Assembly (NCBI GenBank): GCA_019931185.1
Contig: JAINDK010000050.1
Coordinates: forward strand, 124,001-188,000
From: Bryobacter sp. CoA8 C33
Lineage (GTDB): Bacteria > Acidobacteriota > Terriglobia > Bryobacterales > Bryobacteraceae
Reading direction: 5' to 3'
Length of the DNA stretch: 64,000 nucleotides
The translations under genes and the position numbers were made by a program. Of this stretch, positions 1 through 64,000 are shown piece after piece. Numbering within the stretch: the first letter of the stretch is position 1; each line of letters opens with the position of its first letter. The notes under the pieces are model-generated. The model ran no database searches, had not been told where the DNA came from, and saw only the letters and a program-made list of their open reading frames with translations.

Positions 1-647
1 TTGGTGGTGCCGAGCAGACTGAGGGCCTGGGCCATGATCCGGGCGGCCTCGAAGTTGGGGGCGCCGATCAACTGGTGTTGGGCGCCAGCGGGATTGGAAA
101 GGGGACCGAGGAGATTGAAGACGGTGCGCATTTTGAGAGCGCGGCGGGCCTCGGCGGCATGGCGCATGGCGGGATGCACGGCAGGGGCAAAAAGGAAGGC
201 GATGCCGGCGCGGGCCAGACACGTTGACATCTGTTCCGCGGTAAGATCCACTTTGACGCCGAGTAATTCGAGAACATCAGCGCTACCTGTGTGAGAGGAA
301 AAAGCGCGGTTACCGTGCTTGGCGACATGGACGCCGCAGGCGGCGACAACGATCGCGACGGCAGTGGAGATGTTGAAGGTAGACAAGCCATCGCCACCAG
401 TGCCGCAGGTATCGAGGACAAGTGCGCCGGCGGGTGGAGTGACAGGCGTCATATGAGCTCGCATGGCTTCGGCAAAGCCAGTGACCTCTTCGACGCCATC
501 TCCCAGGACCTTATTGGCAGCGAGAAAAGCAGCAATCAGAGGGGTGGACACCTCACCGGAGAGGATGGCCTCCATGGCCTCGCGGGCTTCGTGGCGGGGG
601 AGTCCTTTGCGGGCGCAGACTTTATGGAAGTGGTCTAAAAACGGCAT
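1..647 (-). CDS. trpD: Anthranilate phosphoribosyltransferase, 5' part only (cut by window edge)
   Basis: Transfers phosphoribosyl from PRPP to anthranilate, the second step of tryptophan synthesis, in the cytoplasm. The 215 visible residues carry the PRPP-binding loop CGTGGDG (residues 81-87) followed by STFNIST, and the glycine/serine stretch GNRAFSSHTGSAD (about 112-124); both are signatures of this family. The family is usually about 340 residues, so roughly the last third lies beyond position 1. The ATG at 647 gives an N-terminus of usual length (MPFLDHFHK) and has a weak AGGA a few bases upstream. The gene is divergent from sucC with only 44 bp between the start codons. The reading frame is clean throughout. 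Confidence 0.93.
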   Translation of the reverse strand, partial: MPFLDHFHKVCARKGLPRHEAREAMEAILSGEVSTPLIAAFLAANKVLGDGVEEVTGFAEAMRAHMTPVTPPAGALVLDTCGTGGDGLSTFNISTAVAIVVAACGVHVAKHGNRAFSSHTGSADVLELLGVKVDLTAEQMSTCLARAGIAFLFAPAVHPAMRHAAEARRALKMRTVFNLLGPLSNPAGAQHQLIGAPNFEAARIMAQALSLLGTT

Positions 648-691
648 GATATCCTGAAAATTCCAACAGTCCCCAGCATAGGACAGATCCA

Positions 692-1849
692 ATGAAAATC
701 CATGAACATCAGGCCAAGGAAATCTTGGCCCAATACGGAGTCCCTGTGCCGAGAGGCATCGTGGCCTACACAGTCGAGGAAGCCGTCGCGGCTGCCGAGA
801 AGCTAGGCGGGGGTGTCGTCGTCAAGGCACAGATTCACGCCGGCGGGCGCGGGAAGGGGGGCGGCGTGAAGTTGGCCGCCAATCCCGAGGAGTGCCGCGC
901 GAAAGCCTCACAGATTTTGGGCATGACGCTTGTCACGCACCAGACGGGCCCTGAGGGCCGACTGGTCAAGCGGCTCCTGATCGAAGAGCAGCTGCCAATC
1001 GACCGGGAGTATTATGCGGGCATCGTGCTCGACCGGGCAATCGGGAAGCTGGTCTTCATGGCCTCGAGCGAAGGGGGCATGGACATCGAAGAGGTGGCGG
1101 AAAAGCACCCCGATAAGATCCTGAAAGAGACGATCGAACCAGGAATGGGGCTGCAGGCGTATCAGGCGCGCAATCTGGCGTTTGGCATGGGCATTCCAAC
1201 GGGTAGCATCAACGCGGCGGTGCAGGCGATGATGGCGCTGGCCAAGGCTTATGAAGCGATCGACGCGTCGCTGGCGGAGATCAATCCGCTGCTGCTGACC
1301 AAAGATGGGCGCATCGTGGCGCTCGACGCCAAGATCGCGATCGACGACAACGCGATGTTCCGGCACAAGGATTTGGCGGGCTTCCGGGATCTGAATGAAG
1401 AAGATCCGCTCGAGGTGGAAGCCTCGAAATTCGGCTTGAACTATATCAAGCTGGATGGAACCGTGGCCTGCATGGTGAACGGAGCGGGTCTGGCGATGGC
1501 GACGATGGACATCATCAAATACGCGGGCGGAGCACCGGCGAATTTTCTTGATGTAGGCGGCGGCGCCAATCAGGAACAGATTCGCAATGCTTTCCGGATC
1601 CTGCTGAGCGACGCTTCGGTCAAGGCGATTTTGATCAATATTTTTGGCGGTATCCTGCGTTGCGACACGCTGGCGAACGGGGTGGTGACGGCTGCGCGGG
1701 AGTTGAACGTGCAGGTGCCGATTGTGGTGCGGATGGAGGGGACGAACGTTGAACTGGGCAAGCAGATCCTGCGGGATTCGGGCTTGAATTTCGGACTCGC
1801 CGACGGCATGAAGGACGCCGCGGAGAAAGTGGTGGCACTCGCAAAATGA
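692..1849 (+). CDS. sucC: Succinyl-CoA ligase, beta subunit
   Basis: Forms the ADP/GDP-grasp subunit of succinyl-CoA synthetase (TCA cycle, substrate-level phosphorylation). The protein is 385 residues, normal for the family. It begins [12 protein letters not shown], the typical SucC start, then has the ATP-grasp glycine-rich stretch [10 protein letters not shown] (about 51-60), the metal-binding [12 protein letters not shown] segment, and the C-terminal ligase domain with [10 protein letters not shown]. The ATG at 692 follows a GGACAG ribosome-binding site. Its stop overlaps the sucD start by 4 bp (ATGA), so the two subunits are translationally coupled. Confidence 0.97.
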
Positions 1850-2733
1850 GCGTACTGGTAGACAAGAACACGCGGCTGATTGTACAGGGGTTCACCGGCA
1901 AGGAAGGTACATTCCATGCCGAACAGGCCATCGCCTACGGGACGAACGTGGTCGGCGGGGTGACACCGGGCAAGGGTGGATCGAAGCATCTCGACCGGCC
2001 CGTTTTTAACACGGTGGAAGACGCGGTGCGGGAGACGGGAGCGAATGCGAGTGTGATCTTTGTTCCGCCGCCATTTGCCGCTGACGCGATTCTGGAGGCC
2101 GCCGCGGCTGGACTGCCGCTGGTGGTTTGTATCACCGAGGGAATCCCGGCGCTGGACATGACGAAAGTTTGGGCAAGGATCCAGGGAGGCAAGACGAGGC
2201 TGATCGGCCCGAACTGTCCGGGTGTGATTTCCCCGGGCAAGTGCAAGATCGGCATCATGCCGGGCCATATCCACAAGGAGGGCCGCGTGGGCGTGGTGAG
2301 CCGGTCTGGGACGTTGACCTACGAAGCAGTCGGGCAGTTGACCGGGCTTGGCATTGGGCAGAGCACGTGCATCGGCATTGGTGGAGATCCGATCATCGGA
2401 ACGAATCATATCGATGCGCTGGAGTTGTTGAACAAAGACCCGGATACTGATGCGATCATCATGATCGGTGAGATCGGCGGCGATGCCGAGGAGCGGGCGG
2501 CCGCGTATGTGCAGGCCAATGTGAAGAAGCCAGTGGTTGGGTTTATCGCCGGGCAGACCGCGCCGCCGGGACGGAGGATGGGACACGCGGGAGCGATCAT
2601 CTCCGGGGGAAGCGGCAAGGCAAGCGACAAGATGGCGGCCATGGAAGCGGCCGGCATCACGGTTTGCCAGACGCCGGCCGATCTTGGCGTCACGACCCAG
2701 CGCCGGATGCGGGAAGCCGGTCTATTGAAATAA
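1846..2733 (+). CDS. sucD: Succinyl-CoA ligase, alpha subunit
   Basis: Carries the CoA-binding Rossmann domain and the phosphohistidine of succinyl-CoA synthetase. It has 295 residues. The N-terminal [14 protein letters not shown] stretch (14-27) and [12 protein letters not shown] (121-132) belong to the CoA-binding domain. The catalytic histidine is His247 in [10 protein letters not shown], matching His246 of the E. coli enzyme. The gene overlaps sucC by 4 bp and is followed after 17 bp by ndk, so the three probably form one transcript. The next gene uses the NTP made here. Confidence 0.97.
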
Positions 2734-2750
2734 CGATTTACGAGGAAACA

Positions 2751-3164
2751 ATGGAAAAAACATTCGCCATCATCAAGCCTGATGCGGTTGCCAAGAATCA
2801 GATTGGCGACATCCTGGCTGTGACGGAAGGGGCGGGATTCAAGATCCGCGCCATGCAGATGACGCATATGACTCGCAAGCAGGCTGAAGGCTTTTACGCC
2901 GTTCACAAGGAGCGGCCCTTTTTCGGTGAACTGGTTGAGTTCATGACGGAAGGCCCCTGTGTGCTGCTCTGCCTCGAGCGGGAAGACGCCGTGGTGAAGT
3001 GGCGCGAGACAATGGGAGCGACCAATCCGGCGAACGCGGCGGAGGGAACGATCCGTAAGCGTTTCGCCGAGAGTGTGGGGCGCAATTGCGTGCACGGTAG
3101 CGACAGCGCGGAGAACGCGGCCATCGAACTGGCGTATTTCTTTGCGGGCAACACGCTTAGCTAG
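2751..3164 (+). CDS. ndk: Nucleoside diphosphate kinase
   Basis: Transfers the gamma phosphate between NTPs and NDPs through a phosphohistidine. The 137-residue protein shows the N-terminal FAIIKPDAV strand and the active-site NCVHGSDS motif with His115. The ATG at 2751 is preferred over an upstream in-frame start at 2664 because GAGGAA lies just before it and the product then has the usual family length; the upstream start would overlap sucD. It lies 17 bp behind sucD and ahead of an intrinsic terminator. Pairing with succinyl-CoA synthetase fits, since the two enzymes exchange GTP and ATP. Confidence 0.96.
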
Positions 3165-3189
3165 GCAGTAGTCGAAAAATGATTGAAGC

Positions 3190-3217
3190 GGGCCAGCCTC
3201 CGGGTTGGCTCGTTTTT
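3190..3217 (+). terminator. Intrinsic terminator of sucC-sucD-ndk
   Basis: A 9-bp stem pairs 3190-3198 (GGGCCAGCC) with 3203-3211 (GGTTGGCTC), including two G-U pairs. The loop is 4 bases, and G plus TTTTT follows at once. It lies 25 bp past the ndk stop and before the convergent kinase remnant. Confidence 0.75.
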
Positions 3218-3269
3218 CTTTACCCGAAATCGCCGCGGGCGCCGCCAATGGAGTGCAGGTGCGGTGTGC

Positions 3270-5692
3270 TTAGGGCTTCGGTGGCGCCAGTGTGGACTCG
3301 AGTGAGCGAATCCGCTGGTCGAGTTCCGTTCGGAGGGAACCGATGACTCCCGCTCGATGCTGACTCAGCCGGTCGAGCCCGCCGCGGAGCAGTGCGAGGC
3401 AAGCTGGCACCTGCGCTTTGCGGCAGGACTGACTGGCTTGTGCTTCGAAGGCCGCGGCTTCGGCATAGGCGACGACGTCCTTCATAGCGGGACTGGCGCC
3501 CGTTTCGAGCTTGAGGGCAAGTTCGAAGGTCTCAAGGGCCTCGTCGCGCCGGCCTTGCTCGGTCTGCATGACGCCGAGAAGGCGCAAGGCGAAGGGATGC
3601 TGGGAGGTCTGGGCAGTCACTTGAATCAATTCCGCCAAAAGCTCGCGGTGAGTGTTGTCCATGGCATCAATTTGAGCGAGGGCGATACGGAACTGCTCAA
3701 GAGATGAGGCGGAATCCCTGGACCGGCGCAGGGCTGCGCCGTAGCGCGCGTGAGCGAGACCGCGCAGAAGAGGCAGATTGTAGCGGCTGGGGCTGGCATT
3801 CGGATCGAGCAGCAGAATTGCTTCACGGCAATGACTGAGTGCTTGATCACCGCGGCTGAATTGTTGGTAAGACGTACACAGATTGATGTGGCTCATGGCG
3901 GCGACGCGATGGGCTTCCGGAGCGGGGAGCGCCTTGGCCACTGTCTGAAGGGACGCCTGGCAGGCGGCGAGGGCTGCGGCGGATTGTCCGGCCTGAAGGA
4001 GAGTGTTGCCAAGGAGCCGCCGGGAATCAGCCAGGCGAATGGGGTCGCTCAAGGCAGCACGCAATTGGATCGCTTTCCGCCAGGCAGGGATCGCTAGAGA
4101 AGCCTCCTCGGGTGAATCGCGAAAGGAGGTGGCCATGATCTCAGCGACCTGCTCATAGGCGGTGGCGATATCGGCAAGGAGAGCGGGATCGCGGGAAGAC
4201 TTTTGGAGGAGAGCTTCCAGGTGTTTTAACGCGGCGAGAACCGCATTTTGGCGGGCGCCAGCAGTACCGGGCACCTGAGGAAGACTGTTGTTGACATCAA
4301 AGCGAACGGCTGTCGCCAAAGATCGAACGCTCTGGTAGCGGGACTCCGCGCGGGTTCGTTGTTCGAGCGCCTCGCGGGCCCGCTGCTCGGCAAGACGGCT
4401 CAGTTGTTCTGCCGTACGTTGCGCTTCGATGACGGTACGGCGTTGCGACTCGGCGGACTGGGGGGCGAGCACAGCCTCCTCTCTTTGCCGGCGCGCTTCC
4501 GTTGCTTGGGACAAAGTCGAGACGACGACGCCCAGCAGGGTGAGGAGTAACAACAAGGCGAAAGCAACAGGAAGACGATTGCGGTTTACGAACTTAACTG
4601 CCCGGTAGAAGAATTTGTCAGAGCGAGCGAGAATTGGCCGTCCCGTGAGGTGGTGCTCGATGTCCTCGCGCAACTGATCGACTGAGCCATAACGGCGCTC
4701 GGCTTGCTTCTCCATGGCCTTCAGAATGATGGTGTCAATGTCGTTCCGGAGTTTGGCGGCTTTTTCAGGCGGCACAACGGAACTGGGGCGGAGGGCGTCG
4801 GCAGAAAGAACACTTTGAAGAATGTCGGGGACGGCTTGTGAATTGCTGCGGTAGGGGCGCTTACCTCACGTCAGAACATGGAAAAAAAGGACACCGATTG
4901 AGTAAACGTCGGATGCAGTAGAGATAGATTCACGGCGAATTTGTTCGGGGCTAGCGAATTCCGGGGTCAAGCGGAGCGCGAGGGTTGAGGTCTGGCGACG
5001 GTTGGGATCGAGAACCTTGGCAATGCCGAAGTCCAGGAGTTTCACTTCTCCGCTGGCGGTAACGAGGATATTGGAAGGCTTCAAATCGCGATGAACGATG
5101 AGGTTGCGGTGGGCGAAGCTGACGGCCGAGCACACGTCCAGAAAGAGACGCAGCACAGCGGGAATGCTGAGATTGCGGCTGAGGGCGTAGAAATCAAGAG
5201 GCTGGCCATCGATGAATTCCATCACGAGATAGAGGAGGCCGTCGTCGGTAGCCCCGCCATCGAGCAGTGTGGCGATATTGGGATGATCCAGTTGAGCGAG
5301 GATCTGGCGCTCGCGGTGGAAGGAAGCAAGGAGGTCTTCGGAAAGCACGGCGCTGGAAATCACCTTGATGGCGACGGTTTTGCTGTAGGAGTCATCAGCG
5401 CGACGGGCTTCAAAGACGGCGCCCATGCCGCCGCGGCCTATCTCACGGGTGACCTCGTAGGCGCCTAAACGGCGGCCGACTATTTCGACTGGCTTGACTA
5501 GGGACCAAATACCGCCATCCTGATCGAAAAGAGACCGGGGTCCTCATGCGCCCAGAGGAGTTTGCGCAATGCCTCGAAAACAAGCGGCGAGCGCATCTAC
5601 ACGTCGGCGAGAAAGCGATTGCGCTCGGCGGGCGGAAGTTCAAGGTCCTGGTCGAAGAGCGTGCGCAGATCGGCCATGGAATGCGGCTGCAT
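3270..5692 (-). pseudogene. Decayed serine/threonine protein kinase with TPR-like C-terminus
   Basis: This was a membrane-anchored Hanks-type kinase. Recognisable parts in order: a short helical N-terminal region from an ATG at 5692 (DLRTLFDQ, LPPAERNRF), the glycine-rich loop IGRGGMGAVFEA, VAIKVI lysine, catalytic loop HRDLKPSN, KLLDFGIAK (DFG), the DVYSIGVLFF helix, a transmembrane segment (PVAFALLLLLTLLGVVV), a coiled-coil stretch and a tetratricopeptide-like region ending at 3270. The gene cannot be read through. There is an in-frame TAG at 5597-5599, a frame change between about 5540 and 5430 (the upstream frame ends in TAG at 5498-5500), and an in-frame TGA at 4866-4868 between HVLT and GKRPYR. 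No ATG, GTG or TTG opens the kinase frame before the glycine loop; only an internal ATG at 5426 is available. Codon structure is otherwise well kept, which suggests recent loss. It is divergent from the sigma-tlpA pair. Confidence 0.85.
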
Positions 5693-5724
5693 GGGTACCA
5701 ATAGATATCCTATATTTGGTGCAT

Positions 5725-6297
5725 ATGGAAGATCGCAACGGCCCGGGAGAGGTCACGTTACTGCTCCAGGACCGGCGTGGAAGACGCGAGGAGGCCGGAG
5801 CGGAGATCATCGCGCTGCTGTATCGCGCGTTGGAGCGAATGGAGGGCAGCTATCTGCGAAATGAACGAAGTGGGCATACTCTTGAACCGGCTGGGCTAGT
5901 AAGTGAGTTGTATCTGCGGATGTTGAAGGGAGCGACGGTTCCGTATCAGGACCGGGTGCATTTTTTCGCCGTAGCGGCCCGGCAACTACGGCGGATTCTA
6001 GTTGATTACGCCCGGAAGCGGAAGGGGCGCGGGGAGGAGCTGTTCTTCGTGACTTTGAGCGAACTTGAGCACAGTGCGGCGGGGATGAAGGCGGAAGAAA
6101 TTGAGGATTTGGAAAAGGCGATGAATGAGTTAGAGAAAGCGGATGAACGCGCGCATCGCGTAGTGGAACTCCGCTTCTTCGGCGGACCGAAGGAAGATGC
6201 GGTGGCCGAGTTGATGGGCTTATCGCGCGCGACAATGAAATGGGACTGGGCTTTTGCGAAAGCGTTTCTCACCTACCGCATGGGGCAAAGTAAATGA
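5725..6297 (+). CDS. ECF-type RNA polymerase sigma factor, acidobacterial family
   Basis: A small sigma factor (190 residues) that would direct RNA polymerase to a special promoter set. Region 2 is seen in SELYLRML and VHFFAVAARQLRRILVDYARKRK, which is characteristic of the acidobacterial ECF group. Region 4 is seen in AHRVVELRFFGG, AVAELMGLSRATMKWDWAFAKAFL, a helix-turn-helix with the usual K-x-DW ending. The ATG at 5725 starts MEDRNGPGEVT and is preferred over an upstream in-frame ATG at 5569 that would run antisense through the kinase 5' end. These sigma factors usually sit beside a TPR serine/threonine kinase. Here that kinase is divergent and broken. The stop overlaps the next gene by 4 bp. 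Confidence 0.88.
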   Translation: MEDRNGPGEVTLLLQDRRGRREEAGAEIIALLYRALERMEGSYLRNERSGHTLEPAGLVSELYLRMLKGATVPYQDRVHFFAVAARQLRRILVDYARKRKGRGEELFFVTLSELEHSAAGMKAEEIEDLEKAMNELEKADERAHRVVELRFFGGPKEDAVAELMGLSRATMKWDWAFAKAFLTYRMGQSK

Positions 6298-6785
6298 CAA
6301 GACGTACACTGACGATTTCTCTGCTGGCGGCCGCGGCGAGCGCGCAGCCAGGTAAGCCGCGGCGGAAGATGCCGCAATTCCGGGCGACCAGCATGAAGGG
6401 AGAAAACCTGGACAACGAAGCCTTGCACGGTAAGCCGGCGCTGATTCAGCTCTGGGCCACTTGGTGTGGCTACTGCCGCCGTGATCAACCGATCATTGAG
6501 AAGCTGGCAGCGGAATTCAAGAGCGAGGGCTTGGTTGTCGTCGCCGTCAATGTGGGGGAATCGCGAAAGACGGTGGAAGATTACTTGAGCCGCAGCCCGA
6601 GGCCAAATGTGAAGCCGGTCTTAACCGAGCAGTCGAGCCTACCCGGATTGATTTCCGCAGAAGGGTTTCCCTTCTACGTGCTGCTCGACAAGGAAGGTAT
6701 GATCGCCGGGGTACAGGCGGGGTCAGGTGGGGAACCCAGCTTGCGCGAGATGCTAAGTGAAATCGGCTTGAAGGCCAAAGACTAG
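6294..6785 (+). CDS. TlpA/ResA-like thiol-disulfide oxidoreductase
   Basis: An exported thioredoxin-fold protein (163 residues), expected to reduce or exchange disulfides outside the cytoplasm. The N-terminus is a short signal sequence (MTRRTLTISLLAAAASAQ). The active site is WATWCGYCRR with Cys58 and Cys61, followed by the strand LVVVAVNVGES typical of TlpA, and the cis-proline loop GFPFYVLLDKEG. The ATG overlaps the sigma factor stop (ATGA), so the two are co-translated. This suggests the sigma factor responds to, or controls, an envelope or redox function. The stop codon shares a CTAG palindrome with the convergent HNH gene. Confidence 0.87.
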   Translation: MTRRTLTISLLAAAASAQPGKPRRKMPQFRATSMKGENLDNEALHGKPALIQLWATWCGYCRRDQPIIEKLAAEFKSEGLVVVAVNVGESRKTVEDYLSRSPRPNVKPVLTEQSSLPGLISAEGFPFYVLLDKEGMIAGVQAGSGGEPSLREMLSEIGLKAKD

Positions 6786-7093
6786 CGTTTGGGGCGCGAT
6801 AGGGGTTGATAGCCCGGAGGCTTGGTGGCTAACCAGTCGGCGAAGCGGGCGATGTCCGGGTGTTGCCGGAGAGCTTCAATTGTGTTGTAAGAGAATTCCA
6901 TTTCTTTTTCGCTCAACATTGAGTGAATGTAAGAGTGGCAAGCTTCGCACAGCAGGACGATGCGGCTGAGGCCTTCTTGGCGCGAGTAGCGACGGGAAAA
7001 GCTGGCTTTGCGATGACGGCACTGGGGAAGCAGATGGTGGCGCGTCAACTGAGTTCCAACGCGGCCGCAAATAGCGCAGGGGGACATCCTCAT
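6782..7093 (-). CDS. Small HNH-type nuclease domain protein
   Basis: A 103-residue protein with a zinc-binding HNH pattern: Cys6-x2-Cys9, the RHH pair at 18-20 (RHHLLPQ), Cys49-x2-Cys52-His53 and His57 (CEACHSYIH). The rest (EKEMEFSYNTIEALRQHP, FADWLATKP) matches a widespread short HNH family found near ordinary chromosomal genes. Its substrate is unknown and no restriction or toxin partner is present. The frame stays open to 7363, but that part is antisense-like to the upstream gene's end. The start is therefore taken at ATG 7093 (or 7087, giving MSPCAIC). Both candidate starts lie inside a strong hairpin (7077-7112). Confidence 0.75.
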   Translation of the reverse strand: MRMSPCAICGRVGTQLTRHHLLPQCRHRKASFSRRYSRQEGLSRIVLLCEACHSYIHSMLSEKEMEFSYNTIEALRQHPDIARFADWLATKPPGYQPLSRPKR

Positions 7094-7112
7094 CAGAAAG
7101 GATGCCCCCCTG
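7077..7112 (-). terminator. Strong hairpin covering the HNH gene start; probable terminator of the outer-membrane operon
   Basis: GGGGG at 7079-7083 pairs with CCCCC at 7105-7109, and CATCC at 7085-7089 with GGATG at 7100-7104, with one unpaired base and a 10-base loop. It lies 22 bp past the stop of the gene ending at 7134. A long T run is missing (TATTT only), so it may act as an RNA 3' end, an attenuator, or a structure hiding the HNH start. Confidence 0.5.
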
Positions 7113-7133
7113 GGCAGTTGCGCTGGGAAAAAA

Positions 7134-8951
7134 TTAGGGGCGCAGGTCTTCCTCCTGAATGAAGGTGGCCCATTCCTCGGTCCAGTCGAAATCGCCAAAG
7201 GCACCGATCCAAGTGGCCCACTGGTCGAAGAAGCCGTCGTCGGGGGGTTGATTCCAGGTAGCGCGAAAGATAGGGGAACCGAGCAAACCACGGAAATTCG
7301 GATCGGAGCGCTCAAGGGGATTGACCATGAGAGGATTCGCAAGGACAAACTGGCGGGCCGCATTGTTCATGTGACCGCGAAAATCAGCGGCGACCTGGCT
7401 ATCAAAATTATTGGTGGCCGCACCCGTGGCCGCGGCAGTACCATTGTTCCAGCCGAGCACGCCAGTGATGCTGAAGTTACCGGCATTGATGTTGGGCTGG
7501 ATGGAATCAGCGATATTGGCGCCGCCAATGGTACGGGTGGTCCAGTTGAAACAAAGCATATTGTTGAAGGAGCCTCCGGAACCGCGACGGAAATAAAGAC
7601 AGGGAGAATCGGACTCATCAAAGCCGGCGGCGTTGGAGCCGACGAAAGTAAAATTGAACATGGTGGGGTTGCCGAGGGGCCGGGCGCCGAAGTCGCGCTC
7701 GTAGTTGTCGCTCTCGATGCCGCGATTGGAGCGGTCGGCATTCCCGATGAAAACACCATGTTGGATGCGGCCACGATAGCCGATTTGCACATCGACATAA
7801 TCGTCGGCGCCATAGGTGCCAACGAGGTACTTGGCATCGTTGATGCCGCCAAACCATTCAAAGCTGTCGTCGAAGCCGTAGTGAGCCTGCAGATACTCAG
7901 ACTTGGTCGCAGTGCCGCAGGCGCCCCAGGTGAAGGAGTTGGTTTCTTCGTTGGGACGCAGGAGAGCGCCAGCGAATTCGACGCGGACGTAGCGTAAGGA
8001 ACCACAATCATGGCCGTCATCGCGGCCGCCGTAGCGGGTGTCTTCGTTGTCGGGGAGACCTTCGATATTCAGCTGTCCGCTGGTATCGTTTATGCCGGCC
8101 CGGCCGAGCAAGATGAGACCGCCCCAATCGCCGCGCTGGCGGCTGCCGAAGGGTTGAGAACTGGTCATGATAATCGGCCGTGAACGCGTACCCTGGGCAT
8201 TGATGCGCCCGGCGGCGGTGATGAGCAGAACACTGGGGGGCTGTGAACCAGGGGCGCCGACGATCACGGTGCCAGGTTCGATGGTGAGGGTGGCCCCACC
8301 GCGGACCTGGACGATGCCGTTGACGCGGTAGGCCCGGTCGTTGGTAAGAGTGCGATTGGAGGTGATGTTGGACGGGAGATCATCAATGCCACCGACGACC
8401 ACAAACTTCCAGTAGGCAGACTTCACAACGCGCGTACCAGTGTAATCGCGCAATTGGACCACGATGGTGTGCATGCCGGGCTCGTTCGGTACGGCCACTG
8501 GGGTACTGACGAGAGCGCCACCTGTGCCGACGAGCACCTGTTTGTTCCAATCGGGCAGACGGGTTACTTGAAAGCCGTCGGCGGGGGAGCGGCCAAAGAT
8601 ATCCGTAACGGCCTGTGTATTTCCGGGAAGATAGAACTTATTGCCGTTCTGATTATTCTGCCGGTAGGCGAGCACCGTGTAGGGGTAGAGATCGTTGTTC
8701 GACTTGAGGGTCATGCGAACCGTGAGCTGGTCGCCCGCGCGAAAGATGTAATCGGGCTCACCGTTGCGGCGATTGTTATTAGTGGCCCAAACCCACATCG
8801 AAGCGGAACTATCGAGTTGGTTGACGCCAGCGAGTTCACGCTGGGCGTCGGCCAAGGAAAGCAGTTTGCCATGGATTGCAGTCGCGTCGGCGGCGAATGC
8901 CGACCAAGCGACGAGGCTGGTTGCAACAGTAAAGAGAATATTAGTTCTCAT
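7134..8951 (-). CDS. Secreted beta-helix-like surface protein encoded behind a TonB-dependent receptor
   Basis: A 605-residue exported protein of unknown activity. It opens with a signal peptide (MRTNILFTVATSLVAWSAFAADA) preceded by GGAG, which fixes the ATG at 8951; an open frame up to 9107 overlaps the receptor gene. The N-terminal third looks like a beta-sandwich. From about residue 220 it runs NRTLTNDRAYRVNG, VQVRGGATLTIEPGTVI and RGDWGGLILLGRA, a pattern known from secreted parallel beta-helix proteins. Many Asn/Asp/Gly residues and a few cysteines suggest an extracellular, metal-rich fold. It is the last gene of a three-gene unit with the TonB receptor 26 bp upstream. By analogy with receptor-lipoprotein pairs it could bind the receptor's ligand, but this is inference. 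Confidence 0.8.
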   Translation of the reverse strand: MRTNILFTVATSLVAWSAFAADATAIHGKLLSLADAQRELAGVNQLDSSASMWVWATNNNRRNGEPDYIFRAGDQLTVRMTLKSNNDLYPYTVLAYRQNNQNGNKFYLPGNTQAVTDIFGRSPADGFQVTRLPDWNKQVLVGTGGALVSTPVAVPNEPGMHTIVVQLRDYTGTRVVKSAYWKFVVVGGIDDLPSNITSNRTLTNDRAYRVNGIVQVRGGATLTIEPGTVIVGAPGSQPPSVLLITAAGRINAQGTRSRPIIMTSSQPFGSRQRGDWGGLILLGRAGINDTSGQLNIEGLPDNEDTRYGGRDDGHDCGSLRYVRVEFAGALLRPNEETNSFTWGACGTATKSEYLQAHYGFDDSFEWFGGINDAKYLVGTYGADDYVDVQIGYRGRIQHGVFIGNADRSNRGIESDNYERDFGARPLGNPTMFNFTFVGSNAAGFDESDSPCLYFRRGSGGSFNNMLCFNWTTRTIGGANIADSIQPNINAGNFSITGVLGWNNGTAAATGAATNNFDSQVAADFRGHMNNAARQFVLANPLMVNPLERSDPNFRGLLGSPIFRATWNQPPDDGFFDQWATWIGAFGDFDWTEEWATFIQEEDLRP

Positions 8952-8977
8952 CAAAGCTCCGATCGTTTGTTTCAGGT

Positions 8978-11740
8978 TTAGAAAAACGAGTAACTGGTGC
9001 CGATGGTGAACGTTCTTCCGATGCGGAAAGAGCGTACGAGGAAGTCGGCCTGAGAATAGCGATAGACGTTGTCGGTGAGGTTTTCGGCACTGAAGCGGAG
9101 GCTCCATTTGCCGCCTTCACGGATATCGAACTGGTAGACGGCATCGAGGAAGGTGTTTCGTTCCTGGTAGATATCGGGCAGGCGGAAGGTGCCGACGTCG
9201 GTGATGCGGCGCGACACGGAATTGGCGTAGAAGCGGGCGGAGGAGCGAAGCTTAGGCTTGGTCCATTCGGCGATCGCGTTATAGATAAAGCGGGATTGCC
9301 CGACGAGGGGACGATTGCGGGATGTCAGTTGGGGGAACTGGGCAACGGGAATGACCACGTCGGAATTGACGAAGGTGAAGTTTGCCTGAACAGAGAGGTC
9401 GGCGAGGCGTTTGCTGTATTTCTTCAGGCCCTGGCGGAATTCGAGCTCCAAGCCCTGGTTGTTCGCGCCGGCAACGTTGATGAAGCTCTGGCGGAGTTCG
9501 GAAGCCGTGGGGCGGTAGGTTTGCTCGATGGGATTGGTGAAGCGCTTATAGAAGTAACTGGCGGCGATGACTTGATTGCCACCGGGGAAGTATTCCCAGC
9601 GGGCATCAAAGTTATCAATCAGGGCGCGCTGGAGGAGGGGGTTGCCGACAGTAGAGTAGCCGCCGACGATGTTGGTGAACTCAAAGGGGGACAGTTCGCG
9701 GAAGTCCGGCCGGTTGATGGTGCGGGAATAGCCGCCGCGCAGATTCATACGCGGGGTGAGAGCGTAGATGAGGTTGAAGCCGGGGAGGGCATCGCGATTG
9801 GTGAGTTTCGCGAGGGCGGGCGTAGCGTTGGGAACCAGGGCATCGAGGGTGGTGACGTTGATGTTGGCGTCTTCGATGCGGATGCCGGCGATAAGGCGAA
9901 GTTTGCCGCCGAGATTCAGGTCGACCATGCTGTAGGCGCCGTAGACATCCATCGTGGCCTGGTAGCTGTCGGTGGCGCGAGTGACTTCACGCACAACGAA
10001 GCCGTCAGGGCGGATGTTGATGGGACTCAAAATGGCGTTGTCGGTGAGGGTGAAATCGAGAGTTGAAAGCCGCACGGGGACAAAGCGGAAGCGGCGGCTG
10101 TCGAAGTCTCTGCGGCGAATGGTGCCCCGGAAGCCAGTCTTCAAGAGACCGCTCAGCTTGCCCTTGAAGAAAGGGATGCCCCAGTCAGCCTGCGGCTCAT
10201 AGATGCGGTCGTTGAGGTTATTGAAGAAACGGAAGCCGGAATCACCGAGATTGAGGTAGGTGTAGGGGTTGGTTGTACCGGGCTCGCGGCCGCGAATGGT
10301 TTGGCGCAAGTCGGGTTCGTTGCGCAGGGAGTTGGAGTAGGTGAGCTGCCAGTGGAAGATGCTGTTCTTGAGGTGGGCGAAGGCGTGATCGCCTTCGAGG
10401 CTGGTGGAATACAAGGTTCGTTCGACGTAGCGCAGGCGGGTGTCGAAGACATCGACGCCGATGCCTCCGTTGAGGCCCGAGAACTGACGGACTTCCTTGT
10501 CGGCGTCGCGCGTAACGGTGTTGCGCAAGAGGAGCTTGGAGGAAGAGTTGAGTTTATAGGCGAGGTTGAGTACGCCGGCGAGGCGGCCGGATTCGTTGTC
10601 GACGGTGAAATTGTCGTACTGGGAAAAGATCGAGGGGCGGCCGCCGCCGGAGTTCACGAGAAAGCGCTGCAATTGTGGAGTATGGCTGGGAGTATTGGCG
10701 AAGGTGAGGGCGCCGATCACGCCCAGACGGCCGTAAGTGTTGCCGCCAACGACCGAGTAGGATTGCTGAGGCCGCGCCCAGGATTTCTCGCGGGGTTCAT
10801 AGTCGGGGGTGAAGGCGCGCCCGAACTGCTGGAACTGGGAATCGGTGTAACGGCCGACGAAGAGGCGGTTGTCGGTGGGGATGGCGGCGGGCAGGGCGCG
10901 GGGGCCCGCACCGAAGCCGAAGAAATCTTCTGAGCCGCCGCGGAAGGTTTGAAAGCGATTGAAGGTGGTTTGCGAGTTGAAGCCGTAGTTGACGCTGACC
11001 TGGAACACTTTTTGCGTGGGGAACTCGACAGTGTTCATCTGGACGAGTCCGCCGGAGAATTCGCCGGGCAGCTCGGGCGAGTAAGTCTTCAAGACTTTGA
11101 TGTTGTCGATGAGGTTGGCGGGGAAAAGATCGAGCGGCACGACGCGGCGTTCAGGTTCTGTGGTGGGGATGATGGCGTTGTTGAGCATGGTCGCGGAGTA
11201 ACGCTCGCCGAGCCCGCGGACAAAAACATAGCCGTTGTCGACGATCGAGATGCCGGTGACTTTTTCGAGAGCACCGGCCGCGTCGGAGGCCGTTGAGTTT
11301 TTGATGTCGTCTTTTGAAATCGAATCGGAAACGGTTGAGGCGAGTTTGCGCTCGGTCAGGATCGACTCCGCATTCGATTCGATCGCGCCGATTTTTTCGT
11401 TCACCTCGACGGTTGTGGTGGTGCCGGCCTGTTGCATGACCGTGGAGGCGTCGACGGTTTCACCAGGCTTGACCTCGAGATCGGCGATGATGGTCTCCAA
11501 GTGGTTGGCGCCCGTGAAACGGAGTTTGTATTTGCCGGGGCTGAGCGAGATGTTGTAGCGTCCATCGGGGTCGGTGACATTGCGGCTGTCGGCAAGACCA
11601 TCGACGGCAATCTGAACATTGGGGATGGGGCGGCCGTTGACGGCGTCGAATACGGTGCCGCTGACCGTGCCTTTGGTCTGCGCGACGAGGCTTGCCGCGA
11701 AGAGAACCAGAGCGAGGACGAGAGAAGAGACAGAGTTCAT
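8978..11740 (-). CDS. TonB-dependent receptor with N-terminal carboxypeptidase-regulatory-like domain
   Basis: An outer-membrane active-transport receptor of 920 residues. It has a signal peptide (MNSVSSLVLALVLFAASLVAQ), then a beta-sandwich domain (GTVSGTVFDAVNGRPIPN, DGRYNISLSPGKYKLRF), a plug domain (SDAAGALEKVTGISI, VFVRGLGERYSATMLN) and a long beta-barrel ending in the aromatic residues YSFF, the usual outer-membrane signal. The frame is open to 12271 but the true start is ATG 11740, giving the signal peptide; no clear ribosome-binding site is seen. It sits 28 bp behind the Solibacter-domain gene. The ligand is unknown. This subclass is not SusC in sequence and has no SusD next to it; the following beta-helix-like protein takes that place. 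Confidence 0.92.
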   Translation of the reverse strand: MNSVSSLVLALVLFAASLVAQTKGTVSGTVFDAVNGRPIPNVQIAVDGLADSRNVTDPDGRYNISLSPGKYKLRFTGANHLETIIADLEVKPGETVDASTVMQQAGTTTTVEVNEKIGAIESNAESILTERKLASTVSDSISKDDIKNSTASDAAGALEKVTGISIVDNGYVFVRGLGERYSATMLNNAIIPTTEPERRVVPLDLFPANLIDNIKVLKTYSPELPGEFSGGLVQMNTVEFPTQKVFQVSVNYGFNSQTTFNRFQTFRGGSEDFFGFGAGPRALPAAIPTDNRLFVGRYTDSQFQQFGRAFTPDYEPREKSWARPQQSYSVVGGNTYGRLGVIGALTFANTPSHTPQLQRFLVNSGGGRPSIFSQYDNFTVDNESGRLAGVLNLAYKLNSSSKLLLRNTVTRDADKEVRQFSGLNGGIGVDVFDTRLRYVERTLYSTSLEGDHAFAHLKNSIFHWQLTYSNSLRNEPDLRQTIRGREPGTTNPYTYLNLGDSGFRFFNNLNDRIYEPQADWGIPFFKGKLSGLLKTGFRGTIRRRDFDSRRFRFVPVRLSTLDFTLTDNAILSPINIRPDGFVVREVTRATDSYQATMDVYGAYSMVDLNLGGKLRLIAGIRIEDANINVTTLDALVPNATPALAKLTNRDALPGFNLIYALTPRMNLRGGYSRTINRPDFRELSPFEFTNIVGGYSTVGNPLLQRALIDNFDARWEYFPGGNQVIAASYFYKRFTNPIEQTYRPTASELRQSFINVAGANNQGLELEFRQGLKKYSKRLADLSVQANFTFVNSDVVIPVAQFPQLTSRNRPLVGQSRFIYNAIAEWTKPKLRSSARFYANSVSRRITDVGTFRLPDIYQERNTFLDAVYQFDIREGGKWSLRFSAENLTDNVYRYSQADFLVRSFRIGRTFTIGTSYSFF

Positions 11741-11768
11741 TGATTTGGGTGGGAAAAGAAAATGAGCG

Positions 11769-12521
11769 TTACTGGATCCAAACGGAAACGGGGTTGGAGG
11801 CGATACCACCGACGGTGATGAAGAGCGGTGTTTGACCGGTGACGAAAGGTTGATCGGGGATGACGAGGTTGACCTGGCAGATGCCGGGGAATTGAGGATG
11901 GGCGCCGGAGAATTGGACGGCGGCGGGGAGATTGGCGACGAAGGCCTCGGTGCGGGCCACGCTGGGAGAGAGGGCCGTGGGGGCCGTGCCATCGGCCACG
12001 GTGGGGTTGGTGCGACCGCAACCGGTGGCGTAAACCTGGATGATTTCGCCACGCCGGGCGCGCGCGTTTTGCCGGTTGATGGAGAAATCCTGGTTTTGGA
12101 TAATGCCGGGGCTGGTGGGGGTGGAGTCGGCGGCGGCCAGAGCCGGGAAAACGTCCCAGATGTTGACGGCGCCACGGGCGACGATATCGTTTCCGCTGAG
12201 TACCTCGACGGTTTGGCGGCCGGTTTCAGTGGCATTGGGGACGACGAAGTTGATCTGGCTGGAGGAGACAAAATAGAGTGGAGCGGTGCGGTTATTCACG
12301 CGCACACTGATGCCGGACAAGCTGACGGGAAGGGGCGATGCCGTGGTGGTAGCCGTCGTGGTGACCGTGCCGAAATTGCCGTAGGCGCTGGCGATCGAGC
12401 CAGGGGCAATGGGGGCGTTGATATTGAAGCCGGAATAGTTGATTACGGATACGGGGGCTTGCGCCCAGAGAGCAAAGGCCGACGACGAGACCACGAGGGC
12501 GACGCGGGAGAGGAAGTTCAT
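11769..12521 (-). CDS. Secreted protein with Solibacter-type C-terminal domain
   Basis: A 250-residue exported protein. A signal peptide (MNFLSRVALVVSSSAFALWAQ) is followed by two immunoglobulin-like beta modules. The first has APGSIASAYGNFG and SVRVNNRTAPLYFVSSSQINFVVP; the second has RRGEIIQVYATGCGRTNP and GICQVNLVIPDQP, ending ITVGGIASNPVSVWIQ. This arrangement is the domain described as the Solibacter uncharacterised C-terminal domain, which occurs in many copies in that genus, so it also points to the host lineage. AGGAG lies before ATG 12521. It heads the operon with the TonB receptor and the beta-helix-like protein, suggesting a role at the cell surface. No enzyme motif is visible. Confidence 0.85.
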   Translation of the reverse strand: MNFLSRVALVVSSSAFALWAQAPVSVINYSGFNINAPIAPGSIASAYGNFGTVTTTATTTASPLPVSLSGISVRVNNRTAPLYFVSSSQINFVVPNATETGRQTVEVLSGNDIVARGAVNIWDVFPALAAADSTPTSPGIIQNQDFSINRQNARARRGEIIQVYATGCGRTNPTVADGTAPTALSPSVARTEAFVANLPAAVQFSGAHPQFPGICQVNLVIPDQPFVTGQTPLFITVGGIASNPVSVWIQ

Positions 12522-12590
12522 GAGAGCTCCTGAGGGGATCAGACGCTTCTCAGGTTACTGGCCCGCCGTGTCGTCACTATGAATAGCGGG

Positions 12591-12606
12591 TGACAGTTTG
12601 ATGACA
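12591..12606 (-). promoter_or_regulatory. Direct repeat upstream of the outer-membrane operon (possible control site)
   Basis: TGACA occurs at 12591-12595 and again at 12602-12606, 11 bp apart (one helical turn). GTCAC at 12573-12577 and GTGAC at 12590-12594 form an inverted pair nearby. The site lies about 75 bp upstream of ATG 12521 in the only intergenic space ahead of the operon. No convincing -35/-10 pair was found, so this is a weak call. Confidence 0.25.
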
Positions 12607-12613
12607 CTGCGAA

Positions 12614-13063
12614 TCAGGGCAGTGGATCGAGATCAATTTGCCCATGCTCCGCGGCGAGCAGGGCACGGCGTTGGGAGTAGGGTTCGCCGACTTTGCGCCA
12701 ATGACAGACGCTATGCTCGCCTAGTTGGTAGCTGAGGTAGATGGGGTCTCCGGCCATGCGGGCCGGGAAATCAAGAATGCCCCGGTCTACGTCGCGCAGT
12801 TCCACGCCTTGGTCGGAGATGCGGTCGAGGGTGGCTTTCATCATTTCGTAACTGGACTTGGCCTGATCGGCATAAGCGGCGAGGCGATTCTGATTGGGCA
12901 ATGCGCCGCCGCTGAGGGCGAGCCGTTTCTTGTAGGCGGCGAGATCGGCTTCGGATTTGCGTTTGGCTTGGCGGGCCTGGCGGACTTGTTCGAGCCAAAC
13001 GAGGATTTGGGGCAGGATGGCCGTGGCGCTCTCGACGGAAAAGAACCTGCGGCCGGGCGCCAT
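12614..13063 (-). CDS. DUF2203 family protein
   Basis: A cytoplasmic protein of 149 residues with unknown function. The family pattern is visible: FSVESATAILPQILVWLEQV at the N-terminus, a charged helical middle, then GVELRDVDRGILDFPARM and DPIYLSYQLGEHSVCHWRKVGEPYS. The last part resembles a compact beta fold with conserved His/Trp residues. It follows the lipoprotein gene with only two bases between stop and start (TAG-cc-ATG), so they are co-translated. No catalytic role is known to me. Confidence 0.8.
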   Translation of the reverse strand: MAPGRRFFSVESATAILPQILVWLEQVRQARQAKRKSEADLAAYKKRLALSGGALPNQNRLAAYADQAKSSYEMMKATLDRISDQGVELRDVDRGILDFPARMAGDPIYLSYQLGEHSVCHWRKVGEPYSQRRALLAAEHGQIDLDPLP

Positions 13064-13065
13064 GG

Positions 13066-14052
13066 CTATTGGTCTTCCTCAGGGGAGAAGCGCGGCGCGC
13101 GCGGCTCAAGGCCGAGGGAGCGCAGTACTTCTTCGCCTCCCGGAGCATTCAATTCCCAATACTTGATCCGGTCTGTCGCGACCAATTCGGCTGCTTCTCC
13201 GGAGCTGAACTGCCAGCGGAGGATGCGGTGGGGCATCTCTTTTTGGACGAAGAAGACATAGGATTTGGCGTTGGGCAACTGAGCGGAATAAACTTCGACG
13301 TCAAATTCGCCAGCGGGCACATCAATGTGTTGGAGAGTGCGATTGCGGGAAAGATTGATGTGGGACCAAGCGAGCGGCTGGTGGGCATCGCGGGCGCTAC
13401 GTAAACCAGTCAAAAAAGGGACATCTTGAGACTCTCCGGGTTGAAGAAAGGGCGGGGCCATGCCGCGGGCCCAGAACAGGAGGGCATCCTCGGGCATCGC
13501 ATTGGGGCGGACTTCGAGAGATTGGGTCAAATCGGCGTCACCGTCAAAATAGCTGGCGCCGGAGACGCGAATCCGTGAGGGATCAAACAGGGCTTGGGCA
13601 AACATATGGCCGCACCACTCCTGGCGGGAAAAGGTTGCCTTGGCCAGACTTCCGGCGGCACGGCCGCCGGCGGGGGCGAGGCCGAGAAAGCTGGACAGCA
13701 TTTCGCTGTAATCATAGATGCCGGTCTGGAAGTTTTTTTGCCAGTTGAGCTTCATGACTGGGAATTCATCGGCCTTTGGATTTCGGCCCGGGTCGGACTT
13801 GACACGCTGGCGCTCGGAAAAGGTCTCGCTGACGAAGATTAGAATCGACTCGCCATCGCGCATTTGTCCGTAGCGGGGCATGGCCAGTTGGTAGGTGGAA
13901 ATTTCGGCGAATCCATCACCCCATTCCCGCCAGAATCTTGGATCATAGGGATTGCGAGTGGCAGATTGGGGCGCCGGTAGAGTGGAGACACAACTGGAAA
14001 GCAGCGCGCACCCGAAGGCTGCGACCAGAATGCGAGGGCAAGGATGAATCAT
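13066..14052 (-). CDS. Putative lipoprotein of unknown function
   Basis: A 328-residue exported protein. The N-terminus has a hydrophobic stretch ending in a lipobox (ALLSSC, Cys21), so the mature protein should be lipid-anchored. A long middle part contains FVSETFSERQRVKSDPGRNP and MKLNWQKNFQTGIYDYS, and the tail (FFVQKEMPHRILRWQFSSGE) is beta-rich. This N-terminal pattern recalls secreted acidobacterial proteins that I can place in no named family. It is coupled to the DUF2203 gene downstream and is divergent from the parvulin gene with 36 bp between starts. Confidence 0.7.
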   Translation of the reverse strand: MIHPCPRILVAAFGCALLSSCVSTLPAPQSATRNPYDPRFWREWGDGFAEISTYQLAMPRYGQMRDGESILIFVSETFSERQRVKSDPGRNPKADEFPVMKLNWQKNFQTGIYDYSEMLSSFLGLAPAGGRAAGSLAKATFSRQEWCGHMFAQALFDPSRIRVSGASYFDGDADLTQSLEVRPNAMPEDALLFWARGMAPPFLQPGESQDVPFLTGLRSARDAHQPLAWSHINLSRNRTLQHIDVPAGEFDVEVYSAQLPNAKSYVFFVQKEMPHRILRWQFSSGEAAELVATDRIKYWELNAPGGEEVLRSLGLEPRAPRFSPEEDQ

Positions 14053-14088
14053 GGGGGACCCGTCAGTTGACTACAATAAGAGTTTGAC

Positions 14089-15114
14089 ATGAGAAAAGCA
14101 CTGCTCTGTGCCGTGATTGGCGCGGCCCTGTTCGAACTAGCCTGCAGCCGCAAGGCCGGCGCCGACGTGGCGGCGGTGGTCAACGACAAGCCAATCACTT
14201 ACGCGGACTTGGATAAGCAGTTTGCTTTTCAATTTGGGGGTACGAACGAGCGCGCCTCCGACGATCAATTGACCAGCCAGAAGCTGGAGTTTCTTCGCGT
14301 GCTGATCGACAACGAGATTATGCTGCAGAAGGCGGAAAAGTTGGGCTTGCTGGCAACAGATGCTGATGTTGACGCTAAGCTCAACGAAATGAAATCTCCA
14401 TACACGCAGGAGGAATTTCAGAAGCAACTGGGATCGAGGAAGATGAGCGTCGAGGATCTGAAAGGTCAGATCCGGCGCGAGTTGTCGATCGAAAAGCTGT
14501 TCAACAAAGAGATCCGCAGTCTGATCAACATCACCGATCAGGACATAAAAGACTACTACAACGCCAACAAGGCGAACTTCAATCTTCCTGAGCCTCAGGT
14601 TCATCTGGCGCAAATTCTCGTCACGCCGATGGATGATCCGGGCGTACGCAATCTGAAAAACAGCAAAGCGAAAAACGATTCCGAGGCGCAGCAGAAGATT
14701 CGTATGATCGAGCAGAGGCTGAAAAGTGGAGAAGACTTTGCGGCGCTGGCGACGAATTATTCGGAAGATACACAAACAGCGGCGAACGGCGGGGATCTTG
14801 GCTTCATGGGAGAAAGCACGCTCGACAAGGCGAATCCCGACTTGAGAAAGCTGATTATGGCAATGGCGGTTGGATCGACGTCAAGCATCCTGAAAACGCA
14901 GGAGGGCTACCGTATTTTGAAGGTGTTGAGCAAGGAGCCGGCCGGGCAGCGTGACCTAAATGACCCTCGCGTGCAGCAGGGGATTCGCGAGGGATTGATT
15001 ACGCGCAAGGATCAGTTGGCCAAAGCAGCTTTCTACGAGGCGGCCCGTAACGATGCAAAAGTTGTAAATTACTTCGCGCTGCGCATCATGGAGAATCTTG
15101 CGGCGCGCAAGTAG
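14089..15114 (+). CDS. Parvulin-type peptidyl-prolyl cis-trans isomerase (SurA/PrsA-like)
   Basis: An exported folding factor for envelope proteins (341 residues). It has a signal sequence with a cysteine at the cleavage zone (ALFELACS), although glutamate at the -3 position makes this an imperfect lipobox. A SurA-like helical N-terminal domain follows (VAAVVNDKPITYADLDKQ, RVLIDNEIMLQKAEKLGL). The rotamase domain starts near 180 with VHLAQILVT and continues with RLKSGEDFAALATNYSED and GGDLGFMGESTL, the standard parvulin pattern. Downstream genes are on the other strand, so it is probably monocistronic. Confidence 0.9.
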   Translation: MRKALLCAVIGAALFELACSRKAGADVAAVVNDKPITYADLDKQFAFQFGGTNERASDDQLTSQKLEFLRVLIDNEIMLQKAEKLGLLATDADVDAKLNEMKSPYTQEEFQKQLGSRKMSVEDLKGQIRRELSIEKLFNKEIRSLINITDQDIKDYYNANKANFNLPEPQVHLAQILVTPMDDPGVRNLKNSKAKNDSEAQQKIRMIEQRLKSGEDFAALATNYSEDTQTAANGGDLGFMGESTLDKANPDLRKLIMAMAVGSTSSILKTQEGYRILKVLSKEPAGQRDLNDPRVQQGIREGLITRKDQLAKAAFYEAARNDAKVVNYFALRIMENLAARK

Positions 15115-15128
15115 CTTGGGTTTCAGGA

Positions 15129-15587
15129 CTAAATCATCCGACCAAACTTGATGCGTCGCGCGGGCGGGGTAGGAGCATCGCCGGGAGACTTCCGCTGGCG
15201 CAACCGCAGGATGAGATTCATGACGAGGCCCTCGATCTGATCACGCACGGCGCGGTGGACGCTAATGGGTTCGCCGACTGGATCGCGCACGGGCCAAGCT
15301 TCCGCGGGAAGACCAGCGAGGGATGGAGGCAGGACCACTCCGCTCATGTTCACGATAAGAGTGGGAGGCTGGCGGAGAGCTTCCTCCACGGTCTTGGGAA
15401 AGTGGTCTTCGAGCGACAAAGCCCTTTCCCGCATGACAGCTTTTGTGTTCCGGTCGACAATCATGGCGGGGGATAGACCCGCGCTGCAGGCTTCAATGAC
15501 ATCGTGACCATAGGAACGGGCGAAGGCTTCAGCCATTTGGCTGCGGCAGGCATTACCTATGCAAACAAAGAGCACTCGCTGCCGCAT
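15129..15587 (-). CDS. Low-molecular-weight phosphatase / arsenate-reductase-like protein
   Basis: A cytoplasmic protein of 152 residues in the low-molecular-weight tyrosine phosphatase fold. The P-loop C-x5-R-S is at Cys9-Arg15-Ser16 (CIGNACRS), directly after the first strand, as in this family. The general acid loop is WPVRDPVGE. The family includes both protein tyrosine phosphatases and thioredoxin-coupled arsenate reductases. The extra C-terminal cysteines of arsenate reductase are not obvious, so phosphatase is slightly more likely. The start is 2 bp behind the pdxT stop, making it the last gene of the vitamin B6 operon. Confidence 0.82.
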   Translation of the reverse strand: MRQRVLFVCIGNACRSQMAEAFARSYGHDVIEACSAGLSPAMIVDRNTKAVMRERALSLEDHFPKTVEEALRQPPTLIVNMSGVVLPPSLAGLPAEAWPVRDPVGEPISVHRAVRDQIEGLVMNLILRLRQRKSPGDAPTPPARRIKFGRMI

Positions 15588-15589
15588 GG

Positions 15590-16162
15590 CTAGGCCTCAA
15601 CGATGTCCATGAAGTACTGGTGCACGCGAGTGTCCCCGGTCAACTCAGGATGAAAACTGGCGGCCAGATGGCGCCCCTGTCTCACCAGAACGGCATCGCC
15701 AAGGTATGAGGCGAGGACCTCGACGCCGGGGCCGGTGCGACGGATGATGGGCGCACGGATGAAAACGGCTTCAAGGTCACCGAGCGCTGAATCGAGCCGG
15801 ACGATGCGGGAATCGACCTGACGGCCATAGGCATTACGCTCGACGTCCATATCCATTAAGTCGAGAGACTTTTGGGCTGGACTTGAGACGGTGCGCGCCA
15901 TGAGAATGGCTCCGGCGCACGTGCCAAAGATGGGCTTTTGGGCGCCAAACTTCCTGAGGATATCAAACATGCCGTAGTAGTCCAGGAGGCGGAGCATCGT
16001 TGTGGATTCTCCGCCCGGAATTACTAGGGCATGAACGCGTGAGAGTTCATCCAGGGTTTTGACGAAAATCGTTCGCGCTCCGAGGTGGGTCAGGGACTGC
16101 TGGTGCTTTTCGTAGTCGCCCTGCAGAGCCAATACGCCGTAGAGCTTTTCGTTACCAGCCAC
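15590..16162 (-). CDS. pdxT: Pyridoxal 5'-phosphate synthase, glutaminase subunit
   Basis: Releases ammonia from glutamine and passes it to PdxS for PLP synthesis. The 190-residue protein shows [11 protein letters not shown] at the N-terminus, IPGGESTTM (49-55), the nucleophile Cys82 in FGTCAG and the catalytic His/Glu in ASFHPEL, all standard for class I amidotransferases of the PdxT type. It overlaps pdxS by 11 bp, so the partners are co-translated. The following phosphatase gene begins 2 bp after its stop. Confidence 0.96.
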
Positions 16163-17036
16163 GGCCGGCCATCAGTTCCTCTTGCTTGATCTGGCGAACG
16201 TCGAGGCCGGGCATGCCGTCGGGGAGTTCCTCGCAAGCCTCGAGGACTTTAGCCGGGTCATTGTAATGAAGGGTGGCTTTGACGATCGCCTTGGCAAACT
16301 GTTCGGGTTCGGGGCTCTTGTAGATGCCCGAGCCGACAAAGACCGTTTCGGCGCCGAGTTGCATCATGAGAGCAGCATCGGCGGGAGTGGCGATGCCACC
16401 AGCGGAGAAGTTCGGTACGGGCAACTTACCGTGATTGTGGCAGTACTCGATGAGTTCAAAGGGGGCTTGATGATTCTTGGCGAAGACCATGAGTTCGTCG
16501 GAGCGGAGAGTTGTCAGCTGCCGCAGCTCCCGCATGATGGTGCGCATGTGGCGGACGGCTTCGACGACGTTGCCGGTTCCGGCTTCGCCCTTGGTGCGGA
16601 TCATCGCCGCGCCTTCCCCAATACGGCGCAGAGCTTCACCGAGGTTGCGGCAGCCACAGACGAAGGGGACGGCAAAAGGGTGCTTGTCGATGTGGTTTTC
16701 CTCGTCGGCCGGAGTAAGCACCTCGGACTCGTCGATGAAGTCGACCTTGAGAGCCTCGAGAACCTGTGCTTCAGCGAAATGACCGATGCGGGCCTTGGCC
16801 ATGACGGGAATCGAAACGGTATGTTGGATCTCGCGGATCACGGAAATGGGGCTCATTCGAGCAACGCCGCCTTCCTTGCGGATATCGCTGGGAACGCGAA
16901 TGAGAGCCATAACGGCCACGGCGCCGGCTTTCTCCGCGATGAGAGCCTGTTCGGCGTTAGTGACGTCCATGATGACGCCACCCTTCAACATCTCGGCGAG
17001 GCCGATCTTTGTGCGAAATGCTTCGTTTAGAATCAT
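16152..17036 (-). CDS. pdxS: Pyridoxal 5'-phosphate synthase, PdxS subunit
   Basis: Builds PLP from ribose 5-phosphate, glyceraldehyde 3-phosphate and ammonia. The 294-residue beta-barrel protein has [13 protein letters not shown] with Asp24, the catalytic Lys81 in [10 protein letters not shown], and Lys149 in [12 protein letters not shown] small oddity is [10 protein letters not shown] at 45-54, where the family normally has glutamate in place of isoleucine (ALERVP). GGAGAG lies about 8 bases before the ATG. It follows the MocR-type gene by 28 bp on the same strand, an arrangement that suggests the regulator and its target are one transcript. Confidence 0.97.
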
Positions 17037-17064
17037 TTATACTACTCTCCGGTTTAGTTGGTAC

Positions 17065-18399
17065 TCAAACCATCGCCATCTCGGGCGCTGGCTCTTTCAT
17101 TCTCGCGGCAATCCGCGCTTCTTCAGAAAACAAAGGCTCCAGCCGTCGCAAGCCTTCGGCGATGCGACCGGGGCTAAGGCCGGCAAAACTCAATCGCAAA
17201 CTTGCGTTGAATCCGCTCGAGAGGCCGAAATAACGGCCAGGCAGATAGCTGACACCGGCGCGGCGGGCTTTCTCGAGCAGGGCGGCGGCATCACAACCTT
17301 CCGGCAGGGTGACCCAGAGATTCATGCCGCCTTCGGGGCGAGTGAAAAGACTGCCGGGGGGCAGGACGGCGGCAAGCGTTTCCAAGGTAACACGGAGGCG
17401 TTCGCGCCCCGCGGTGAGAACGCGCGCCAAGTGCCGGTCCAGGCCACCGGTGCGGGCAAACTCGAGAAGGATCGCCTGCGACAGCTGGTCGGAATGCAGG
17501 TCGGTCCATTGCTTGGCGGCGGCGAGTTTGGCAACGAGCGGCCGGGGACCGATGAGCCAACCGACACGCAGGCCGGGAAAGGCAATTTTGGAAAAACTGC
17601 GCAGGAGCAGGCAGCGGTGTTGGCAGCCAAGGCCACGGACTGCCGGCAATGGCTCTCCGGCATAGCGGAGACGCGAATAGATATCGATTTCGACCAGCAA
17701 GCGTTCCCGGCCCTGGGCTAATTGGTGGCGTTCCGCCATGGTCATCGTGTAGCCGGTGGGGTTGCGAAAGCTGGGCGTGACAAACTTGATGCCCGTGCCG
17801 CTGAGGGACAAGCGCCCCTCGAAGGCGTGCTTGAGCCCGGGGTAGACGGGCTCTTCCACAACAGCGGTTTCACCAGGCTCCATCAAAGCCTTATGGATGA
17901 GATCGAGCGCTTGCTGACAGCCACTGGTAATGAGCAGATCATCTTCTTCCGGGTCAAAGACTCCCTCGGCGGTGGCCTGTTCCATGAGGTATTGCCTCAG
18001 AGGTTCGTAACCGAAAGGCGAGCCCAACTGCAAAATGGCCGTCGCGGACTGGCGCATGACCTCGGTGGTGAGCGCGCGAACTTCTTCCAGGGGAAACAAT
18101 TCCTCGGCGGGACGGGATGTGGCGAATGAGATTTCTTGGCTGAGGGCGCCACTGCGGTAATGGACGAAACTTCCCCGCCCCACCTGGCCGCTGATCAGAC
18201 CTTCCTCCTCGAGCAAGGCATAAGCGGCGCTTACGGTCGCCCGATTCAGGCCCATCAGTTGGGCCAACTCGCGGGTGGGGGGGAGACGTTCGCCGTCGCG
18301 CAGGACACCAGCCAATATACCGTCACGTAGGCCAATATAGAGCTGCCGGTAGACCGGAATCTCGGATTGACTGTCGATAATGGGAACTTGGCTGAGCAA
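17065..18399 (-). CDS. MocR/GntR-family regulator with aminotransferase domain, PdxR-like
   Basis: A 444-residue transcription factor that probably senses PLP and controls pdxST. Residues 15-80 are a GntR winged helix (IPVYRQLYIGLRDGIL, RLPPTRELAQLMGLNRATVSAAY, VGRGSFV). The rest is a fold-type I aminotransferase domain with the PLP lysine at Lys271 (RSFSKIAFPGLRVGW) and NPTG at 213-216. The segment between EEPVYPG (183-189) and FVTP looks about 20 residues shorter than in typical family members. The start is a TTG at 18399; no ATG, GTG or Shine-Dalgarno sequence is available nearby. It is directly upstream of pdxS. A site resembling the known PdxR motif overlaps its promoter region. Confidence 0.85.
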   Translation of the reverse strand: MLSQVPIIDSQSEIPVYRQLYIGLRDGILAGVLRDGERLPPTRELAQLMGLNRATVSAAYALLEEEGLISGQVGRGSFVHYRSGALSQEISFATSRPAEELFPLEEVRALTTEVMRQSATAILQLGSPFGYEPLRQYLMEQATAEGVFDPEEDDLLITSGCQQALDLIHKALMEPGETAVVEEPVYPGLKHAFEGRLSLSGTGIKFVTPSFRNPTGYTMTMAERHQLAQGRERLLVEIDIYSRLRYAGEPLPAVRGLGCQHRCLLLRSFSKIAFPGLRVGWLIGPRPLVAKLAAAKQWTDLHSDQLSQAILLEFARTGGLDRHLARVLTAGRERLRVTLETLAAVLPPGSLFTRPEGGMNLWVTLPEGCDAAALLEKARRAGVSYLPGRYFGLSSGFNASLRLSFAGLSPGRIAEGLRRLEPLFSEEARIAARMKEPAPEMAMV

Positions 18400-18418
18400 A
18401 ATACAAGTTTACTATAGA

Positions 18419-18435
18419 CCAATTTTGAAAATTGG
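18419..18435. promoter_or_regulatory. Perfect palindrome, candidate PdxR/MocR operator
   Basis: CCAATTTTGAAAATTGG has two perfect 8-base arms around one G. It lies 20 bp upstream of the TTG of the MocR gene and overlaps the -35 of the divergent hydrolase gene. On the minus strand its edge reads AAATTGGTCTA, close to the corynebacterial PdxR motif as I remember it (AAAGTGG, optional T, CTA). Binding here could control both directions. Confidence 0.55.
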
Positions 18436-18460
18436 CTTATTCCCCCTTTTTCGTTACAAT
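18432..18460 (+). promoter_or_regulatory. Sigma-70-type promoter of the CocE-like hydrolase gene
   Basis: TTGGCT (18432-18437) and TACAAT (18455-18460) are 17 bp apart. Transcription would start at about the ATG (18467), so the mRNA is probably leaderless, which agrees with the lack of a ribosome-binding site. Confidence 0.5.
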
Positions 18461-18466
18461 TCGGGC

Positions 18467-20320
18467 ATGCGTTTGGCTTTTCTATTGGCTCTGCGGCTCT
18501 GTGCGCAAGTACCACCGACGGCGAATGCTCCGGCGCCCGACCCCTTCATCCGCGAGAATTACTCGAAGTTCGACCACTACATCACAATGCGCGACGGGGT
18601 CCGACTCTTTACGAGCGTGTACATTCCCAAGGATGTGTTCACGGATGCGCGGAGCTACCCGATTCTGCTGCAGCGGACACCGTATTCGGTTTCACCTTAT
18701 GGGAGTGACAAGTACCCGGAGCGTCTTGGACCTTCAACTTTGTTTTCGCGGGAGAAATACATATTCGCCTATCAGGACGTGCGGGGCCGCAACATGAGCG
18801 AGGGGGTGTTCACGCTGACGAGGCCGTTCAAGCCGGCGAAGGCTTCGCCGAAAGACACTGACGAATCCTCCGACGCGTACGACACGATTGAGTGGCTGGT
18901 GAAGAACCTTCCGGGCAATACGGGGAAGGTGGGGATTTGGGGGATTTCGCAACCGGGCTTTTTTGCGAGCGCCGCCTTGATCGATTCGCATCCGGCATTG
19001 GTGGCTGTCTCACCGCAAGCGCCGGTAAGCGATTACTATCTGAACGACGACAGCTACCACAATGGGGCGTTCATGCTGGCGCATCGTTTCCGTTTTTACT
19101 CGAACTTCAAGCAAAGGTTGGGGGGGCCGGCGCCTCCCGCGCCGCCCGGGCCGGGCTTCGACTTCGGGACTCCCGACGGGTACGACTTCTACCTGCGGTT
19201 AGGATCGCTGGCGAACGCGGAAGAGAAGTATTTCAAGCGGACGCAGCCATTTTGGACGGACCACATGGATCACACAACATACGACGAATACTGGAAGTCG
19301 CGCTCGATCTGGCGGCATTTTCAGCCAGCAAAGCCAGCGGTGTTGACCGTGGGAGGCTGGTATGACACGGAAGACCCGATTGGCCCGCTGCGCATCTTCA
19401 AGGAGTTGGAGAAAGCGAAACCGCAGAACAAGAACCTGCTGGTGATGGGCCCCTGGAATCACGGCGGATTTGCCCGGGGGGATGGGGACCGTTTGGGGCA
19501 GATCAGTTTTGGGTCAAAGACGGCAGTGTTTTACCGGGAACGCATCGAGTTTCCGTTTTTTCAGCAAATGCTAAAAGGCAAGGGTGAGGGCAATCCGGCG
19601 AAGGCTTGGGTGTTTGAGACGGGAGTGAACCAGTGGCGGCGCTTTGATGCCTGGCCTCCCCCGCAAGCCAAGGCGTTCACGCTGCATCTGGCTCCGCGGG
19701 GGCAGATCCTGTTCACGGCTCCGGCCAAGGAAACGGTGGAGGAATATGTCTCGGATCCAGCCAAGCCCGTGCCGTATGTTCCGCATGTATCCGTGGCCGT
19801 GCGCAACGATTACATGGTGGAGGACCAGCGGTTTGCGGCATCACGCCCGGATGTGCTGGTCTTTGAGACCGAGCCGCTTGAGCAGGACCTGACGGTGATG
19901 GGGCCATTGCAGGTACACCTGAAGGTGGCCACTTCGGGAACGGATTCTGATTTCGTGGTGAAGTTGATCGATGTCTACCCTGGCGATTATCCGGGGCTCA
20001 ACCTGGGCGGCTATCAGCAACTGGTCCGGGGCGAACCGTTTCGCGGCAAGTACCGCAAGAGCCTGGACAAGCCGGTGGCATTTATCCCCAATCAGCCGGA
20101 TCATATCCGCTTCGAGCTGCCGGACATCGCGCATGCATTTCGCCGCGGGCACCGGTTGATGGTGCAGATTCAGAGTTCGTGGTTTCCGCTGACGGACCGG
20201 AATCCACAGCAGTTTATGGAGATCCCGAAGGCGCGCAACGTTGATTTTCAGAAGGCCACGCAACAGATTTTTCTGGGAGGAGCCGACGGTACACGCATCG
20301 AGCTAAAAGTTGTCAATTAA
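18467..20320 (+). CDS. CocE/NonD-family hydrolase (X-Pro dipeptidyl-peptidase-like)
   Basis: A secreted alpha/beta hydrolase of 617 residues, expected to cleave acyl or X-Pro bonds. It starts with a signal sequence (MRLAFLLALRLCAQ), then MRDGVRLFTSVYIPKD, which is typical of CocE. The nucleophile is Ser161 in GIWGISQPGFFAS; the usual motif is GxSYxG, so tyrosine is replaced by glutamine here. The histidine is probably in MGPWNHGGF. The C-terminal domain is the jelly-roll type (LTVMGPLQVHLKVATSGTD, DFVVKLIDVYP). The frame is open from 18380, but ATG 18467 gives the signal peptide and matches the promoter. The deacetylase gene follows 10 bp after its stop. Confidence 0.9.
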   Translation: MRLAFLLALRLCAQVPPTANAPAPDPFIRENYSKFDHYITMRDGVRLFTSVYIPKDVFTDARSYPILLQRTPYSVSPYGSDKYPERLGPSTLFSREKYIFAYQDVRGRNMSEGVFTLTRPFKPAKASPKDTDESSDAYDTIEWLVKNLPGNTGKVGIWGISQPGFFASAALIDSHPALVAVSPQAPVSDYYLNDDSYHNGAFMLAHRFRFYSNFKQRLGGPAPPAPPGPGFDFGTPDGYDFYLRLGSLANAEEKYFKRTQPFWTDHMDHTTYDEYWKSRSIWRHFQPAKPAVLTVGGWYDTEDPIGPLRIFKELEKAKPQNKNLLVMGPWNHGGFARGDGDRLGQISFGSKTAVFYRERIEFPFFQQMLKGKGEGNPAKAWVFETGVNQWRRFDAWPPPQAKAFTLHLAPRGQILFTAPAKETVEEYVSDPAKPVPYVPHVSVAVRNDYMVEDQRFAASRPDVLVFETEPLEQDLTVMGPLQVHLKVATSGTDSDFVVKLIDVYPGDYPGLNLGGYQQLVRGEPFRGKYRKSLDKPVAFIPNQPDHIRFELPDIAHAFRRGHRLMVQIQSSWFPLTDRNPQQFMEIPKARNVDFQKATQQIFLGGADGTRIELKVVN

Positions 20321-20330
20321 GCTGGTGGCT

Positions 20331-21107
20331 ATGATTACACGCCGTTTCATGCTGGGTGCGCCGCTGGCTGCCGCAGCCCAGACTTCTGGCTTCCCCTGGC
20401 CCGCGGGCAAGCGCTTCGCGGTGTCATTGAGCTTTGACGATGCGCGGCTGTCGCAGATCGACGTAGGTCAGCGATTGCTGGCCGATCTCAAGCTGAAAGC
20501 TACATTTTATGTTTCTATCCCGGCGATGCTGAAACGTCTGGCGGGCTGGGAACAGATGATCCGGGATGGACACGAAATCGGGAATCATTCCTTCACGCAC
20601 CCTTGCACGGGCAATTATCGGTTCACGAGGCCACTGGAGGATTTTTCGATCGAAGAGATTGCGGCCGACATCGACCGGGCCACGGCGGAGATTGAGAGTC
20701 AACTGGGGGTCAGGCCGAAGAGCTTCGCCTATCCTTGCGGGCAGAAATTCATTGGCAGGGGACGGGCGGCTCGAAGCTATGTACCGCTGATCGCCGACCG
20801 GTTTCAAACCGGCCGCGGCTATTACGACGAAATGCCCAACGTACCGTCGGTGTGCGACATGGCGGCATTAATGGGAACGCACGGGGACGGCCTGGAGTTT
20901 CCCGCTTGGAAGGGAATCCTCGACAAGGCTGCCGGTGAGGGCCGCTGGGTGATCTTCGCAGGCCATGAAATCGGCCAACTGGGCCACCAGATTACGTCAA
21001 CGGAAACCCTGCGCGCGTTTGCCGCCTACGCCGGGGATCCGGCCAATGGCGTCTGGCTGGACACGGTTTCAGCGATTGGATCCTATGTGGCGACTCATCG
21101 GGCCTGA
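20331..21107 (+). CDS. Polysaccharide deacetylase (NodB-like)
   Basis: A 258-residue exported carbohydrate esterase, expected to remove acetyl groups from cell-wall or surface glycans. It has a short signal or Tat-like N-terminus (MITRRFMLGAPLAAAAQ), the first motif SLSFDDARL with the catalytic and metal aspartates, the metal-binding NHSFTHP (HxxxxH), and a late FAGHEIG histidine. SFAYPCGQK matches the family's RPPYG-like region in a variant form. The ATG at 20331 is 10 bp after the hydrolase stop; an overlapping TTG at 20310 is a possible alternative. The pair is probably co-transcribed. Confidence 0.88.
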   Translation: MITRRFMLGAPLAAAAQTSGFPWPAGKRFAVSLSFDDARLSQIDVGQRLLADLKLKATFYVSIPAMLKRLAGWEQMIRDGHEIGNHSFTHPCTGNYRFTRPLEDFSIEEIAADIDRATAEIESQLGVRPKSFAYPCGQKFIGRGRAARSYVPLIADRFQTGRGYYDEMPNVPSVCDMAALMGTHGDGLEFPAWKGILDKAAGEGRWVIFAGHEIGQLGHQITSTETLRAFAAYAGDPANGVWLDTVSAIGSYVATHRA

Positions 21108-21142
21108 GGGTGGCCCAATCAACTGAGCGGAGGTGAGCGGAT

Positions 21143-21790
21143 TCAGTAAGCAAAACGAAACATCAGCACCAGGGATAAGCCAGAGAGCGAAGGGATCCAA
21201 GGCAGAGAACATTGATGACGGCAATGGTGGAGCGAGTGAAGGGCGAGGAACAGAATGGCTCCGCCTAGCAAGGGAGTGATCTGGTGAATCGGGCTGAGTT
21301 GGATCTGGGAGGACAGCAAGAAGCCGATCAGCGTGCACAGGTGCAGGGCCAGGATTTGCCAGCGGATCTGGGTGGAGGCGGGAACGGCGGCCCGTAGCAG
21401 CATGGGCAGACCCAGTGCTTCCGGTATGCGGTGGAGCAAGAATGACGCCGAGGTCAGTGAATCGAAGGTAGCGGCGCGAGTGATGGCGCCATCGATCACG
21501 AAATGCAGGGCGAGCGAGAGCCAGAGTGGCCAAGGTTGGGCCGAGGAAGAGCACAGCGGGTGAAGGAAGTGATCGACGGCGAACATCAGAAGAAAGCCGG
21601 TGGCGAGCAGCAAAAGGGCGGCGATCGAGGGAGTCTCGGGCGTGAGCATGAGCAAGGCGGCGCCAGCCATCGCACCCGCCGCCATGGCTGCGAAGGGGCG
21701 AGCCAAGGACAGCAGCGACAAACCGAGCAAAGACAGCAGCGAGCAAGCTAGGGGGAGAGCGAGCAGCAGGAAAACAGACCAATCAAACAT
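21143..21790 (-). CDS. ZIP-like metal transporter family membrane protein
   Basis: A 215-residue membrane protein with about seven or eight hydrophobic segments. ZIP features are visible in the middle helices: ALHFVIDGAITRAA resembles the HNxxDG motif of helix 4 and LLHRIPEALGLP resembles the HxxPE motif of helix 5, which together form the metal site. A histidine-rich stretch (LALHSLHHCRHQC) follows near the C-terminus. Zinc, iron or manganese is possible; the ion cannot be read from the sequence. The start at 21790 lies directly behind a 7-bp dyad (21791-21810) that could be a metal-regulator site. Confidence 0.72.
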   Translation of the reverse strand: MFDWSVFLLLALPLACSLLSLLGLSLLSLARPFAAMAAGAMAGAALLMLTPETPSIAALLLLATGFLLMFAVDHFLHPLCSSSAQPWPLWLSLALHFVIDGAITRAATFDSLTSASFLLHRIPEALGLPMLLRAAVPASTQIRWQILALHLCTLIGFLLSSQIQLSPIHQITPLLGGAILFLALHSLHHCRHQCSLPWIPSLSGLSLVLMFRFAY

Positions 21791-21810
21791 CAGTATCTTT
21801 TATGATACTG
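21791..21810. promoter_or_regulatory. Inverted repeat directly before the ZIP-like gene
   Basis: CAGTATC (21791-21797) and GATACTG (21804-21810) are perfect arms around 6 bases. The site abuts the start codon at 21790, so a bound repressor or an RNA hairpin there would block expression. No matching regulator gene is nearby. Confidence 0.4.
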
Positions 21811-21871
21811 CATTCTCAATACTAACAATGAACCGGGATTTCAGTTTTGTGCGCTGGTGCTGTGAGGGACG

Positions 21872-22270
21872 CTAACGTCCCTGGAGCGTTTGAATGTATT
21901 CAACGACGCGGCGGGCGCGGACGAGGCCGAGATCCTGATCTTTTTCGACGCGGCGGAACAGCGGACCCCAAACGGGCATGTCGGCGGAGCCATGCGCGGC
22001 CTTGATATCACCTTCGCCGAGGATGAATTTTTCGAGGTCTGCGGTGGGGAATTTACCGGCGCGGCGCTTTTGGATGGTGGTGAGGTCCGGGACGGAAGTT
22101 TTGAGCGCGGGGGCCACGGGACCTTTTCCTTTGCCGTCCATGCCGTGGCAGGAGGCACAGTAGGAGACATAAAGATCCTTGCCCTCAAGGGAAGCAATGA
22201 GCTTGCGGGGGGACTGGGTTTGGGCCGCGGCGGCTGTGGCGGCGATGAGAGTCAGGAGGACGAGTTTCAT
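21872..22270 (-). CDS. Secreted monohaem cytochrome c
   Basis: A 132-residue periplasmic electron carrier. It has a signal peptide (MKLVLLTLIAATAAAAQ), the haem-binding CASCH (Cys38-His42) followed by GMDGKGKGPVAPAL, and a probable axial methionine in HGSADMPVWG. GGAGG sits 7 bases before the ATG at 22270, which is preferred over an open frame reaching 22300. Its stop overlaps a small hairpin (GGGACG/CGTCCC, 21866-21881). The gene starts 26 bp behind the GT9-like gene and is probably in the same transcript. The electron partner is not evident. Confidence 0.92.
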   Translation of the reverse strand: MKLVLLTLIAATAAAAQTQSPRKLIASLEGKDLYVSYCASCHGMDGKGKGPVAPALKTSVPDLTTIQKRRAGKFPTADLEKFILGEGDIKAAHGSADMPVWGPLFRRVEKDQDLGLVRARRVVEYIQTLQGR

Positions 22271-22296
22271 AAGGAAACCTCCGGTTTCAATATATC

Positions 22297-23604
22297 TCAC
22301 CGGATAGACTCCGGCTTATCGTCATCGTCATCTTCTTCGTCTTCATCAAAATCCTCCTCATCCTCCTCGCCATCGGCGGCTTCGCCAGAGAAGATGGCTT
22401 CGACAGCCTCGCGGACGCGATCGAGAGCATCCTCGATCGAGATGTTTTCACCGTCAACGACCTCGAGTTCGCCGTCGCCCCACGGGATCCAGCGAACCAT
22501 GAAGCGTTCATTGGGGTAACCGCGGAAAAAGAGCATGGCCGGGACACCAAGAGCGCAAGCGGCATGGCCGCCGGCGGAGTCATAGCCGAGGAAGAGTTCG
22601 CTGGCATTGATTTCACTGGCGAATTCCTTGAAGGAACCGTAATAGGGAGTGACGCTTCCCGCGGCGCCAGGCCGGACTTCGGCGATGGCCTTGTGGACGC
22701 GGTCCGCCTCGGGGCCACCGGCGCCGGTATCGACGAGGACTCGGAGACCGTGATCGACAAGGAATTGGAGCAAGCGAGGCTCGAAAGGCCAAGGCATGGC
22801 TTTTTCGGAGTTCTCACCGACACCGAGACTGAGCGTGACATCAAAGCCTTCGACGCGCTCTTCGACGGCAACGATGGGGACGTGAAGGGGGACTTCGAAA
22901 GTCTGTTCGACCCAGCGCTCGGTCATCTCGCCGAGAGGCATATCTTCCTCAGACCACCAGGAGCGGGTTTCGAAAAAGAAATAGTTGTCTTCCTCGCCGA
23001 GAGGCAGAAGGCCGAGTTGGCTCAGACGGCTATCGGGATCGACGATCAGCGCGCCGGGCAGGGAAAGCGCCTGACGGAGAACCGGGTACACGCCGAGCCG
23101 TTCGGCAAGAGTGCCGGTACGCTTGTAGGGAATCTCCACAAGACTAATGCCGATCTCAGGCTCGAAGATTTCGAAATTCTTGCGGGGGCCGACGAAGTGG
23201 ATGGTGGCGTTGGGGAAATGAACGAAAACGGCACGGAGGATACGGCTGGTGATGGCAATGTCGGCGCCGATCGTTATCCGGGACAGCACGAAGACGTCGC
23301 GGATGGATTCAGGATTACCGAGAAATTTGCGGGGGCGGCGAATGCGCATGAAGCGCTCGATGAGGGAGGCGGCGCCGAGATCGGGAAACACGGCCTCGAT
23401 GACGCGAGCAAAAACGTGGACGTAGGCGTTGACGAGCTTGAACTCGAAGGCATCGGCGAGCGGTTCGACGAGATCGCGAAAGAGGGCAGAGGAGCCCTCG
23501 GGGGAAGCGAGGGCTTCGGCGACGACCTGATCGACGAGGCCGGCGGGTTCGGGCTCCCCAGCGATGAGGATACCGGCCAGACGGCTAGCGGAAGTATTTG
23601 CCAA
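22297..23604 (-). CDS. GT9-like (heptosyltransferase-type) protein with polyacidic tail
   Basis: A 435-residue protein resembling glycosyltransferase family 9. After a helical N-terminal part it shows VFVLSRITIGADIAITSR and IHFVGPRKNFEIF, like the first Rossmann domain of LPS heptosyltransferases. Near the C-terminus it has FLGYDSAGGHAACALGVPAM, the donor-site pattern of the second domain. The last 25 or so residues are almost all Asp and Glu, which is unusual for this family. The start is TTG 23604 with GGAG 7 bases upstream, overlapping the MTA phosphorylase gene by 20 bp. Acceptor and donor are unknown. Confidence 0.75.
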   Translation of the reverse strand: MANTSASRLAGILIAGEPEPAGLVDQVVAEALASPEGSSALFRDLVEPLADAFEFKLVNAYVHVFARVIEAVFPDLGAASLIERFMRIRRPRKFLGNPESIRDVFVLSRITIGADIAITSRILRAVFVHFPNATIHFVGPRKNFEIFEPEIGISLVEIPYKRTGTLAERLGVYPVLRQALSLPGALIVDPDSRLSQLGLLPLGEEDNYFFFETRSWWSEEDMPLGEMTERWVEQTFEVPLHVPIVAVEERVEGFDVTLSLGVGENSEKAMPWPFEPRLLQFLVDHGLRVLVDTGAGGPEADRVHKAIAEVRPGAAGSVTPYYGSFKEFASEINASELFLGYDSAGGHAACALGVPAMLFFRGYPNERFMVRWIPWGDGELEVVDGENISIEDALDRVREAVEAIFSGEAADGEEDEEDFDEDEEDDDDDKPESIR

Positions 23605-24445
23605 CGATGATCTCCAGGCGGGCCAGCGTTTCGGCGGGCACCTTGGACTTGTCGGTGATGATGGCGTTCTTGAGCGCCGATTTGCACGAGCAGGCGCCGG
23701 GAGCGGGCATGGCCTCGACCGCGAGACGGACTACTTTGGCGGCATTCTCGGCGTTCTTGTTGAGGGTCGCAATGATCTGATCCACCGTGACGGCGTCGTG
23801 GCCGGGGTGCCAGCAATCGTAATCGGTGACCATCGCAACGGTGCAATAGCAGATCTCAGCTTCACGGGCGAGTTTGGCTTCCTGGAGGTTAGTCATGCCA
23901 ATGATGTCCATACCCCAGGAGCGATAAACATTCGATTCGGCCTTGGTGGAAAAGGCCGGGCCTTCCATGCAGAGATAGGCGCCACCGAGTTTGCTGGTGA
24001 CGCCAGCGCGCTGGCAGGCATCGTGAACGATCGCCATGAGGGGGTGGCAGGTGGGCTCGGCGAAGCTGACGTGGGCGACGAGGCCATCACCGAAAAAGGT
24101 GGAGACGCGCCCAAGGGTGCGATCAAAAAACTGATCGGGGAGGACGAATTGCTCGGGGGCGTGTTCTTCCTTCAGGCTGCCGACGGCGGAGACGCTGATG
24201 ATGCGCTCGACGCCGAGTTTCTTGAAGCCCCAGATATTGGCGCGGAAATTGAGTTCAGTGGGGGTGATGCGGTGGCCACGGCCATGGCGGGCAAGGAAGG
24301 CAACGCGCTTGCCGGAGATGGTGCCGATGACATAAGGGTCCGAGGGAGGGCCGAAGGGAGTATCGAGGGAGATTTCCTCGGTACGTTCGAAGCCGGGCAT
24401 GGAATAAAGTCCGCTGCCGCCGATGATGCCAGTATCGATAGTCAA
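23585..24445 (-). CDS. mtnP: S-methyl-5'-thioadenosine phosphorylase
   Basis: Splits MTA into adenine and 5-methylthioribose 1-phosphate (methionine salvage). The 286-residue protein has the phosphate-binding GIIGGSGLY, the RHGRGHRITP stretch, ISVSAVGSLK, CMEGPAFSTKAES and GMTNLQEAKLAREAEI, and substrate-specificity residues in VTDYDCWH; all match MTA phosphorylase rather than purine nucleoside phosphorylase II. I take TTG 24445 (MTIDTGIIGG) as the start because homologues begin there. A further TTG at 24466 would add seven residues and overlap the upstream gene. GAGGAG lies about 13 bases before 24445. Confidence 0.92.
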   Translation of the reverse strand: MTIDTGIIGGSGLYSMPGFERTEEISLDTPFGPPSDPYVIGTISGKRVAFLARHGRGHRITPTELNFRANIWGFKKLGVERIISVSAVGSLKEEHAPEQFVLPDQFFDRTLGRVSTFFGDGLVAHVSFAEPTCHPLMAIVHDACQRAGVTSKLGGAYLCMEGPAFSTKAESNVYRSWGMDIIGMTNLQEAKLAREAEICYCTVAMVTDYDCWHPGHDAVTVDQIIATLNKNAENAAKVVRLAVEAMPAPGACSCKSALKNAIITDKSKVPAETLARLEIIVGKYFR

Positions 24446-24449
24446 GAGT

Positions 24450-25565
24450 TTAAGAATGCTCCTCAATTAGTTCTAGCAGGACACCGCCCGTGGTGGCGGG
24501 GTGGACGAAGACGTACTTGTGACCGCCGGCGCCGACGCGCGGTTCGGACAAAACTCGGCCCCCAGCGGCGGTGATGCGCCCGATGGCAGGTTGGAGAGCG
24601 GGCACGCGCAGGGCAATGTGGTGCAGACCGGGGCCGCGTTCGCGGAGAAACTTCGCAACCGGGCCATCGGGACCGGTAGGTTCGAGAAGTTCCAGGCGGG
24701 AGGAACCGGCGGGCAGCATGGCGACATGAACACGCTCGGAGGCGACGGTTTCACGAGTGGGTTCAGCCATGCCGAGGGCGCCCTGATAGAAGCGGAGGGC
24801 TTCGTCGATATTGGCAACGGCGATACCGAGGTGGTCGATCGGGAATGAGGGGGGCAAAGCAGTGGGATGGCGGCGGGGAAGAGCGGCCAGGCAAGCCCAG
24901 ACGGCGGGGATGCCATCGCCGGTGGAGGCGACGGCTTTCAGAATGGGCCGTTCACCATGGATTTCCATTTCGATCTCCCGGTAAAGCTTGTCCGCGCCAG
25001 GATGGTCGGCTTTGTTGATGACGAACAGGTCGGCGATTTCCATGATGCCGGCCTTGATGGCCTGGATTTCGTCACCTTGGCCAGGAACGAGAAGGACAGC
25101 GACAATGTGAGCGAGGCGGGCAACTTCGATTTCATCCTGGCCCACGCCGACGGTCTCAATAAGGATGACATCGAAGCCGGCGGTATCGAGTACTTGAACG
25201 AGGCCGGAGGTGGAGGGGGCAAGGCCGCCGACGGCGCCGCGGGTCGCCATGGAACGGATAAAGACGCCAGGGTCTTCGTGATGGCGCTGCATGCGGATGC
25301 GGTCGCCGAGAAGCGCGCCACCGGTGCGCATGCTGGAGGGGTCGACGGCGATGACAGCGACGGTGAGACCCGAGGCGCGGATAGCGGCGATGAGTTCGGT
25401 GGTGAAGGTGCTCTTGCCGGCGCCCGGGGGACCGGTGATTCCGATCAGGAGGGCGTGACCGGGCGGGGCGAGACCAGATAAGGGAATACCTGCTTCGACC
25501 AGGGTGCAGGCGCGCGCGATAGCGCGGCGGTCACCAGAGCGGAGGCGGGCGGCGAGGTCGGTCAT
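24450..25565 (-). CDS. Fusion of MeaB/ArgK GTPase chaperone and methylmalonyl-CoA epimerase
   Basis: One 371-residue chain joins two proteins of propionyl-CoA metabolism. Residues 1-237 are MeaB, the G3E GTPase that loads and protects B12-dependent methylmalonyl-CoA mutase: P-loop GPPGAGKST (45-53), VDPSS (75-78), ETVGVGQDE (137-145) and NKAD (184-187). The C-terminal dimerisation arm of ordinary MeaB (about 330 residues) is missing. Residues 241-371 are the glyoxalase-fold epimerase that converts (S)- to (R)-methylmalonyl-CoA, with likely metal ligands His245 (DHLGIAV), His316 (GLHHIALR) and Glu366 (LLELIE). The frame is continuous through a short proline-rich linker. No mutase gene lies within the window. 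Confidence 0.93.
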   Translation of the reverse strand: MTDLAARLRSGDRRAIARACTLVEAGIPLSGLAPPGHALLIGITGPPGAGKSTFTTELIAAIRASGLTVAVIAVDPSSMRTGGALLGDRIRMQRHHEDPGVFIRSMATRGAVGGLAPSTSGLVQVLDTAGFDVILIETVGVGQDEIEVARLAHIVAVLLVPGQGDEIQAIKAGIMEIADLFVINKADHPGADKLYREIEMEIHGERPILKAVASTGDGIPAVWACLAALPRRHPTALPPSFPIDHLGIAVANIDEALRFYQGALGMAEPTRETVASERVHVAMLPAGSSRLELLEPTGPDGPVAKFLRERGPGLHHIALRVPALQPAIGRITAAGGRVLSEPRVGAGGHKYVFVHPATTGGVLLELIEEHS

Positions 25566-25619
25566 GGCGCTCTCGCCTATTGTCTCTCAGCCGATGCCTG
25601 ATAAAATTCAGAATTCGAC

Positions 25620-26738
25620 ATGAAAGTGGAATCGCCGGGCAGTATTTCCGAACTGGTAGAGGTAATGCGGGACTGCCAGAGCAACAAAAAACGGATTGAG
25701 ATCGCGGGGGCGCGCAGCAAGCAGCGCATGGGCGGAGCTGTGGCCGAGTCCGATATCCGGATCGAAACGCGAGGGATGGGCAAGGTGCTGGCCTATGATC
25801 CGCGGGATCTGACCATCTCCGTGGAGGCGGGTATAAAGTATGCGGACCTGCGGGCAATGCTCGCGGAGAAAAAGCAATTTCTGCCGATCGAGCCCGCTTT
25901 TGCCGGCGCGGCGACGGTGGGAGGGATTCTCGCGACCCACTCCTCGGGCCACCGGAGGCGCTTGTTCGGGACAGTGCGGGACTTGGTGATTGGCATGAAG
26001 GTGGTGACGCTGCGAGGGCGAGTCGTCGAAAGCGGGGGGATGGTAGTCAAGAACGTGGCGGGCTTGGACTTTGCCAAGTTGATGACGGGGTCGTTCGGGA
26101 CGCTGGCGGCGATCGCGACGGTGAACTTTAAGCTGATGCCGGCTCCGGCAGGGGCGAGAAGTTTTCTGTACCAGAATGCGTCCGTGGGGGAAGTATTCGG
26201 CAAACGAAATGAATTGCTCAAGGGAGTTTTGCAGCCTGCCTCGGTGGACTATTTGAATCCGGTGGCGGCCTCTCAGGCGGGCTTACCGGGGCGTCATTCG
26301 TTGTTAGTGGAGGCACTTGGCAGCGAGACGGTTCTGGCGCGTTACCAGCGCGAGTTGGCTGGATGGAGAGTGATCGAAAACACGATTTGGGATGAGGTAA
26401 GGGAGTTTACACCACAATGGTTGTCCGCTTATCCGTCAGGGCACGTCGTGCGAGTCTCGGTGCAACTGCAGGAAATGGAGGCGGCGATCGCAAAGCTGCC
26501 GCCGGACGCGGCAGTGGTGGGCCGGGCCGGCAATGGAGTGCTTCTGGCGCACACAACCGGGGCGGCGGCGCCGCCGGCGGGCTTCAAGGCAGTGATCGAG
26601 TTCTCCCCAGCACAAAGGCAAGAGGCCGAGTATCTGTGGCCGGCGCCGGGAGACGATTTTTTTCTGATGAAGAAGATCAAGGATTATTTTGACCCTGATG
26701 GGTTGTTGAATGCTGGGAGGCTTTATGGGCGCATCTGA
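25620..26738 (+). CDS. glcE: Glycolate oxidase FAD-binding subunit
   Basis: FAD-binding (PCMH-type) subunit of glycolate oxidase, which oxidises glycolate to glyoxylate at the membrane. The 372-residue protein shows EIAGARSKQRMGG, VEAGIKYADLRAML, PAFAGAATVGGILATHSSGHRRRLFGTVRD and VVKNVAGLDFAKLMTGSFGTLA, which is the GlcE version of the FAD site. The C-terminus (DPDGLLNAGRL) is typical. The ATG at 25620 is divergent from the MeaB fusion with 54 bp between. It overlaps glcF by 14 bp. The catalytic partner GlcD is not in the window. Confidence 0.93.
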   Translation: MKVESPGSISELVEVMRDCQSNKKRIEIAGARSKQRMGGAVAESDIRIETRGMGKVLAYDPRDLTISVEAGIKYADLRAMLAEKKQFLPIEPAFAGAATVGGILATHSSGHRRRLFGTVRDLVIGMKVVTLRGRVVESGGMVVKNVAGLDFAKLMTGSFGTLAAIATVNFKLMPAPAGARSFLYQNASVGEVFGKRNELLKGVLQPASVDYLNPVAASQAGLPGRHSLLVEALGSETVLARYQRELAGWRVIENTIWDEVREFTPQWLSAYPSGHVVRVSVQLQEMEAAIAKLPPDAAVVGRAGNGVLLAHTTGAAAPPAGFKAVIEFSPAQRQEAEYLWPAPGDDFFLMKKIKDYFDPDGLLNAGRLYGRI

Positions 26739-28062
26739 AACGACGGCATTGCATGTGCTTCCAAACCGGCACGCGGACGCACCACAACAGAGAGACCTGG
26801 ACAAATGCGTGCATTGTGGTTTGTGCCTGAATGCGTGTCCGACCTATCGCGAACTGGGAGTGGAGATGGACTCTCCGCGCGGGCGCATCTATCAGATGGT
26901 GCAAGTGGCAACGGGTAAAGCACTAATGGACGAAGGATATCTGGAGCATATGGCATTGTGCCTGGGTTGCCGGGCGTGCGAGACAGCGTGTCCGTCGGGA
27001 GTGGAGTACGGCAAGCTGATCGAGGCGACGCGGACCGAGATCCAAGCGAAAGTGCGGCGGCCCTTTCCTTGGGGCATGGTGGAGGACTTCGCGTATGGAA
27101 CTTTGTTGCAGTCGCCCTTGCTGCTGCGGCTGCTGGCAACAGGGCTGTGGGTCTATCAGAAGAGCGGCCTTGAGGCGCTGGTGCGGGCTTCGGGACTGCT
27201 GAAGCTGATGGGGCCACTCGGTAAAATCGAGCATCTGACTCCAGAGGCGCAGTTGCCGACCTTCTTCACGCAATATGGGAAGGTATTTTTTGCCGAGGGT
27301 GAAAGGAAGTACCGGGTGGCGTTGTTGGGGGGATGCATCGCCAATGTGTTCTTCGCGCGGCTGCACGAGGCGACTGTGAGAGTTTTGCAGAAGAATGGCT
27401 GTGAGGTTGTGGTGCCGGCAGCGCAGGGCTGCTGTGGGGCGCTGCATGCCCATGCGGGGCGGCGCGAGCAGGCTCGGGCATTAGCCCGGAATAACATCGA
27501 TGCTCTCCTGCAAACCAAGTTTGACGCAATTATCTCCAATACCGGCGGCTGTGGGGCGACGCTGAAGGAGTATCACGAATTGTTGGAGCATGATGCGGCG
27601 TATCATGACCGAGCCAAGGAGTTTGTGTCGAAGCTGAAGGATGTGAATGAGTTCCTGGATTCAATCGAATTAAACTCCAAGATGGGCCCGGTAAAGCGGA
27701 GAGTAACCTATCAGGACAGCTGCCATCTGTGCCATGGGCAGAAAGTGAAAGTAGCGCCGCGGAAGCTGCTGAAGGCGATTCCAGGGCTGGAGTTTGTCGA
27801 GATGCCGGCAAGTGACGTGTGCTGCGGTTCGGCGGGCGTTTACAACGTGGTTGAGAACGAGATGGCCGAGGAAATTCTGGTCTCGAAGATGAGAAACGTG
27901 AACTCGGTTGCACCGGAGCAGATCGCGAGTTCGAACCCGGGGTGCATGATTCAATTGGCGGCAGGTTCAAGGAAGCACGGCAGCGGAAAGCTGCGGGAAA
28001 ATCCGGAGCCGGTGAAGCACATAGTGGAACTCCTCGACGAGGCCTATCGAAACGCTCGATAA
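26725..28062 (+). CDS. glcF: Glycolate oxidase iron-sulfur subunit
   Basis: Carries electrons from GlcD/GlcE to the respiratory chain. The 445-residue protein has two 4Fe-4S motifs, CVHCGLCLNACP (Cys28-Cys38) and CLGCRACETACP (about 81-92), then two CCG domains (GCCGALHAHAG and VCCGSAGVYN) as in GlcF and heterodisulfide-reductase-like proteins. GGGAGG six bases upstream fixes the ATG at 26725; an earlier ATG at 26710 has no ribosome-binding site. It overlaps glcE, so the two are co-translated. Confidence 0.95.
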   Translation: MGASETTALHVLPNRHADAPQQRDLDKCVHCGLCLNACPTYRELGVEMDSPRGRIYQMVQVATGKALMDEGYLEHMALCLGCRACETACPSGVEYGKLIEATRTEIQAKVRRPFPWGMVEDFAYGTLLQSPLLLRLLATGLWVYQKSGLEALVRASGLLKLMGPLGKIEHLTPEAQLPTFFTQYGKVFFAEGERKYRVALLGGCIANVFFARLHEATVRVLQKNGCEVVVPAAQGCCGALHAHAGRREQARALARNNIDALLQTKFDAIISNTGGCGATLKEYHELLEHDAAYHDRAKEFVSKLKDVNEFLDSIELNSKMGPVKRRVTYQDSCHLCHGQKVKVAPRKLLKAIPGLEFVEMPASDVCCGSAGVYNVVENEMAEEILVSKMRNVNSVAPEQIASSNPGCMIQLAAGSRKHGSGKLRENPEPVKHIVELLDEAYRNAR

Positions 28063-28087
28063 GCGATGGGAATCGCACTGACCAAGC

Positions 28088-29272
28088 TTATGAGCCTGGA
28101 TCGGCCTGTTGCAATACGGGTACAGCAGCGGCCTGGCGTGAGTGCTTGGGAGATTTGCTGAGGCTGCGGTTCCACCACATCAGCAATCCAGTGACAAAGA
28201 GTATCGCCGGCGTGATGCCGGTGAAGACCCAGGCCAGGCGGCTCGGGTGGCCCCAGAAAGTACCAAAATGAAGGCCATAGATGTCGCGCTGTAGCCGGGC
28301 GCCGAGGGGAAGTTGCTGGTGCAGTGTGACACGGACCACCTCGGCGGTAGCGGGATGGATGTAGACGACGTTGTCGCCCTGCGTACGCCAATCGCCAGGC
28401 AGGATGTGATGCAGAGAATGGACTTCATTCGGTTTGGCGGCGGGGCGGAAAAGAGTGGGGGTGCCGCCAGGGATGGCCTTGATCGCATTTTCCAGAACGA
28501 GGTCGAGGCTGGCTTGGTGCGAAGCAGCGACGGGATTGACCCGCGGTGTAGGAATTTTCACAGGACTGGCCGTGAAAAAAGCCAGTAGGTCTTCATAGGT
28601 TTGAGGAAAGGACCAGTAGGCGCCTGTCAGGGCAAGCAGGACGAGAGCGAACGAGGAGACAAAGCCGGTGAGCTTATGCAAGTCGTAGTTCTGGCGTTTC
28701 CAGCGGGCGCGGCTTTCGTAGCGGAATCCCTGGCGCCACCAGCGGCGTCCCGGCCACCAGATGACAAGTCCGCTAACGCTGACCAAGGCGAGGCCGAATC
28801 CGCCCCAACCATTCAAGTATTCACCAAGATCGCCAAGGAGGAGATTGACGTGAAGGTCGTAGGCCCACTGGAGGAACTTGTCCTGGTAGCGGTCCTCGCC
28901 GAGAATGCGGTTGCGATAAGGATCGACGTAGACCTGAATGCGGCCTTCTGATTTCGACTGCATGCGGAAGCTGAAGGTGTCGCCGGCTTGCCAGTAGAGA
29001 TAAACATTCGAAAGAGTGGCATGGGGATAAGCAGCCTTGACTTTCGCCACTATTTCAGAGAAGCTTTGCCGCTGGGCCAAAGGCTCGACGCGGGTCAGGT
29101 GAGGGATTTGGGAGCGTTCGATCTCTTTCTTGTAAACAATGATGCTGCCTGTGAGAGCAACGACAACGAAGTAAAGACCGAGCAAGACACCCAGCCAAAG
29201 ATGAATCTGAAAGAGGGCTTTACGCCACAATACCTTGCGCGGAGCGGACCAGAAACTCATGCCTGATTCCAT
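28088..29272 (-). CDS. PepSY-associated transmembrane protein
   Basis: A 394-residue inner-membrane protein with four hydrophobic segments: ALFQIHLWLGVLLGLYFVVVALTG near the N-terminus, GGFGLALVSVSGLVIWW, GFVSSFALVLLALTGAYW and WVFTGITPAILFVTGLLMWW. The first and third are followed by the PepSY-TM pattern, with conserved histidines at the helix ends (QIHLW, LHKLTG, GLHFGTFWGH). The family is common in iron-uptake loci and may act as a ferric reductase or permease-like unit, but the activity is not settled. The start is taken at ATG 29272; TTG 29278 and ATG 29260 are alternatives. It lies 21 bp behind lptD and may share its transcript. Confidence 0.85.
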   Translation of the reverse strand: MESGMSFWSAPRKVLWRKALFQIHLWLGVLLGLYFVVVALTGSIIVYKKEIERSQIPHLTRVEPLAQRQSFSEIVAKVKAAYPHATLSNVYLYWQAGDTFSFRMQSKSEGRIQVYVDPYRNRILGEDRYQDKFLQWAYDLHVNLLLGDLGEYLNGWGGFGLALVSVSGLVIWWPGRRWWRQGFRYESRARWKRQNYDLHKLTGFVSSFALVLLALTGAYWSFPQTYEDLLAFFTASPVKIPTPRVNPVAASHQASLDLVLENAIKAIPGGTPTLFRPAAKPNEVHSLHHILPGDWRTQGDNVVYIHPATAEVVRVTLHQQLPLGARLQRDIYGLHFGTFWGHPSRLAWVFTGITPAILFVTGLLMWWNRSLSKSPKHSRQAAAVPVLQQADPGS

Positions 29273-29293
29273 TTTCAAACAAAATGGTGAAGT

Positions 29294-31651
29294 TTAGAAG
29301 AACCGCTCTTGACGGCGAAGAGTGCCGAAGGAGCCGAGATTGGCGATGGCGAAGGCAACGCGGAACTGGTTTTCATTGCGTGTGCCGAAACTGAAGCGGC
29401 GGTACTGGAGTGAAAAGCCGCAACAATCGGTGTTGTAAGTGACCTGGGTGTTGGAGAACTGAAGCTGGCGGACGCGGTAGTCATAGACGGCATTGAAGGC
29501 AGCATTCCAGCCCTTGCGGCTGTCGGCGCCCCAACCGAGAACACCACGCAACTGGTTGTTGTTGGGAGAGAGGGAATTAACGGAGTCGATTTGTGTGTGT
29601 CCGACGGATAAGAACCACTGATCGACGCGGCCGTCGACCATGAAGGAAGAGTTGGTGATGGTAGAGCGGCGGGGGTCGTAATCCATGCGCCATTCGACGC
29701 CGATAGTGGGTATGGGGGTCATGCGAACGGCGGAAGCGACGGGAGAGTAGCGGCGCGCGCCGTCGAGGAAAGCAAATGGCGAGAAATCGACAGTGGACTG
29801 ATTGACGTTGCGGCGGCCTTCGAGGAGGGATCCGCCGAAGGTGGGATCAAAATAACGTTTTTGCCAGACCTGCCAGGAGAGCCATTCCTGGGTGAGGAGA
29901 CCGCGTTTGACGTAGAGGCGATTGGTAAGGCTGATTTCGAGTTCGTTGGTGTTGGCGAGAAGCTCGGTTTCATCGAAGCGGATGATGCGGGAGAAGTCAC
30001 TGACGCCGGAGACGAAACGGTAGTTGACGCGAGGCTCGATGACGTGCTTGACTTTGCCGCCGCCCATGATTCGAGGAGACTTTTCAAAGATGCGGGCCAG
30101 CGAGGGCATCGTGAAATCGACGAAGAGGTCGCGGGCAGAGCGGCGGATGTTGCCTCCGCTGACACGGCCGCCATCCTTGGTGGAACCCCAATAGGATTCG
30201 CGGATGCCGAAGCTGGGAACGAGACTGAAGCCCGCATGGCGGAAGGCGGTGGAGATGCGGGGAGCGACGTCGATGCGCTCAACATGCTGGCGAGTTTGAA
30301 AGAGGGGCTGACTGCGGCGGACCAATCCGGCGGTCGATTCCAGAGATACCCAGACCGGGATTTTTTTCCAGATTTGCGTGTCGCGGCGAGTGTATTCGAG
30401 TTGAGGAAGGCGGCGGATGGTAATCGAGTCGCCGTCGAGGGTGGACTGGAAGTTTTGACTGCGGGCGAAGACGACCTGCACGTTATTGCCATCCCATTGC
30501 TTTTCGACGAAACCGACGGAGTTGACCTCGGAGAAAATGGCCTCCGTGAAACTTTGGGTGAAAGCCTGACGGAAGGTGAAATTGGAGAGATAGTTTAAAA
30601 CTCCTTGCGCACGCCAGCCGCGCCCGATCTCGGACTTGCCATTAACGTTGATGCTGAAGCCGCCTTGTTTGAGCCGGCTGCCGTCGTTCAGGCGAAGGCC
30701 CCGGTCGGCGACACCAAAGATGGTCATATCGAAATCAGAGCCATTGCGGGGCTTACCGCGAAACTCGACGTTGTGAACGAAGCCACGGGCAGTGAAGTAT
30801 TGGGGCCGGTAGGTGAGATCGTAGCTGCGATTAATCGCCCAGTAGTAGCCGATGCCCAGCATTTGGCCGAAGCGGGAAGAATTGCCGACGTTGGGCGTGA
30901 GAAAACCGGAGCGGCGGGGCTGTTTTTCAAGGGATTTGTAGAAGTATGGGAAGTAAAAAAGCGGTACGCCCTTGAGGCGGAACAGGGCGCGCTGGGTAAT
31001 GGCGCGTTTGTTGGGCAGGATGTCGAACTTGGGACTGCGCAGAGTCCACCAGGGACGGGGGTAGGTACAGGAGGTAACGATGCCCTGGTAGAGAATGTAG
31101 CGGTCGCGCAGACGCTCGGCGATCTTACCGCGAAACTGAAAGGGATTCTTCGAGGTGAGAATGCCCGGGCGGGCGTCAATTCGAGCTTCGAAGGAGCCCC
31201 GAATCTCATAGAATTTGCCGGTGGCATCTTTCGTGTTGTAGTCCGCACGGGCACAAAAGATTTCCTCACCCTCCTCATAATTCCGGTAATGGACACTGCC
31301 ACGGGCGTGCGCCTCGCCAGTTTCTGTGTTGTAGTCGATCTCATCTGCTTCAAGAATGGATTCGGTCAGTTCAATCGAGGCTGCAACGCGCAGACGGACC
31401 CAGTCTCCTTCAACGGTTTGGGAGCCTAGGGCCTTGACCAGAACCTGATTGCGGGCGGGAGCATCCGGGCGAAGAAATGGGATCTTGATGTTGGGGTTAG
31501 AGGCCGTCGGAGAGGGGAGGGTAAGTTGAGCCGAAAGAGAGCTACAAACAAATAGCGAAACCCAATGAAATGAAGAAATTACGTGACAAACTCGGAGAAA
31601 CGTGTTAATCAGAATAATGTAGATTTCGAAAAGTTTCAAAGGAGATGCCAA
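29294..31651 (-). CDS. lptD: LPS-assembly outer-membrane protein
   Basis: Inserts lipopolysaccharide into the outer leaflet of the outer membrane. The protein has 785 residues. After a hydrophobic N-terminus comes the beta-jellyroll (OstA-like) domain (VEGDWVRLRVAASIELTESILEADEIDYNTETGEAHARG is spread over this part), then the barrel beginning with TSCTYPRPWWTLRSPKFDI and GVPLFYFPYFYKSL, which is the clearest LptD signature. Cysteines CTYPRP and the late CC pair (TDCCGFSLQYR) could form the inter-domain disulfide known from LptD. The TTG at 31651 is the best available start; a second TTG at 31639 is possible. Both lie in or beside a dyad (31648-31676). Confidence 0.9.
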   Translation of the reverse strand: MASPLKLFEIYIILINTFLRVCHVISSFHWVSLFVCSSLSAQLTLPSPTASNPNIKIPFLRPDAPARNQVLVKALGSQTVEGDWVRLRVAASIELTESILEADEIDYNTETGEAHARGSVHYRNYEEGEEIFCARADYNTKDATGKFYEIRGSFEARIDARPGILTSKNPFQFRGKIAERLRDRYILYQGIVTSCTYPRPWWTLRSPKFDILPNKRAITQRALFRLKGVPLFYFPYFYKSLEKQPRRSGFLTPNVGNSSRFGQMLGIGYYWAINRSYDLTYRPQYFTARGFVHNVEFRGKPRNGSDFDMTIFGVADRGLRLNDGSRLKQGGFSINVNGKSEIGRGWRAQGVLNYLSNFTFRQAFTQSFTEAIFSEVNSVGFVEKQWDGNNVQVVFARSQNFQSTLDGDSITIRRLPQLEYTRRDTQIWKKIPVWVSLESTAGLVRRSQPLFQTRQHVERIDVAPRISTAFRHAGFSLVPSFGIRESYWGSTKDGGRVSGGNIRRSARDLFVDFTMPSLARIFEKSPRIMGGGKVKHVIEPRVNYRFVSGVSDFSRIIRFDETELLANTNELEISLTNRLYVKRGLLTQEWLSWQVWQKRYFDPTFGGSLLEGRRNVNQSTVDFSPFAFLDGARRYSPVASAVRMTPIPTIGVEWRMDYDPRRSTITNSSFMVDGRVDQWFLSVGHTQIDSVNSLSPNNNQLRGVLGWGADSRKGWNAAFNAVYDYRVRQLQFSNTQVTYNTDCCGFSLQYRRFSFGTRNENQFRVAFAIANLGSFGTLRRQERFF

Positions 31652-31676
31652 CGCTCAGGGTAGCAAGGAGCGTTGG
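31648..31676. promoter_or_regulatory. Inverted repeat between lptD and the RDD-protein gene
   Basis: CCAACGCTC (31648-31656) and GAGCGTTGG (31668-31676) are perfect 9-base arms separated by 11 bases. The repeat touches the lptD start and lies 64 bp upstream of the divergent gene. It could be an operator or an RNA hairpin in the lptD leader. Confidence 0.45.
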
Positions 31677-31739
31677 CGTGGAACAAGCGGGCTCCGGCAC
31701 GGCCCTGATTCGAAGCGAAAGAAGGTTGAGGGCGTCAGC

Positions 31740-32573
31740 ATGGTTTGCGCCGATTGCGGAACACAAAACACAGCGGAAGACAGTCGCTGTACCCTGTGCG
31801 GGCGGCGGTTGACGGGACCGGTGTTGGTAGCGGAGGGTTACGGGAATACGGCGCCACGGCTCGACGTCCTTGAGCAGCAACTGGTGCGTGAGGACACTCG
31901 ATCACGCCAGCCGACGCAGGCCAAGCTTTTTCCAATGCAGGAACCGAAGCGAGTGATTCCGTTCTCCTCAATATCACCGGAGGCGGCAAGAATCGCACGT
32001 TCGACGCAGGAGCGCAATGCAAATACACGCGTCCGGCAGCAGTATTCAGACCGGATCGGGTTAAATCCGGACGATGACCCAGAAATCCAGAAAGAACTCG
32101 AATTTCCCGAGGATAAGCTGGCGCCACGCGTGGTGGAGCGTGTGATCTACTCGAACGCGCCGGTGGCGATGCCGGGACACCGGGCAATGGCTGTAGCCTA
32201 CGATTTGGCAATGGTGCTGATCGGGGTAGGACTGTTATTGGGCATTTACTATTTTGGCGGCGTGCGTTTGGGGCTGGACAAGCTGGACTTGAGCACGTAC
32301 GGAGTAGTCACACTCTCGGTGGCATTCTTTTACAAGATCTTGTGGGCTCTGAGTGGCGGTGACACGCCGGGCATGGGAGCCCTAAAGCTGAGATTGGTGA
32401 ATTTTGACGGACAACGGCCGAGCCGCGAGGAGCGTGTTCTGAGGGTGCTGGTAAGCATTGTCAGCTTTGCCTCGCTGGGATTGGGGTTGGCTTGGTGCCT
32501 GTTCGACGAGGAAAAGTTGACTTGGCACGACCACATTACGAAGACCTTCTCGACACCCAAAATCGAAGATTAA
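31740..32573 (+). CDS. Zinc-ribbon RDD-family membrane protein
   Basis: A 277-residue inner-membrane protein. The N-terminus is a zinc ribbon (Cys3-Cys6 and Cys17-Cys20, CADCGT and CTLCGR). A polar linker of about 130 residues follows. The C-terminal RDD domain has MAVAYDLAMVLIGVGLLLGIYYF with the typical arginine/aspartate pair near its start (HRAMAVAYD), a second helix, GDTPGMGALKLRLVNFDG, and a final segment ending in TWHDHITKT. RDD proteins are often thought to be transporters or ion exchangers. GAGGG is near the ATG at 31740. It is divergent from lptD and 19 bp upstream of the peptidase gene. Confidence 0.85.
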   Translation: MVCADCGTQNTAEDSRCTLCGRRLTGPVLVAEGYGNTAPRLDVLEQQLVREDTRSRQPTQAKLFPMQEPKRVIPFSSISPEAARIARSTQERNANTRVRQQYSDRIGLNPDDDPEIQKELEFPEDKLAPRVVERVIYSNAPVAMPGHRAMAVAYDLAMVLIGVGLLLGIYYFGGVRLGLDKLDLSTYGVVTLSVAFFYKILWALSGGDTPGMGALKLRLVNFDGQRPSREERVLRVLVSIVSFASLGLGLAWCLFDEEKLTWHDHITKTFSTPKIED

Positions 32574-32592
32574 CTTCGGCTAGAGTAGGGCT

Positions 32593-34680
32593 ATGAACTG
32601 TCGTATCGTTTTCTGGATGGCAATGGCCTTGGCATGGGCAGCCGAGGAAAAGCCTCCGACAGCGGCGAAAAAAGAACATGTTGAGGTTCGCCATGGAGCG
32701 ACGGTCAACGATCCGTATTTTTGGTTGCGGGAGAAAACGAGTCCAGAAGTGATCTCCTATCTGACGGCGGAGAACGCTTACACGGCGAGAATGACTGCTG
32801 GGCAGGAGAAGTTCGCCGGGAAACTCTACGAGGAGATGCTGGGGCGAATCAAGCAGACAGACCTCGGCGTGCCCTTTAGGCGCGGCTCCTATTTTTACTA
32901 CTCCCGCACCGAGGAAGGCAAACAATACCCGATACAGTGCCGGAAGAAGGGGAGTCTGGAAGCGCCCGAGGAAGTCTTGTTGGACCTGAATGAAATCGGC
33001 AAGGGGCAGAAGTTTGCGAGTGTCACGGCGATGTCGTTGAGTTCCGACGCGATGATGCTGGCATATGGAACGGATTTTATTGGGTATCGGCAATTCAAGC
33101 TGAATGTAAAGGATTTGCGGACCGGCAAACTGCTGCCGGATTCCGCGGAGCGGGTGACCGCAACAGCGTGGGCGGAGGGTGGCCGTACCGTATTCTACGT
33201 GACCGAGGACGACGTCACGAAGCGATCGAATCAGTTGTGGCGGTTGGAGTTGGGGGCCAAGCCGGAACTCATTTACGAGGAGAAGGATGAACTGTACAAC
33301 ATCACTGTCGAAAAGACCCGGGATGAGAAGTATCTGATGCTGCTCATCGCCAGCACCGACACGAGCGAGGTGATGTTTCTTGATGCGAACAAGCCACGGA
33401 GTGCGTTTCGATCACTGGCCGGAAGGACGAAGGGGCACCGCTACGTGGCTGACCACCGGGAGGGGCTGTTTTACCTGTTGACGAACAAGGGGGCCAAGAA
33501 TTTTCGGATCGTGACAGTCCCGGTGAGTGATCCCGCCGAAAAGCACTGGAAGGAATTTCTCGCGCACAATCCCGACGTTCTGGTGCAGAACATTGCACTG
33601 TACCGGGGATTCGCCGCTGTGGTTGAGAAAACGATGGCGCTGACCCGGATCCGGGTCTTCGATTTCTCGGCGGGCAAATGGAAGTCGATTGCATTTCCCG
33701 AACCGGTCTATGCGGTATTTCCTGAGATGACGCCGGACTATGAGTCGCCCACTATGCGCTACAGCTACCAGAGCCTCGTATCTCCACGGAGCATTTACGA
33801 TTACACGGTAACGACCGGGGAGAGCCAGTTGCTCAAGCGGCAGGAGGTGCTCGGCGGATTCGACCCGGCACACTATGTGTCAGAACGGCTTTGGGCGACG
33901 GCGCGGGATGGGGTGAAAGTGCCGCTGTCGTTGGTTTATAAGAGGGGGCTGGTGCGGGACGGCAAAGCGCCCTTGCTGATGATGGGATATGGATCCTATG
34001 GATTCGGAATGCCGCCGGCGTTCAGCTCGTCCAGGCTGAGCCTGCTGGACCGCGGCGTTACGTATGTCATCGCGCACATTCGCGGGGGGGATGAGATGGG
34101 TGAAAAGTGGCATGAAGACGGGATGTTGATGAAAAAGAAAAATACGTTTTACGACTTCATCGACAGCGCGGAATATCTCATCCGGGAAAAGTGGACGTCA
34201 AAGGACCGGCTCATGATCGAAGGGGGCAGTGCCGGTGGGCTTCTAATGGGCGCTGTGGTGAACCTGCGGCCAGACCTGTTCCGGGCGGTGCATGCGGCGG
34301 TGCCATTTGTGGACGTGATGAATACGATGATGGATGCGACGCTGCCGCTGACGGTGGGTGAATACCTGGAATGGGGAAATCCGAACGAGAAGCAGGCACA
34401 CGACTACATGAAGTCGTATAGCCCGTACGACAACCTGGAAAAGCGGGCGTATCCGGCGATTCTCGTCACGACGAGTCTGCACGACAGCCAAGTGGGGTAT
34501 TGGGAGGCCGCGAAGTATGTGGCCCGGTTGCGTACTTTGAAGACCGACAGCAACGATTTGCTGTTGAAGACCAAGTTGGAACCGGCTGGTCATGGCGGGG
34601 CTTCAGGACGATACGACCAAATCAAGGATTTGAGCTTCATATATGCCTGGTTCTTGACGCAGGCTGGAATCGAAAAGTAG
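32593..34680 (+). CDS. Prolyl oligopeptidase, S9A family
   Basis: A 695-residue serine peptidase, expected to cleave after proline in short peptides. A signal sequence (MNCRIVFWMAMALAWA) suggests export. The beta-propeller starts with HVEVRHGATVNDPYFWLRE, the S9A hallmark. The peptidase domain has LMMGYGSYGFGMPP, the oxyanion-region IAHIRGGDEMGEKWHE, the nucleophile in IEGGSAGGLLMG, the aspartate in LHDSQVGYWE and the histidine in EPAGHGG. It ends 1 bp before the stop of the convergent hopanoid operon (34682). Confidence 0.95.
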   Translation: MNCRIVFWMAMALAWAAEEKPPTAAKKEHVEVRHGATVNDPYFWLREKTSPEVISYLTAENAYTARMTAGQEKFAGKLYEEMLGRIKQTDLGVPFRRGSYFYYSRTEEGKQYPIQCRKKGSLEAPEEVLLDLNEIGKGQKFASVTAMSLSSDAMMLAYGTDFIGYRQFKLNVKDLRTGKLLPDSAERVTATAWAEGGRTVFYVTEDDVTKRSNQLWRLELGAKPELIYEEKDELYNITVEKTRDEKYLMLLIASTDTSEVMFLDANKPRSAFRSLAGRTKGHRYVADHREGLFYLLTNKGAKNFRIVTVPVSDPAEKHWKEFLAHNPDVLVQNIALYRGFAAVVEKTMALTRIRVFDFSAGKWKSIAFPEPVYAVFPEMTPDYESPTMRYSYQSLVSPRSIYDYTVTTGESQLLKRQEVLGGFDPAHYVSERLWATARDGVKVPLSLVYKRGLVRDGKAPLLMMGYGSYGFGMPPAFSSSRLSLLDRGVTYVIAHIRGGDEMGEKWHEDGMLMKKKNTFYDFIDSAEYLIREKWTSKDRLMIEGGSAGGLLMGAVVNLRPDLFRAVHAAVPFVDVMNTMMDATLPLTVGEYLEWGNPNEKQAHDYMKSYSPYDNLEKRAYPAILVTTSLHDSQVGYWEAAKYVARLRTLKTDSNDLLLKTKLEPAGHGGASGRYDQIKDLSFIYAWFLTQAGIEK

Positions 34681-34681
34681 C

Positions 34682-35524
34682 CTAGCCGCGGATGGCGGCG
34701 GAGGCGAGAATGGTAAGCTTCTCCCAGGTGGGGAGACGGTGACGGTGGTGGAGCACCTCGAAATTGCTGGCCTCAATGCGGCCGAAGAGGCGGTGGTAGA
34801 TTTCGATCAGGGCCCAGAGGCTCGAACGGGAATCTCGATCGACAAGGTCAATCAGTGGGCGGGAGAACTGGTAGTAATCGCGCGCGCGGCGGCCAAGTTC
34901 AGCAAGCAGGGTGTGGAGGCTAGCCGAGACGGCGCCTTTCTTGAGATCCTCGATCGAAACTTTGTACTGGCGCATCATGTCAGCGGGCAAATACGTACGG
35001 CCGAGATCGGCATCTTCGGCAACATCACGCAGGATATTGGTGAGTTGAAAAGCGATACCGCATTTTTCCGCCATCTCGAGGGCACGGGCGTGGGAGAAGC
35101 CGAAGATGTGCGTGATAGTGAGACCGACTACGCCAGCAACACGATAGCAATAACGATAGAGGTCCTCAAAGTTGGCGGGCTGATTAAAGGATAGGTCACT
35201 TGAAACGCCTTCGATCATGTCGTAGAGGTAGGCGCGAGGAATGTGGAAGCGGTGCACGGTATCGGCAAAGGCGGGCCAGATAGGGTGAACGGAGAGATCT
35301 CCATCGAGGGCACGATCCAGATCGGCGCGCCAAGCCTCGAGGGCGGCGCGCGAGGCTCCCTGCTCATCACTCAAATCGTCACACTCACGCATGAAGGCGT
35401 AGACGGCACACATGGCGAGACGCTTGGGCTTGGGCAGAACCAGGAAGGAGTAGTAAAAATTCTTGGCGCGCGCCCGGGCGATTTGCACGCAGCAATCATA
35501 AGATGCGGTAAGGTCGGGTGTCAT
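34682..35524 (-). CDS. hpnD: Presqualene diphosphate synthase (HpnD), phytoene/squalene synthase family
   Basis: Condenses two farnesyl diphosphates to presqualene diphosphate, the first squalene-branch step. The 280-residue protein has both aspartate-rich motifs of trans-isoprenyl head-to-head synthases: MRECDDLSDE near 57 and NILRDVAEDADLGRTYLP near 170. The phytoene-synthase-like character (FLVLPKPKRLAMCAVYAFMRECDD) distinguishes HpnD from HpnC. The ATG at 35524 overlaps the stop of the upstream small membrane protein gene (ATGA); a longer frame to 35599 overlaps that gene and is rejected. It is the last gene of the hopanoid operon. Confidence 0.9.
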   Translation of the reverse strand: MTPDLTASYDCCVQIARARAKNFYYSFLVLPKPKRLAMCAVYAFMRECDDLSDEQGASRAALEAWRADLDRALDGDLSVHPIWPAFADTVHRFHIPRAYLYDMIEGVSSDLSFNQPANFEDLYRYCYRVAGVVGLTITHIFGFSHARALEMAEKCGIAFQLTNILRDVAEDADLGRTYLPADMMRQYKVSIEDLKKGAVSASLHTLLAELGRRARDYYQFSRPLIDLVDRDSRSSLWALIEIYHRLFGRIEASNFEVLHHRHRLPTWEKLTILASAAIRG

Positions 35525-35778
35525 TCTCGGGCCGCCAGCACGGATTGATAAATGTAGTTGGCTTGCAAGAGACCGGCGAGGGCGAACAGCAGGTTGCAAG
35601 CGCCCCAGGCGATGGGCCGGATGTTTCTATTGGGAAACAGCGCCAGGACGCCCAGGAGGGGCAGCAGAACCGAGAAAGCGGTAAAGCCGAAAACGGCGCC
35701 TGCCCACACCTGAAACAGAATCACCCAGGCGAGAAAGAGACGGGAAGGCCAGGAAGCAAGCAGCGAGCGGAAAGCCAT
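35521..35778 (-). CDS. Small three-helix membrane protein in the hopanoid operon
   Basis: An 85-residue protein of unknown function with three likely transmembrane helices: LFLAWVILFQVWAGAVFGF, AFSVLLPLLGVLALF and AWGACNLLFALAGLLQANYIY. It has no catalytic motif that I recognise. It is 13 bp behind the AraC-MGMT gene and overlaps hpnD by 4 bp (ATGA), which argues for real translation. Because its neighbours make squalene from farnesyl diphosphate at the membrane, it could help anchor or deliver substrate; this is inference. A longer open frame upstream is antisense-like to the previous gene and is not used. Confidence 0.65.
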   Translation of the reverse strand: MAFRSLLASWPSRLFLAWVILFQVWAGAVFGFTAFSVLLPLLGVLALFPNRNIRPIAWGACNLLFALAGLLQANYIYQSVLAARE

Positions 35779-35791
35779 CGCAATTACTAGA

Positions 35792-36628
35792 TTAACGCGG
35801 AGAGAGACTGCACTCAGCGTCAAGAAGCTGCTGTTTGCGATCAAGACCCCAGCGGTAGCCGCCGAGCGCGCCGTTACCGCGTATAACGCGGTGGCAAGCA
35901 ATGGCGAGCGCAACACGATTCTGCCCGCAGGCATTGGCGACGGCGCGGGTGGCCTTGGGCTGGCCGATCGCAGCCGCGACTTCCGAATAGCTGCGGGTTT
36001 CGCCGCGCGGAATTTGGCGGAGGAATGCCCAGACACGGGCCTGGAAGGCGGTGCCACGGATATCGATCGGCAGTGAGGGGTTGATAGCCCGGCCGTTGAG
36101 GTAGCCCCGAATTGCCTCGAGCCAAGCCTCGAGTAGAGGCGAAAAAGGCGGAGCGACAGCATGGATGCTGGCGCGGGGAAACTCAGCGTGAAGGCGCGGG
36201 GGGAGATCTTCGGCACGATCTGCGATGTCGAGGCGGCAAAGGCCGCGATCGGTAGCGGCCATGAGGATATAGCCGAGAGAGGTAGCGAAAGTAAGGTAGC
36301 TGATGGTCACGCCGTCGCCGGAGGCACGGTATTGGGCGGGCGTCATTCCGAGGTCAGAGTCGATCCGCTCGTAAAGACGGCTGGAGGAGGCAAAGCCGGA
36401 ATCGTAGAGGGCCTGGGTAACAGTGGGGTCATCGTGGCGGAGATTGCCCTTGAGGCGCTCGATGCGGCAGCGGAGTTGGAACTGCTTGGGAGTGAGGCCC
36501 AGAGTAGCTTTGAACTGGCGCTGGAGATGGAAGGGACTGTAGCCGGTGAGACGGCTCATTTCGGTGAGCGGGATGGATTCCTCCGCGTGATCATGGAGGT
36601 AGCGGGAGAGGAAAGCAATGGGATCCAT
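35792..36628 (-). CDS. AraC-type helix-turn-helix fused to O6-alkylguanine methyltransferase (Ada-like, no zinc-Cys N-domain)
   Basis: A 278-residue protein. Residues 1-100 are an AraC DNA-binding domain (IPLTEMSRLTGYSPFHLQRQFKATLG, SSSRLYERIDSDLGMTP). Residues 108-278 are the methyltransferase part, with GTAFQARVWAFLRQIPRGETRSYSEVA, the arginine-finger region RAVANACGQN, and the acceptor Cys245 in AIACHRVIRG. The family almost always has PCHR; here proline is replaced by alanine (Ala244). The phosphotriester-sensing N-terminal domain of E. coli Ada is absent. It is embedded in the hopanoid operon between an unknown ORF and the small membrane protein. Confidence 0.88.
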   Translation of the reverse strand: MDPIAFLSRYLHDHAEESIPLTEMSRLTGYSPFHLQRQFKATLGLTPKQFQLRCRIERLKGNLRHDDPTVTQALYDSGFASSSRLYERIDSDLGMTPAQYRASGDGVTISYLTFATSLGYILMAATDRGLCRLDIADRAEDLPPRLHAEFPRASIHAVAPPFSPLLEAWLEAIRGYLNGRAINPSLPIDIRGTAFQARVWAFLRQIPRGETRSYSEVAAAIGQPKATRAVANACGQNRVALAIACHRVIRGNGALGGYRWGLDRKQQLLDAECSLSPR

Positions 36629-36631
36629 GGC

Positions 36632-36955
36632 TTAGGGCAACTCCGGTTTGGAACAATTGCCGAGGGCGGTGACGATGACAAGGCGCTCGCCGCCGGAGCC
36701 TTCAACCTTTGATTCGTTGGCGCTGACGGTAAGGAAAGAGCCGTTGGAAATCGTGGGAGTCGCGGATTTGTCGAAGCGGGAATCAAAGCCCGGCTTAGGG
36801 GAGCCGTCAAGAACGGCAACGCGAGCCGGTTGGAAGTGGATATGAGACTTCACCCAGACGCCCCCGGGCATCCATGAGACAAAAGGCTGGCCAGAGCGAA
36901 TGGAAAAGGGAGAACAGATTTGAGCGCCGGGAAGCAGGCAGAGGACAGACGTCAT
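36632..36955 (-). CDS. Unknown 107-residue ORF in the hopanoid operon
   Basis: No family is recognised. The reading frame fills the 324 bp between hpnC (25 bp away) and the AraC-MGMT gene (3 bp away), and its third codon positions look GC-rich as in the neighbouring genes. It lacks a convincing signal peptide or membrane segment. It has a conspicuous Ser/Gly-rich second half (SANESKVEGSGGERLVIV) that looks beta-rich. Conservation in related genomes would decide whether it is a gene. Confidence 0.45.
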   Translation of the reverse strand: MTSVLCLLPGAQICSPFSIRSGQPFVSWMPGGVWVKSHIHFQPARVAVLDGSPKPGFDSRFDKSATPTISNGSFLTVSANESKVEGSGGERLVIVTALGNCSKPELP

Positions 36956-36980
36956 GTATCGAGCCTAGCTAATGAAGGGG

Positions 36981-37850
36981 CTATCCGAATATCCGGTTCT
37001 TGCTCCAGGAAAATAGCGTGGAGAGAAGAAGCCGGAGCCGTTCCTGTTTCGTGATTTTGGGGCGGGCGTCGAGGACGCGATACTGTTCCGCCTCAACTTT
37101 ATCGAGAATGGCCATGCCGCCGCGGGAGAAAAGTTCGATGTCGAGAGCGAGGCGGGGGTCGAGTTGGGCTGCCAGCGGGAGACCTTTGTAAAAGAATTGC
37201 CGGGCGAAACCGACGGCTTCCCGCATCGCTTGCTCAAAGGCGGGAGTATGACGGAGGGAGAGAATATCGGCCTCCCGGACGTTGTGGCGGGCCAACAGAT
37301 CCTGAGGCAGGTAGATGCGGCCCTTCTCAACATCGACACGAACGTCTTGCCAGAAGTTGGCGAGTTGCAGACCGGTGCAGGTGTGGTCACTGAGAAGGAA
37401 GAGAGCATTGTCGCGATAACCGCAGAGTTCAAGCACGAGGCGGCCCACGGGGTTGGCGGAGTTGACGCAATAATCGAGGACTTGCGGCCAATCGCGGTAG
37501 CGGGTAGTCGTCTGGTCGTACTCAAAGGCTTCGATCAGGCGGACGAAGTGCTCAAGGGAAAGGTTGCGGCGGGCGATGGTGCCGCGAAGCGCGACAAAAA
37601 CGGGGTGCTGGTCGCCATTGTGGGAGAGAAGCAGGGATCGCCACCAAGCGAGGAGGCGAAGGGATTCAACAGAATCACCAATCTCGTCACCGAGATCATC
37701 CGCCCAGCGGCAGAAGGCATAGACGTTATAAAAATCCTGATGGAGATGCTTGGGCAGAAGGAAGCTGACTACGTGGAAATTTTCGTAGTGATGGGTGGAG
37801 AGCCAGCGGGTGTAATGTTCAGATTCCGCATGGGACCAGCGATGGCTCAT
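36981..37850 (-). CDS. hpnC: Hydroxysqualene synthase (HpnC)
   Basis: Converts presqualene diphosphate to hydroxysqualene, the second HpnCDE step. The 289-residue protein has the HpnC features HHYENFHVVSFLLPKHLHQ, the first aspartate motif CRWADDLGDE and the second motif QLANFWQDVRVDVEKGRIYLP. The ATG at 37850 (MSHRWSHAES) has GAGG upstream and leaves a 31-bp gap to the previous gene; a start at 37913 would overlap that gene and is less likely. HpnE, the hydroxysqualene dehydroxylase that completes the pathway, is not in the window. Confidence 0.88.
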   Translation of the reverse strand: MSHRWSHAESEHYTRWLSTHHYENFHVVSFLLPKHLHQDFYNVYAFCRWADDLGDEIGDSVESLRLLAWWRSLLLSHNGDQHPVFVALRGTIARRNLSLEHFVRLIEAFEYDQTTTRYRDWPQVLDYCVNSANPVGRLVLELCGYRDNALFLLSDHTCTGLQLANFWQDVRVDVEKGRIYLPQDLLARHNVREADILSLRHTPAFEQAMREAVGFARQFFYKGLPLAAQLDPRLALDIELFSRGGMAILDKVEAEQYRVLDARPKITKQERLRLLLSTLFSWSKNRIFG

Positions 37851-37881
37851 CGCCGCCTCATTGTTCAGGAAGTGGGCGGGT

Positions 37882-38922
37882 TCAAGGAATGATGGCAGTT
37901 TTGACGGCGCCATTCTTGTGCAACTGATAGGAGAGGACTTCGTTCAAGTTGCTCAAGGGCTCCTCGCCAGTAACGAAATCAGATGCCGTAATGTAGCCGG
38001 CAACCACAGCCTCAAGAGCCTTGCGAATGTGAGCAGGGGTATGGTGGAAACTCGCCATGCAAGTGATCTCGGAGTAATGCATGAGTTGAGTGTCCAGTTG
38101 GACTTGGGTATCGGTGGGGCAACCCCCGAAGAAATTCAGCACACCACCGCGGCGGAGCATCAGGATGGCCTGTTGCCAAGTGTCGACCGTACCGACAGCC
38201 TCCATGACGACATCAGCGCCATAGCCCATCGTTTCGCGCTTTACCGCGGAAACGATGTCTCTTTCTTCGAGGATGCTGAGAGAGACGGCAGCTCCGAGTT
38301 TGAGGGCGCGGTCCAGTTGCGGACGGCGACGTCCGATGGCAATGACCCGGCAGCCGCGCAGACCAAGCAGCCGCACGAACATTAGACCGATTGGCCCAAC
38401 TCCAATGACAACGACCGTATCGCCAGGCTTGACCTGGGTTTCGTCGATACCGCGAATGACACATGCCAGTGGTTCCACCAGGGCGGCGTCCTGGTATTCG
38501 ACATGATGGGGAATCTCGTACAAGTTCCGCTGCACAAGCCGGGCTGGAATTCGGATGAATTCAGCATAAGCGCCGTTGTTGAATAAAAGGTTCTCGCAGA
38601 GGTTTTCGTTATTCTTCCGGCAGTAGAAACATTCCCCACAAGGGGCGGAGTTAGCGGCTACCACGCGCTGCCCAACCCTAAAGCCGCCGACAGCGGCGCC
38701 GGTGGCGACGATATCTCCGGCGAGTTCATGACCAAACAGTGCTGGCGGCACAATCATGCGGGCGTGGTAGCCACGGTGAAAAACCTTGACATCGGTTCCA
38801 CAGGTGAGGGCGGCGCGCACACGCACAAGAATATCTCCATCTCCCAGTTGCGGAACCGCAACTTTTTCGATTTCGACGTGTTGTTTACCGTATAGGACGG
38901 CTGCCAGCATTTCCTGCTTCAC
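37882..38922 (-). CDS. Zinc-dependent alcohol dehydrogenase, first of two in the hopanoid operon
   Basis: A 346-residue medium-chain dehydrogenase of the threonine/sorbitol dehydrogenase type. Catalytic zinc ligands lie in LTCGTDVK (Cys41) and FGHELAG; the structural zinc site is CGECFYCRKNNENLC; the NAD(P) site is VIGVGPIGLMFVRLLG. The substrate cannot be read from the sequence. GTG 38922 is used as start; ATG 38910 (MLAAVLYG) is an alternative. It sits between hpnC and a second dehydrogenase of the same family, so a polyol or sugar step of hopanoid side-chain synthesis is a reasonable guess. Confidence 0.85.
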   Translation of the reverse strand: MKQEMLAAVLYGKQHVEIEKVAVPQLGDGDILVRVRAALTCGTDVKVFHRGYHARMIVPPALFGHELAGDIVATGAAVGGFRVGQRVVAANSAPCGECFYCRKNNENLCENLLFNNGAYAEFIRIPARLVQRNLYEIPHHVEYQDAALVEPLACVIRGIDETQVKPGDTVVVIGVGPIGLMFVRLLGLRGCRVIAIGRRRPQLDRALKLGAAVSLSILEERDIVSAVKRETMGYGADVVMEAVGTVDTWQQAILMLRRGGVLNFFGGCPTDTQVQLDTQLMHYSEITCMASFHHTPAHIRKALEAVVAGYITASDFVTGEEPLSNLNEVLSYQLHKNGAVKTAIIP

Positions 38923-38946
38923 TCTATTGTGGTCTCAAATTTTGGT

Positions 38947-39999
38947 TTACGATTGCTGCGGCAAAATCACGACTTTCAGGGAGGTTTCGTCCGGATGGGT
39001 AGCTCGATCGAATCCCGCCATGATCTCTGAAAGAGGGTAGCGGTGAGTGACGAGTTCAACAACCGGGATATCCCCTGAAAATACTAGCCTAGCTGATTCT
39101 GACTGCAAATCAATATCAGCGGAATAAACGCCAGTCAGCATTCGTTCGTTCTTACAGATGTCCGCGCCAGAGAGGTCGATGCGCTCTTTGTCGGAAGTTT
39201 GGGCAAAAAGTACAATTCGGCCGCCGGGCCGGGTAGCGCGGACAGCCTGTTCAACGATTCCGGGGGCACTGGCAGCGACAAAAGCAATATCGGCGCCGCG
39301 TCCGGAGGTGTGTGAGCGGGCCAGAGCAGTGAGGTCATCGGCACGGGGATCAAGCGAGGCGGCGGCGCCGAATCGAAGCGACTTGGCGCGACGGGCCGGC
39401 ATGGTATCCGTGGTGAGAGTGGTGATGCCGCGGTGCTTGAGCAGCATGGTGAAGATCAGACCAATGGGGCCTTGGCCGAGCACGAGGGCGAGATCGCCGG
39501 AAGCCACACCGGACTGCTCGACGGCTTTGAGGCAGGTATTGACTGGCTCCACGAAACTAGCCTGATCAAAAGAGACTCCGGGAGGAATTTTTTCAACACC
39601 CCGCTCGACGATCCAGGGCATGACCAGGGCGTACTGGGCGTAGCCGCCCCCGGCGGGGGCAAAGCCAGCGGTGATGCCGACGCGCTTGTAGGTTTCGCAC
39701 TGTGCATACAGGCGGCGCTGGCAGTAAAAGCATTGACCGCAAGGGATGTGATGAAAGGCAACAACCGAGTCGCCCGGAGCAAACCGGCTAACACCCTCGC
39801 CCACCGCGGCAACTAGGCCAGCTGTTTCGTGGCCAAAGATGCGGGGAGGGGGGAGTAGGCCATATTCGATCTTCTTGAGATCGGTGTGGCAGATTCCGCA
39901 GGACTGGACAGCAATCAGAATTTCACCAGGCCCGGGAAGAGGAACAGGTATTTCTTCGATTACGACACTTTGCTTGCCGCGATAAACAGCGGCCCGCAT
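38947..39999 (-). CDS. Zinc-dependent alcohol dehydrogenase, second of two in the hopanoid operon
   Basis: A 350-residue paralogue of the downstream gene. Catalytic zinc ligands are in SCGICHTDLK and FGHETAG, the structural zinc site is CGQCFYCQRRLYAQC, and the cofactor loop is VLGQGPIGLIFTMLL. The start is set at ATG 39999 (MRAAVYRGKQ) because homologues start there and it leaves 4 bp to hpnG. ATG 40029 would overlap hpnG by 26 bp. The two copies differ clearly along their length, so this is an old duplication or two separate recruitments, not a recent tandem copy. Confidence 0.85.
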   Translation of the reverse strand: MRAAVYRGKQSVVIEEIPVPLPGPGEILIAVQSCGICHTDLKKIEYGLLPPPRIFGHETAGLVAAVGEGVSRFAPGDSVVAFHHIPCGQCFYCQRRLYAQCETYKRVGITAGFAPAGGGYAQYALVMPWIVERGVEKIPPGVSFDQASFVEPVNTCLKAVEQSGVASGDLALVLGQGPIGLIFTMLLKHRGITTLTTDTMPARRAKSLRFGAAASLDPRADDLTALARSHTSGRGADIAFVAASAPGIVEQAVRATRPGGRIVLFAQTSDKERIDLSGADICKNERMLTGVYSADIDLQSESARLVFSGDIPVVELVTHRYPLSEIMAGFDRATHPDETSLKVVILPQQS

Positions 40000-40003
40000 T
40001 GTG

Positions 40004-40612
40004 TCAGGCAATGTCGGCGAGTGCGGCATTGAGCGCGAGTTGCAATCCTTTCACGGCAATCCTCGTTTGCCGTTGCAAACGGATCAGCGCCGTAATCTTC
40101 ATGATGCCAGCAATTGCGATGCGGAGGTGGGAGAAGTTGCCGTTGGCGTCGCGGTGGAGATTGAAGTCGACGGGAAGGTCTTCGTCCGCCAGATCACTCA
40201 CTGCTTTCAGGCAAGAAAAAGGAATGCCATGTCTTTCGCAGAGCAGGGCCACGGCGGCGGCCTCCATATCGACGATTTGAGCGCCCGTGGCAAACAGCTG
40301 TTCCTTTTCCAGGACGGTGACGGCTACGCGATCCTGACTATGAAGCGTCGCGGCAGGAGCGGCGAGTGGCTGAGGCGTGAACACGCCTAAGGGAGACTGG
40401 ATACGAGACACGGTCAGGACCTGACCGAGAGACAAAGCCGGGTCGAGAGCGCCGCAAACACCGATGGAGATGACACGCGCGGGACGGTGAGCGGCGAGAT
40501 GTTGCGAGAGGGCGGCCGAAGCGGCGCTGAAGCCGGGACCGGTGATCAGACGAGTAGCGGAGGCGGGGAGAGCTTCGGCCTCGACGGGCATGGCGCAGAG
40601 ATAAAGATTCAT
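40004..40612 (-). CDS. hpnG: Hopanoid-associated nucleoside phosphorylase (HpnG)
   Basis: Removes adenine from adenosylhopane to give (phospho)ribosylhopane. The 202-residue protein belongs to the MTA/SAH-nucleosidase-like phosphorylases: MNLYLCAMPVEAEAL at the start, VISIGVCGALDPALSLGQV and the ATGAQIVDMEAAAVALLCE stretch with the catalytic glutamates, then LKAVSDLADEDL. The ATG at 40612 overlaps the hpnA stop by 4 bp, and an open frame to 40711 antisense-extends into hpnA and is rejected. Confidence 0.88.
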   Translation of the reverse strand: MNLYLCAMPVEAEALPASATRLITGPGFSAASAALSQHLAAHRPARVISIGVCGALDPALSLGQVLTVSRIQSPLGVFTPQPLAAPAATLHSQDRVAVTVLEKEQLFATGAQIVDMEAAAVALLCERHGIPFSCLKAVSDLADEDLPVDFNLHRDANGNFSHLRIAIAGIMKITALIRLQRQTRIAVKGLQLALNAALADIA

Positions 40613-41568
40613 GACCGTGAGCGGAACCAATCGACGGCGCGGGCAAGGGCGGCGTCGACGGGTTGGGGTTGGTAGCCGAGTTCGCGCACGGCCTTGTGAT
40701 GGTCGACCCACATCCTGATCTGGGCATAGCGTACGCCATCGAGGGGAATACCAGGATGCGTTCGAGTCAGGTTGCCCCAGAGGGTAGACACGGCTGCGGC
40801 AGTATAGGCAAGGGCGTAAGGAATGCGCAGGCGCGGAGAGGAAAGCCCGGAGACAGCAGCAAGCCTGTCGAGCATCTGTTTCAAGCTAAGGTTCTCCGCG
40901 CCCAGGATGTAGCGCTGACCGGGGCGGCCGTGCGTGGCAGCAAGCAAGTGACCAAGAGCGACATCGGAGACATCGACGTAATTGAGGCCGGTGTCAATGT
41001 AGGCGGGAATGCGGCCGCCCAGGAAATCCCCGATGACCTTACCGGTGGGAGTCGGCTTGAAATCGTGATCGCCGACCGGTGTCGTGGGATTAACGATCAC
41101 TACGGGAAGGCCTTCCCGCGCGGCCGCGAGGGCGACCTGTTCGGCCAGGAACTTCGTGCGCTTGTAATGGCCCTTCATCGCGGCAAGGGAGACGGGAGAA
41201 TCTTCGTCGGCGATGATGCCACGGCGCATGCCGATGGTGCCGACAGTGGAACAATATACAATGCGCGAAGCATGGCGGGCGGCGGTAATCAGATTCCGGG
41301 TACCTTCGACGTTGGAGGCATGCATGGCGGCGGGATCGGCGGTCCAGAGACGGTAGTCAGCAGCTACATGGAAGACGTGATCGCATCCGGATGCGGCGTG
41401 GGCGAGGGAAGCCGGGTCGCGCAAATCACCGGCTACGGTCTCGACATCGAGTTCTGGAACGGGGCCGGAGCGGGAAAGCGCACGCACCTTTACTCCACGC
41501 TGGTGAAGGAGTTTCGCTACATGCCAGCCCACGAAACCGGTGGCGCCGGTGACGAGGGCGGTCTTCAT
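40609..41568 (-). CDS. hpnA: Hopanoid-associated sugar epimerase/reductase (HpnA)
   Basis: A 319-residue extended short-chain dehydrogenase. It has the NAD(P) loop GATGFVGWHVA, DLRDPASLAHA, VFHVAADYRLW (typical for HpnA), the catalytic YKRTK at 133-137 with the upstream serine in YCSTVGTIG, and NPTTPVGDHDFKPTPTG, a recognisable HpnA segment. The exact reaction in hopanoid synthesis is not firmly known. It starts 3 bp after the hpnH stop and overlaps hpnG by 4 bp. Confidence 0.9.
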   Translation of the reverse strand: MKTALVTGATGFVGWHVAKLLHQRGVKVRALSRSGPVPELDVETVAGDLRDPASLAHAASGCDHVFHVAADYRLWTADPAAMHASNVEGTRNLITAARHASRIVYCSTVGTIGMRRGIIADEDSPVSLAAMKGHYKRTKFLAEQVALAAAREGLPVVIVNPTTPVGDHDFKPTPTGKVIGDFLGGRIPAYIDTGLNYVDVSDVALGHLLAATHGRPGQRYILGAENLSLKQMLDRLAAVSGLSSPRLRIPYALAYTAAAVSTLWGNLTRTHPGIPLDGVRYAQIRMWVDHHKAVRELGYQPQPVDAALARAVDWFRSRS

Positions 41569-41571
41569 GAG

Positions 41572-42684
41572 CTATTTGATCATCCAACTTAGGTAGGTAA
41601 AGGCATCCTGCCACTTGGAGTTAATGCCCATGGCGGCGGAAGGCTCGTAGCCGCAATGGACCATGCAATGATCGCAGCGGGGGTCGGCGCCATGGCCGTA
41701 GTTTTCCCAAGGTGTCTTGGTCATGAGCTCTTCAAACGTGTTGTAGTGGGCGTCGGTGATGAGGTAGCAGGGGCCTTTCCAACCCTTGATGTTGTAAGTA
41801 GGATTACCCCATGCCGTGCAGGGAAGGTCCCGATCCCCTTCGAGAAACTCAAGGTAAACGGGAGAGTTATTGAACTTGAAGCGGGCGAATTTCTTGTTGA
41901 AACCGTGGAATTTTTCGAGTATGTCCTCGCGCGTCATGAAAATTTCGCGGTCGTTGACGGCGGAGTAGCCATAAGCGGGTGAGATGCTGTGGCCATCGAC
42001 CTTCATCTCCTTGAGCATGTCGAACATTTCAACGAGTTCGTCCATGTCGGTTTCCTTGTAGACGGTGGTGTTGGTGCAGACCTTGAAACCGGCGGCCTTG
42101 GCGGCGCGGATCCCCTCGATGGCGAGCTTGAAAACGCCTTCGCGCTCGACAGCAATATCGTGGTTTTTTTCCATGCCGTCGAGATGGACATTGAAAAAGA
42201 AGTTATCGTTGGGCTTGAATTGAGATAGCTTTTTCGCGATGAACATGCCGTTGGTACACAGGATGACCAAACGGCCACGGCCAATCAGGGCCTCAACCAG
42301 TTGCGGTAGAGGGCCATAGAGCATGGGTTCGCCCCCGCAAATAGCCACTACCGGCGCACCGCACTCATCACTCGCCTTGAGGCACTGTTCGAGAGAAAGC
42401 TGCTGAGTAATTGTGGATTCGTACTCGCGGATGCGTCCACAACCAGTACAGGTCAGGTTGCAGGCATGGAGCGGTTCGAGTTGGAGAACCAGCGGAAACC
42501 GCCTGTTGATCATGGGATGCGGCTTCTTTTCCGTCGCGTTGCCGAAATGCGACTGGACAATGCGAAAAGGATTCGAACTGTCGTATTCCGTATTGACGGT
42601 CTTCTGCCACTCGGGCTTGGGATTCATCTTATTCCGGGCGATATAAGTCGCCAGGGAAGCCATGGTTGAAACAGAAAAGCTCAT
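41572..42684 (-). CDS. hpnH: Adenosyl-hopene transferase, radical SAM (HpnH)
   Basis: Attaches the 5'-deoxyadenosyl group of SAM to hopene, starting C35 hopanoid synthesis. The 370-residue enzyme has the radical-SAM cluster motif C-x3-C-x2-C at Cys75, Cys79 and Cys82 (ACNLTCTGCGRI), the SAM-binding AICGGEPMLYG, and a C-terminal cysteine group (CDHCMVHCGYEPSA). It overlaps the cyclase gene by 4 bp. Its presence means the host makes extended, not just C30, hopanoids. Confidence 0.95.
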   Translation of the reverse strand: MSFSVSTMASLATYIARNKMNPKPEWQKTVNTEYDSSNPFRIVQSHFGNATEKKPHPMINRRFPLVLQLEPLHACNLTCTGCGRIREYESTITQQLSLEQCLKASDECGAPVVAICGGEPMLYGPLPQLVEALIGRGRLVILCTNGMFIAKKLSQFKPNDNFFFNVHLDGMEKNHDIAVEREGVFKLAIEGIRAAKAAGFKVCTNTTVYKETDMDELVEMFDMLKEMKVDGHSISPAYGYSAVNDREIFMTREDILEKFHGFNKKFARFKFNNSPVYLEFLEGDRDLPCTAWGNPTYNIKGWKGPCYLITDAHYNTFEELMTKTPWENYGHGADPRCDHCMVHCGYEPSAAMGINSKWQDAFTYLSWMIK

Positions 42685-44624
42685 GACGTTTCCTTACCTC
42701 GATTGAGATACATCGCGAGAGCCATCATGGGAAAAGCATTGCGATACATGTGATAGGTCAGATAAAAGACTTTGGGGAAGCCGGTGCCGGTGGAGAGTTC
42801 TTCATCCCAGCAGCCATCCGGCCGCTGGGTGGAGATCAGGTATTCCACTCCCTTACGGACACTTTCGCTGGTTATATCGCCACCAGCGAGAAGGCCCATG
42901 ACAGCCCAGGCGGTTTGGCTGGCGGTGGAGGGCCCACTGACGTAGGTGTTCCGGTCATAGCTGCGGCATGATTCACCCCAGCCGCCATCAACGTTTTGGA
43001 TGGAACGAAGCCACTCGCCGGCCCGTAGCACGTAGGCCTCGCGATCGCTTACGCCGGCCCGGCGCAAGCCCTTGATAGCGAGGAAGGTTCCATAAATGTA
43101 ATTCACACCCCAACGGCCATACCAACTGCCATCCTGCTCCTGGGAACGGATGAGGTATTCGACACCGCCGCGAATCGCCGGATGATTGCCGCCAATACCG
43201 TATCGGGACAGGGCATCGAGAACGCGTCCGGTGATGTCGGGACAGGAGGGGTCGAGCATGGCATTGTGGTCGGCAAAGGGAACATCGGAGAGAAAATTCC
43301 AGTTGTTATCCACGTCGAAGGCAGCCCAACCGCCATCCTTGCCCTGCATGCCGATGAGCCAGTTGACAGCACGGCGGGCGGCAGCCTCCTGGGCGGTGCG
43401 ATTGGAGGCTTGGGCGCCATCGAGGCCAATGAGCACCATGGCGGTGTCATCGATATCGGGGTAGAACTCGTTGGCAAACTCAAAATACCAGCCCGAGGGC
43501 TCGAGTTTGGGGCGTTTGACGGCCCAGTCGCCTTTGCGGCGGCACTCCTTGGTCAGCAGCCAATCGGCACAGCGGCTGAGAGCCTGGTGGACGTCCAGGT
43601 TGGCCGGGGTCTGTTCTACTTCGGCAAGGGCATAGGCAGCAATGGCTGTATCCCAGACCACGGAAAAGCAGGGCTGAAAGTAGAATCCCTTGGCTTCGTC
43701 ATCGACCATGAGAGCTTCAAAGTGCTGGAGGGCGGCGACACGGCGGGCATCGTCGGCAGCATAGCCGAGTACATCCATTGCCATGACGGAATACATCATG
43801 GGCGGATAAATGGCCGCAAGGCCATCGGAATAGTCGAGACGCTCCAGCATCCAGCGCTCACATCGCTCGATGGCGCGCCGGCGCAAGACATTGCGGAGGG
43901 GTGAGCGTTCAAAAATCTTGAGCGCAGAATCGGCCGTATAGAAAAAGTTCTTGAGGCTCCAGAATTGTTCAGCGGGACGGAAGTCAAAGCTAACGCCAGG
44001 CTTGACGATTTCTTCCAGATTAAATCCGGTGGGAACAGAACAACAATGCCCGCTCGATGCGATGATCGACAAGGGAATGACAATGGCGCGCGACCAGCTT
44101 GACATCTCGTATATGAAGCGGCCAAGCAGGATCATCTCCGGCGGAATGCTGGGAACGCAACCCTTGGGATAGAGACCGAAAAGGCTCAGGTTGATCTTCG
44201 TGTAACTGTTGGCCGCCTGGATCCCACCGAGGGAAAGGATGCAGTCCCGGAGGCGGACCATGCGTTCGTCCTCTACGGGCAGACCGGCAAGCTTGAGAGA
44301 GAAATAAGCCTTGACGCAGGCTGAAATCTCAGCTGGACCCTGAGGGTAAATATGGAATCCTCCATCGGGGAGTTGGCGAGCAAGGATGGATGCCGCCGCC
44401 CGGTCGATCCGGGCGCGGTTCGGAGGATTCCAGATACCGTTTTCTACGGGGTGCAGCCAGAGCTGAAAGAGGATGAAATCCGATTCAAGAGTGGTATCCG
44501 CAGTCAGATCCTCCCACCAATAACCCTCCCGGTGCTGGCGTTTGAGCAGAGCAGCCGAGGCGCGCCGCACGGCCTGAATTGCGTTGGCGCTGACAGCATC
44601 CGCAAGCTGCAGCCGAGGGCTCAT
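42681..44624 (-). CDS. shc: Squalene-hopene cyclase
   Basis: Cyclises squalene to hopene/hopanol at the membrane (also named hpnF). The 647-residue protein has the catalytic DxDD motif DIDDTA with Asp390-Asp393, several QW repeats (GKDGGWAAFDVDNNW, QEQDGSWYGRWGVNYIYG, NVDGGWGESC and RPDGCWDEE), and an N-terminal YWWEDLTADTTLESDF stretch typical of bacterial SHC. It overlaps ispH on one side and hpnH on the other by 4 bp each, giving a tightly coupled operon head. Confidence 0.97.
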   Translation of the reverse strand: MSPRLQLADAVSANAIQAVRRASAALLKRQHREGYWWEDLTADTTLESDFILFQLWLHPVENGIWNPPNRARIDRAAASILARQLPDGGFHIYPQGPAEISACVKAYFSLKLAGLPVEDERMVRLRDCILSLGGIQAANSYTKINLSLFGLYPKGCVPSIPPEMILLGRFIYEMSSWSRAIVIPLSIIASSGHCCSVPTGFNLEEIVKPGVSFDFRPAEQFWSLKNFFYTADSALKIFERSPLRNVLRRRAIERCERWMLERLDYSDGLAAIYPPMMYSVMAMDVLGYAADDARRVAALQHFEALMVDDEAKGFYFQPCFSVVWDTAIAAYALAEVEQTPANLDVHQALSRCADWLLTKECRRKGDWAVKRPKLEPSGWYFEFANEFYPDIDDTAMVLIGLDGAQASNRTAQEAAARRAVNWLIGMQGKDGGWAAFDVDNNWNFLSDVPFADHNAMLDPSCPDITGRVLDALSRYGIGGNHPAIRGGVEYLIRSQEQDGSWYGRWGVNYIYGTFLAIKGLRRAGVSDREAYVLRAGEWLRSIQNVDGGWGESCRSYDRNTYVSGPSTASQTAWAVMGLLAGGDITSESVRKGVEYLISTQRPDGCWDEELSTGTGFPKVFYLTYHMYRNAFPMMALAMYLNRGKETS

Positions 44625-45640
44625 CCTTTCGCGCCTGCCGGCATGGCATTCGTGATCGAATGTAACCGAATCGCCCCATCGCTCAATTCGTTAGGAAGCG
44701 TAAAACGAACGTCTTCTTCCTTAATTTCCATTTCTTCCATCGCCTGAAATCCATGGTCTTCGCGGAGAAATGCGATCAGTTCCTCCACAAGGTTGTCCGG
44801 TGCGCTTGCTCCCGCGGTAATGGATACCGTATTGACTCCGCTGAGCCATTCCGGTTTCACCTCGGATTTGTCGTCAATTAGGTAGGCGGGGACGCCCGCC
44901 TTCTGGCAGACTTCCACGAGGCGGCGGGAATTGGAAGAATTCTGGCTGCCGACGACCAGAAGAAGCTCGCAAAGAGGGGCTACGGCCTTGACGGCGATCT
45001 GGCGATTTTCCGTGGCATAACAGATATCCTGAGCCGGCGGACCCTGAATGTTGGGGTACTTTGCCTTGAGGGCGGCAATGATATCGCGGGTTTCGTCCAG
45101 CGAAAGAGTAGTCTGCGTGAGATATACGATCTTATCTGGGTCAGGAAAGTTCGTGAGCGACACGTCATCGGGGGTCTCAATCAGAATTGTGGCCTCCGGA
45201 GCTTCACCCATGGTCCCGACGATCTCTTCGTGGTTCGAGTGGCCGACGAGGGCGATGGAGTAGCCTTTTTTCGCGTAGCGCACCGCTTCCAAGTGCACCT
45301 TGGTGACGAGAGGACAAGTGGCGTCAATTACATTCAGTTGGCGCTCCACAGCCTCTTTGCGGACTGCCGGGGAGACTCCGTGGGCGGAGAAAATCACTCG
45401 GGCGCCAGAGGGAACTTCATCCAGTTCGTCAACGAAAATTGCCCCGGCATTGCGTAATTCTTCGACTACGTGCCGATTGTGCACAATTTCCTTGCGGACG
45501 TAAATCGGGGCTCCGTAAAGATCGAGGGCGATCTTGACAACATCTATTGCGCGCACCACACCGGCGCAGAAGCCCCGTGGAGAAAGAAGTATGATTTTCT
45601 TCTCTTTTGCGGGACTCGTGGAGACACTCGAGTTCGACAT
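44621..45640 (-). CDS. ispH: 4-hydroxy-3-methylbut-2-enyl diphosphate reductase
   Basis: Last enzyme of the MEP pathway, making IPP and DMAPP. The 339-residue protein has the three iron-sulfur cysteines in SPRGFCAGV (Cys25), DATCPLVTKVH, and QDICYATENRQ, plus the substrate-site SQNSSNSRRL. The ATG at 45640 (MSNSSVSTSP) has AAGG seven bases before it; a longer frame to 45745 runs into the previous gene and is rejected. It heads the hopanoid operon, so isoprene supply is coordinated with hopanoid production. Confidence 0.96.
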   Translation of the reverse strand: MSNSSVSTSPAKEKKIILLSPRGFCAGVVRAIDVVKIALDLYGAPIYVRKEIVHNRHVVEELRNAGAIFVDELDEVPSGARVIFSAHGVSPAVRKEAVERQLNVIDATCPLVTKVHLEAVRYAKKGYSIALVGHSNHEEIVGTMGEAPEATILIETPDDVSLTNFPDPDKIVYLTQTTLSLDETRDIIAALKAKYPNIQGPPAQDICYATENRQIAVKAVAPLCELLLVVGSQNSSNSRRLVEVCQKAGVPAYLIDDKSEVKPEWLSGVNTVSITAGASAPDNLVEELIAFLREDHGFQAMEEMEIKEEDVRFTLPNELSDGAIRLHSITNAMPAGAKG

Positions 45641-45650
45641 GAGAACCTTT

Positions 45651-45656
45651 AGTATA
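45651..45656 (-). promoter_or_regulatory. Possible -10 element of the hopanoid operon
   Basis: TATACT on the minus strand sits 10 bases before the ispH ATG. No good -35 hexamer was found at the right distance, and the start site would be only a few bases before the ATG. Weak call. Confidence 0.3.
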
Positions 45657-45677
45657 ACCGACGCTAATGCGCCTGCT

Positions 45678-47846
45678 TTATAAATGAGCCGATACAAAGG
45701 CCTGGAAATCGGGGGGGAGAAGGATTTCCTGTTCGAGGACGGCAACAGGAAAATCGGAAGGTAACTTTACGGCATCCTTGGCGGTCGTGATCCGGTACGG
45801 TGCAAGGGAAGCGAGGTGTTTGAGATCAGACGAGGAATAGTAGTGATGATCGGGAAAGGTTAGCAGAGGAGTGGCGGAGTGGCCGAGGCGATCGAGGCTC
45901 CGGCGGAAGGAGGCGGGATTACCGAGCCCACAGAAGGCGAGGGTGGAGCCTGCTGGGAGGGGAGGAAGTGACTCGCGAGATTCCGGGCAAAACAGAGGCC
46001 GGTCTGGAAGCAATGACTTGAGGCCAAGCGGGTCGATGTTGCGGCCGAGCCGGGTCAGCACGAATGCATCGGCGCGCTCCAGGGCGGATAGGGGTTCGCG
46101 AAGCCAACCGGCGGGAGGGCAGGCCCACCCCGGAAAGGGGCGCAGAGTATCGATGACGGCAACATCGCAATCGCGATGGAGGCGGCGGTGTTGGAAGCCG
46201 TCATCGAGAAGAAACAGATCGGCGGGATATTCATCGAGAAGGGCAAGACCGGCGCGATGCCGGTCAGGGCTGATTGCTACGCAAAAGCCGGCGCGAAGAA
46301 AAAGTTGGGCTTCATCACCGGTGGCGGTGACGGGGTGGGAGCCACCCGGCAAGCAGATGAGATCGGTGCGGGAGTGGCGGCCGAAGCCGCGCGTGAGAAT
46401 CGCAACGCGCTTGCCAGAAGCGGAATAAGCTTTGGCGAGGGCCAGCGTGAACGGGGTCTTGCCGGAGCCACCCATCGAGAGATTCCCGATGGAAACCACG
46501 GGTACAGGGAGCCGGCGAGCAGAAACGGAGCGCTGGGAGACCCAGACCCAGGGGGCACTGAGAGGGCGCAGCAGGGAATGAAAAGGCGGCAGGTGGCGGG
46601 GAACGCCACGGCCGAGCTCGGGCTGGAGTTGCTGACTCAGCCGATTGGAGACGCCCCGATAAGATAGCGCCAGTTCCCTTCCCCGGGCCGCCATTTCAGA
46701 TTCACCGAGGGCTTGCCTGACTGAGGCGGCGAGCAGTTGTGGCTGAGCAACAACCTTCAGCGCGCGGCGGGCAATAAAGAGCTCAAAAATGGCGGCAAAG
46801 TTACCCATGTTGGGCCCGGTGAGGATGGGCTTGCCGAAACAGGCAGGCTCAAGAATGTTGTGACCCTGGGTTTGATTGAATGAGCCGCCAACGAAGACGA
46901 CGCTCGAGAGGGCGAACAGTGGGGCCAGCTCGCCGATCGAGTCCAGCAACAGAAGGTCACCGGATTCGGCGCCCGTGAGTTGAGATCGGCGGCGGAAGCG
47001 GAGGCCGCGCTGGGCGATTTTCCCGGCAACGATCTCAAAGCGCTCGGGTTTGCGTGGCGCAATCAGCAGCCGGACCCGGCCCTCGAGCTGGGCATAGGCG
47101 TCGAGAACGCAATCATCCTCGTCCGTATCGCCGGTATCGACGGGACCAGTTGTGGAGGCAGCGATCCAGAGAGGGCGAGCTTCCTGGCCGGAAAAGTAAG
47201 AGAGAACTTCGGGAGGAATGGGCTTCGAGCTGGGGTCAAAATCAAACTTAAGGTTGCCAGCGTAGCAGATAGGGCCGGAGTAGCCGAGTGCGCGAAATCG
47301 TTCTCCGTCGGTCTCACTTTGCGCGGCAAGGAAATCCACCAGAGGCAAGAAAGGCTGGAATAGCCAGGCAAGGCGGCAATAGCGAGGCCAAGCGCGATCG
47401 CTGATGCGGGCATTGACCTGAGCCCAGCGGGCGCCGGAACGCTTCGCCTCGAGCATACGGATGGGCCAGAGTTCCGTCTCGAAGTTGATGATCAGAGCCG
47501 GATTCAGACGGCGCAGTACGCGACGAACCGCAAAGGTAAAATCAACCGGCGCGAAGAAAACACCATCAACGAACGGCTCGAGGCGCGATACGGCAAGTTG
47601 ACGGCCAGCCAGTGTGGTGGTGGAGACAAAAACCGGAGTATCGGGAAGCAACTCGCGGAGCTTGCGAACGAGGGAAATGGCGCTCAGAACTTCCCCCACG
47701 CTGACAGCATGCAACCAGATGCCGCCCGGCTTCGTCGAGGGAAGGGAGGGAGGGAGCCAACCAAGGCGCTCTTTCATGCCTCGAAGGTACTCTTTTTGCC
47801 GGAGGCAGCGTAGGGCCGCGTAGAGTAAGAGTAGAGGCAAAAGCAT
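45678..47846 (-). CDS. Fusion of Kdo transferase (WaaA) and lipid A 4'-kinase (LpxK)
   Basis: One 722-residue chain unites two successive lipid A/inner-core enzymes at the inner membrane. Residues 1 to about 415 are WaaA: an N-terminal membrane anchor (MLLPLLLLYAALRC), GIWLHAVSVGEV with the catalytic Glu52, NFETELWP (121-128), and the donor-site FVGGSFNQTQGHNILEP. Residues about 420-722 are LpxK: RLPVPVVSIGNLSMGGSGKTPF with the P-loop near 455-464, RGFGRH, DEAQLFL, LLDDGFQHRRLHRD (the DDGFQH hallmark) and TTAKDAVKL. The frame is continuous. I place the start at ATG 47846, which gives a normal WaaA N-terminus; the frame is open to 47975 but then overlaps the divergent gene. Each enzyme alone is about 420 and 330 residues. 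Confidence 0.92.
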   Translation of the reverse strand: MLLPLLLLYAALRCLRQKEYLRGMKERLGWLPPSLPSTKPGGIWLHAVSVGEVLSAISLVRKLRELLPDTPVFVSTTTLAGRQLAVSRLEPFVDGVFFAPVDFTFAVRRVLRRLNPALIINFETELWPIRMLEAKRSGARWAQVNARISDRAWPRYCRLAWLFQPFLPLVDFLAAQSETDGERFRALGYSGPICYAGNLKFDFDPSSKPIPPEVLSYFSGQEARPLWIAASTTGPVDTGDTDEDDCVLDAYAQLEGRVRLLIAPRKPERFEIVAGKIAQRGLRFRRRSQLTGAESGDLLLLDSIGELAPLFALSSVVFVGGSFNQTQGHNILEPACFGKPILTGPNMGNFAAIFELFIARRALKVVAQPQLLAASVRQALGESEMAARGRELALSYRGVSNRLSQQLQPELGRGVPRHLPPFHSLLRPLSAPWVWVSQRSVSARRLPVPVVSIGNLSMGGSGKTPFTLALAKAYSASGKRVAILTRGFGRHSRTDLICLPGGSHPVTATGDEAQLFLRAGFCVAISPDRHRAGLALLDEYPADLFLLDDGFQHRRLHRDCDVAVIDTLRPFPGWACPPAGWLREPLSALERADAFVLTRLGRNIDPLGLKSLLPDRPLFCPESRESLPPLPAGSTLAFCGLGNPASFRRSLDRLGHSATPLLTFPDHHYYSSSDLKHLASLAPYRITTAKDAVKLPSDFPVAVLEQEILLPPDFQAFVSAHL

Positions 47847-47880
47847 GGCTCCGAGCAATCGGAGCAGAGAGCAGGTCAAC

Positions 47881-48471
47881 TTGAGGCGCAGAGAGTTTTT
47901 CGTAATTCCGAGTATAGCCGTGAGCGGATGGGCGATTGGCGAGAGCCAATTCAAAGCGCCAGCGGCATCCAGCATGAAATCTAGGGTCGAACTCGATCAC
48001 GTGATCATCGGAGTGGAGGCCTTTGACACCGCCGAGAAGACGGCCAAAGCCTTTGGCAAATTGGATCCCAACAAATATGAAGTGCTGCCGGTGTTGATGG
48101 TGATCCAGAACAACCGGAAAACAGCGCTGCGCGTTTCTCCGCTTGATGTGCAATACATCGTGCCCGGGATGGGGAAAGTGGATGCGCTACGCCTCGATGA
48201 GGTGACTTCGGCCGGGGGCGGACCGAACCGGCCGAACCTGGGTCCGAAGCCATTGCCACTGCCAACGAGGGTGAAGAAGAACCCACTGGCCGGGCGCGAT
48301 ATCGAGGAACGGGCCTTCGTAGCCAAGATGATCGCTCCCGGCGAGGCGGCAAGCGGTTTTTTTTACTTCAACCTGCGACACCGGACAACGGCCAAAATCT
48401 ACGTGAACGGACTGGCGGACGCAGCAACGAAGAACGAGATCTTCTACTTCGAGATACCCTTCGCTGATTAA
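47881..48471 (+). CDS. Exported protein of unknown function with twin-arginine-like N-terminus
   Basis: A 196-residue protein starting at TTG 47881 with AGG in front. The N-terminus (RRREFFVIPSIAVSGWAIG) looks like a Tat or Sec signal. The mature part has no motif I can assign; IIGVEAFDTAEKTAKAFGKLDP and RVSPLDVQYIVPG suggest a beta-sandwich. An open frame from ATG 47845 adds a charged extension that overlaps the waaA-lpxK start by 2 bp, so the TTG is preferred. It is convergent with the cyclophilin gene (3 bp between stops). Confidence 0.6.
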   Translation: MRRREFFVIPSIAVSGWAIGESQFKAPAASSMKSRVELDHVIIGVEAFDTAEKTAKAFGKLDPNKYEVLPVLMVIQNNRKTALRVSPLDVQYIVPGMGKVDALRLDEVTSAGGGPNRPNLGPKPLPLPTRVKKNPLAGRDIEERAFVAKMIAPGEAASGFFYFNLRHRTTAKIYVNGLADAATKNEIFYFEIPFAD

Positions 48472-48474
48472 GGG

Positions 48475-49302
48475 TCAGAGCGGCTTCTTGGCAGGCGCGG
48501 CAGCAGGCTTGGGTGAGGCCTTGGGCGCAGCGGCCGGCGTGGCTTTGGGCGCCGTCTTGGGGGCCGTTTTCTTTGTGGGCGAAGCTTCCTCGGGCCAGAT
48601 GGGCTGGCCCAGTGGATAGCGGAGAATCGTGACTTTCGTCATGATAACGGGGTCGTTCGGACGGTCATTCGGACCGCGGGGAACGCGCGCGAGACTGCCT
48701 TCGAGTTCCAGACCCTCCACCACCTCGCCGAAGATGGTGTGACGGCCGTCGAGCCAGGGAGTAGCCTTTTCGGTGATGAAAAACTGGCTGGAACCGGTGC
48801 GGGGACCAGCGTTGGCCATCGCCAAAAGCCCTGCCCGATTGAAGCTGAGTGAAGGATGAAATTCGTCCACGATGGGGTCCGTGCCGCCGGTACCGTCGCC
48901 GTTGGGATCACCACCCTGGATCATGAAGCCGGGGATCACACGATGGAATGTGAGGCCATTGTAGAGGGGAACCGCAGCCTTGCGTCCGGTTTTGGGATTA
49001 GTCCAGACCTTCTTGCCGCGGGCCAGGTCTGTGAAGTTCCGAACCGTAACCGGCGACTCTTTTTCAAACAGGCGGGCGACGATCTGGCCAACCGGCTGCC
49101 CCATGTGCGAAATGCTGATGGTGGCATAGAGGCCGTCAGGACGGGGAGGGGGGGGCGGTTCCACTGCTTTCTTGGCAACGGCGGCTGTCTTCTTGGCGGA
49201 CACAGGTGCGCTGGCAGGCTTCTTTTGCGCCGCCGGAGTCTGTGCGAACATCATTATCGAGCCGACGCTAAGCAGCGTCCACAGCAAAGAACTCTTCATC
49301 AT
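48475..49302 (-). CDS. Cyclophilin-type peptidyl-prolyl cis-trans isomerase, exported
   Basis: A 275-residue folding enzyme outside the cytoplasm. It has a signal peptide (LLWTLLSVGSIMMFAQ), an Ala/Lys/Pro-rich linker, and a cyclophilin core with LTFHRVIPGFMIQGGDP, GPRTGSSQFFI and LDGRHTIFGEV, which carry the usual active-site residues. The C-terminal 40 residues are a low-complexity Ala/Pro/Lys tail (APKTAPKATPAAAP). The start codons (ATGATG at 49302-49297) are only 4 bp from the divergent nucleotidase ATG. Confidence 0.93.
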   Translation of the reverse strand: MMKSSLLWTLLSVGSIMMFAQTPAAQKKPASAPVSAKKTAAVAKKAVEPPPPPRPDGLYATISISHMGQPVGQIVARLFEKESPVTVRNFTDLARGKKVWTNPKTGRKAAVPLYNGLTFHRVIPGFMIQGGDPNGDGTGGTDPIVDEFHPSLSFNRAGLLAMANAGPRTGSSQFFITEKATPWLDGRHTIFGEVVEGLELEGSLARVPRGPNDRPNDPVIMTKVTILRYPLGQPIWPEEASPTKKTAPKTAPKATPAAAPKASPKPAAAPAKKPL

Positions 49303-49306
49303 TACT

Positions 49307-50971
49307 ATGAATTATATCGGGCGTTTGCTTTCGGGCGTAATTCTGTTGGCCGCTGGGCTGGCAGGGGAAACGGTTAAGGTTACGATACTGGCGACAACAG
49401 ACCTCCACGGCCATATCTTCCCCTACGACTATTTCACGCAAACGCCGGCTGCTTATGGCTTGGCAAAGATAGCCACCTTGGTAAAGCAGGCCAGGCGCGA
49501 GGCGCCGGAAGCCATTCTGGTGGATGCGGGGGATACGATCCAAGGTTCGCCACTTGAGAGTCTTTATCAAGCATTCCGGCGGACGGGAAAATTGCCGCCT
49601 GGGGTGACCATTCCGGAACGCGCGCTCGGTATCGATCCGATGATGCTGGTAATGAATGCGATGCGATACGACGCAATGGTGGTGGGCAACCATGAATTCA
49701 ACTATGGAGTGCGCAACCTGGAAGAGGCGCGGCGCGTGGCCCGCTTTGCCTGGATCTCGGCAAATACGCTGGCGAGCGGACCCAATACGAAAGGGTTTGT
49801 GCCCTACATCGAAAAGACAGTGGGGGGCGTGAGGGTAGCGGTGGTGGGATTAACAACACCTTCCATTCCGGCTTGGGAGAAACCAGAAAACTACCGCGGC
49901 TACACCTGGGAAGCTCCGGTAGAGGCAATGAAACGGCTGATCGCGATCTGGGGGAAGAACAAGCCGGATCTCGTTGTGGTGGCCGCGCACGGGGGTATTA
50001 ACAAGATCGACGGAAGGGAAAACTTTGCCTGGCAGGTGGGCGAGGTGGAAGGCGTGGATGCAGTAATTTTTGGCCATAGTCACGGGGAATTTGCTGAGCT
50101 ATTCAATGCAAACACGCTAATGGTGCAGCCCAAGAACTATGGTGCGTCACTCGGGAAAGTGGAATTTGAATTCAGCAGGCAAGAGGGCGGGAAGTGGAAG
50201 ATGGAAAGCCGGCGGGGAACCCTGCTAAAAGTATCGGCGGCGACGGAAGCCGATGAGGAGATCCTGAGCCTGGGCAAGCCCTATCACGAGGCAACCGAAC
50301 AGTATCTTTCCAGCCCGGTGGCCAGAGCGCCGGTGGAATTGAGTGCCGCGAATGGAAGATTCGAAGACTCGGCACTGGTCGATGCGATTCATGAGGTACA
50401 GTTGCACTACACAAAGGCAGACGTGAGCCTGAGCGCGTTGTTCAATCCGCGTTTGGTGGTGCACGCCGGACCAGTAACGGTAAGAGAAGCAGCCGCACTC
50501 TATGTCTACGACAACACCCTGTATAAGGTGGAGGGCACCGGAAAAATGCTAAAGGCGGCACTGGAGAACGCGGCGCGTTTCTTTGAAAGTTGCCCGACAC
50601 CGGCCTGCGATACCGGAAATCTGTTGAACAACAACTTCGCCGGCTTCAATTACGATATGGCCGAGGGGGTGAGCTACGAGGTGGATCTGACCAGGCCCGT
50701 CGGCGAGCGGATCCGGCAACTGATGTACCGGGGCAAGCCGCTTGCCATGGATGAACCATTGACGATCGCCGTTAATAGTTATCGAGCGGCAGGGTCAGCG
50801 GGCTATGACATGTTCAAGGATGCAAAGGTGGTTTGGCAATCGACGGAAGCGATACGGGACCTGATCATTGGCTACTATGGGCAAAAGAAGCTCTTGCCTT
50901 CCCAATCATCGAATAACTGGAGGATCGTGCCGGCGGCAGCGCGGGAGCGGCTTGTCAAGCATGAGCGATGA
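49307..50971 (+). CDS. 5'-nucleotidase / 2',3'-cyclic phosphodiesterase (UshA-like)
   Basis: An exported metallophosphoesterase of 554 residues that releases nucleosides from extracellular nucleotides. A signal peptide (RLLSGVILLAAGLAG) precedes ILATTDLHGHIFPYD (metal-binding Asp-His), LVDAGDTIQGSP, VVGNHEFNYG and FGHSHGEF. The C-terminal substrate domain follows (DNTLYKVEGTGKMLKAALE, NNNFAGFNYDMAEGVSYEVD). ATG 49307 gives the signal peptide; a frame open from 49172 overlaps the cyclophilin gene. The stop overlaps the uridine kinase ATG by 4 bp. Confidence 0.93.
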   Translation: MNYIGRLLSGVILLAAGLAGETVKVTILATTDLHGHIFPYDYFTQTPAAYGLAKIATLVKQARREAPEAILVDAGDTIQGSPLESLYQAFRRTGKLPPGVTIPERALGIDPMMLVMNAMRYDAMVVGNHEFNYGVRNLEEARRVARFAWISANTLASGPNTKGFVPYIEKTVGGVRVAVVGLTTPSIPAWEKPENYRGYTWEAPVEAMKRLIAIWGKNKPDLVVVAAHGGINKIDGRENFAWQVGEVEGVDAVIFGHSHGEFAELFNANTLMVQPKNYGASLGKVEFEFSRQEGGKWKMESRRGTLLKVSAATEADEEILSLGKPYHEATEQYLSSPVARAPVELSAANGRFEDSALVDAIHEVQLHYTKADVSLSALFNPRLVVHAGPVTVREAAALYVYDNTLYKVEGTGKMLKAALENAARFFESCPTPACDTGNLLNNNFAGFNYDMAEGVSYEVDLTRPVGERIRQLMYRGKPLAMDEPLTIAVNSYRAAGSAGYDMFKDAKVVWQSTEAIRDLIIGYYGQKKLLPSQSSNNWRIVPAAARERLVKHER

Positions 50972-51591
50972 AACCACTTCTCGTAGGGATCGCCGGAGCG
51001 AGTTGCTCGGGCAAAACAGAGTTGGCGTTGGGATTGGCGCGATATCTGGGCCAAGAAGCACTTGGATTTGAGCTCGATCACTATTATGCCGACCGGTCAC
51101 ACCTGGCGGAACCGGAGCGTTCGCAATTCAATTTTGATCATCCGCAAGCACTGGATAAAAAGCTGCTGGTACGGCATGTGGCGAATTTGAAATTGGGGCA
51201 GACAATCGAGCAACCTCGCTATAGTTTCATGACTCATTCCCGGCAGCAACACAAGAAAACAGTGGCGCCGCGGCCGGTAATTCTAGTCGAGGGATTATTC
51301 AGCCTTTACTGGCGTGATTTGCGGGATTTGCTGGATTTGAAGGTCTACGTGGATACGCCGGACGAGGAATGCTTCGCGAGGCGGCTACGCCGCGATGTCG
51401 AGGAGCGGGGCCGCACGCGGGAATCGATCGAGGAGCAATATGCCAAAACCGTGCGGCCGATGGCGAAGGCGTATGTACGGCCTTCGCAGGAGCACGCGGA
51501 CCTGAAGGTTTCCGGTTGTCTGCCAATCGAGGCCTCGGTGCAGACGGTTCTGGCTGCGATTTTGGAGCTGCTTAGGGAAAAAGCGCCATAA
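50968..51591 (+). CDS. udk: Uridine kinase
   Basis: Phosphorylates uridine or cytidine to UMP or CMP. The 207-residue protein shows the P-loop GIAGASCSGKTE (8-19), ELDHYYADRS, NFDHPQALD, PRYSFMTHSRQ, VILVEGLFSLYW and RRLRRDVEERGRT, the standard uridine kinase signatures. Coupling to the secreted nucleotidase by a 4-bp overlap makes a compact scavenging unit: phosphate is removed outside, the nucleoside is imported and re-phosphorylated. It overlaps the convergent SGNH gene by 20 bp. Confidence 0.93.
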   Translation: MKPLLVGIAGASCSGKTELALGLARYLGQEALGFELDHYYADRSHLAEPERSQFNFDHPQALDKKLLVRHVANLKLGQTIEQPRYSFMTHSRQQHKKTVAPRPVILVEGLFSLYWRDLRDLLDLKVYVDTPDEECFARRLRRDVEERGRTRESIEEQYAKTVRPMAKAYVRPSQEHADLKVSGCLPIEASVQTVLAAILELLREKAP

Positions 51592-52825
51592 GGGCATCGG
51601 CGAAGATGCGCTGACCGAAGGGATTGGGGTGGTTGATGCCGTTAGACATCAGCGACATGTGGGGGATGCCCTGGCGCCAAAGACGACCATATCGCGCGGC
51701 GGCATCGGCCAGGCCCAGACCATGGGCAGCGGCGAAGCGGCGCTTGGCGGCAACAAAGGGGCGGGGGTCGTCGTCGATGTCCTTTTCCCGGGTGAGGTTC
51801 ATCCACTCGGGAAGTATGTAGTGGGGCGTGAGGATGATCCACTCGGCGCCGATTTGCTGAAAATCAGCGAGAAGCTTGCTGTAGCGGGTGTCGAGTTCCT
51901 CTGGAGTCAGACGCAGATCGTTAACAAATTCACTAATGATAAGGTCGGGCTTCGGGGTCAGCACTTTTTCGGCGTAATTGTGAGGGCTACCAGGGGGTTC
52001 CGCCAGATAGCTGCCAGTATTGCGGCCGCCCCAGGCTTCGGTAATCAACTCGATCTTGGCTTGGGGGTATCGGGCCGAGAGGCGGTGCACAAACTGTTCC
52101 TGCCAGCGGTCGGCGGGACTGGGCAGATAGACACCATCGGTAACGCTGTCGCCCCAGGCGAGAATGCGGATCGGACCGCCCGCCGCAAGACGGCGGATCA
52201 GTCGGGTGAGGGTCGGACTGGGGGAGATTTGTTGCTCCGGATAGGCGGTCTCAAGAACCGGAAACAAATTGTTGCTGCTGAGACGGTCAATACGGCGAGG
52301 CAAGTAAATACTGGCGAGGTGACGCTCACCCGCGGTGAGTGCGGGGAGTTGGGGAGCGGCGGGGGAGGGAGTGCCAGTTCGTAGCTGAATTTTTCCGGCT
52401 GATTCGACCACGGCATCGAGGCGCATCTGAGCATGCCGGTAGCTGGCATAGACAGCCTGAGTGGGTGCAATCGCTCCGCCTTCGAGCCGGCCAAAGGTAC
52501 CCCAAGCGGGATCGAGACGGTAGTCAGCACCCGGGGTAAAGACCTTGTCGGACGAAGACGGACCAGCACGCAGCACGAAGCTTTCGGGATCGATGAGATA
52601 AGGACTGGTAGTCTCCTGCGCTTTGACCCCGCGGGCTTGTGCGCCGCGGACCCAGCCGCCGGCTTTGGCATTAAAAAGCGGGAGCGGCTCGTAGCGTTCC
52701 GCTACCACGGCAACCCACGCGGGAGGAGGGATCGAAATCAAGGCGTCGTTGACGCGAATTTGCCAATCACCGGCGAGTTCGACCCGCGCCGGTTCGAGGC
52801 TCAGCAGCAGCAGCAGAGTGAGCAT
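51572..52825 (-). CDS. SGNH/GDSL-family hydrolase, exported
   Basis: A 417-residue secreted protein. A short signal (MLTLLLLLSLEPA) is followed by an N-terminal beta domain of about 200 residues. The SGNH domain has block I RILAWGDSVTDG with the nucleophile serine, block II TEAWGGRNTGSY (glycine), block III EFVNDL (asparagine) and block V SNGINHPNPFG with the histidine. The aspartate expected three positions before that histidine is missing, with Asn/Gly there instead, so catalysis may use a Ser-His dyad or this is a variant subfamily. The substrate is unknown; carbohydrate esterase is one possibility. Confidence 0.85.
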   Translation of the reverse strand: MLTLLLLLSLEPARVELAGDWQIRVNDALISIPPPAWVAVVAERYEPLPLFNAKAGGWVRGAQARGVKAQETTSPYLIDPESFVLRAGPSSSDKVFTPGADYRLDPAWGTFGRLEGGAIAPTQAVYASYRHAQMRLDAVVESAGKIQLRTGTPSPAAPQLPALTAGERHLASIYLPRRIDRLSSNNLFPVLETAYPEQQISPSPTLTRLIRRLAAGGPIRILAWGDSVTDGVYLPSPADRWQEQFVHRLSARYPQAKIELITEAWGGRNTGSYLAEPPGSPHNYAEKVLTPKPDLIISEFVNDLRLTPEELDTRYSKLLADFQQIGAEWIILTPHYILPEWMNLTREKDIDDDPRPFVAAKRRFAAAHGLGLADAAARYGRLWRQGIPHMSLMSNGINHPNPFGQRIFADALMALFP

Positions 52826-52844
52826 GGAGACAGTCTAAATAGCA

Positions 52845-52872
52845 AAACCCGGTGCTGCGGAGCACCGGGTTT
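52845..52872 (-). terminator. Strong bidirectional terminator hairpin
   Basis: AAACCCGGTGCT (52845-52856) and AGCACCGGGTTT (52861-52872) form a perfect 12-bp stem with loop GCGG. The minus strand continues with T then GCTATTT. It lies between the stop of the repeat-protein gene (52899) and the start of the SGNH gene. Confidence 0.75.
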
Positions 52873-52898
52873 CAAATCAGACAAGTTTGTCAGAAGAA

Positions 52899-54215
52899 CT
52901 ACTTCTTGGCGCCCTTCTTGGCCGCGGGAGCCGACTTCTTGGCCGGAGCTTTCGGCGCCGGTGCTTGAACGGGCCAGCCCTTCAGCTTCTCGTTGTCAAC
53001 TTCAAGCTTGAGACCATAGGGTTCTTTCGTGTATTCTTTCGCGACACCGGTGAACTCGATTTCGGTGCCAGGATCGGCTTTTCCTCGAAGAGGCTTTTCG
53101 AGCACGAGGGTGACTTCAGGCTGATCGGCGCTCTCCACGGCCAGCACGAGTTCCTTGGGATTCGTCTCGGGCTTTGTAGAGACGAGCTTCCCTTTAAATG
53201 TGGGTAGCTCCGCGTCCTTGAGGCTGTCCCAGTAAGCGGCCCCACCAGCGGCGTCAAGAAGGGCTTTCTTGATCTCCATGTACTGGTAGAGCATCGGGTT
53301 TTCGCTCTTGAATTTCTCGGCGTTCTCGGCCATCTTTTCTTCCTTCGACTTGATCTTGAAGTCGGCGGGAGGCATCACGTTGGTAGTGGCACGGGAAATG
53401 ACTTCGGCCATTTCTTTTTTGTCGTCGCCGGCAAAGGAGGTGTAAACGCGCTCGAAATACTTGGAGACTTGCGTTTTGCGGGCGGCATCAAGCGCGCCGG
53501 GCCCGTCGAGATTACCGGCGCGGGCAAAGTGCCACATAGCTTCAGCCTGACGCTTTGGATCCTTTTGTAGAGCGATGACTGTGCCGAGGAAGTAACTCAT
53601 TTCGGCGTTACCAGCATTGATGCCGAGAGCTTTGACGAATTGTTGTTCCGCGCCAGGGTAATTCTTCTTTTGCCATTCCACCCAGCCAAGGGTTTTGACA
53701 GCCTGTACTTCAATGTCATTTCGCTGCTGCTTCCACTGAGCATCGGTTGTGCCAGCCGGTTTCTTACCTGCGTCATAGGTTGCATCGAGGATACCGATCA
53801 GCCCATTAGCGGCCTTGGCGCCGGCGTCGAGCCCTTCGGCATCGTTCTTGTTCATGCTGACCGTGAGGAGCGTGATGAAGTAGAGGGCCTGGAAGCTTTT
53901 CGGGTCTAGAGCCAGTAGGTCTTTACAGGACGTGTAAAGGCCGGCCGGGTCGTTCTTCTTTTGGTGGATGACCAGATAGGTTTGCGCTCGCTCGAGCTTG
54001 TAATCGGATTCCGGGTACTTCTCCTTCCACTGGTTCAGCAGTTGGAGCTGCTGGTCAGGCGCGGTCGCCTTGGTGATGGAGACGTACAGGTCGTATTCGG
54101 CCTGGTCTTTCCAATTCTTCTGTGCTTGTGAATACAAGTTCCCGGTCGACAAGAGCATGGCGGAGATAACGCCGCCAAGGACGAACTTGCGAAGGGATTG
54201 AGGAAAAAATCTCAC
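52899..54215 (-). CDS. Exported repeat protein of unknown function (TPR-like)
   Basis: A 438-residue protein. A signal peptide (KFVLGGVISAMLLSTGNLYSQ) is followed by helical repeats with a TPR character (YDLYVSITKATAPDQQLQLLNQWKEKYP is split over the first repeat; VKTLGWVEWQKKNYPGAEQQFVKALGINAGNAEMSYFLG contains another). After that comes a small beta domain (LPTFKGKLVSTKPETN, TLVLEKPLRGKADPGTEIEFTG) and a Lys/Ala/Pro-rich tail (APAPKAPAKKSAPAAKKGAKK in part). The start is GTG 54215 with AGGAGG 9 bases upstream. A 10-bp palindrome (CTGGGCCCAG, 54215-54224) lies between them. It is followed by a strong terminator. No enzyme function is seen. Confidence 0.8.
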   Translation of the reverse strand: MRFFPQSLRKFVLGGVISAMLLSTGNLYSQAQKNWKDQAEYDLYVSITKATAPDQQLQLLNQWKEKYPESDYKLERAQTYLVIHQKKNDPAGLYTSCKDLLALDPKSFQALYFITLLTVSMNKNDAEGLDAGAKAANGLIGILDATYDAGKKPAGTTDAQWKQQRNDIEVQAVKTLGWVEWQKKNYPGAEQQFVKALGINAGNAEMSYFLGTVIALQKDPKRQAEAMWHFARAGNLDGPGALDAARKTQVSKYFERVYTSFAGDDKKEMAEVISRATTNVMPPADFKIKSKEEKMAENAEKFKSENPMLYQYMEIKKALLDAAGGAAYWDSLKDAELPTFKGKLVSTKPETNPKELVLAVESADQPEVTLVLEKPLRGKADPGTEIEFTGVAKEYTKEPYGLKLEVDNEKLKGWPVQAPAPKAPAKKSAPAAKKGAKK

Positions 54216-54372
54216 TGGGCCCAGCCTCCTGAGAGAATCGATGCAAATGGGATCTAATTTGTTCCCGTAAATCTATCATGCACCGAGTCGACCCGGCCCG
54301 ACGATCAAGATCACGGAATCTTTTGGGGAGTATATCAGAACTGGAAAAGACTTTGCTGTTAGGATCATTCCC

Positions 54373-55830
54373 ATGCGCTGGCTGGATTATGGTGTGATCG
54401 TCGCCTACCTCGTGGGCATTACGCTGTTCGGCTTCCGGTTTCGGGAGTCGCAAAAAAGTCTCAAGGATTATTTTCTGGGAGGCAAGAACGCCCCTTGGTG
54501 GGCGATCGGTTTTTCCATCGTGTCGGCGGAGACTTCGACGCTAACCGTCATTGGAACCCCGGCATTGAGCTTTAATGGCAATTTCGGCTTCCTGCAAGTG
54601 GTGCTGGGATACCTGCTGGCGCGGATCATTATTAGTGTGCTTTTTCTGCCGCAGTATTTTCGTGGGGAAATGTTCACGGCCTATGAGTTGATGCTCCGGC
54701 GCTTCGGGCCGAGTATCCGGAAGCTCACGGCAGGCGCATTCCTGGGATTGCGCGCCTTGGCCGAGGGGGTTCGAGTCTTTGCCATCTCGATCGTGGTTTC
54801 GATTGTGCTTGGCACCGGGGAGTTTGTTTCCGAATTGGTGATTGTCTGCTTGACACTTTTCTACACTTTCGAGGGTGGCATGACGGCAGTAATCTGGACG
54901 GACGTAGTTCAGATGTTTCTTTATGTGGCCGGGGCGATACTGAGTTTGTTTGTAATTCTCGGCCAGATTCCAGGTGGATGGGACCACGCCATGACTCTAG
55001 CCGCGGAGGCTAACAAGTTGCAGGTTTTTGATTTTGGCTTTGCTTTGACACCAGAGTTTTTCTCCAAGACCTATACGTTCTGGGCGGGATTTTTCGGCGG
55101 ATGCTTTTTGACAACGGCCAGCCATGGCACGGAACAATTGATGGTGCAGCGGCTGCTGTCGGCAAAAAACGAGAGCGAGGCGCGTCTTGCCTTGCTTTCC
55201 AGTTGGGTGGTGATTCTGTTCCAGTTCACGCTATTTCTGGTGATCGGAATCCTGTTGTGGGTCTACTACGGAGAAACCAATCTGGCGCCGCCGCAGCCCC
55301 CGGACCGAATCTATCCGAAATTTATCTGGGAATTCCTGCCGGAGGGCATCAGCGGCTTGGTGATTGCGGCGATCCTAGCGGCGGCAATGAGCAATTTGAG
55401 CGCGGCGCTGAACTCGCTGGCCTCGACCACGGTGATGGATTTCATCAAGCCGCTCGACCGGCGGAATCGCACGGATGGCGAATACCTCGCTCTGGCTAAG
55501 AAGATGACAGTTCTGTGGTGTGGAATACTCTTCGCCATCGGGTTGGTAGCGCGCAACGTCCAGAGTGTTCTCGAGGCGGGATTGGGCATCGCCTCGATCG
55601 TTTACGGGGCTTTATTGGGCGTGTTTCTGCTGGGGCTGCTCACCAAGCGCACCGGCGAGAGAGCCGCGATGGTGGGGATGAGTTGCGGACTGGCGGCGAT
55701 GTTGTATGTCAAGTTTGGGACCACGATTGCCTGGACCTGGTATGTCCTGATTGGAACCACGATCACGTTCCTGACCGCGATTGCGGCGAGCTACGGAATC
55801 ACCGAAAAAGAGAAAGCAAATCATGTCTGA
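54373..55830 (+). CDS. Sodium:solute symporter (SSS family)
   Basis: A 485-residue inner-membrane transporter with about 13 hydrophobic helices. SSS features include the N-terminal RESQKSLKDYFLGGKNAPWWAIGFSIVSAETSTLT (in short pieces: DYFLGG, WWAIGFSIVSAETS), PQYFRGEMFTAYE, FYTFEGGMTAVIWTDVVQ and AAMSNLSAALNSLAS, the last forming the Na2 sodium site. The substrate may be a sugar, an amino acid or a carboxylate; nothing in the sequence fixes it. It overlaps the next transporter gene by 8 bp. Confidence 0.92.
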   Translation: MRWLDYGVIVAYLVGITLFGFRFRESQKSLKDYFLGGKNAPWWAIGFSIVSAETSTLTVIGTPALSFNGNFGFLQVVLGYLLARIIISVLFLPQYFRGEMFTAYELMLRRFGPSIRKLTAGAFLGLRALAEGVRVFAISIVVSIVLGTGEFVSELVIVCLTLFYTFEGGMTAVIWTDVVQMFLYVAGAILSLFVILGQIPGGWDHAMTLAAEANKLQVFDFGFALTPEFFSKTYTFWAGFFGGCFLTTASHGTEQLMVQRLLSAKNESEARLALLSSWVVILFQFTLFLVIGILLWVYYGETNLAPPQPPDRIYPKFIWEFLPEGISGLVIAAILAAAMSNLSAALNSLASTTVMDFIKPLDRRNRTDGEYLALAKKMTVLWCGILFAIGLVARNVQSVLEAGLGIASIVYGALLGVFLLGLLTKRTGERAAMVGMSCGLAAMLYVKFGTTIAWTWYVLIGTTITFLTAIAASYGITEKEKANHV

Positions 55831-57199
55831 AAAAGTCACACTACGGCGCGACCTGGGATTGTGGGGCGCGGCGGCAATTGTCGTGGGAACCGTAATCGGA
55901 AGCGGAGTATTTGTCGTGCCCAAGCGAGCAGTCATCGCCACCGGATCACCGGACTGGGTGACGCTGGTCTGGATCGTTGGCGGGCTCTTAAGCCTCGCCG
56001 GCGCACTCACCTATGCCGAGCTTTCGGCGATGATGCCGGAAGCGGGCGGCGAGTATGTGTACCTGCGGGAAGCCTACGGGCCTTTCTTTGCCTTCGTGTA
56101 TGGATGGACACAATTTTGGGTGGCGAAATCTGGTTCAATTGCCACGCTGGCAAGTGGCTTTTTGATCTATTTGTCAAACTTCGTTCCACTTCTAGAACAA
56201 CCTTTCGCGACGATCCCGCTGCCGATTGGCCCCGGGGGACAGCCGCTTGAATTGAAGCTGGGACAGATTGCCGCCATGGGGCTGATCCTGTTTCTGGCGG
56301 GTGTGAATTACTTCGGTGTAAAGGCCGGTGGACAGCTGCAAATTGTGGTGACGATCGCAAAGGTAGGGCTGCTGGTGGGCATCGTTTTGGTTGGTTTGTT
56401 TTCGAGCCAGGGAACCGTATTGAATTTCACGAGCTCCGTAATGCCGTCCCCTGGCGGGGCCAGCGGCTTCTTCGTGGCCTTGGTGGCAATTCTTTGGGCC
56501 TACGATGGTTGGAACAACGTGAGCATGGTGTCGAGTGAAATCAGGAACCCACAGAAAAATCTACCACTGGCGCTGATCTTCGGCACGCTGGGCGTCATGG
56601 CCATCTACCTGCTCGCCAACACAGCCTACTTCTACGTCTTGTCCAGCGCGGAGGTGGCGGCAAGCGACCGGGTTCCAGCACAGATGATGCGAAAACTGTT
56701 TGGGCCAGAAGGAGCAGGAGTGGTTTCGTTGGCGGCGATGATATCCATCTTTTCAGCCCTGAACGGCAGCATCCTTTCCGGAGGACGGGTGCCTTACGCA
56801 ATGGCCGCGGACGGTATGTTTTTCAAGCGAATTGCCGCAGTGCACCCGGAATATCGAACACCGGCGCAATCGATGCTGTGGTTGTGTCTCTGGAGTGGCG
56901 TACTGGTTTTCTCTGGGCAATACGACCAACTGGCGGCGACCGTCGTGTTTTCGAGTTGGATTTTGTACGGAATGACCGCGGCTAGCGTGATCGTGCTGCG
57001 GCGGAAGCGTCCTGACCTGGCCAGACCCTATAAAACCATAGGGTATCCCGTAATTCCGATCCTGTTTGTCGTGGTTGCCGCAATATTGATCGTATTCACA
57101 TTAAAGGACCAACCGCGTGAATCGCTAATTGGATTAGGATTGATTGCCTCGGGAATTCCGTTCTATCAGTACTGGTCCAAGCAAAAAAAGGCCTCCTGA
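55823..57199 (+). CDS. APC-family amino acid permease
   Basis: A 458-residue inner-membrane transporter with about 12 helices. The family start GLWGAAAIVVGTVIGSGVFVVP contains the unwound helix-1 motif GTVIGSG. LTYAELSAMMPEAGGEYVYLREAYG and FVALVAILWAYDGWNNVSMVSSEIRNPQKNLP follow, close to LAT/YfnA-type permeases. The ATG at 55823 overlaps the upstream SSS gene by 8 bp, so both transporters are made together. An open frame from 55781 inside that gene is rejected. Confidence 0.93.
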   Translation: MSEKVTLRRDLGLWGAAAIVVGTVIGSGVFVVPKRAVIATGSPDWVTLVWIVGGLLSLAGALTYAELSAMMPEAGGEYVYLREAYGPFFAFVYGWTQFWVAKSGSIATLASGFLIYLSNFVPLLEQPFATIPLPIGPGGQPLELKLGQIAAMGLILFLAGVNYFGVKAGGQLQIVVTIAKVGLLVGIVLVGLFSSQGTVLNFTSSVMPSPGGASGFFVALVAILWAYDGWNNVSMVSSEIRNPQKNLPLALIFGTLGVMAIYLLANTAYFYVLSSAEVAASDRVPAQMMRKLFGPEGAGVVSLAAMISIFSALNGSILSGGRVPYAMAADGMFFKRIAAVHPEYRTPAQSMLWLCLWSGVLVFSGQYDQLAATVVFSSWILYGMTAASVIVLRRKRPDLARPYKTIGYPVIPILFVVVAAILIVFTLKDQPRESLIGLGLIASGIPFYQYWSKQKKAS

Positions 57200-57210
57200 T
57201 TCCCCCCCAA

Positions 57211-57233
57211 AAAAACTGTTCTATTTTCAGAAC
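57211..57233 (-). terminator. Intrinsic terminator on the minus strand, 310 bp past the NamZ-fusion stop
   Basis: Read on the minus strand: TGTTCT (57233-57228), loop GAAAAT, AGAACA (57221-57216), one G, then seven T. The stem is only 6-7 bp. Its direction fits leftward transcripts from 57543-60028, which would then run antisense through the small ORF at 57331-57546. Confidence 0.5.
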
Positions 57234-57288
57234 AAGCCTCTTGTCTCGGAGAGAATAATCCGATATAAAGACTATAAGCTTGGGCTGT

Positions 57289-57301
57289 TGCAAAAATTGC
57301 A
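57289..57301. promoter_or_regulatory. Palindrome upstream of the small basic protein gene
   Basis: TGCAA-AAA-TTGCA is a perfect 5-base dyad 29 bp before ATG 57331, just after AT-rich -10-like sequence (GATATAAAG, ACTATAAG at 57262-57278). It may be an operator; no regulator is adjacent. Confidence 0.3.
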
Positions 57302-57330
57302 CTGGCAATATGAAGTGGAGGAATTCATCC

Positions 57331-57546
57331 ATGGATCTGATGAAGATTTTGGAGGACTTGCGGCGGGAGAGGGCCTCGATCGAGGAAGCGATCTTGACTC
57401 TTGAAAGGCTTGTTGAAGGCCGTGGCCGACGCCGTGGGCGCCCCCCAACATGGCTGGCTGAGGCAAGGAAGCGCAGCCGGACCGGCGACGATGTCGAGGA
57501 GCCAGAACTGGAAGAAACCGTCAGGCGGTTCGCCGCCAAAGGTTAA
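57331..57546 (+). CDS. Small basic coiled-coil protein, unknown function
   Basis: A 71-residue protein. Residues 1-28 form an amphipathic helix (LMKILEDLRRERASIEEAIL), followed by an Arg/Gly-rich AT-hook-like stretch (GRGRRRGRPPTWL) and a charged tail. This helix-plus-GRP layout is common in short acidobacterial proteins that I know only as hypotheticals; DNA or RNA binding is a guess from the basic GRP segment. GGAGG occurs 11 bases upstream. The stop shares TTAA with the stop of the convergent gene. Confidence 0.6.
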   Translation: MDLMKILEDLRRERASIEEAILTLERLVEGRGRRRGRPPTWLAEARKRSRTGDDVEEPELEETVRRFAAKG

Positions 57547-59741
57547 GGGTAAAGCAGGAATTCCCTTCGCTTTTCGCGGAATTTTTCCAGAGTTTCGTAC
57601 CAAGACTGTTGAATTGTTCTCGCCGCCTCGCCTCGCTCGAGGCGGCGAATTGTTTCCAGGCTACCAATCAGCCGACGATTCACCATCAAGTCGATTTGTT
57701 TGGGGTACAGCTTGGCCAGAGTTTCGATCAGCGAAAGACCGAAGAGCGTGGAATCGAAGCGGTTGCGATCGGTCAGGGTGAGGCGGACACCGGAGCAAAG
57801 TTGCCCTTGGTGATTACTGGATGTGGGAGTAAAGGTTGCGGGCTCAGCTTGGATCCCCGGGAGAGCGAGTGCGTTGAGCGCCGCCGCAAGACGAGGACCA
57901 TCAATCCAGGGGGCACCAAGTAGTTCAAAGGGGGCGTCCGTGCCCCGCCCCACGGAATAGTTCTTCGAGTATTCAATCATGGCGATACCTGGGTAAAGGA
58001 TCGCGGCATTGAGGGTTCGCATGTTTGGGGAGGGATTGACCCAGGAAAGTCCCGTTTCATCGAACCATTGATCGCGACGCCAGTTGCGGAGCGGAATCAC
58101 GGTAAGCCGGGCGGGTTTGGAAAGCAGGGAGTTCGCATAGCGGGCGAGTTCTCCCAGTGTAAAGCCGTGTCGCAAGGGAATCGGCAGGCACCCGACGAAA
58201 CTCGTTTCGGCCGCTTCGAGGACGGGTCCCTCGATTCGCGTTCCCGTGATTGGGTTGGGCCGATCGAGCACGACAAATTCAAGGTCGAGTTTCGCCGCTA
58301 CCTCGAGGGCATTCTTCATCGTGCAGCCATAGGTGTAAAAGCGGGCGCCAATGTCTTGGATATCGAAGACGAGAGTGTCGATCCCTCTGAGAGTGTTGGC
58401 ATTGGGTTCGCGCCTCTCTCCCTGGTAAAGACTGTAAATGGGCAGTTTGGTGGCGGGGTCGCGCGAGTCTCCCACATTCTCGTGATCTTCCTTGCCGAGA
58501 AATCCATGCTCGGGGCTGAACAGCGCCTTGAGAGCGACACCGGAGGCCAGCATGGCATCGATATTGCGGCGTCCCCCGGAGGCGATACCGGTGTAGTTGG
58601 AGATGAGGCCAACCTGCTTCCCCCGAAGCGGGGCAAAATTCACCTCAATGAGCGTGTCGAGACCAGTAGCCACGCGCGACTGGCGGCTGAGAAAAGCGGC
58701 AGCCACGGAGGCGACACGTCCCCGAAGAGGAGTAATGGGAGGGCGGCCATTCGGGTGAATCGCGTTGGCGAGTAGAATCAGGTAACTGCGGCTGGCGGGA
58801 TCAATCCAAAGGCTGGTGCCAGTAAAGCCCGTATGGCCGAAGGAACCGGGAGGAAACAGGTCCCCGCGATTGCCCGCGAACGGGGAATCGATATCCCAGC
58901 CCAGGCCGCGCAGCGCGGTCTGGCCAGGGGGGGACTGAACGCGTGTGGCGGCGGCGATCGACAGAGGCGACAGGATCGGGGCGCCCTGGTTGAGAACCAT
59001 ACGGGCAAAGCGGGCGAGATCATCGGCGGTGGTGAATAGGCCTGCATGGCCAGCAACACCGCCCATCAAGCGCGTCGTCGGGTCATGAACGACGCCATGC
59101 AACTGCTGCGTGGGGGCAATCCGCGGCAGCAGCGCCGCGGGGGGCTGGAAGCCTGAATCGTTCATGCCGAGCGGCAGGAAAATGTGATCGCGAGAGAATT
59201 CGTCGAGCGGCTTCCCGGAGACGCGCCGCACGATCTCGCCGAGCAGAATGAAGTTGATATCGCTGTAAATGAAGCGGGCCCCGGGTTCAGCAACCGGCTT
59301 GTCCACCAGAGCGAGTTGAACTCCTTTTTCGTACCCGCTCCAGACGGGTTCGAGGTCGACATCGGGGCGGAGGCCGGAGTAATGGGTAAGCAGGTGACGG
59401 ACGGTAATTTCGCTCTTGCCGCCCTGGAACTCGGGTAAATGCGCGGTAACGCGGTCAGCCAGACGAATGCGCCCGTCTTCGATCAGCTTGAGGATGGAAC
59501 TGGTAGTGGCAACGACTTTGGTCAAGCTGGCGGCATCGAAAACAACGTCAACCGTCATGGGCTGGCGCGTGGGCTCAACGGAGCGCAGGCCGTAGGCCTT
59601 CTTGTGAAGAATGCGGTCCTCCTGGCCGAATAGGCAGACGGCGCCGGGGAGTTCGCCTTTCGCGATCGCGGCCTCGATGACGGCGTCGATTTGGGGAATG
59701 CTCTGGGCGGATACGGTTAGGGCAAGCAGTAGGGAAATCAT
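57543..59741 (-). CDS. Fusion of serine beta-lactamase-like domain and NamZ-type (DUF1343) muramidase
   Basis: A 732-residue exported protein with two enzyme domains. A signal peptide (MISLLLALTVSAQ) is followed by a class C beta-lactamase/penicillin-binding-protein domain (about 15-345) with the S-x-x-K motif at Ser72-Lys75 (SLTK), the Y-S-D motif (FIYSDINF) and a late HTGFTG motif. From about residue 350 a DUF1343 domain follows (VGLISNYTG, LFSPEHGFLG, DTLVFDIQDIGARFYTY, VLDRPNPITG); such domains include NamZ, which removes terminal N-acetylmuramic acid from peptidoglycan fragments. The combination suggests cell-wall fragment trimming. The start overlaps the pterin dehydratase stop by 4 bp. 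Confidence 0.92.
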   Translation of the reverse strand: MISLLLALTVSAQSIPQIDAVIEAAIAKGELPGAVCLFGQEDRILHKKAYGLRSVEPTRQPMTVDVVFDAASLTKVVATTSSILKLIEDGRIRLADRVTAHLPEFQGGKSEITVRHLLTHYSGLRPDVDLEPVWSGYEKGVQLALVDKPVAEPGARFIYSDINFILLGEIVRRVSGKPLDEFSRDHIFLPLGMNDSGFQPPAALLPRIAPTQQLHGVVHDPTTRLMGGVAGHAGLFTTADDLARFARMVLNQGAPILSPLSIAAATRVQSPPGQTALRGLGWDIDSPFAGNRGDLFPPGSFGHTGFTGTSLWIDPASRSYLILLANAIHPNGRPPITPLRGRVASVAAAFLSRQSRVATGLDTLIEVNFAPLRGKQVGLISNYTGIASGGRRNIDAMLASGVALKALFSPEHGFLGKEDHENVGDSRDPATKLPIYSLYQGERREPNANTLRGIDTLVFDIQDIGARFYTYGCTMKNALEVAAKLDLEFVVLDRPNPITGTRIEGPVLEAAETSFVGCLPIPLRHGFTLGELARYANSLLSKPARLTVIPLRNWRRDQWFDETGLSWVNPSPNMRTLNAAILYPGIAMIEYSKNYSVGRGTDAPFELLGAPWIDGPRLAAALNALALPGIQAEPATFTPTSSNHQGQLCSGVRLTLTDRNRFDSTLFGLSLIETLAKLYPKQIDLMVNRRLIGSLETIRRLERGEAARTIQQSWYETLEKFREKRREFLLYP

Positions 59742-60028
59742 GCGAAACGGGCCTCGATTCGGGCGGCGAGAGTGAAGTCAAGAGCAGTCAGTCCACCGGC
59801 GTCGTGAGTCGTGAGTTCGAGGGAGACGCGGTTGTAGACATTCCGGATCTCCGGGTGATGATTGAGTTTTTCGGCTTCGATCGCAACAGCAGTGAGAAAA
59901 GCGAAAGCAGCGGTGAAATCAAGGAAGCGAAACTCACGGCTCAGCTTCCCTTCGGGACTGAGCGACCAAAGGGGAAAGCAGGCCATTTCGGCCGCAAGTT
60001 GGGAAGCATTCAACATTTTAAGTGCCAT
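59738..60028 (-). CDS. phhB: Pterin-4a-carbinolamine dehydratase
   Basis: Dehydrates 4a-hydroxytetrahydrobiopterin. The 96-residue protein has the family's active-site residues: LNHHPEIRNVYNRVSLELTTHDAGGLTALD in outline, with His57-His58-Pro59, His75 and Asp84. An aromatic amino acid hydroxylase, the usual partner, is absent from the window. Its stop overlaps the start of the beta-lactamase/NamZ gene (ATGA), and it is divergent from the MEMO gene with 20 bp between the start codons. Confidence 0.9.
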   Translation of the reverse strand: MALKMLNASQLAAEMACFPLWSLSPEGKLSREFRFLDFTAAFAFLTAVAIEAEKLNHHPEIRNVYNRVSLELTTHDAGGLTALDFTLAARIEARFA

Positions 60029-60048
60029 CGTTGCTTATCATAAACGCT

Positions 60049-61230
60049 ATGTCTGTTGTTCTTTCGCGTCTGCGGCACAATCTGGATGCCATGCCTTCCC
60101 CGGACCCGGAGCAACCGGGATTAGTTTTGCGCGACACCTTCGGCTACTCACATCAGGTGCTGCTAATTCCGCCGCATTTAGTGCGGGCGCTGCAGTTCTT
60201 CAACGGCTATGCCACCGATAGCGAGCTGCGCGAGTGGATGGTGCGGGTGATGAACCGCTTCGATGTGGGTGAGGAGATGGAACAACTGCTTCGGGTGTTG
60301 AGCGAGAGCGGATTTCTCGAGGATGAAAACTACGAGCGAATGCGCGAGCAGGCATATTCGGAATTCGCCAGCTTGCCGTCCAGGCCGGCGGCGTTTGCCG
60401 GCGGCGCCTATCCCGAGTGTCCCGAGGATTGCCGGCGTTTTCTGGACCAGTTCCTCGAAGAGGCGGAAGAATTACCCGAAGCCGAGGGAACAATGATGGG
60501 CATAGCTGCGCCCCATGTGAGCTATGAGGGAGGCTGGGAGTGCTACCGGGATGCATTTCTGGCGCTGAGGCGCATGGGGCCTGATCGGACTTACGTGATT
60601 CTGGCGACAAGTCACTACGGGCCGCCCGATAAGTTTGGCGTAACGCGAAAGGCCTACCAAACACCTCTCGGGGAAACAACACCGGCTAATGAATTGCTGG
60701 ATGAGATACGCGCGATTGCCAGCGATTCCCTGATTGAGGAAGACTATTGTCATTCGATGGAACACTCGGCGGAATTCCACGTCCTGTGGCTGCAGCACTT
60801 ATTCGGAGCGAATGTGAAGGTCTTACCCATACTGGTGGGGCCATCGATGGCGGACGAGCCAGTCAATGCGATGCACGATGCGCTGCGCGAGATCGCGGCG
60901 CGGCATGGGGACAAATTAGCCTGGGTGTTGTCAATCGATATGGCGCACATGGGGCCACGCTATGGAGACGAGCGGGAATTTCGTGAGGGGGATGCCTCCA
61001 TTGCCGGCCACGACGAGGAGCGCGTGGCGATGCTGCAAGCGGGCGATATTAAAGGATTTTGGCGGGAAGTGCGTAAGAACGACGACCCCTGGAAGTGGTG
61101 TGGCAGCGCCCCACTCTATGCGCTGTATCAGGCACTGCCGGGAGTGAAAGCAGAGCCGTTACGCTATGGGCACTGGAATATCGATGATTCAAGCGTGGTT
61201 TCTTTCGCGGCAATGAGGTTCGTGCGGTGA
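60049..61230 (+). CDS. MEMO-family protein with N-terminal winged-helix-like domain
   Basis: A 393-residue cytoplasmic protein. Residues 1-100 look like a PqqD-like winged helix (LVLRDTFGYSHQVLLIP, ALQFFNGYATDSELREWM, LLRVLSESGFLED). The MEMO domain follows with MGIAAPHVSYEGGW, YVILATSHYGP, DYCHSMEHSAEFHVLWLQHLFG and WVLSIDMAHMGPRYGD; the histidines in these pieces form the metal site of this dioxygenase-like fold. ATG 60049 is used; TTG/ATG options upstream (60022) overlap the divergent gene. The stop overlaps the S9 peptidase GTG by 4 bp. Its biochemical role is not established. Confidence 0.85.
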   Translation: MSVVLSRLRHNLDAMPSPDPEQPGLVLRDTFGYSHQVLLIPPHLVRALQFFNGYATDSELREWMVRVMNRFDVGEEMEQLLRVLSESGFLEDENYERMREQAYSEFASLPSRPAAFAGGAYPECPEDCRRFLDQFLEEAEELPEAEGTMMGIAAPHVSYEGGWECYRDAFLALRRMGPDRTYVILATSHYGPPDKFGVTRKAYQTPLGETTPANELLDEIRAIASDSLIEEDYCHSMEHSAEFHVLWLQHLFGANVKVLPILVGPSMADEPVNAMHDALREIAARHGDKLAWVLSIDMAHMGPRYGDEREFREGDASIAGHDEERVAMLQAGDIKGFWREVRKNDDPWKWCGSAPLYALYQALPGVKAEPLRYGHWNIDDSSVVSFAAMRFVR

Positions 61231-63212
61231 GATTGTTATCAGCATTATTCAGCGTCGCGTTGGGATGGGGCGGCTTTTGGGATGATGCCAGTTTCTTCCA
61301 GATGGAGGCGGTGGCGAATCCAGCCATTTCACCCGACGGGAAATTGATCGTGTTTTCGCGCGCCCATGCCGGCATGATGAAGGATCGGAACCGGGCAAAT
61401 CTTTGGCTGGTGGATGCCGCGGAAGGAAGACTGCGGGAGTTGACCAATGGAACTTGGCGGGATTCCGTGCCGGTCTGGAGCCCGGACGGAAACAGAATCG
61501 CATTCCTGAGCGACCGGGATGGCACGACGCAGTTGCATGTGATGTGGGTGGAGACGCGGGAGGTAGCGCAGTTGACGCGACTCGAGAAGGCGCCGGCATC
61601 GATCACTTGGTCGCCTGATGGCTCGCGAATTGCTTTCACACAGCGCGTGCCCGATGAGGAGCCGATCCTGCCGATCCAATTGCCCAAGAAGCCGGAAGGA
61701 GCGCAATGGGCCAAGGGCGCGACCGTGATTGACCGGCCAGCTTGGGCCAGCGACGGCGTGGGAGCAGTGCCCAAGGGCTACACGCACATCTTCGTGATCG
61801 ACGCCATGCAGGGAGGTACGCCAAGGCAATTGACAACGGGCAAATTCAATCACTCGAACCCGGATTGGAGCCCGAACGGGAGTCGAATCTTTTTTTCTGG
61901 GATTCGCAAGCCGGAAGCAGAGTATTTGCGGAACGACAGTGAAGTGTACTCGGTGGATCTGAAAAGCGGCGAGATGACGGTGCTGACGGATCGCAACGGG
62001 CCGGACCGGGAGCCGCAAGTATCGCCGGACGGCAAGTGGTTGGCCTATTTCGGATTCGATGACCGCCGTTACACGAGCCATCTGAGCAGCGTCTATCTCA
62101 TGGCGGCCGATGGAACGGGAAAGAGGATGTGGGCGGGAGGCTTGCCAAGCTCACCCGATACCATGGAGTGGGCGCCGGATTCGAGTGGCGTTTTTTTCAG
62201 TATGCGGGCTCAGGGCAAGGGCCAATTGTACTGGCTCGAGAGGAACGGGGGACCGAGGCAGTTGACCGAGGGCGTTCATGTGCTCTCGGGGATCAGCATT
62301 GCGCGCAATGGAATGGCCGCAGCCGTGCGGACGAGTTTTCACACTCCGCCAGAACTTGTTAGTTTCGACATCAAGCGGCCGGGTGCGGTGCGGACCCTGG
62401 TGGATCTGAATCAGGATGTGCTCGAGGGCAAGACCCTGGGCAAAGTACAAGAGATGTGGTTCAATTCGAGCGACGGATTGAAGATTCAGGGGTGGCTGAT
62501 TCAGCCGGCAAACTTCGTGCCAGGCAAAAAATATCCAATGGTCTTGTACATCCACGGTGGACCCTGGAGCGACTATACAGTGGCTTGGAATTGGGCGTGG
62601 CAACACTTCGCGGCTCACGATTACGCAGTGCTTTATATCAACCCCCGCGGATCGACAGGCTATGGCCAGGAATTCGTCAACGGCATCCAGAACTCTTATC
62701 CGGGCAAGGATTATGATGACCTGATGGCAGGCGTCGATGCGGCCTTGGCGCAGGGCTTTGTCGACAATGAGAATTTGTTTGTTTGCGGCGGTTCGGGCGG
62801 CGGCGTTCTGACTGCTTGGATTGTCGGGCACACCAACCGTTTTCGGGCGGCAGTGTCGATGCGGCCCGTAATTGATTGGTTCAGTTTTGTGGGCACAACG
62901 GATGGAATCTCCTGGTACGACCAATTTGAAAAGTTTCCGTGGGAGGATCCGAGCGACCACTTGAAGCGCAGCCCACTGATGTATGTGAAGCACGTAACGA
63001 CGCCGACCATGGTGATGGCCGGGGAGGCGGATCTGCGGACACCGATTTCACAGAGCGAAGAATTTCACCGGGCGCTCAAGGTATTGAAGAAAGAAACCCT
63101 TCTTGTGCGAATGCCCGATGAGTTTCACGGCTGGCAGCGGCCCACGCATCAATTGGCGCAGCAACTTTATCTGATAGCGTGGTTTGAGAAGTTTCGGAAG
63201 AAAGCAAACTAG
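61227..63212 (+). CDS. S9 family peptidase (acylaminoacyl/dipeptidyl peptidase type)
   Basis: A 661-residue exported serine peptidase. A short signal (RLLSALFSVALGWG) precedes a TolB/propeller domain with repeated blade signatures (AISPDGKLIVFSR, VWSPDGNRIAFLSDRDG, WSPDGSRIAFTQR, DWSPNGSRIFF). The catalytic domain has YIHGGPWSDYTVAW, the nucleophile in CGGSGGGVLTAW, the aspartate in GEADLRTPISQSEEF and the histidine in DEFHGWQRP. The start is GTG 61227, overlapping the MEMO stop (GTGA). It lies 5 bp before the next gene. Confidence 0.93.
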   Translation: MRLLSALFSVALGWGGFWDDASFFQMEAVANPAISPDGKLIVFSRAHAGMMKDRNRANLWLVDAAEGRLRELTNGTWRDSVPVWSPDGNRIAFLSDRDGTTQLHVMWVETREVAQLTRLEKAPASITWSPDGSRIAFTQRVPDEEPILPIQLPKKPEGAQWAKGATVIDRPAWASDGVGAVPKGYTHIFVIDAMQGGTPRQLTTGKFNHSNPDWSPNGSRIFFSGIRKPEAEYLRNDSEVYSVDLKSGEMTVLTDRNGPDREPQVSPDGKWLAYFGFDDRRYTSHLSSVYLMAADGTGKRMWAGGLPSSPDTMEWAPDSSGVFFSMRAQGKGQLYWLERNGGPRQLTEGVHVLSGISIARNGMAAAVRTSFHTPPELVSFDIKRPGAVRTLVDLNQDVLEGKTLGKVQEMWFNSSDGLKIQGWLIQPANFVPGKKYPMVLYIHGGPWSDYTVAWNWAWQHFAAHDYAVLYINPRGSTGYGQEFVNGIQNSYPGKDYDDLMAGVDAALAQGFVDNENLFVCGGSGGGVLTAWIVGHTNRFRAAVSMRPVIDWFSFVGTTDGISWYDQFEKFPWEDPSDHLKRSPLMYVKHVTTPTMVMAGEADLRTPISQSEEFHRALKVLKKETLLVRMPDEFHGWQRPTHQLAQQLYLIAWFEKFRKKAN

Positions 63213-63217
63213 AACGG

Positions 63218-63688
63218 ATGCAGACTCTCTCGCAGACGAAGCAGTGGGTTACATTACTGGTCCCGGCCACCATTGCCGAGGCGGAGCAGGCCATGACCGC
63301 CTTGCTAACCAGTGCGGTGATCAGGGAGACGGGGGTCCAGCCTGACGTCCGGGATAACTTTCTGTCCGCCGTGCGGGAGATGTTGTTAAACGCAATCGAG
63401 CATGGGGGGAATCTGGACCGGGCAAAACAAATCCGCGTGGATTTGTTGCTTTCCAAGCGGGCGCTCACTTGCTGGATCAAGGACCCCGGGCCGGGCTTTC
63501 GCTTGGCAAAACTGACTCATGCCGCTGTAAACAACCCTGAGGACGATGCGGTTCGGCATACGCTGGTGCGCGAGTCAGCCGGAATGCGGCCTGGGGGCTA
63601 CGGGATCCTGCTGGCGAAGAACTTCGCCGATGAATTGATCTACAACGAGCAGGGCAATGAAGTGGTGCTGGTGAAGTACCTGGACTAG
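63218..63688 (+). CDS. RsbW-like anti-sigma regulatory factor (GHKL ATPase/kinase)
   Basis: A 156-residue cytoplasmic protein of the small HATPase group, which bind sigma factors or anti-anti-sigma factors. The N-box is REMLLNAIEHGG, the G1 box DPGPGF and the G2 box GGYGILLAKNFADEL. The N-terminal half (TIAEAEQAMTALL) is typical of the RsbW/SpoIIAB type. No antagonist gene is next to it in the window. The stop shares a CTAG palindrome with the convergent sigma-54 activator gene. Confidence 0.88.
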   Translation: MQTLSQTKQWVTLLVPATIAEAEQAMTALLTSAVIRETGVQPDVRDNFLSAVREMLLNAIEHGGNLDRAKQIRVDLLLSKRALTCWIKDPGPGFRLAKLTHAAVNNPEDDAVRHTLVRESAGMRPGGYGILLAKNFADELIYNEQGNEVVLVKYLD

Positions 63689-64000
63689 CGCTTCTTGATA
63701 CTGATCGCCAGGCGCTTGATCTTCTGGTTGAGCGTGGACAGAGGAATGCGGAGAGCCTCGGCAGCCTCAGTCTGGCTCCAGTTCGTGCGCTCGAGATGGT
63801 CGAGAATCACGCGGCGTTCGAAGTCAGCCACAATTTCGTAAAGTGAGGCGTCCGCCGGCAGGGACTCGGAATCGTCCTTGCGGATCCGAACTCCCCCGGC
63901 TTGAAGCAGGTGTTCTGGCAGTAGCGCGGCGGTTACCTCCGCCTCGCTGGCGAGCACAATAGCTCGCTCAACAACGTTTTCCAATTCACGCACGTTGCCG
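63685..64000 (-). CDS. Sigma-54-dependent regulator, C-terminal part (cut by window edge)
   Basis: The last 104 or so residues of an NtrC-family activator. The visible part begins inside the end of the AAA+ domain (GNVRELENVVERAIVLA, the conserved W-P-G-N-V-R-E-L-E-N region). It goes through a variable linker and ends in a Fis-type helix-turn-helix (VILDHLERTNWSQTEAAEALRIPLSTLNQKIKRLAI). The receiver and most of the AAA+ domain lie beyond position 64000. It probably belongs to a two-component system; the partner is not visible. Confidence 0.88.
   Translation of the reverse strand, partial: GNVRELENVVERAIVLASEAEVTAALLPEHLLQAGGVRIRKDDSESLPADASLYEIVADFERRVILDHLERTNWSQTEAAEALRIPLSTLNQKIKRLAISIKKR

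Follow-up and report, generated by a model that had tools for sequence, protein, structure and literature searches.

Two zinc dehydrogenases beside hpnG in Acidobacteriota are likely parts of the C35 hopanoid pathway and candidates for ribosylhopane reduction

In one large lineage of Acidobacteriota, two zinc MDR dehydrogenases, here called ADH1 and ADH2, are likely to form part of the C35 hopanoid pathway, acting at the HpnG step or later. They were identified in a 64,000-nucleotide stretch of DNA from Bryobacter sp. CoA8 C33 (the window), where they directly follow hpnG. The observations behind this conclusion are a tight run of hopanoid genes, a linkage that is conserved between genomes, intact zinc motifs and opposite cofactor signatures in the two enzymes. 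We put the probability that the pair acts somewhere on the hopanoid side chain in this lineage at roughly 0.6. The best single mechanism is that ADH2 is the ribosylhopane reductase of this lineage, and it is offered tentatively, as a candidate only.

Bacteriohopanetetrol (BHT) is a common hopanoid, and its geological products are widely used as biomarkers. HpnG converts adenosylhopane to ribosylhopane. To our knowledge, there is no known sequence family for a ribosylhopane reductase. The activity that converts ribosylhopane to BHT is NADPH-dependent in a cell-free system from Methylobacterium organophilum. The original prediction started from the premise that the enzyme for this conversion is not identified, and the accessible part of a 2025 paper, according to which no enzyme has been established for it, upholds that premise (PMC12583986). 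Our literature search found no paper naming a ribosylhopane reductase, with most subscription papers and key papers from 2014 and 2015 beyond its reach, and a search for ribonylhopane returned nothing.

The genes of the pair belong to a tight run on the minus strand, ispH-shc-hpnH-hpnA-hpnG-ADH1-ADH2-hpnC, with intergenic gaps of -32 to +24 bases when the hpnG start is taken as ATG 40612. The run begins with ispH (44621..45745; start codon uncertain), which scored over the cut-off of the NCBIfam IspH models. It is followed by the squalene-hopene cyclase gene shc (42681..44624; TIGR01507, 653 bits), the adenosylhopane synthase gene hpnH (41572..42684; TIGR03470, 409.9 bits) and hpnA, which encodes a hopanoid-associated SDR "sugar epimerase" (40609..41568; TIGR03466, 429.8 bits), all over their cut-offs. 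The nucleoside phosphorylase gene in the hpnG position (40004..40612) has TIGR03468 as its best match, with 88.3 bits against a cut-off of 187.1; ATG 40612 is its likely start and gives a 4-base overlap with the hpnA stop. ADH1 (38947..40029, 360 aa) and ADH2 (37882..38922, 346 aa, GTG start) come next, and ADH2 overlaps hpnC (36981..37913; TIGR03464, 313.2 bits, over cut-off) by 32 bases. Beyond hpnC lie an ada-like gene (35792-36628) and hpnD (34682..35599, minus strand; TIGR03465, 255.6 bits, just below the cut-off of 278.6). The TIGR03468 cut-off was passed in 0 of 70 genomes, and a looser threshold also matched 7 of the 14 control genomes. Since the search for HpnG was this loose, HpnG was called by best match and position. 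With hpnG called in this way, the claim that two zinc dehydrogenases directly follow it was borne out; the region first described ended at 39999, which leaves out 30 bases at the start of ADH1.

Two further genes of the window were noted. A phosphorylase-superfamily gene (PF01048) lies at 23585-24466 on the minus strand, about 13 kb from the ADH pair, and by its sequence may be a methylthioadenosine phosphorylase. At 24450-25565, also on the minus strand, a single ORF combines a MeaB GTPase domain with one of the glyoxalase type (Pfam); this reads as a putative fusion of MeaB with methylmalonyl-CoA epimerase, the second name being the predicted one.

ADH1 and ADH2 are both full-length and free of internal stops, and both contain ADH_N (PF08240) and ADH_zinc_N (PF00107) above the Pfam cut-offs. 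They are 32% identical to each other. Their best NCBIfam matches scored 142-161 bits against cut-offs of 380-458. With L-threonine 3-dehydrogenase (TIGR00692, cut-off 458.35), ADH2 scored 155.6 and ADH1 145.7 bits, and with scyllo-inosose 3-dehydrogenase IolM (NF041097, cut-off 450) they scored 160.5 and 142.4 bits, respectively. Since these equivalog cut-offs are far above the scores, ADH1 and ADH2 fall outside any named family. The catalytic zinc ligands and the four structural cysteines are kept in both, as seen in the motif columns listed, the alignments and the window proteins. The predicted catalytic ligands are C41, H65/E66 and E150 in ADH2 and C47, H67/E68 and E161 in ADH1, and the structural cysteines are 95/98/101/109 and 97/100/103/111; the roles of these residues are presumably those of MDR enzymes in general.

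The two enzymes differ at the cofactor site. We take an acidic end of the second strand of the nucleotide fold to mark the NAD type and a basic loop to mark the NADP type. By these motifs, ADH2 is predicted to have an NADP-type site (GRRR at 197-200) and ADH1 an NAD-type site (D208). The signatures hold across the hopanoid-linked orthologs listed. ADH2 has a basic loop (GRRR, VKR, VKH or GNR) with L095, which is acidic, as the sole exception, and in ADH1 the second strand ends in an acidic residue (Asp; Glu in L099). More distant ADH2-like sequences vary at this position, with Asp in f44, f46, f24 and the planctomycete. Because ADH2 is predicted to be of the NADP type and ADH1 of the NAD type, ADH2 is the better reductase candidate, and ADH1, also considered for the main role, was put behind it. 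In a PDB sequence search with ADH2, 4ej6 was the best match and 1e3j the twelfth. The structure models had pLDDT values of 71 and 62, and the model with the higher value, of moderate confidence, matches 4ej6/4ejm and 1e3j in fold. As model quality was moderate to low, only the fold was taken from the models, and a reading of the pocket from them was rejected.

Co-occurrence was surveyed in 237 Acidobacteriota genomes (requested completeness 85 or more) and 14 control genomes. A close ADH1 ortholog was defined by 342 bits or more (next best 201.5) and a close ADH2 ortholog by 358 bits or more (next 281). HpnH was detected in 63 of the 237 genomes and in 0 of 14 controls. Close ADH1 orthologs were present in 40 genomes, and close ADH2 orthologs in the same 40 and in G121. 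HpnH was found in 37 of the 40 (Fisher p about 9e-23, kinship ignored), and in this direction the proposed co-occurrence stands. It does not stand in the other: 26 of the 63 HpnH genomes are without a close ADH1, which counts against the pair as the source of the reductase. With HpnH as the marker, ADH1 is neither present wherever the C35 pathway is nor absent elsewhere. This patchy match is compatible with a ribosylhopane reductase confined to one lineage, and because of the counter-examples any such reductase is probably lineage-specific rather than universal.

Exceptions of both kinds were examined. ADH1 without HpnH was seen in G103 and G230 (93% and 88% complete), where hpnA adjoins ADH1; SHC is present in G103 and none was seen in G230. 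G209, which is 100% complete, has both dehydrogenases and HpnC over its cut-off, with no match to SHC, HpnH or HpnG. Among the HpnH genomes lacking a close ADH1, G007 is of the same class as the window. A 10.7 kb contig carries its hpnH, SHC is present, and no HpnG, HpnC or HpnA was found at the thresholds used; either an assembly gap or a real loss could account for the missing genes. Five others belong to family f31 and carry a distant ADH2-like protein, 42-43% identical, away from hpnH. Three of these five look like Chloracidobacterium, and C. thermophilum is reported to make BHPs in the accessible part of a 2017 paper (PMC5462960). Distant ADH2-like proteins of this kind (255-281 bits) were found in these five genomes and also in G072, G195, G218 and G121, none of which has a match to HpnH. 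HpnH itself varies: the window protein scored about 409 bits on TIGR03470, whereas scores in family f2, which belongs to the same class, were 517-558, and there seems to be more than one type of HpnH in the phylum.

The link between the dehydrogenases and hopanoid genes extends well beyond the locus in the window. Among the 40 genomes with a close ADH1, all Acidobacteriota, the gene is beside hpnG or hpnA in 38, which exceeds what chance would give, the only two with neither neighbor being from f38. In 27 it comes immediately after hpnG, with less than 1 kb between them, and in the 11 genomes of f28 it comes after hpnA. ADH1 and ADH2 are adjacent in 23 of the 40 and apart in 17. When they are apart, ADH1 is beside hpnG in 17/17 and ADH2 is beside an over-cut-off HpnC in 16/17, the remaining genome, G183, having a partial HpnC match beside ADH2. 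Because both genes keep hopanoid neighbors after splitting, each stayed with the hopanoid genes on its own. No other observation speaks as strongly for a hopanoid role of ADH1 and ADH2. In G119 and G127, ADH1 lies beside hpnG even though the hpnH on that contig is at a distance of about 51 and 82 kb.

We considered whether ADH2 belongs to a step tied to HpnC. This was weakened by 10 of the 11 f28 genomes and by G127, which have ADH2 without an over-cut-off HpnC; in those read, ADH2 is beside hpnD. In the f28 genomes, for example those of loci L096 and L098, ADH1 comes after hpnA with no hpnG in between. Weak matches to the HpnG family, which may represent other phosphorylases, follow hpnD in G230, lie about 5 kb from hpnD in G184 and sit on separate contigs in most of the remaining genomes; G214 gave none. 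At locus L172, the cluster has no hpnH between shc and hpnA, and an hpnH of a different type, 45% identical to that of the window, lies upstream on the other strand. From this arrangement, HpnH seems to be replaceable while ADH1 stays with hpnG. Six loci from lineages without the pair were inspected by eye, and no alternative reductase was evident near hpnH or hpnG.

Relatives of the pair outside hopanoid clusters came from the class of G061. In its 149 genomes, a close ADH1 was present in 14, HpnH in 3 and both in 2. HpnH therefore occurs in 2/14 genomes with ADH1 compared to 1/135 without it, which is above expectation (Fisher p 0.023), and 12 of the 14 ADH1 genomes lack HpnH. Eight of these 12 are 92-100% complete and four are 68-85% complete; the SHC search among them covered G209 alone. 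At the f38/f75 loci without HpnH, a proline dehydrogenase relative immediately precedes the pair in 6 of 12 (Pfam check of one), and in 5 of 8 a pyrimidine-nucleoside phosphorylase relative lies at a distance of about 3-6 kb (Pfam check of one). At the G337 locus, hpnG takes the place of the proline dehydrogenase beside the pair. The ADH2 ortholog of G121 neighbors genes matching the class II aldolase, ARD and HAD families (Pfam), which we read from their sequences as probable mtnB, mtnD and mtnC of a methionine-salvage-like set.

Trees were built after near-duplicate sequences and distant paralogs had been dropped, and one ADH2 sequence, truncated where its contig ends, was too short to use. 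Hopanoid-linked ADH2 sequences form one clade (support 97; 99/93 in a second tree), and the f38/f75 sequences form a separate one (99; 100/99 in the second tree). In the ADH1 tree, f38/f75 is one clade (99), and the hopanoid-linked sequences group weakly (62). This pattern can be explained by recruitment of the enzymes into hopanoid synthesis, or by their reuse when the hopanoid side chain was lost. Conserved differences between the hopanoid-linked and f38/f75 forms were found at 3 of 108 positions in ADH2 and 5 of 109 in ADH1; with so few, a pocket specialized for hopanoids is not evident. At ADH2 position 115, the 36 hopanoid-linked sequences have N (24), I (9), L (2) or H (1), and 10/10 f38/f75 sequences have W.

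Outside the phylum, the picture is different. We collected 80 hpnH loci from titled records, of which 23 were assigned to Acidobacteriota and 57 were not (two of these without a phylum). The pair was in the hpnH flank at 5 of the 23 Acidobacteriota loci and at 0 of the 57 others, for some of which the fetched flank was short. A whole-genome search of 47 of the 57 genomes (289 bits or more) found ADH2-like proteins in 15, namely 12 of 21 cyanobacteria (44-47% identical), one planctomycete (41%), another bacterium (46%) and a MAG titled Arcobacter (67%). In that MAG (G404, locus L245), the pair sits in a hopanoid cluster on a different contig from its hpnH locus. The cluster genes are 59-72% identical to those of the window, with hpnG at 42% and the shc match broken into two weak pieces, and by these sequences it is probably a mislabelled acidobacterial MAG.

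Many hpnH-bearing cyanobacteria have a single conserved ADH2-like gene. At the seven such loci read (L236-L242), no hopanoid gene was found nearby, apart from two weak HpnA-like pieces (41-42 bits). hpnA is beside hpnH in 11 of the 12 cyanobacteria with the ADH2-like gene compared to 2 of the 9 without it, kinship ignored. Vasconcelosia (L126) has shc, hpnH and hpnA at its locus and no ADH2-like match in its genome, so the ADH2-like gene is not required wherever these three are present. A broader reading is that ADH2 is the first identified ribosylhopane reductase, with ADH1 as its redox partner, and that the ADH2-like proteins of the 12 cyanobacteria do the same job. We consider this improbable. 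If it were true, ribosylhopane reduction would have a recognizable enzyme family beyond Acidobacteriota.

In the reading preferred here, HpnG would release ribosylhopane, and its ribose ring would open to an aldehyde. ADH2, with its catalytic zinc and NADPH, would then reduce this aldehyde to bacteriohopanetetrol. ADH1, of the NAD type, would be a partner that acts on a different alcohol or carbonyl of this side chain, or would work in the reverse direction. We infer the substrate, direction and product of both enzymes. Two dehydrogenases exceed the need of a single reduction, which counts against ADH2 as the reductase. Another explanation is possible. ADH1 could use NAD+ to oxidize a side-chain hydroxyl to a ketone, which ADH2 would reduce with NADPH to the opposite configuration or a modified polyol, while ribosylhopane is reduced elsewhere. 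The pairing of an NAD-type with an NADP-type enzyme fits this and is also seen in f38, where two ADH1 sequences are acidic and 7 of 8 ADH2 sequences basic (L208 is acidic); the matching clades given by the two genes fit as well. However, the genes lie apart in 17 of the 40 genomes, even though both remain beside hopanoid genes, and our literature search turned up no study of BHT stereochemistry for Acidobacteria. We regard this explanation as somewhat unlikely.

It is also possible, although unlikely, that HpnA is the ribosylhopane reductase and that the dehydrogenases work elsewhere in hopanoid or terpenoid metabolism, ADH2 perhaps near squalene, before hpnC. HpnA tracks HpnH more closely than ADH1 does: it is over the cut-off in 62 of the 237 genomes (60 of the 63 HpnH genomes together with G103 and G230) and in 0 of 14 controls, and hpnA is beside hpnH in many cyanobacterial loci. 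The accessible part of the 2017 paper proposes HpnA for the conversion of ribosylhopane to BHT (PMC5462960). It also ties to hpnC, hpnD and hpnE a gene called ug2, of about 350 aa, which precedes hpnC in Acidobacteria and is often annotated as a Zn-binding alcohol dehydrogenase. Yet the same text points to some evidence that Burkholderia cenocepacia does not strictly need hpnA for BHT and reports that the gene is absent from Rhodopseudomonas. In G054, assembled as a single 6.0 Mb contig, hpnH, hpnG and shc are present with no HpnA over the cut-off, and the f28 genomes and G127 argue against an ADH2 role tied to HpnC. In a comparably doubtful alternative, the pair would be a dehydrogenase module for pentoses or polyols in general that serves several pathways. 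It would have become co-transcribed with the hopanoid genes of one lineage, with hopanoids as one of its substrates at most. The f38/f75 orthologs without HpnH, with their proline dehydrogenase and nucleoside phosphorylase neighbors, the methionine-salvage-like surroundings in G121 and the few differences between the clades all suit such a module. The separate clade of hopanoid-linked ADH2 does not, nor does the retention of hopanoid neighbors by both genes after splitting.

Taken together, the proposal that one or both enzymes reduce ribosylhopane gains from the conserved linkage and the predicted NADP-type site of ADH2. The interpretation is only partly supported because there are orthologs without HpnH, HpnH genomes without ADH1, no pair in the hpnH flanks of other phyla and a better distributed rival in HpnA, and because the activity is a predicted one. 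The final step to BHT has no assigned gene in the accessible part of the 2025 paper (PMC12583986), and two linked candidates make this gap testable in culturable Terriglobia.

Several known proteins resemble the pair. The putative Zn dehydrogenase 4ej6/4ejm and the NADP(H)-dependent ketose reductase 1e3j are like ADH2 in fold and sequence; they are only 25-29% identical, and no substrate inference follows. L-threonine 3-dehydrogenase and scyllo-inosose 3-dehydrogenase share the MDR family and zinc motifs with ADH1 and ADH2, but the scores of 142-161 bits against cut-offs of 450-458 set the pair apart from them. HpnA, like ADH1, is encoded by an oxidoreductase-family gene beside hpnG and was proposed earlier for this step. 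It differs from both dehydrogenases in being an SDR rather than a zinc MDR enzyme and in following HpnH more closely. A further parallel is found in the acidobacterial hopanoid clusters of the 2017 paper, the accessible part of which proposes neither ug1 nor ug2 as the ribosylhopane reductase (PMC5462960). There, ug1 is a gene of unknown function after hpnA-hpnG. The positions of ug1 and ug2 match those of ADH1 and ADH2, and by its position ug1 would be ADH1.
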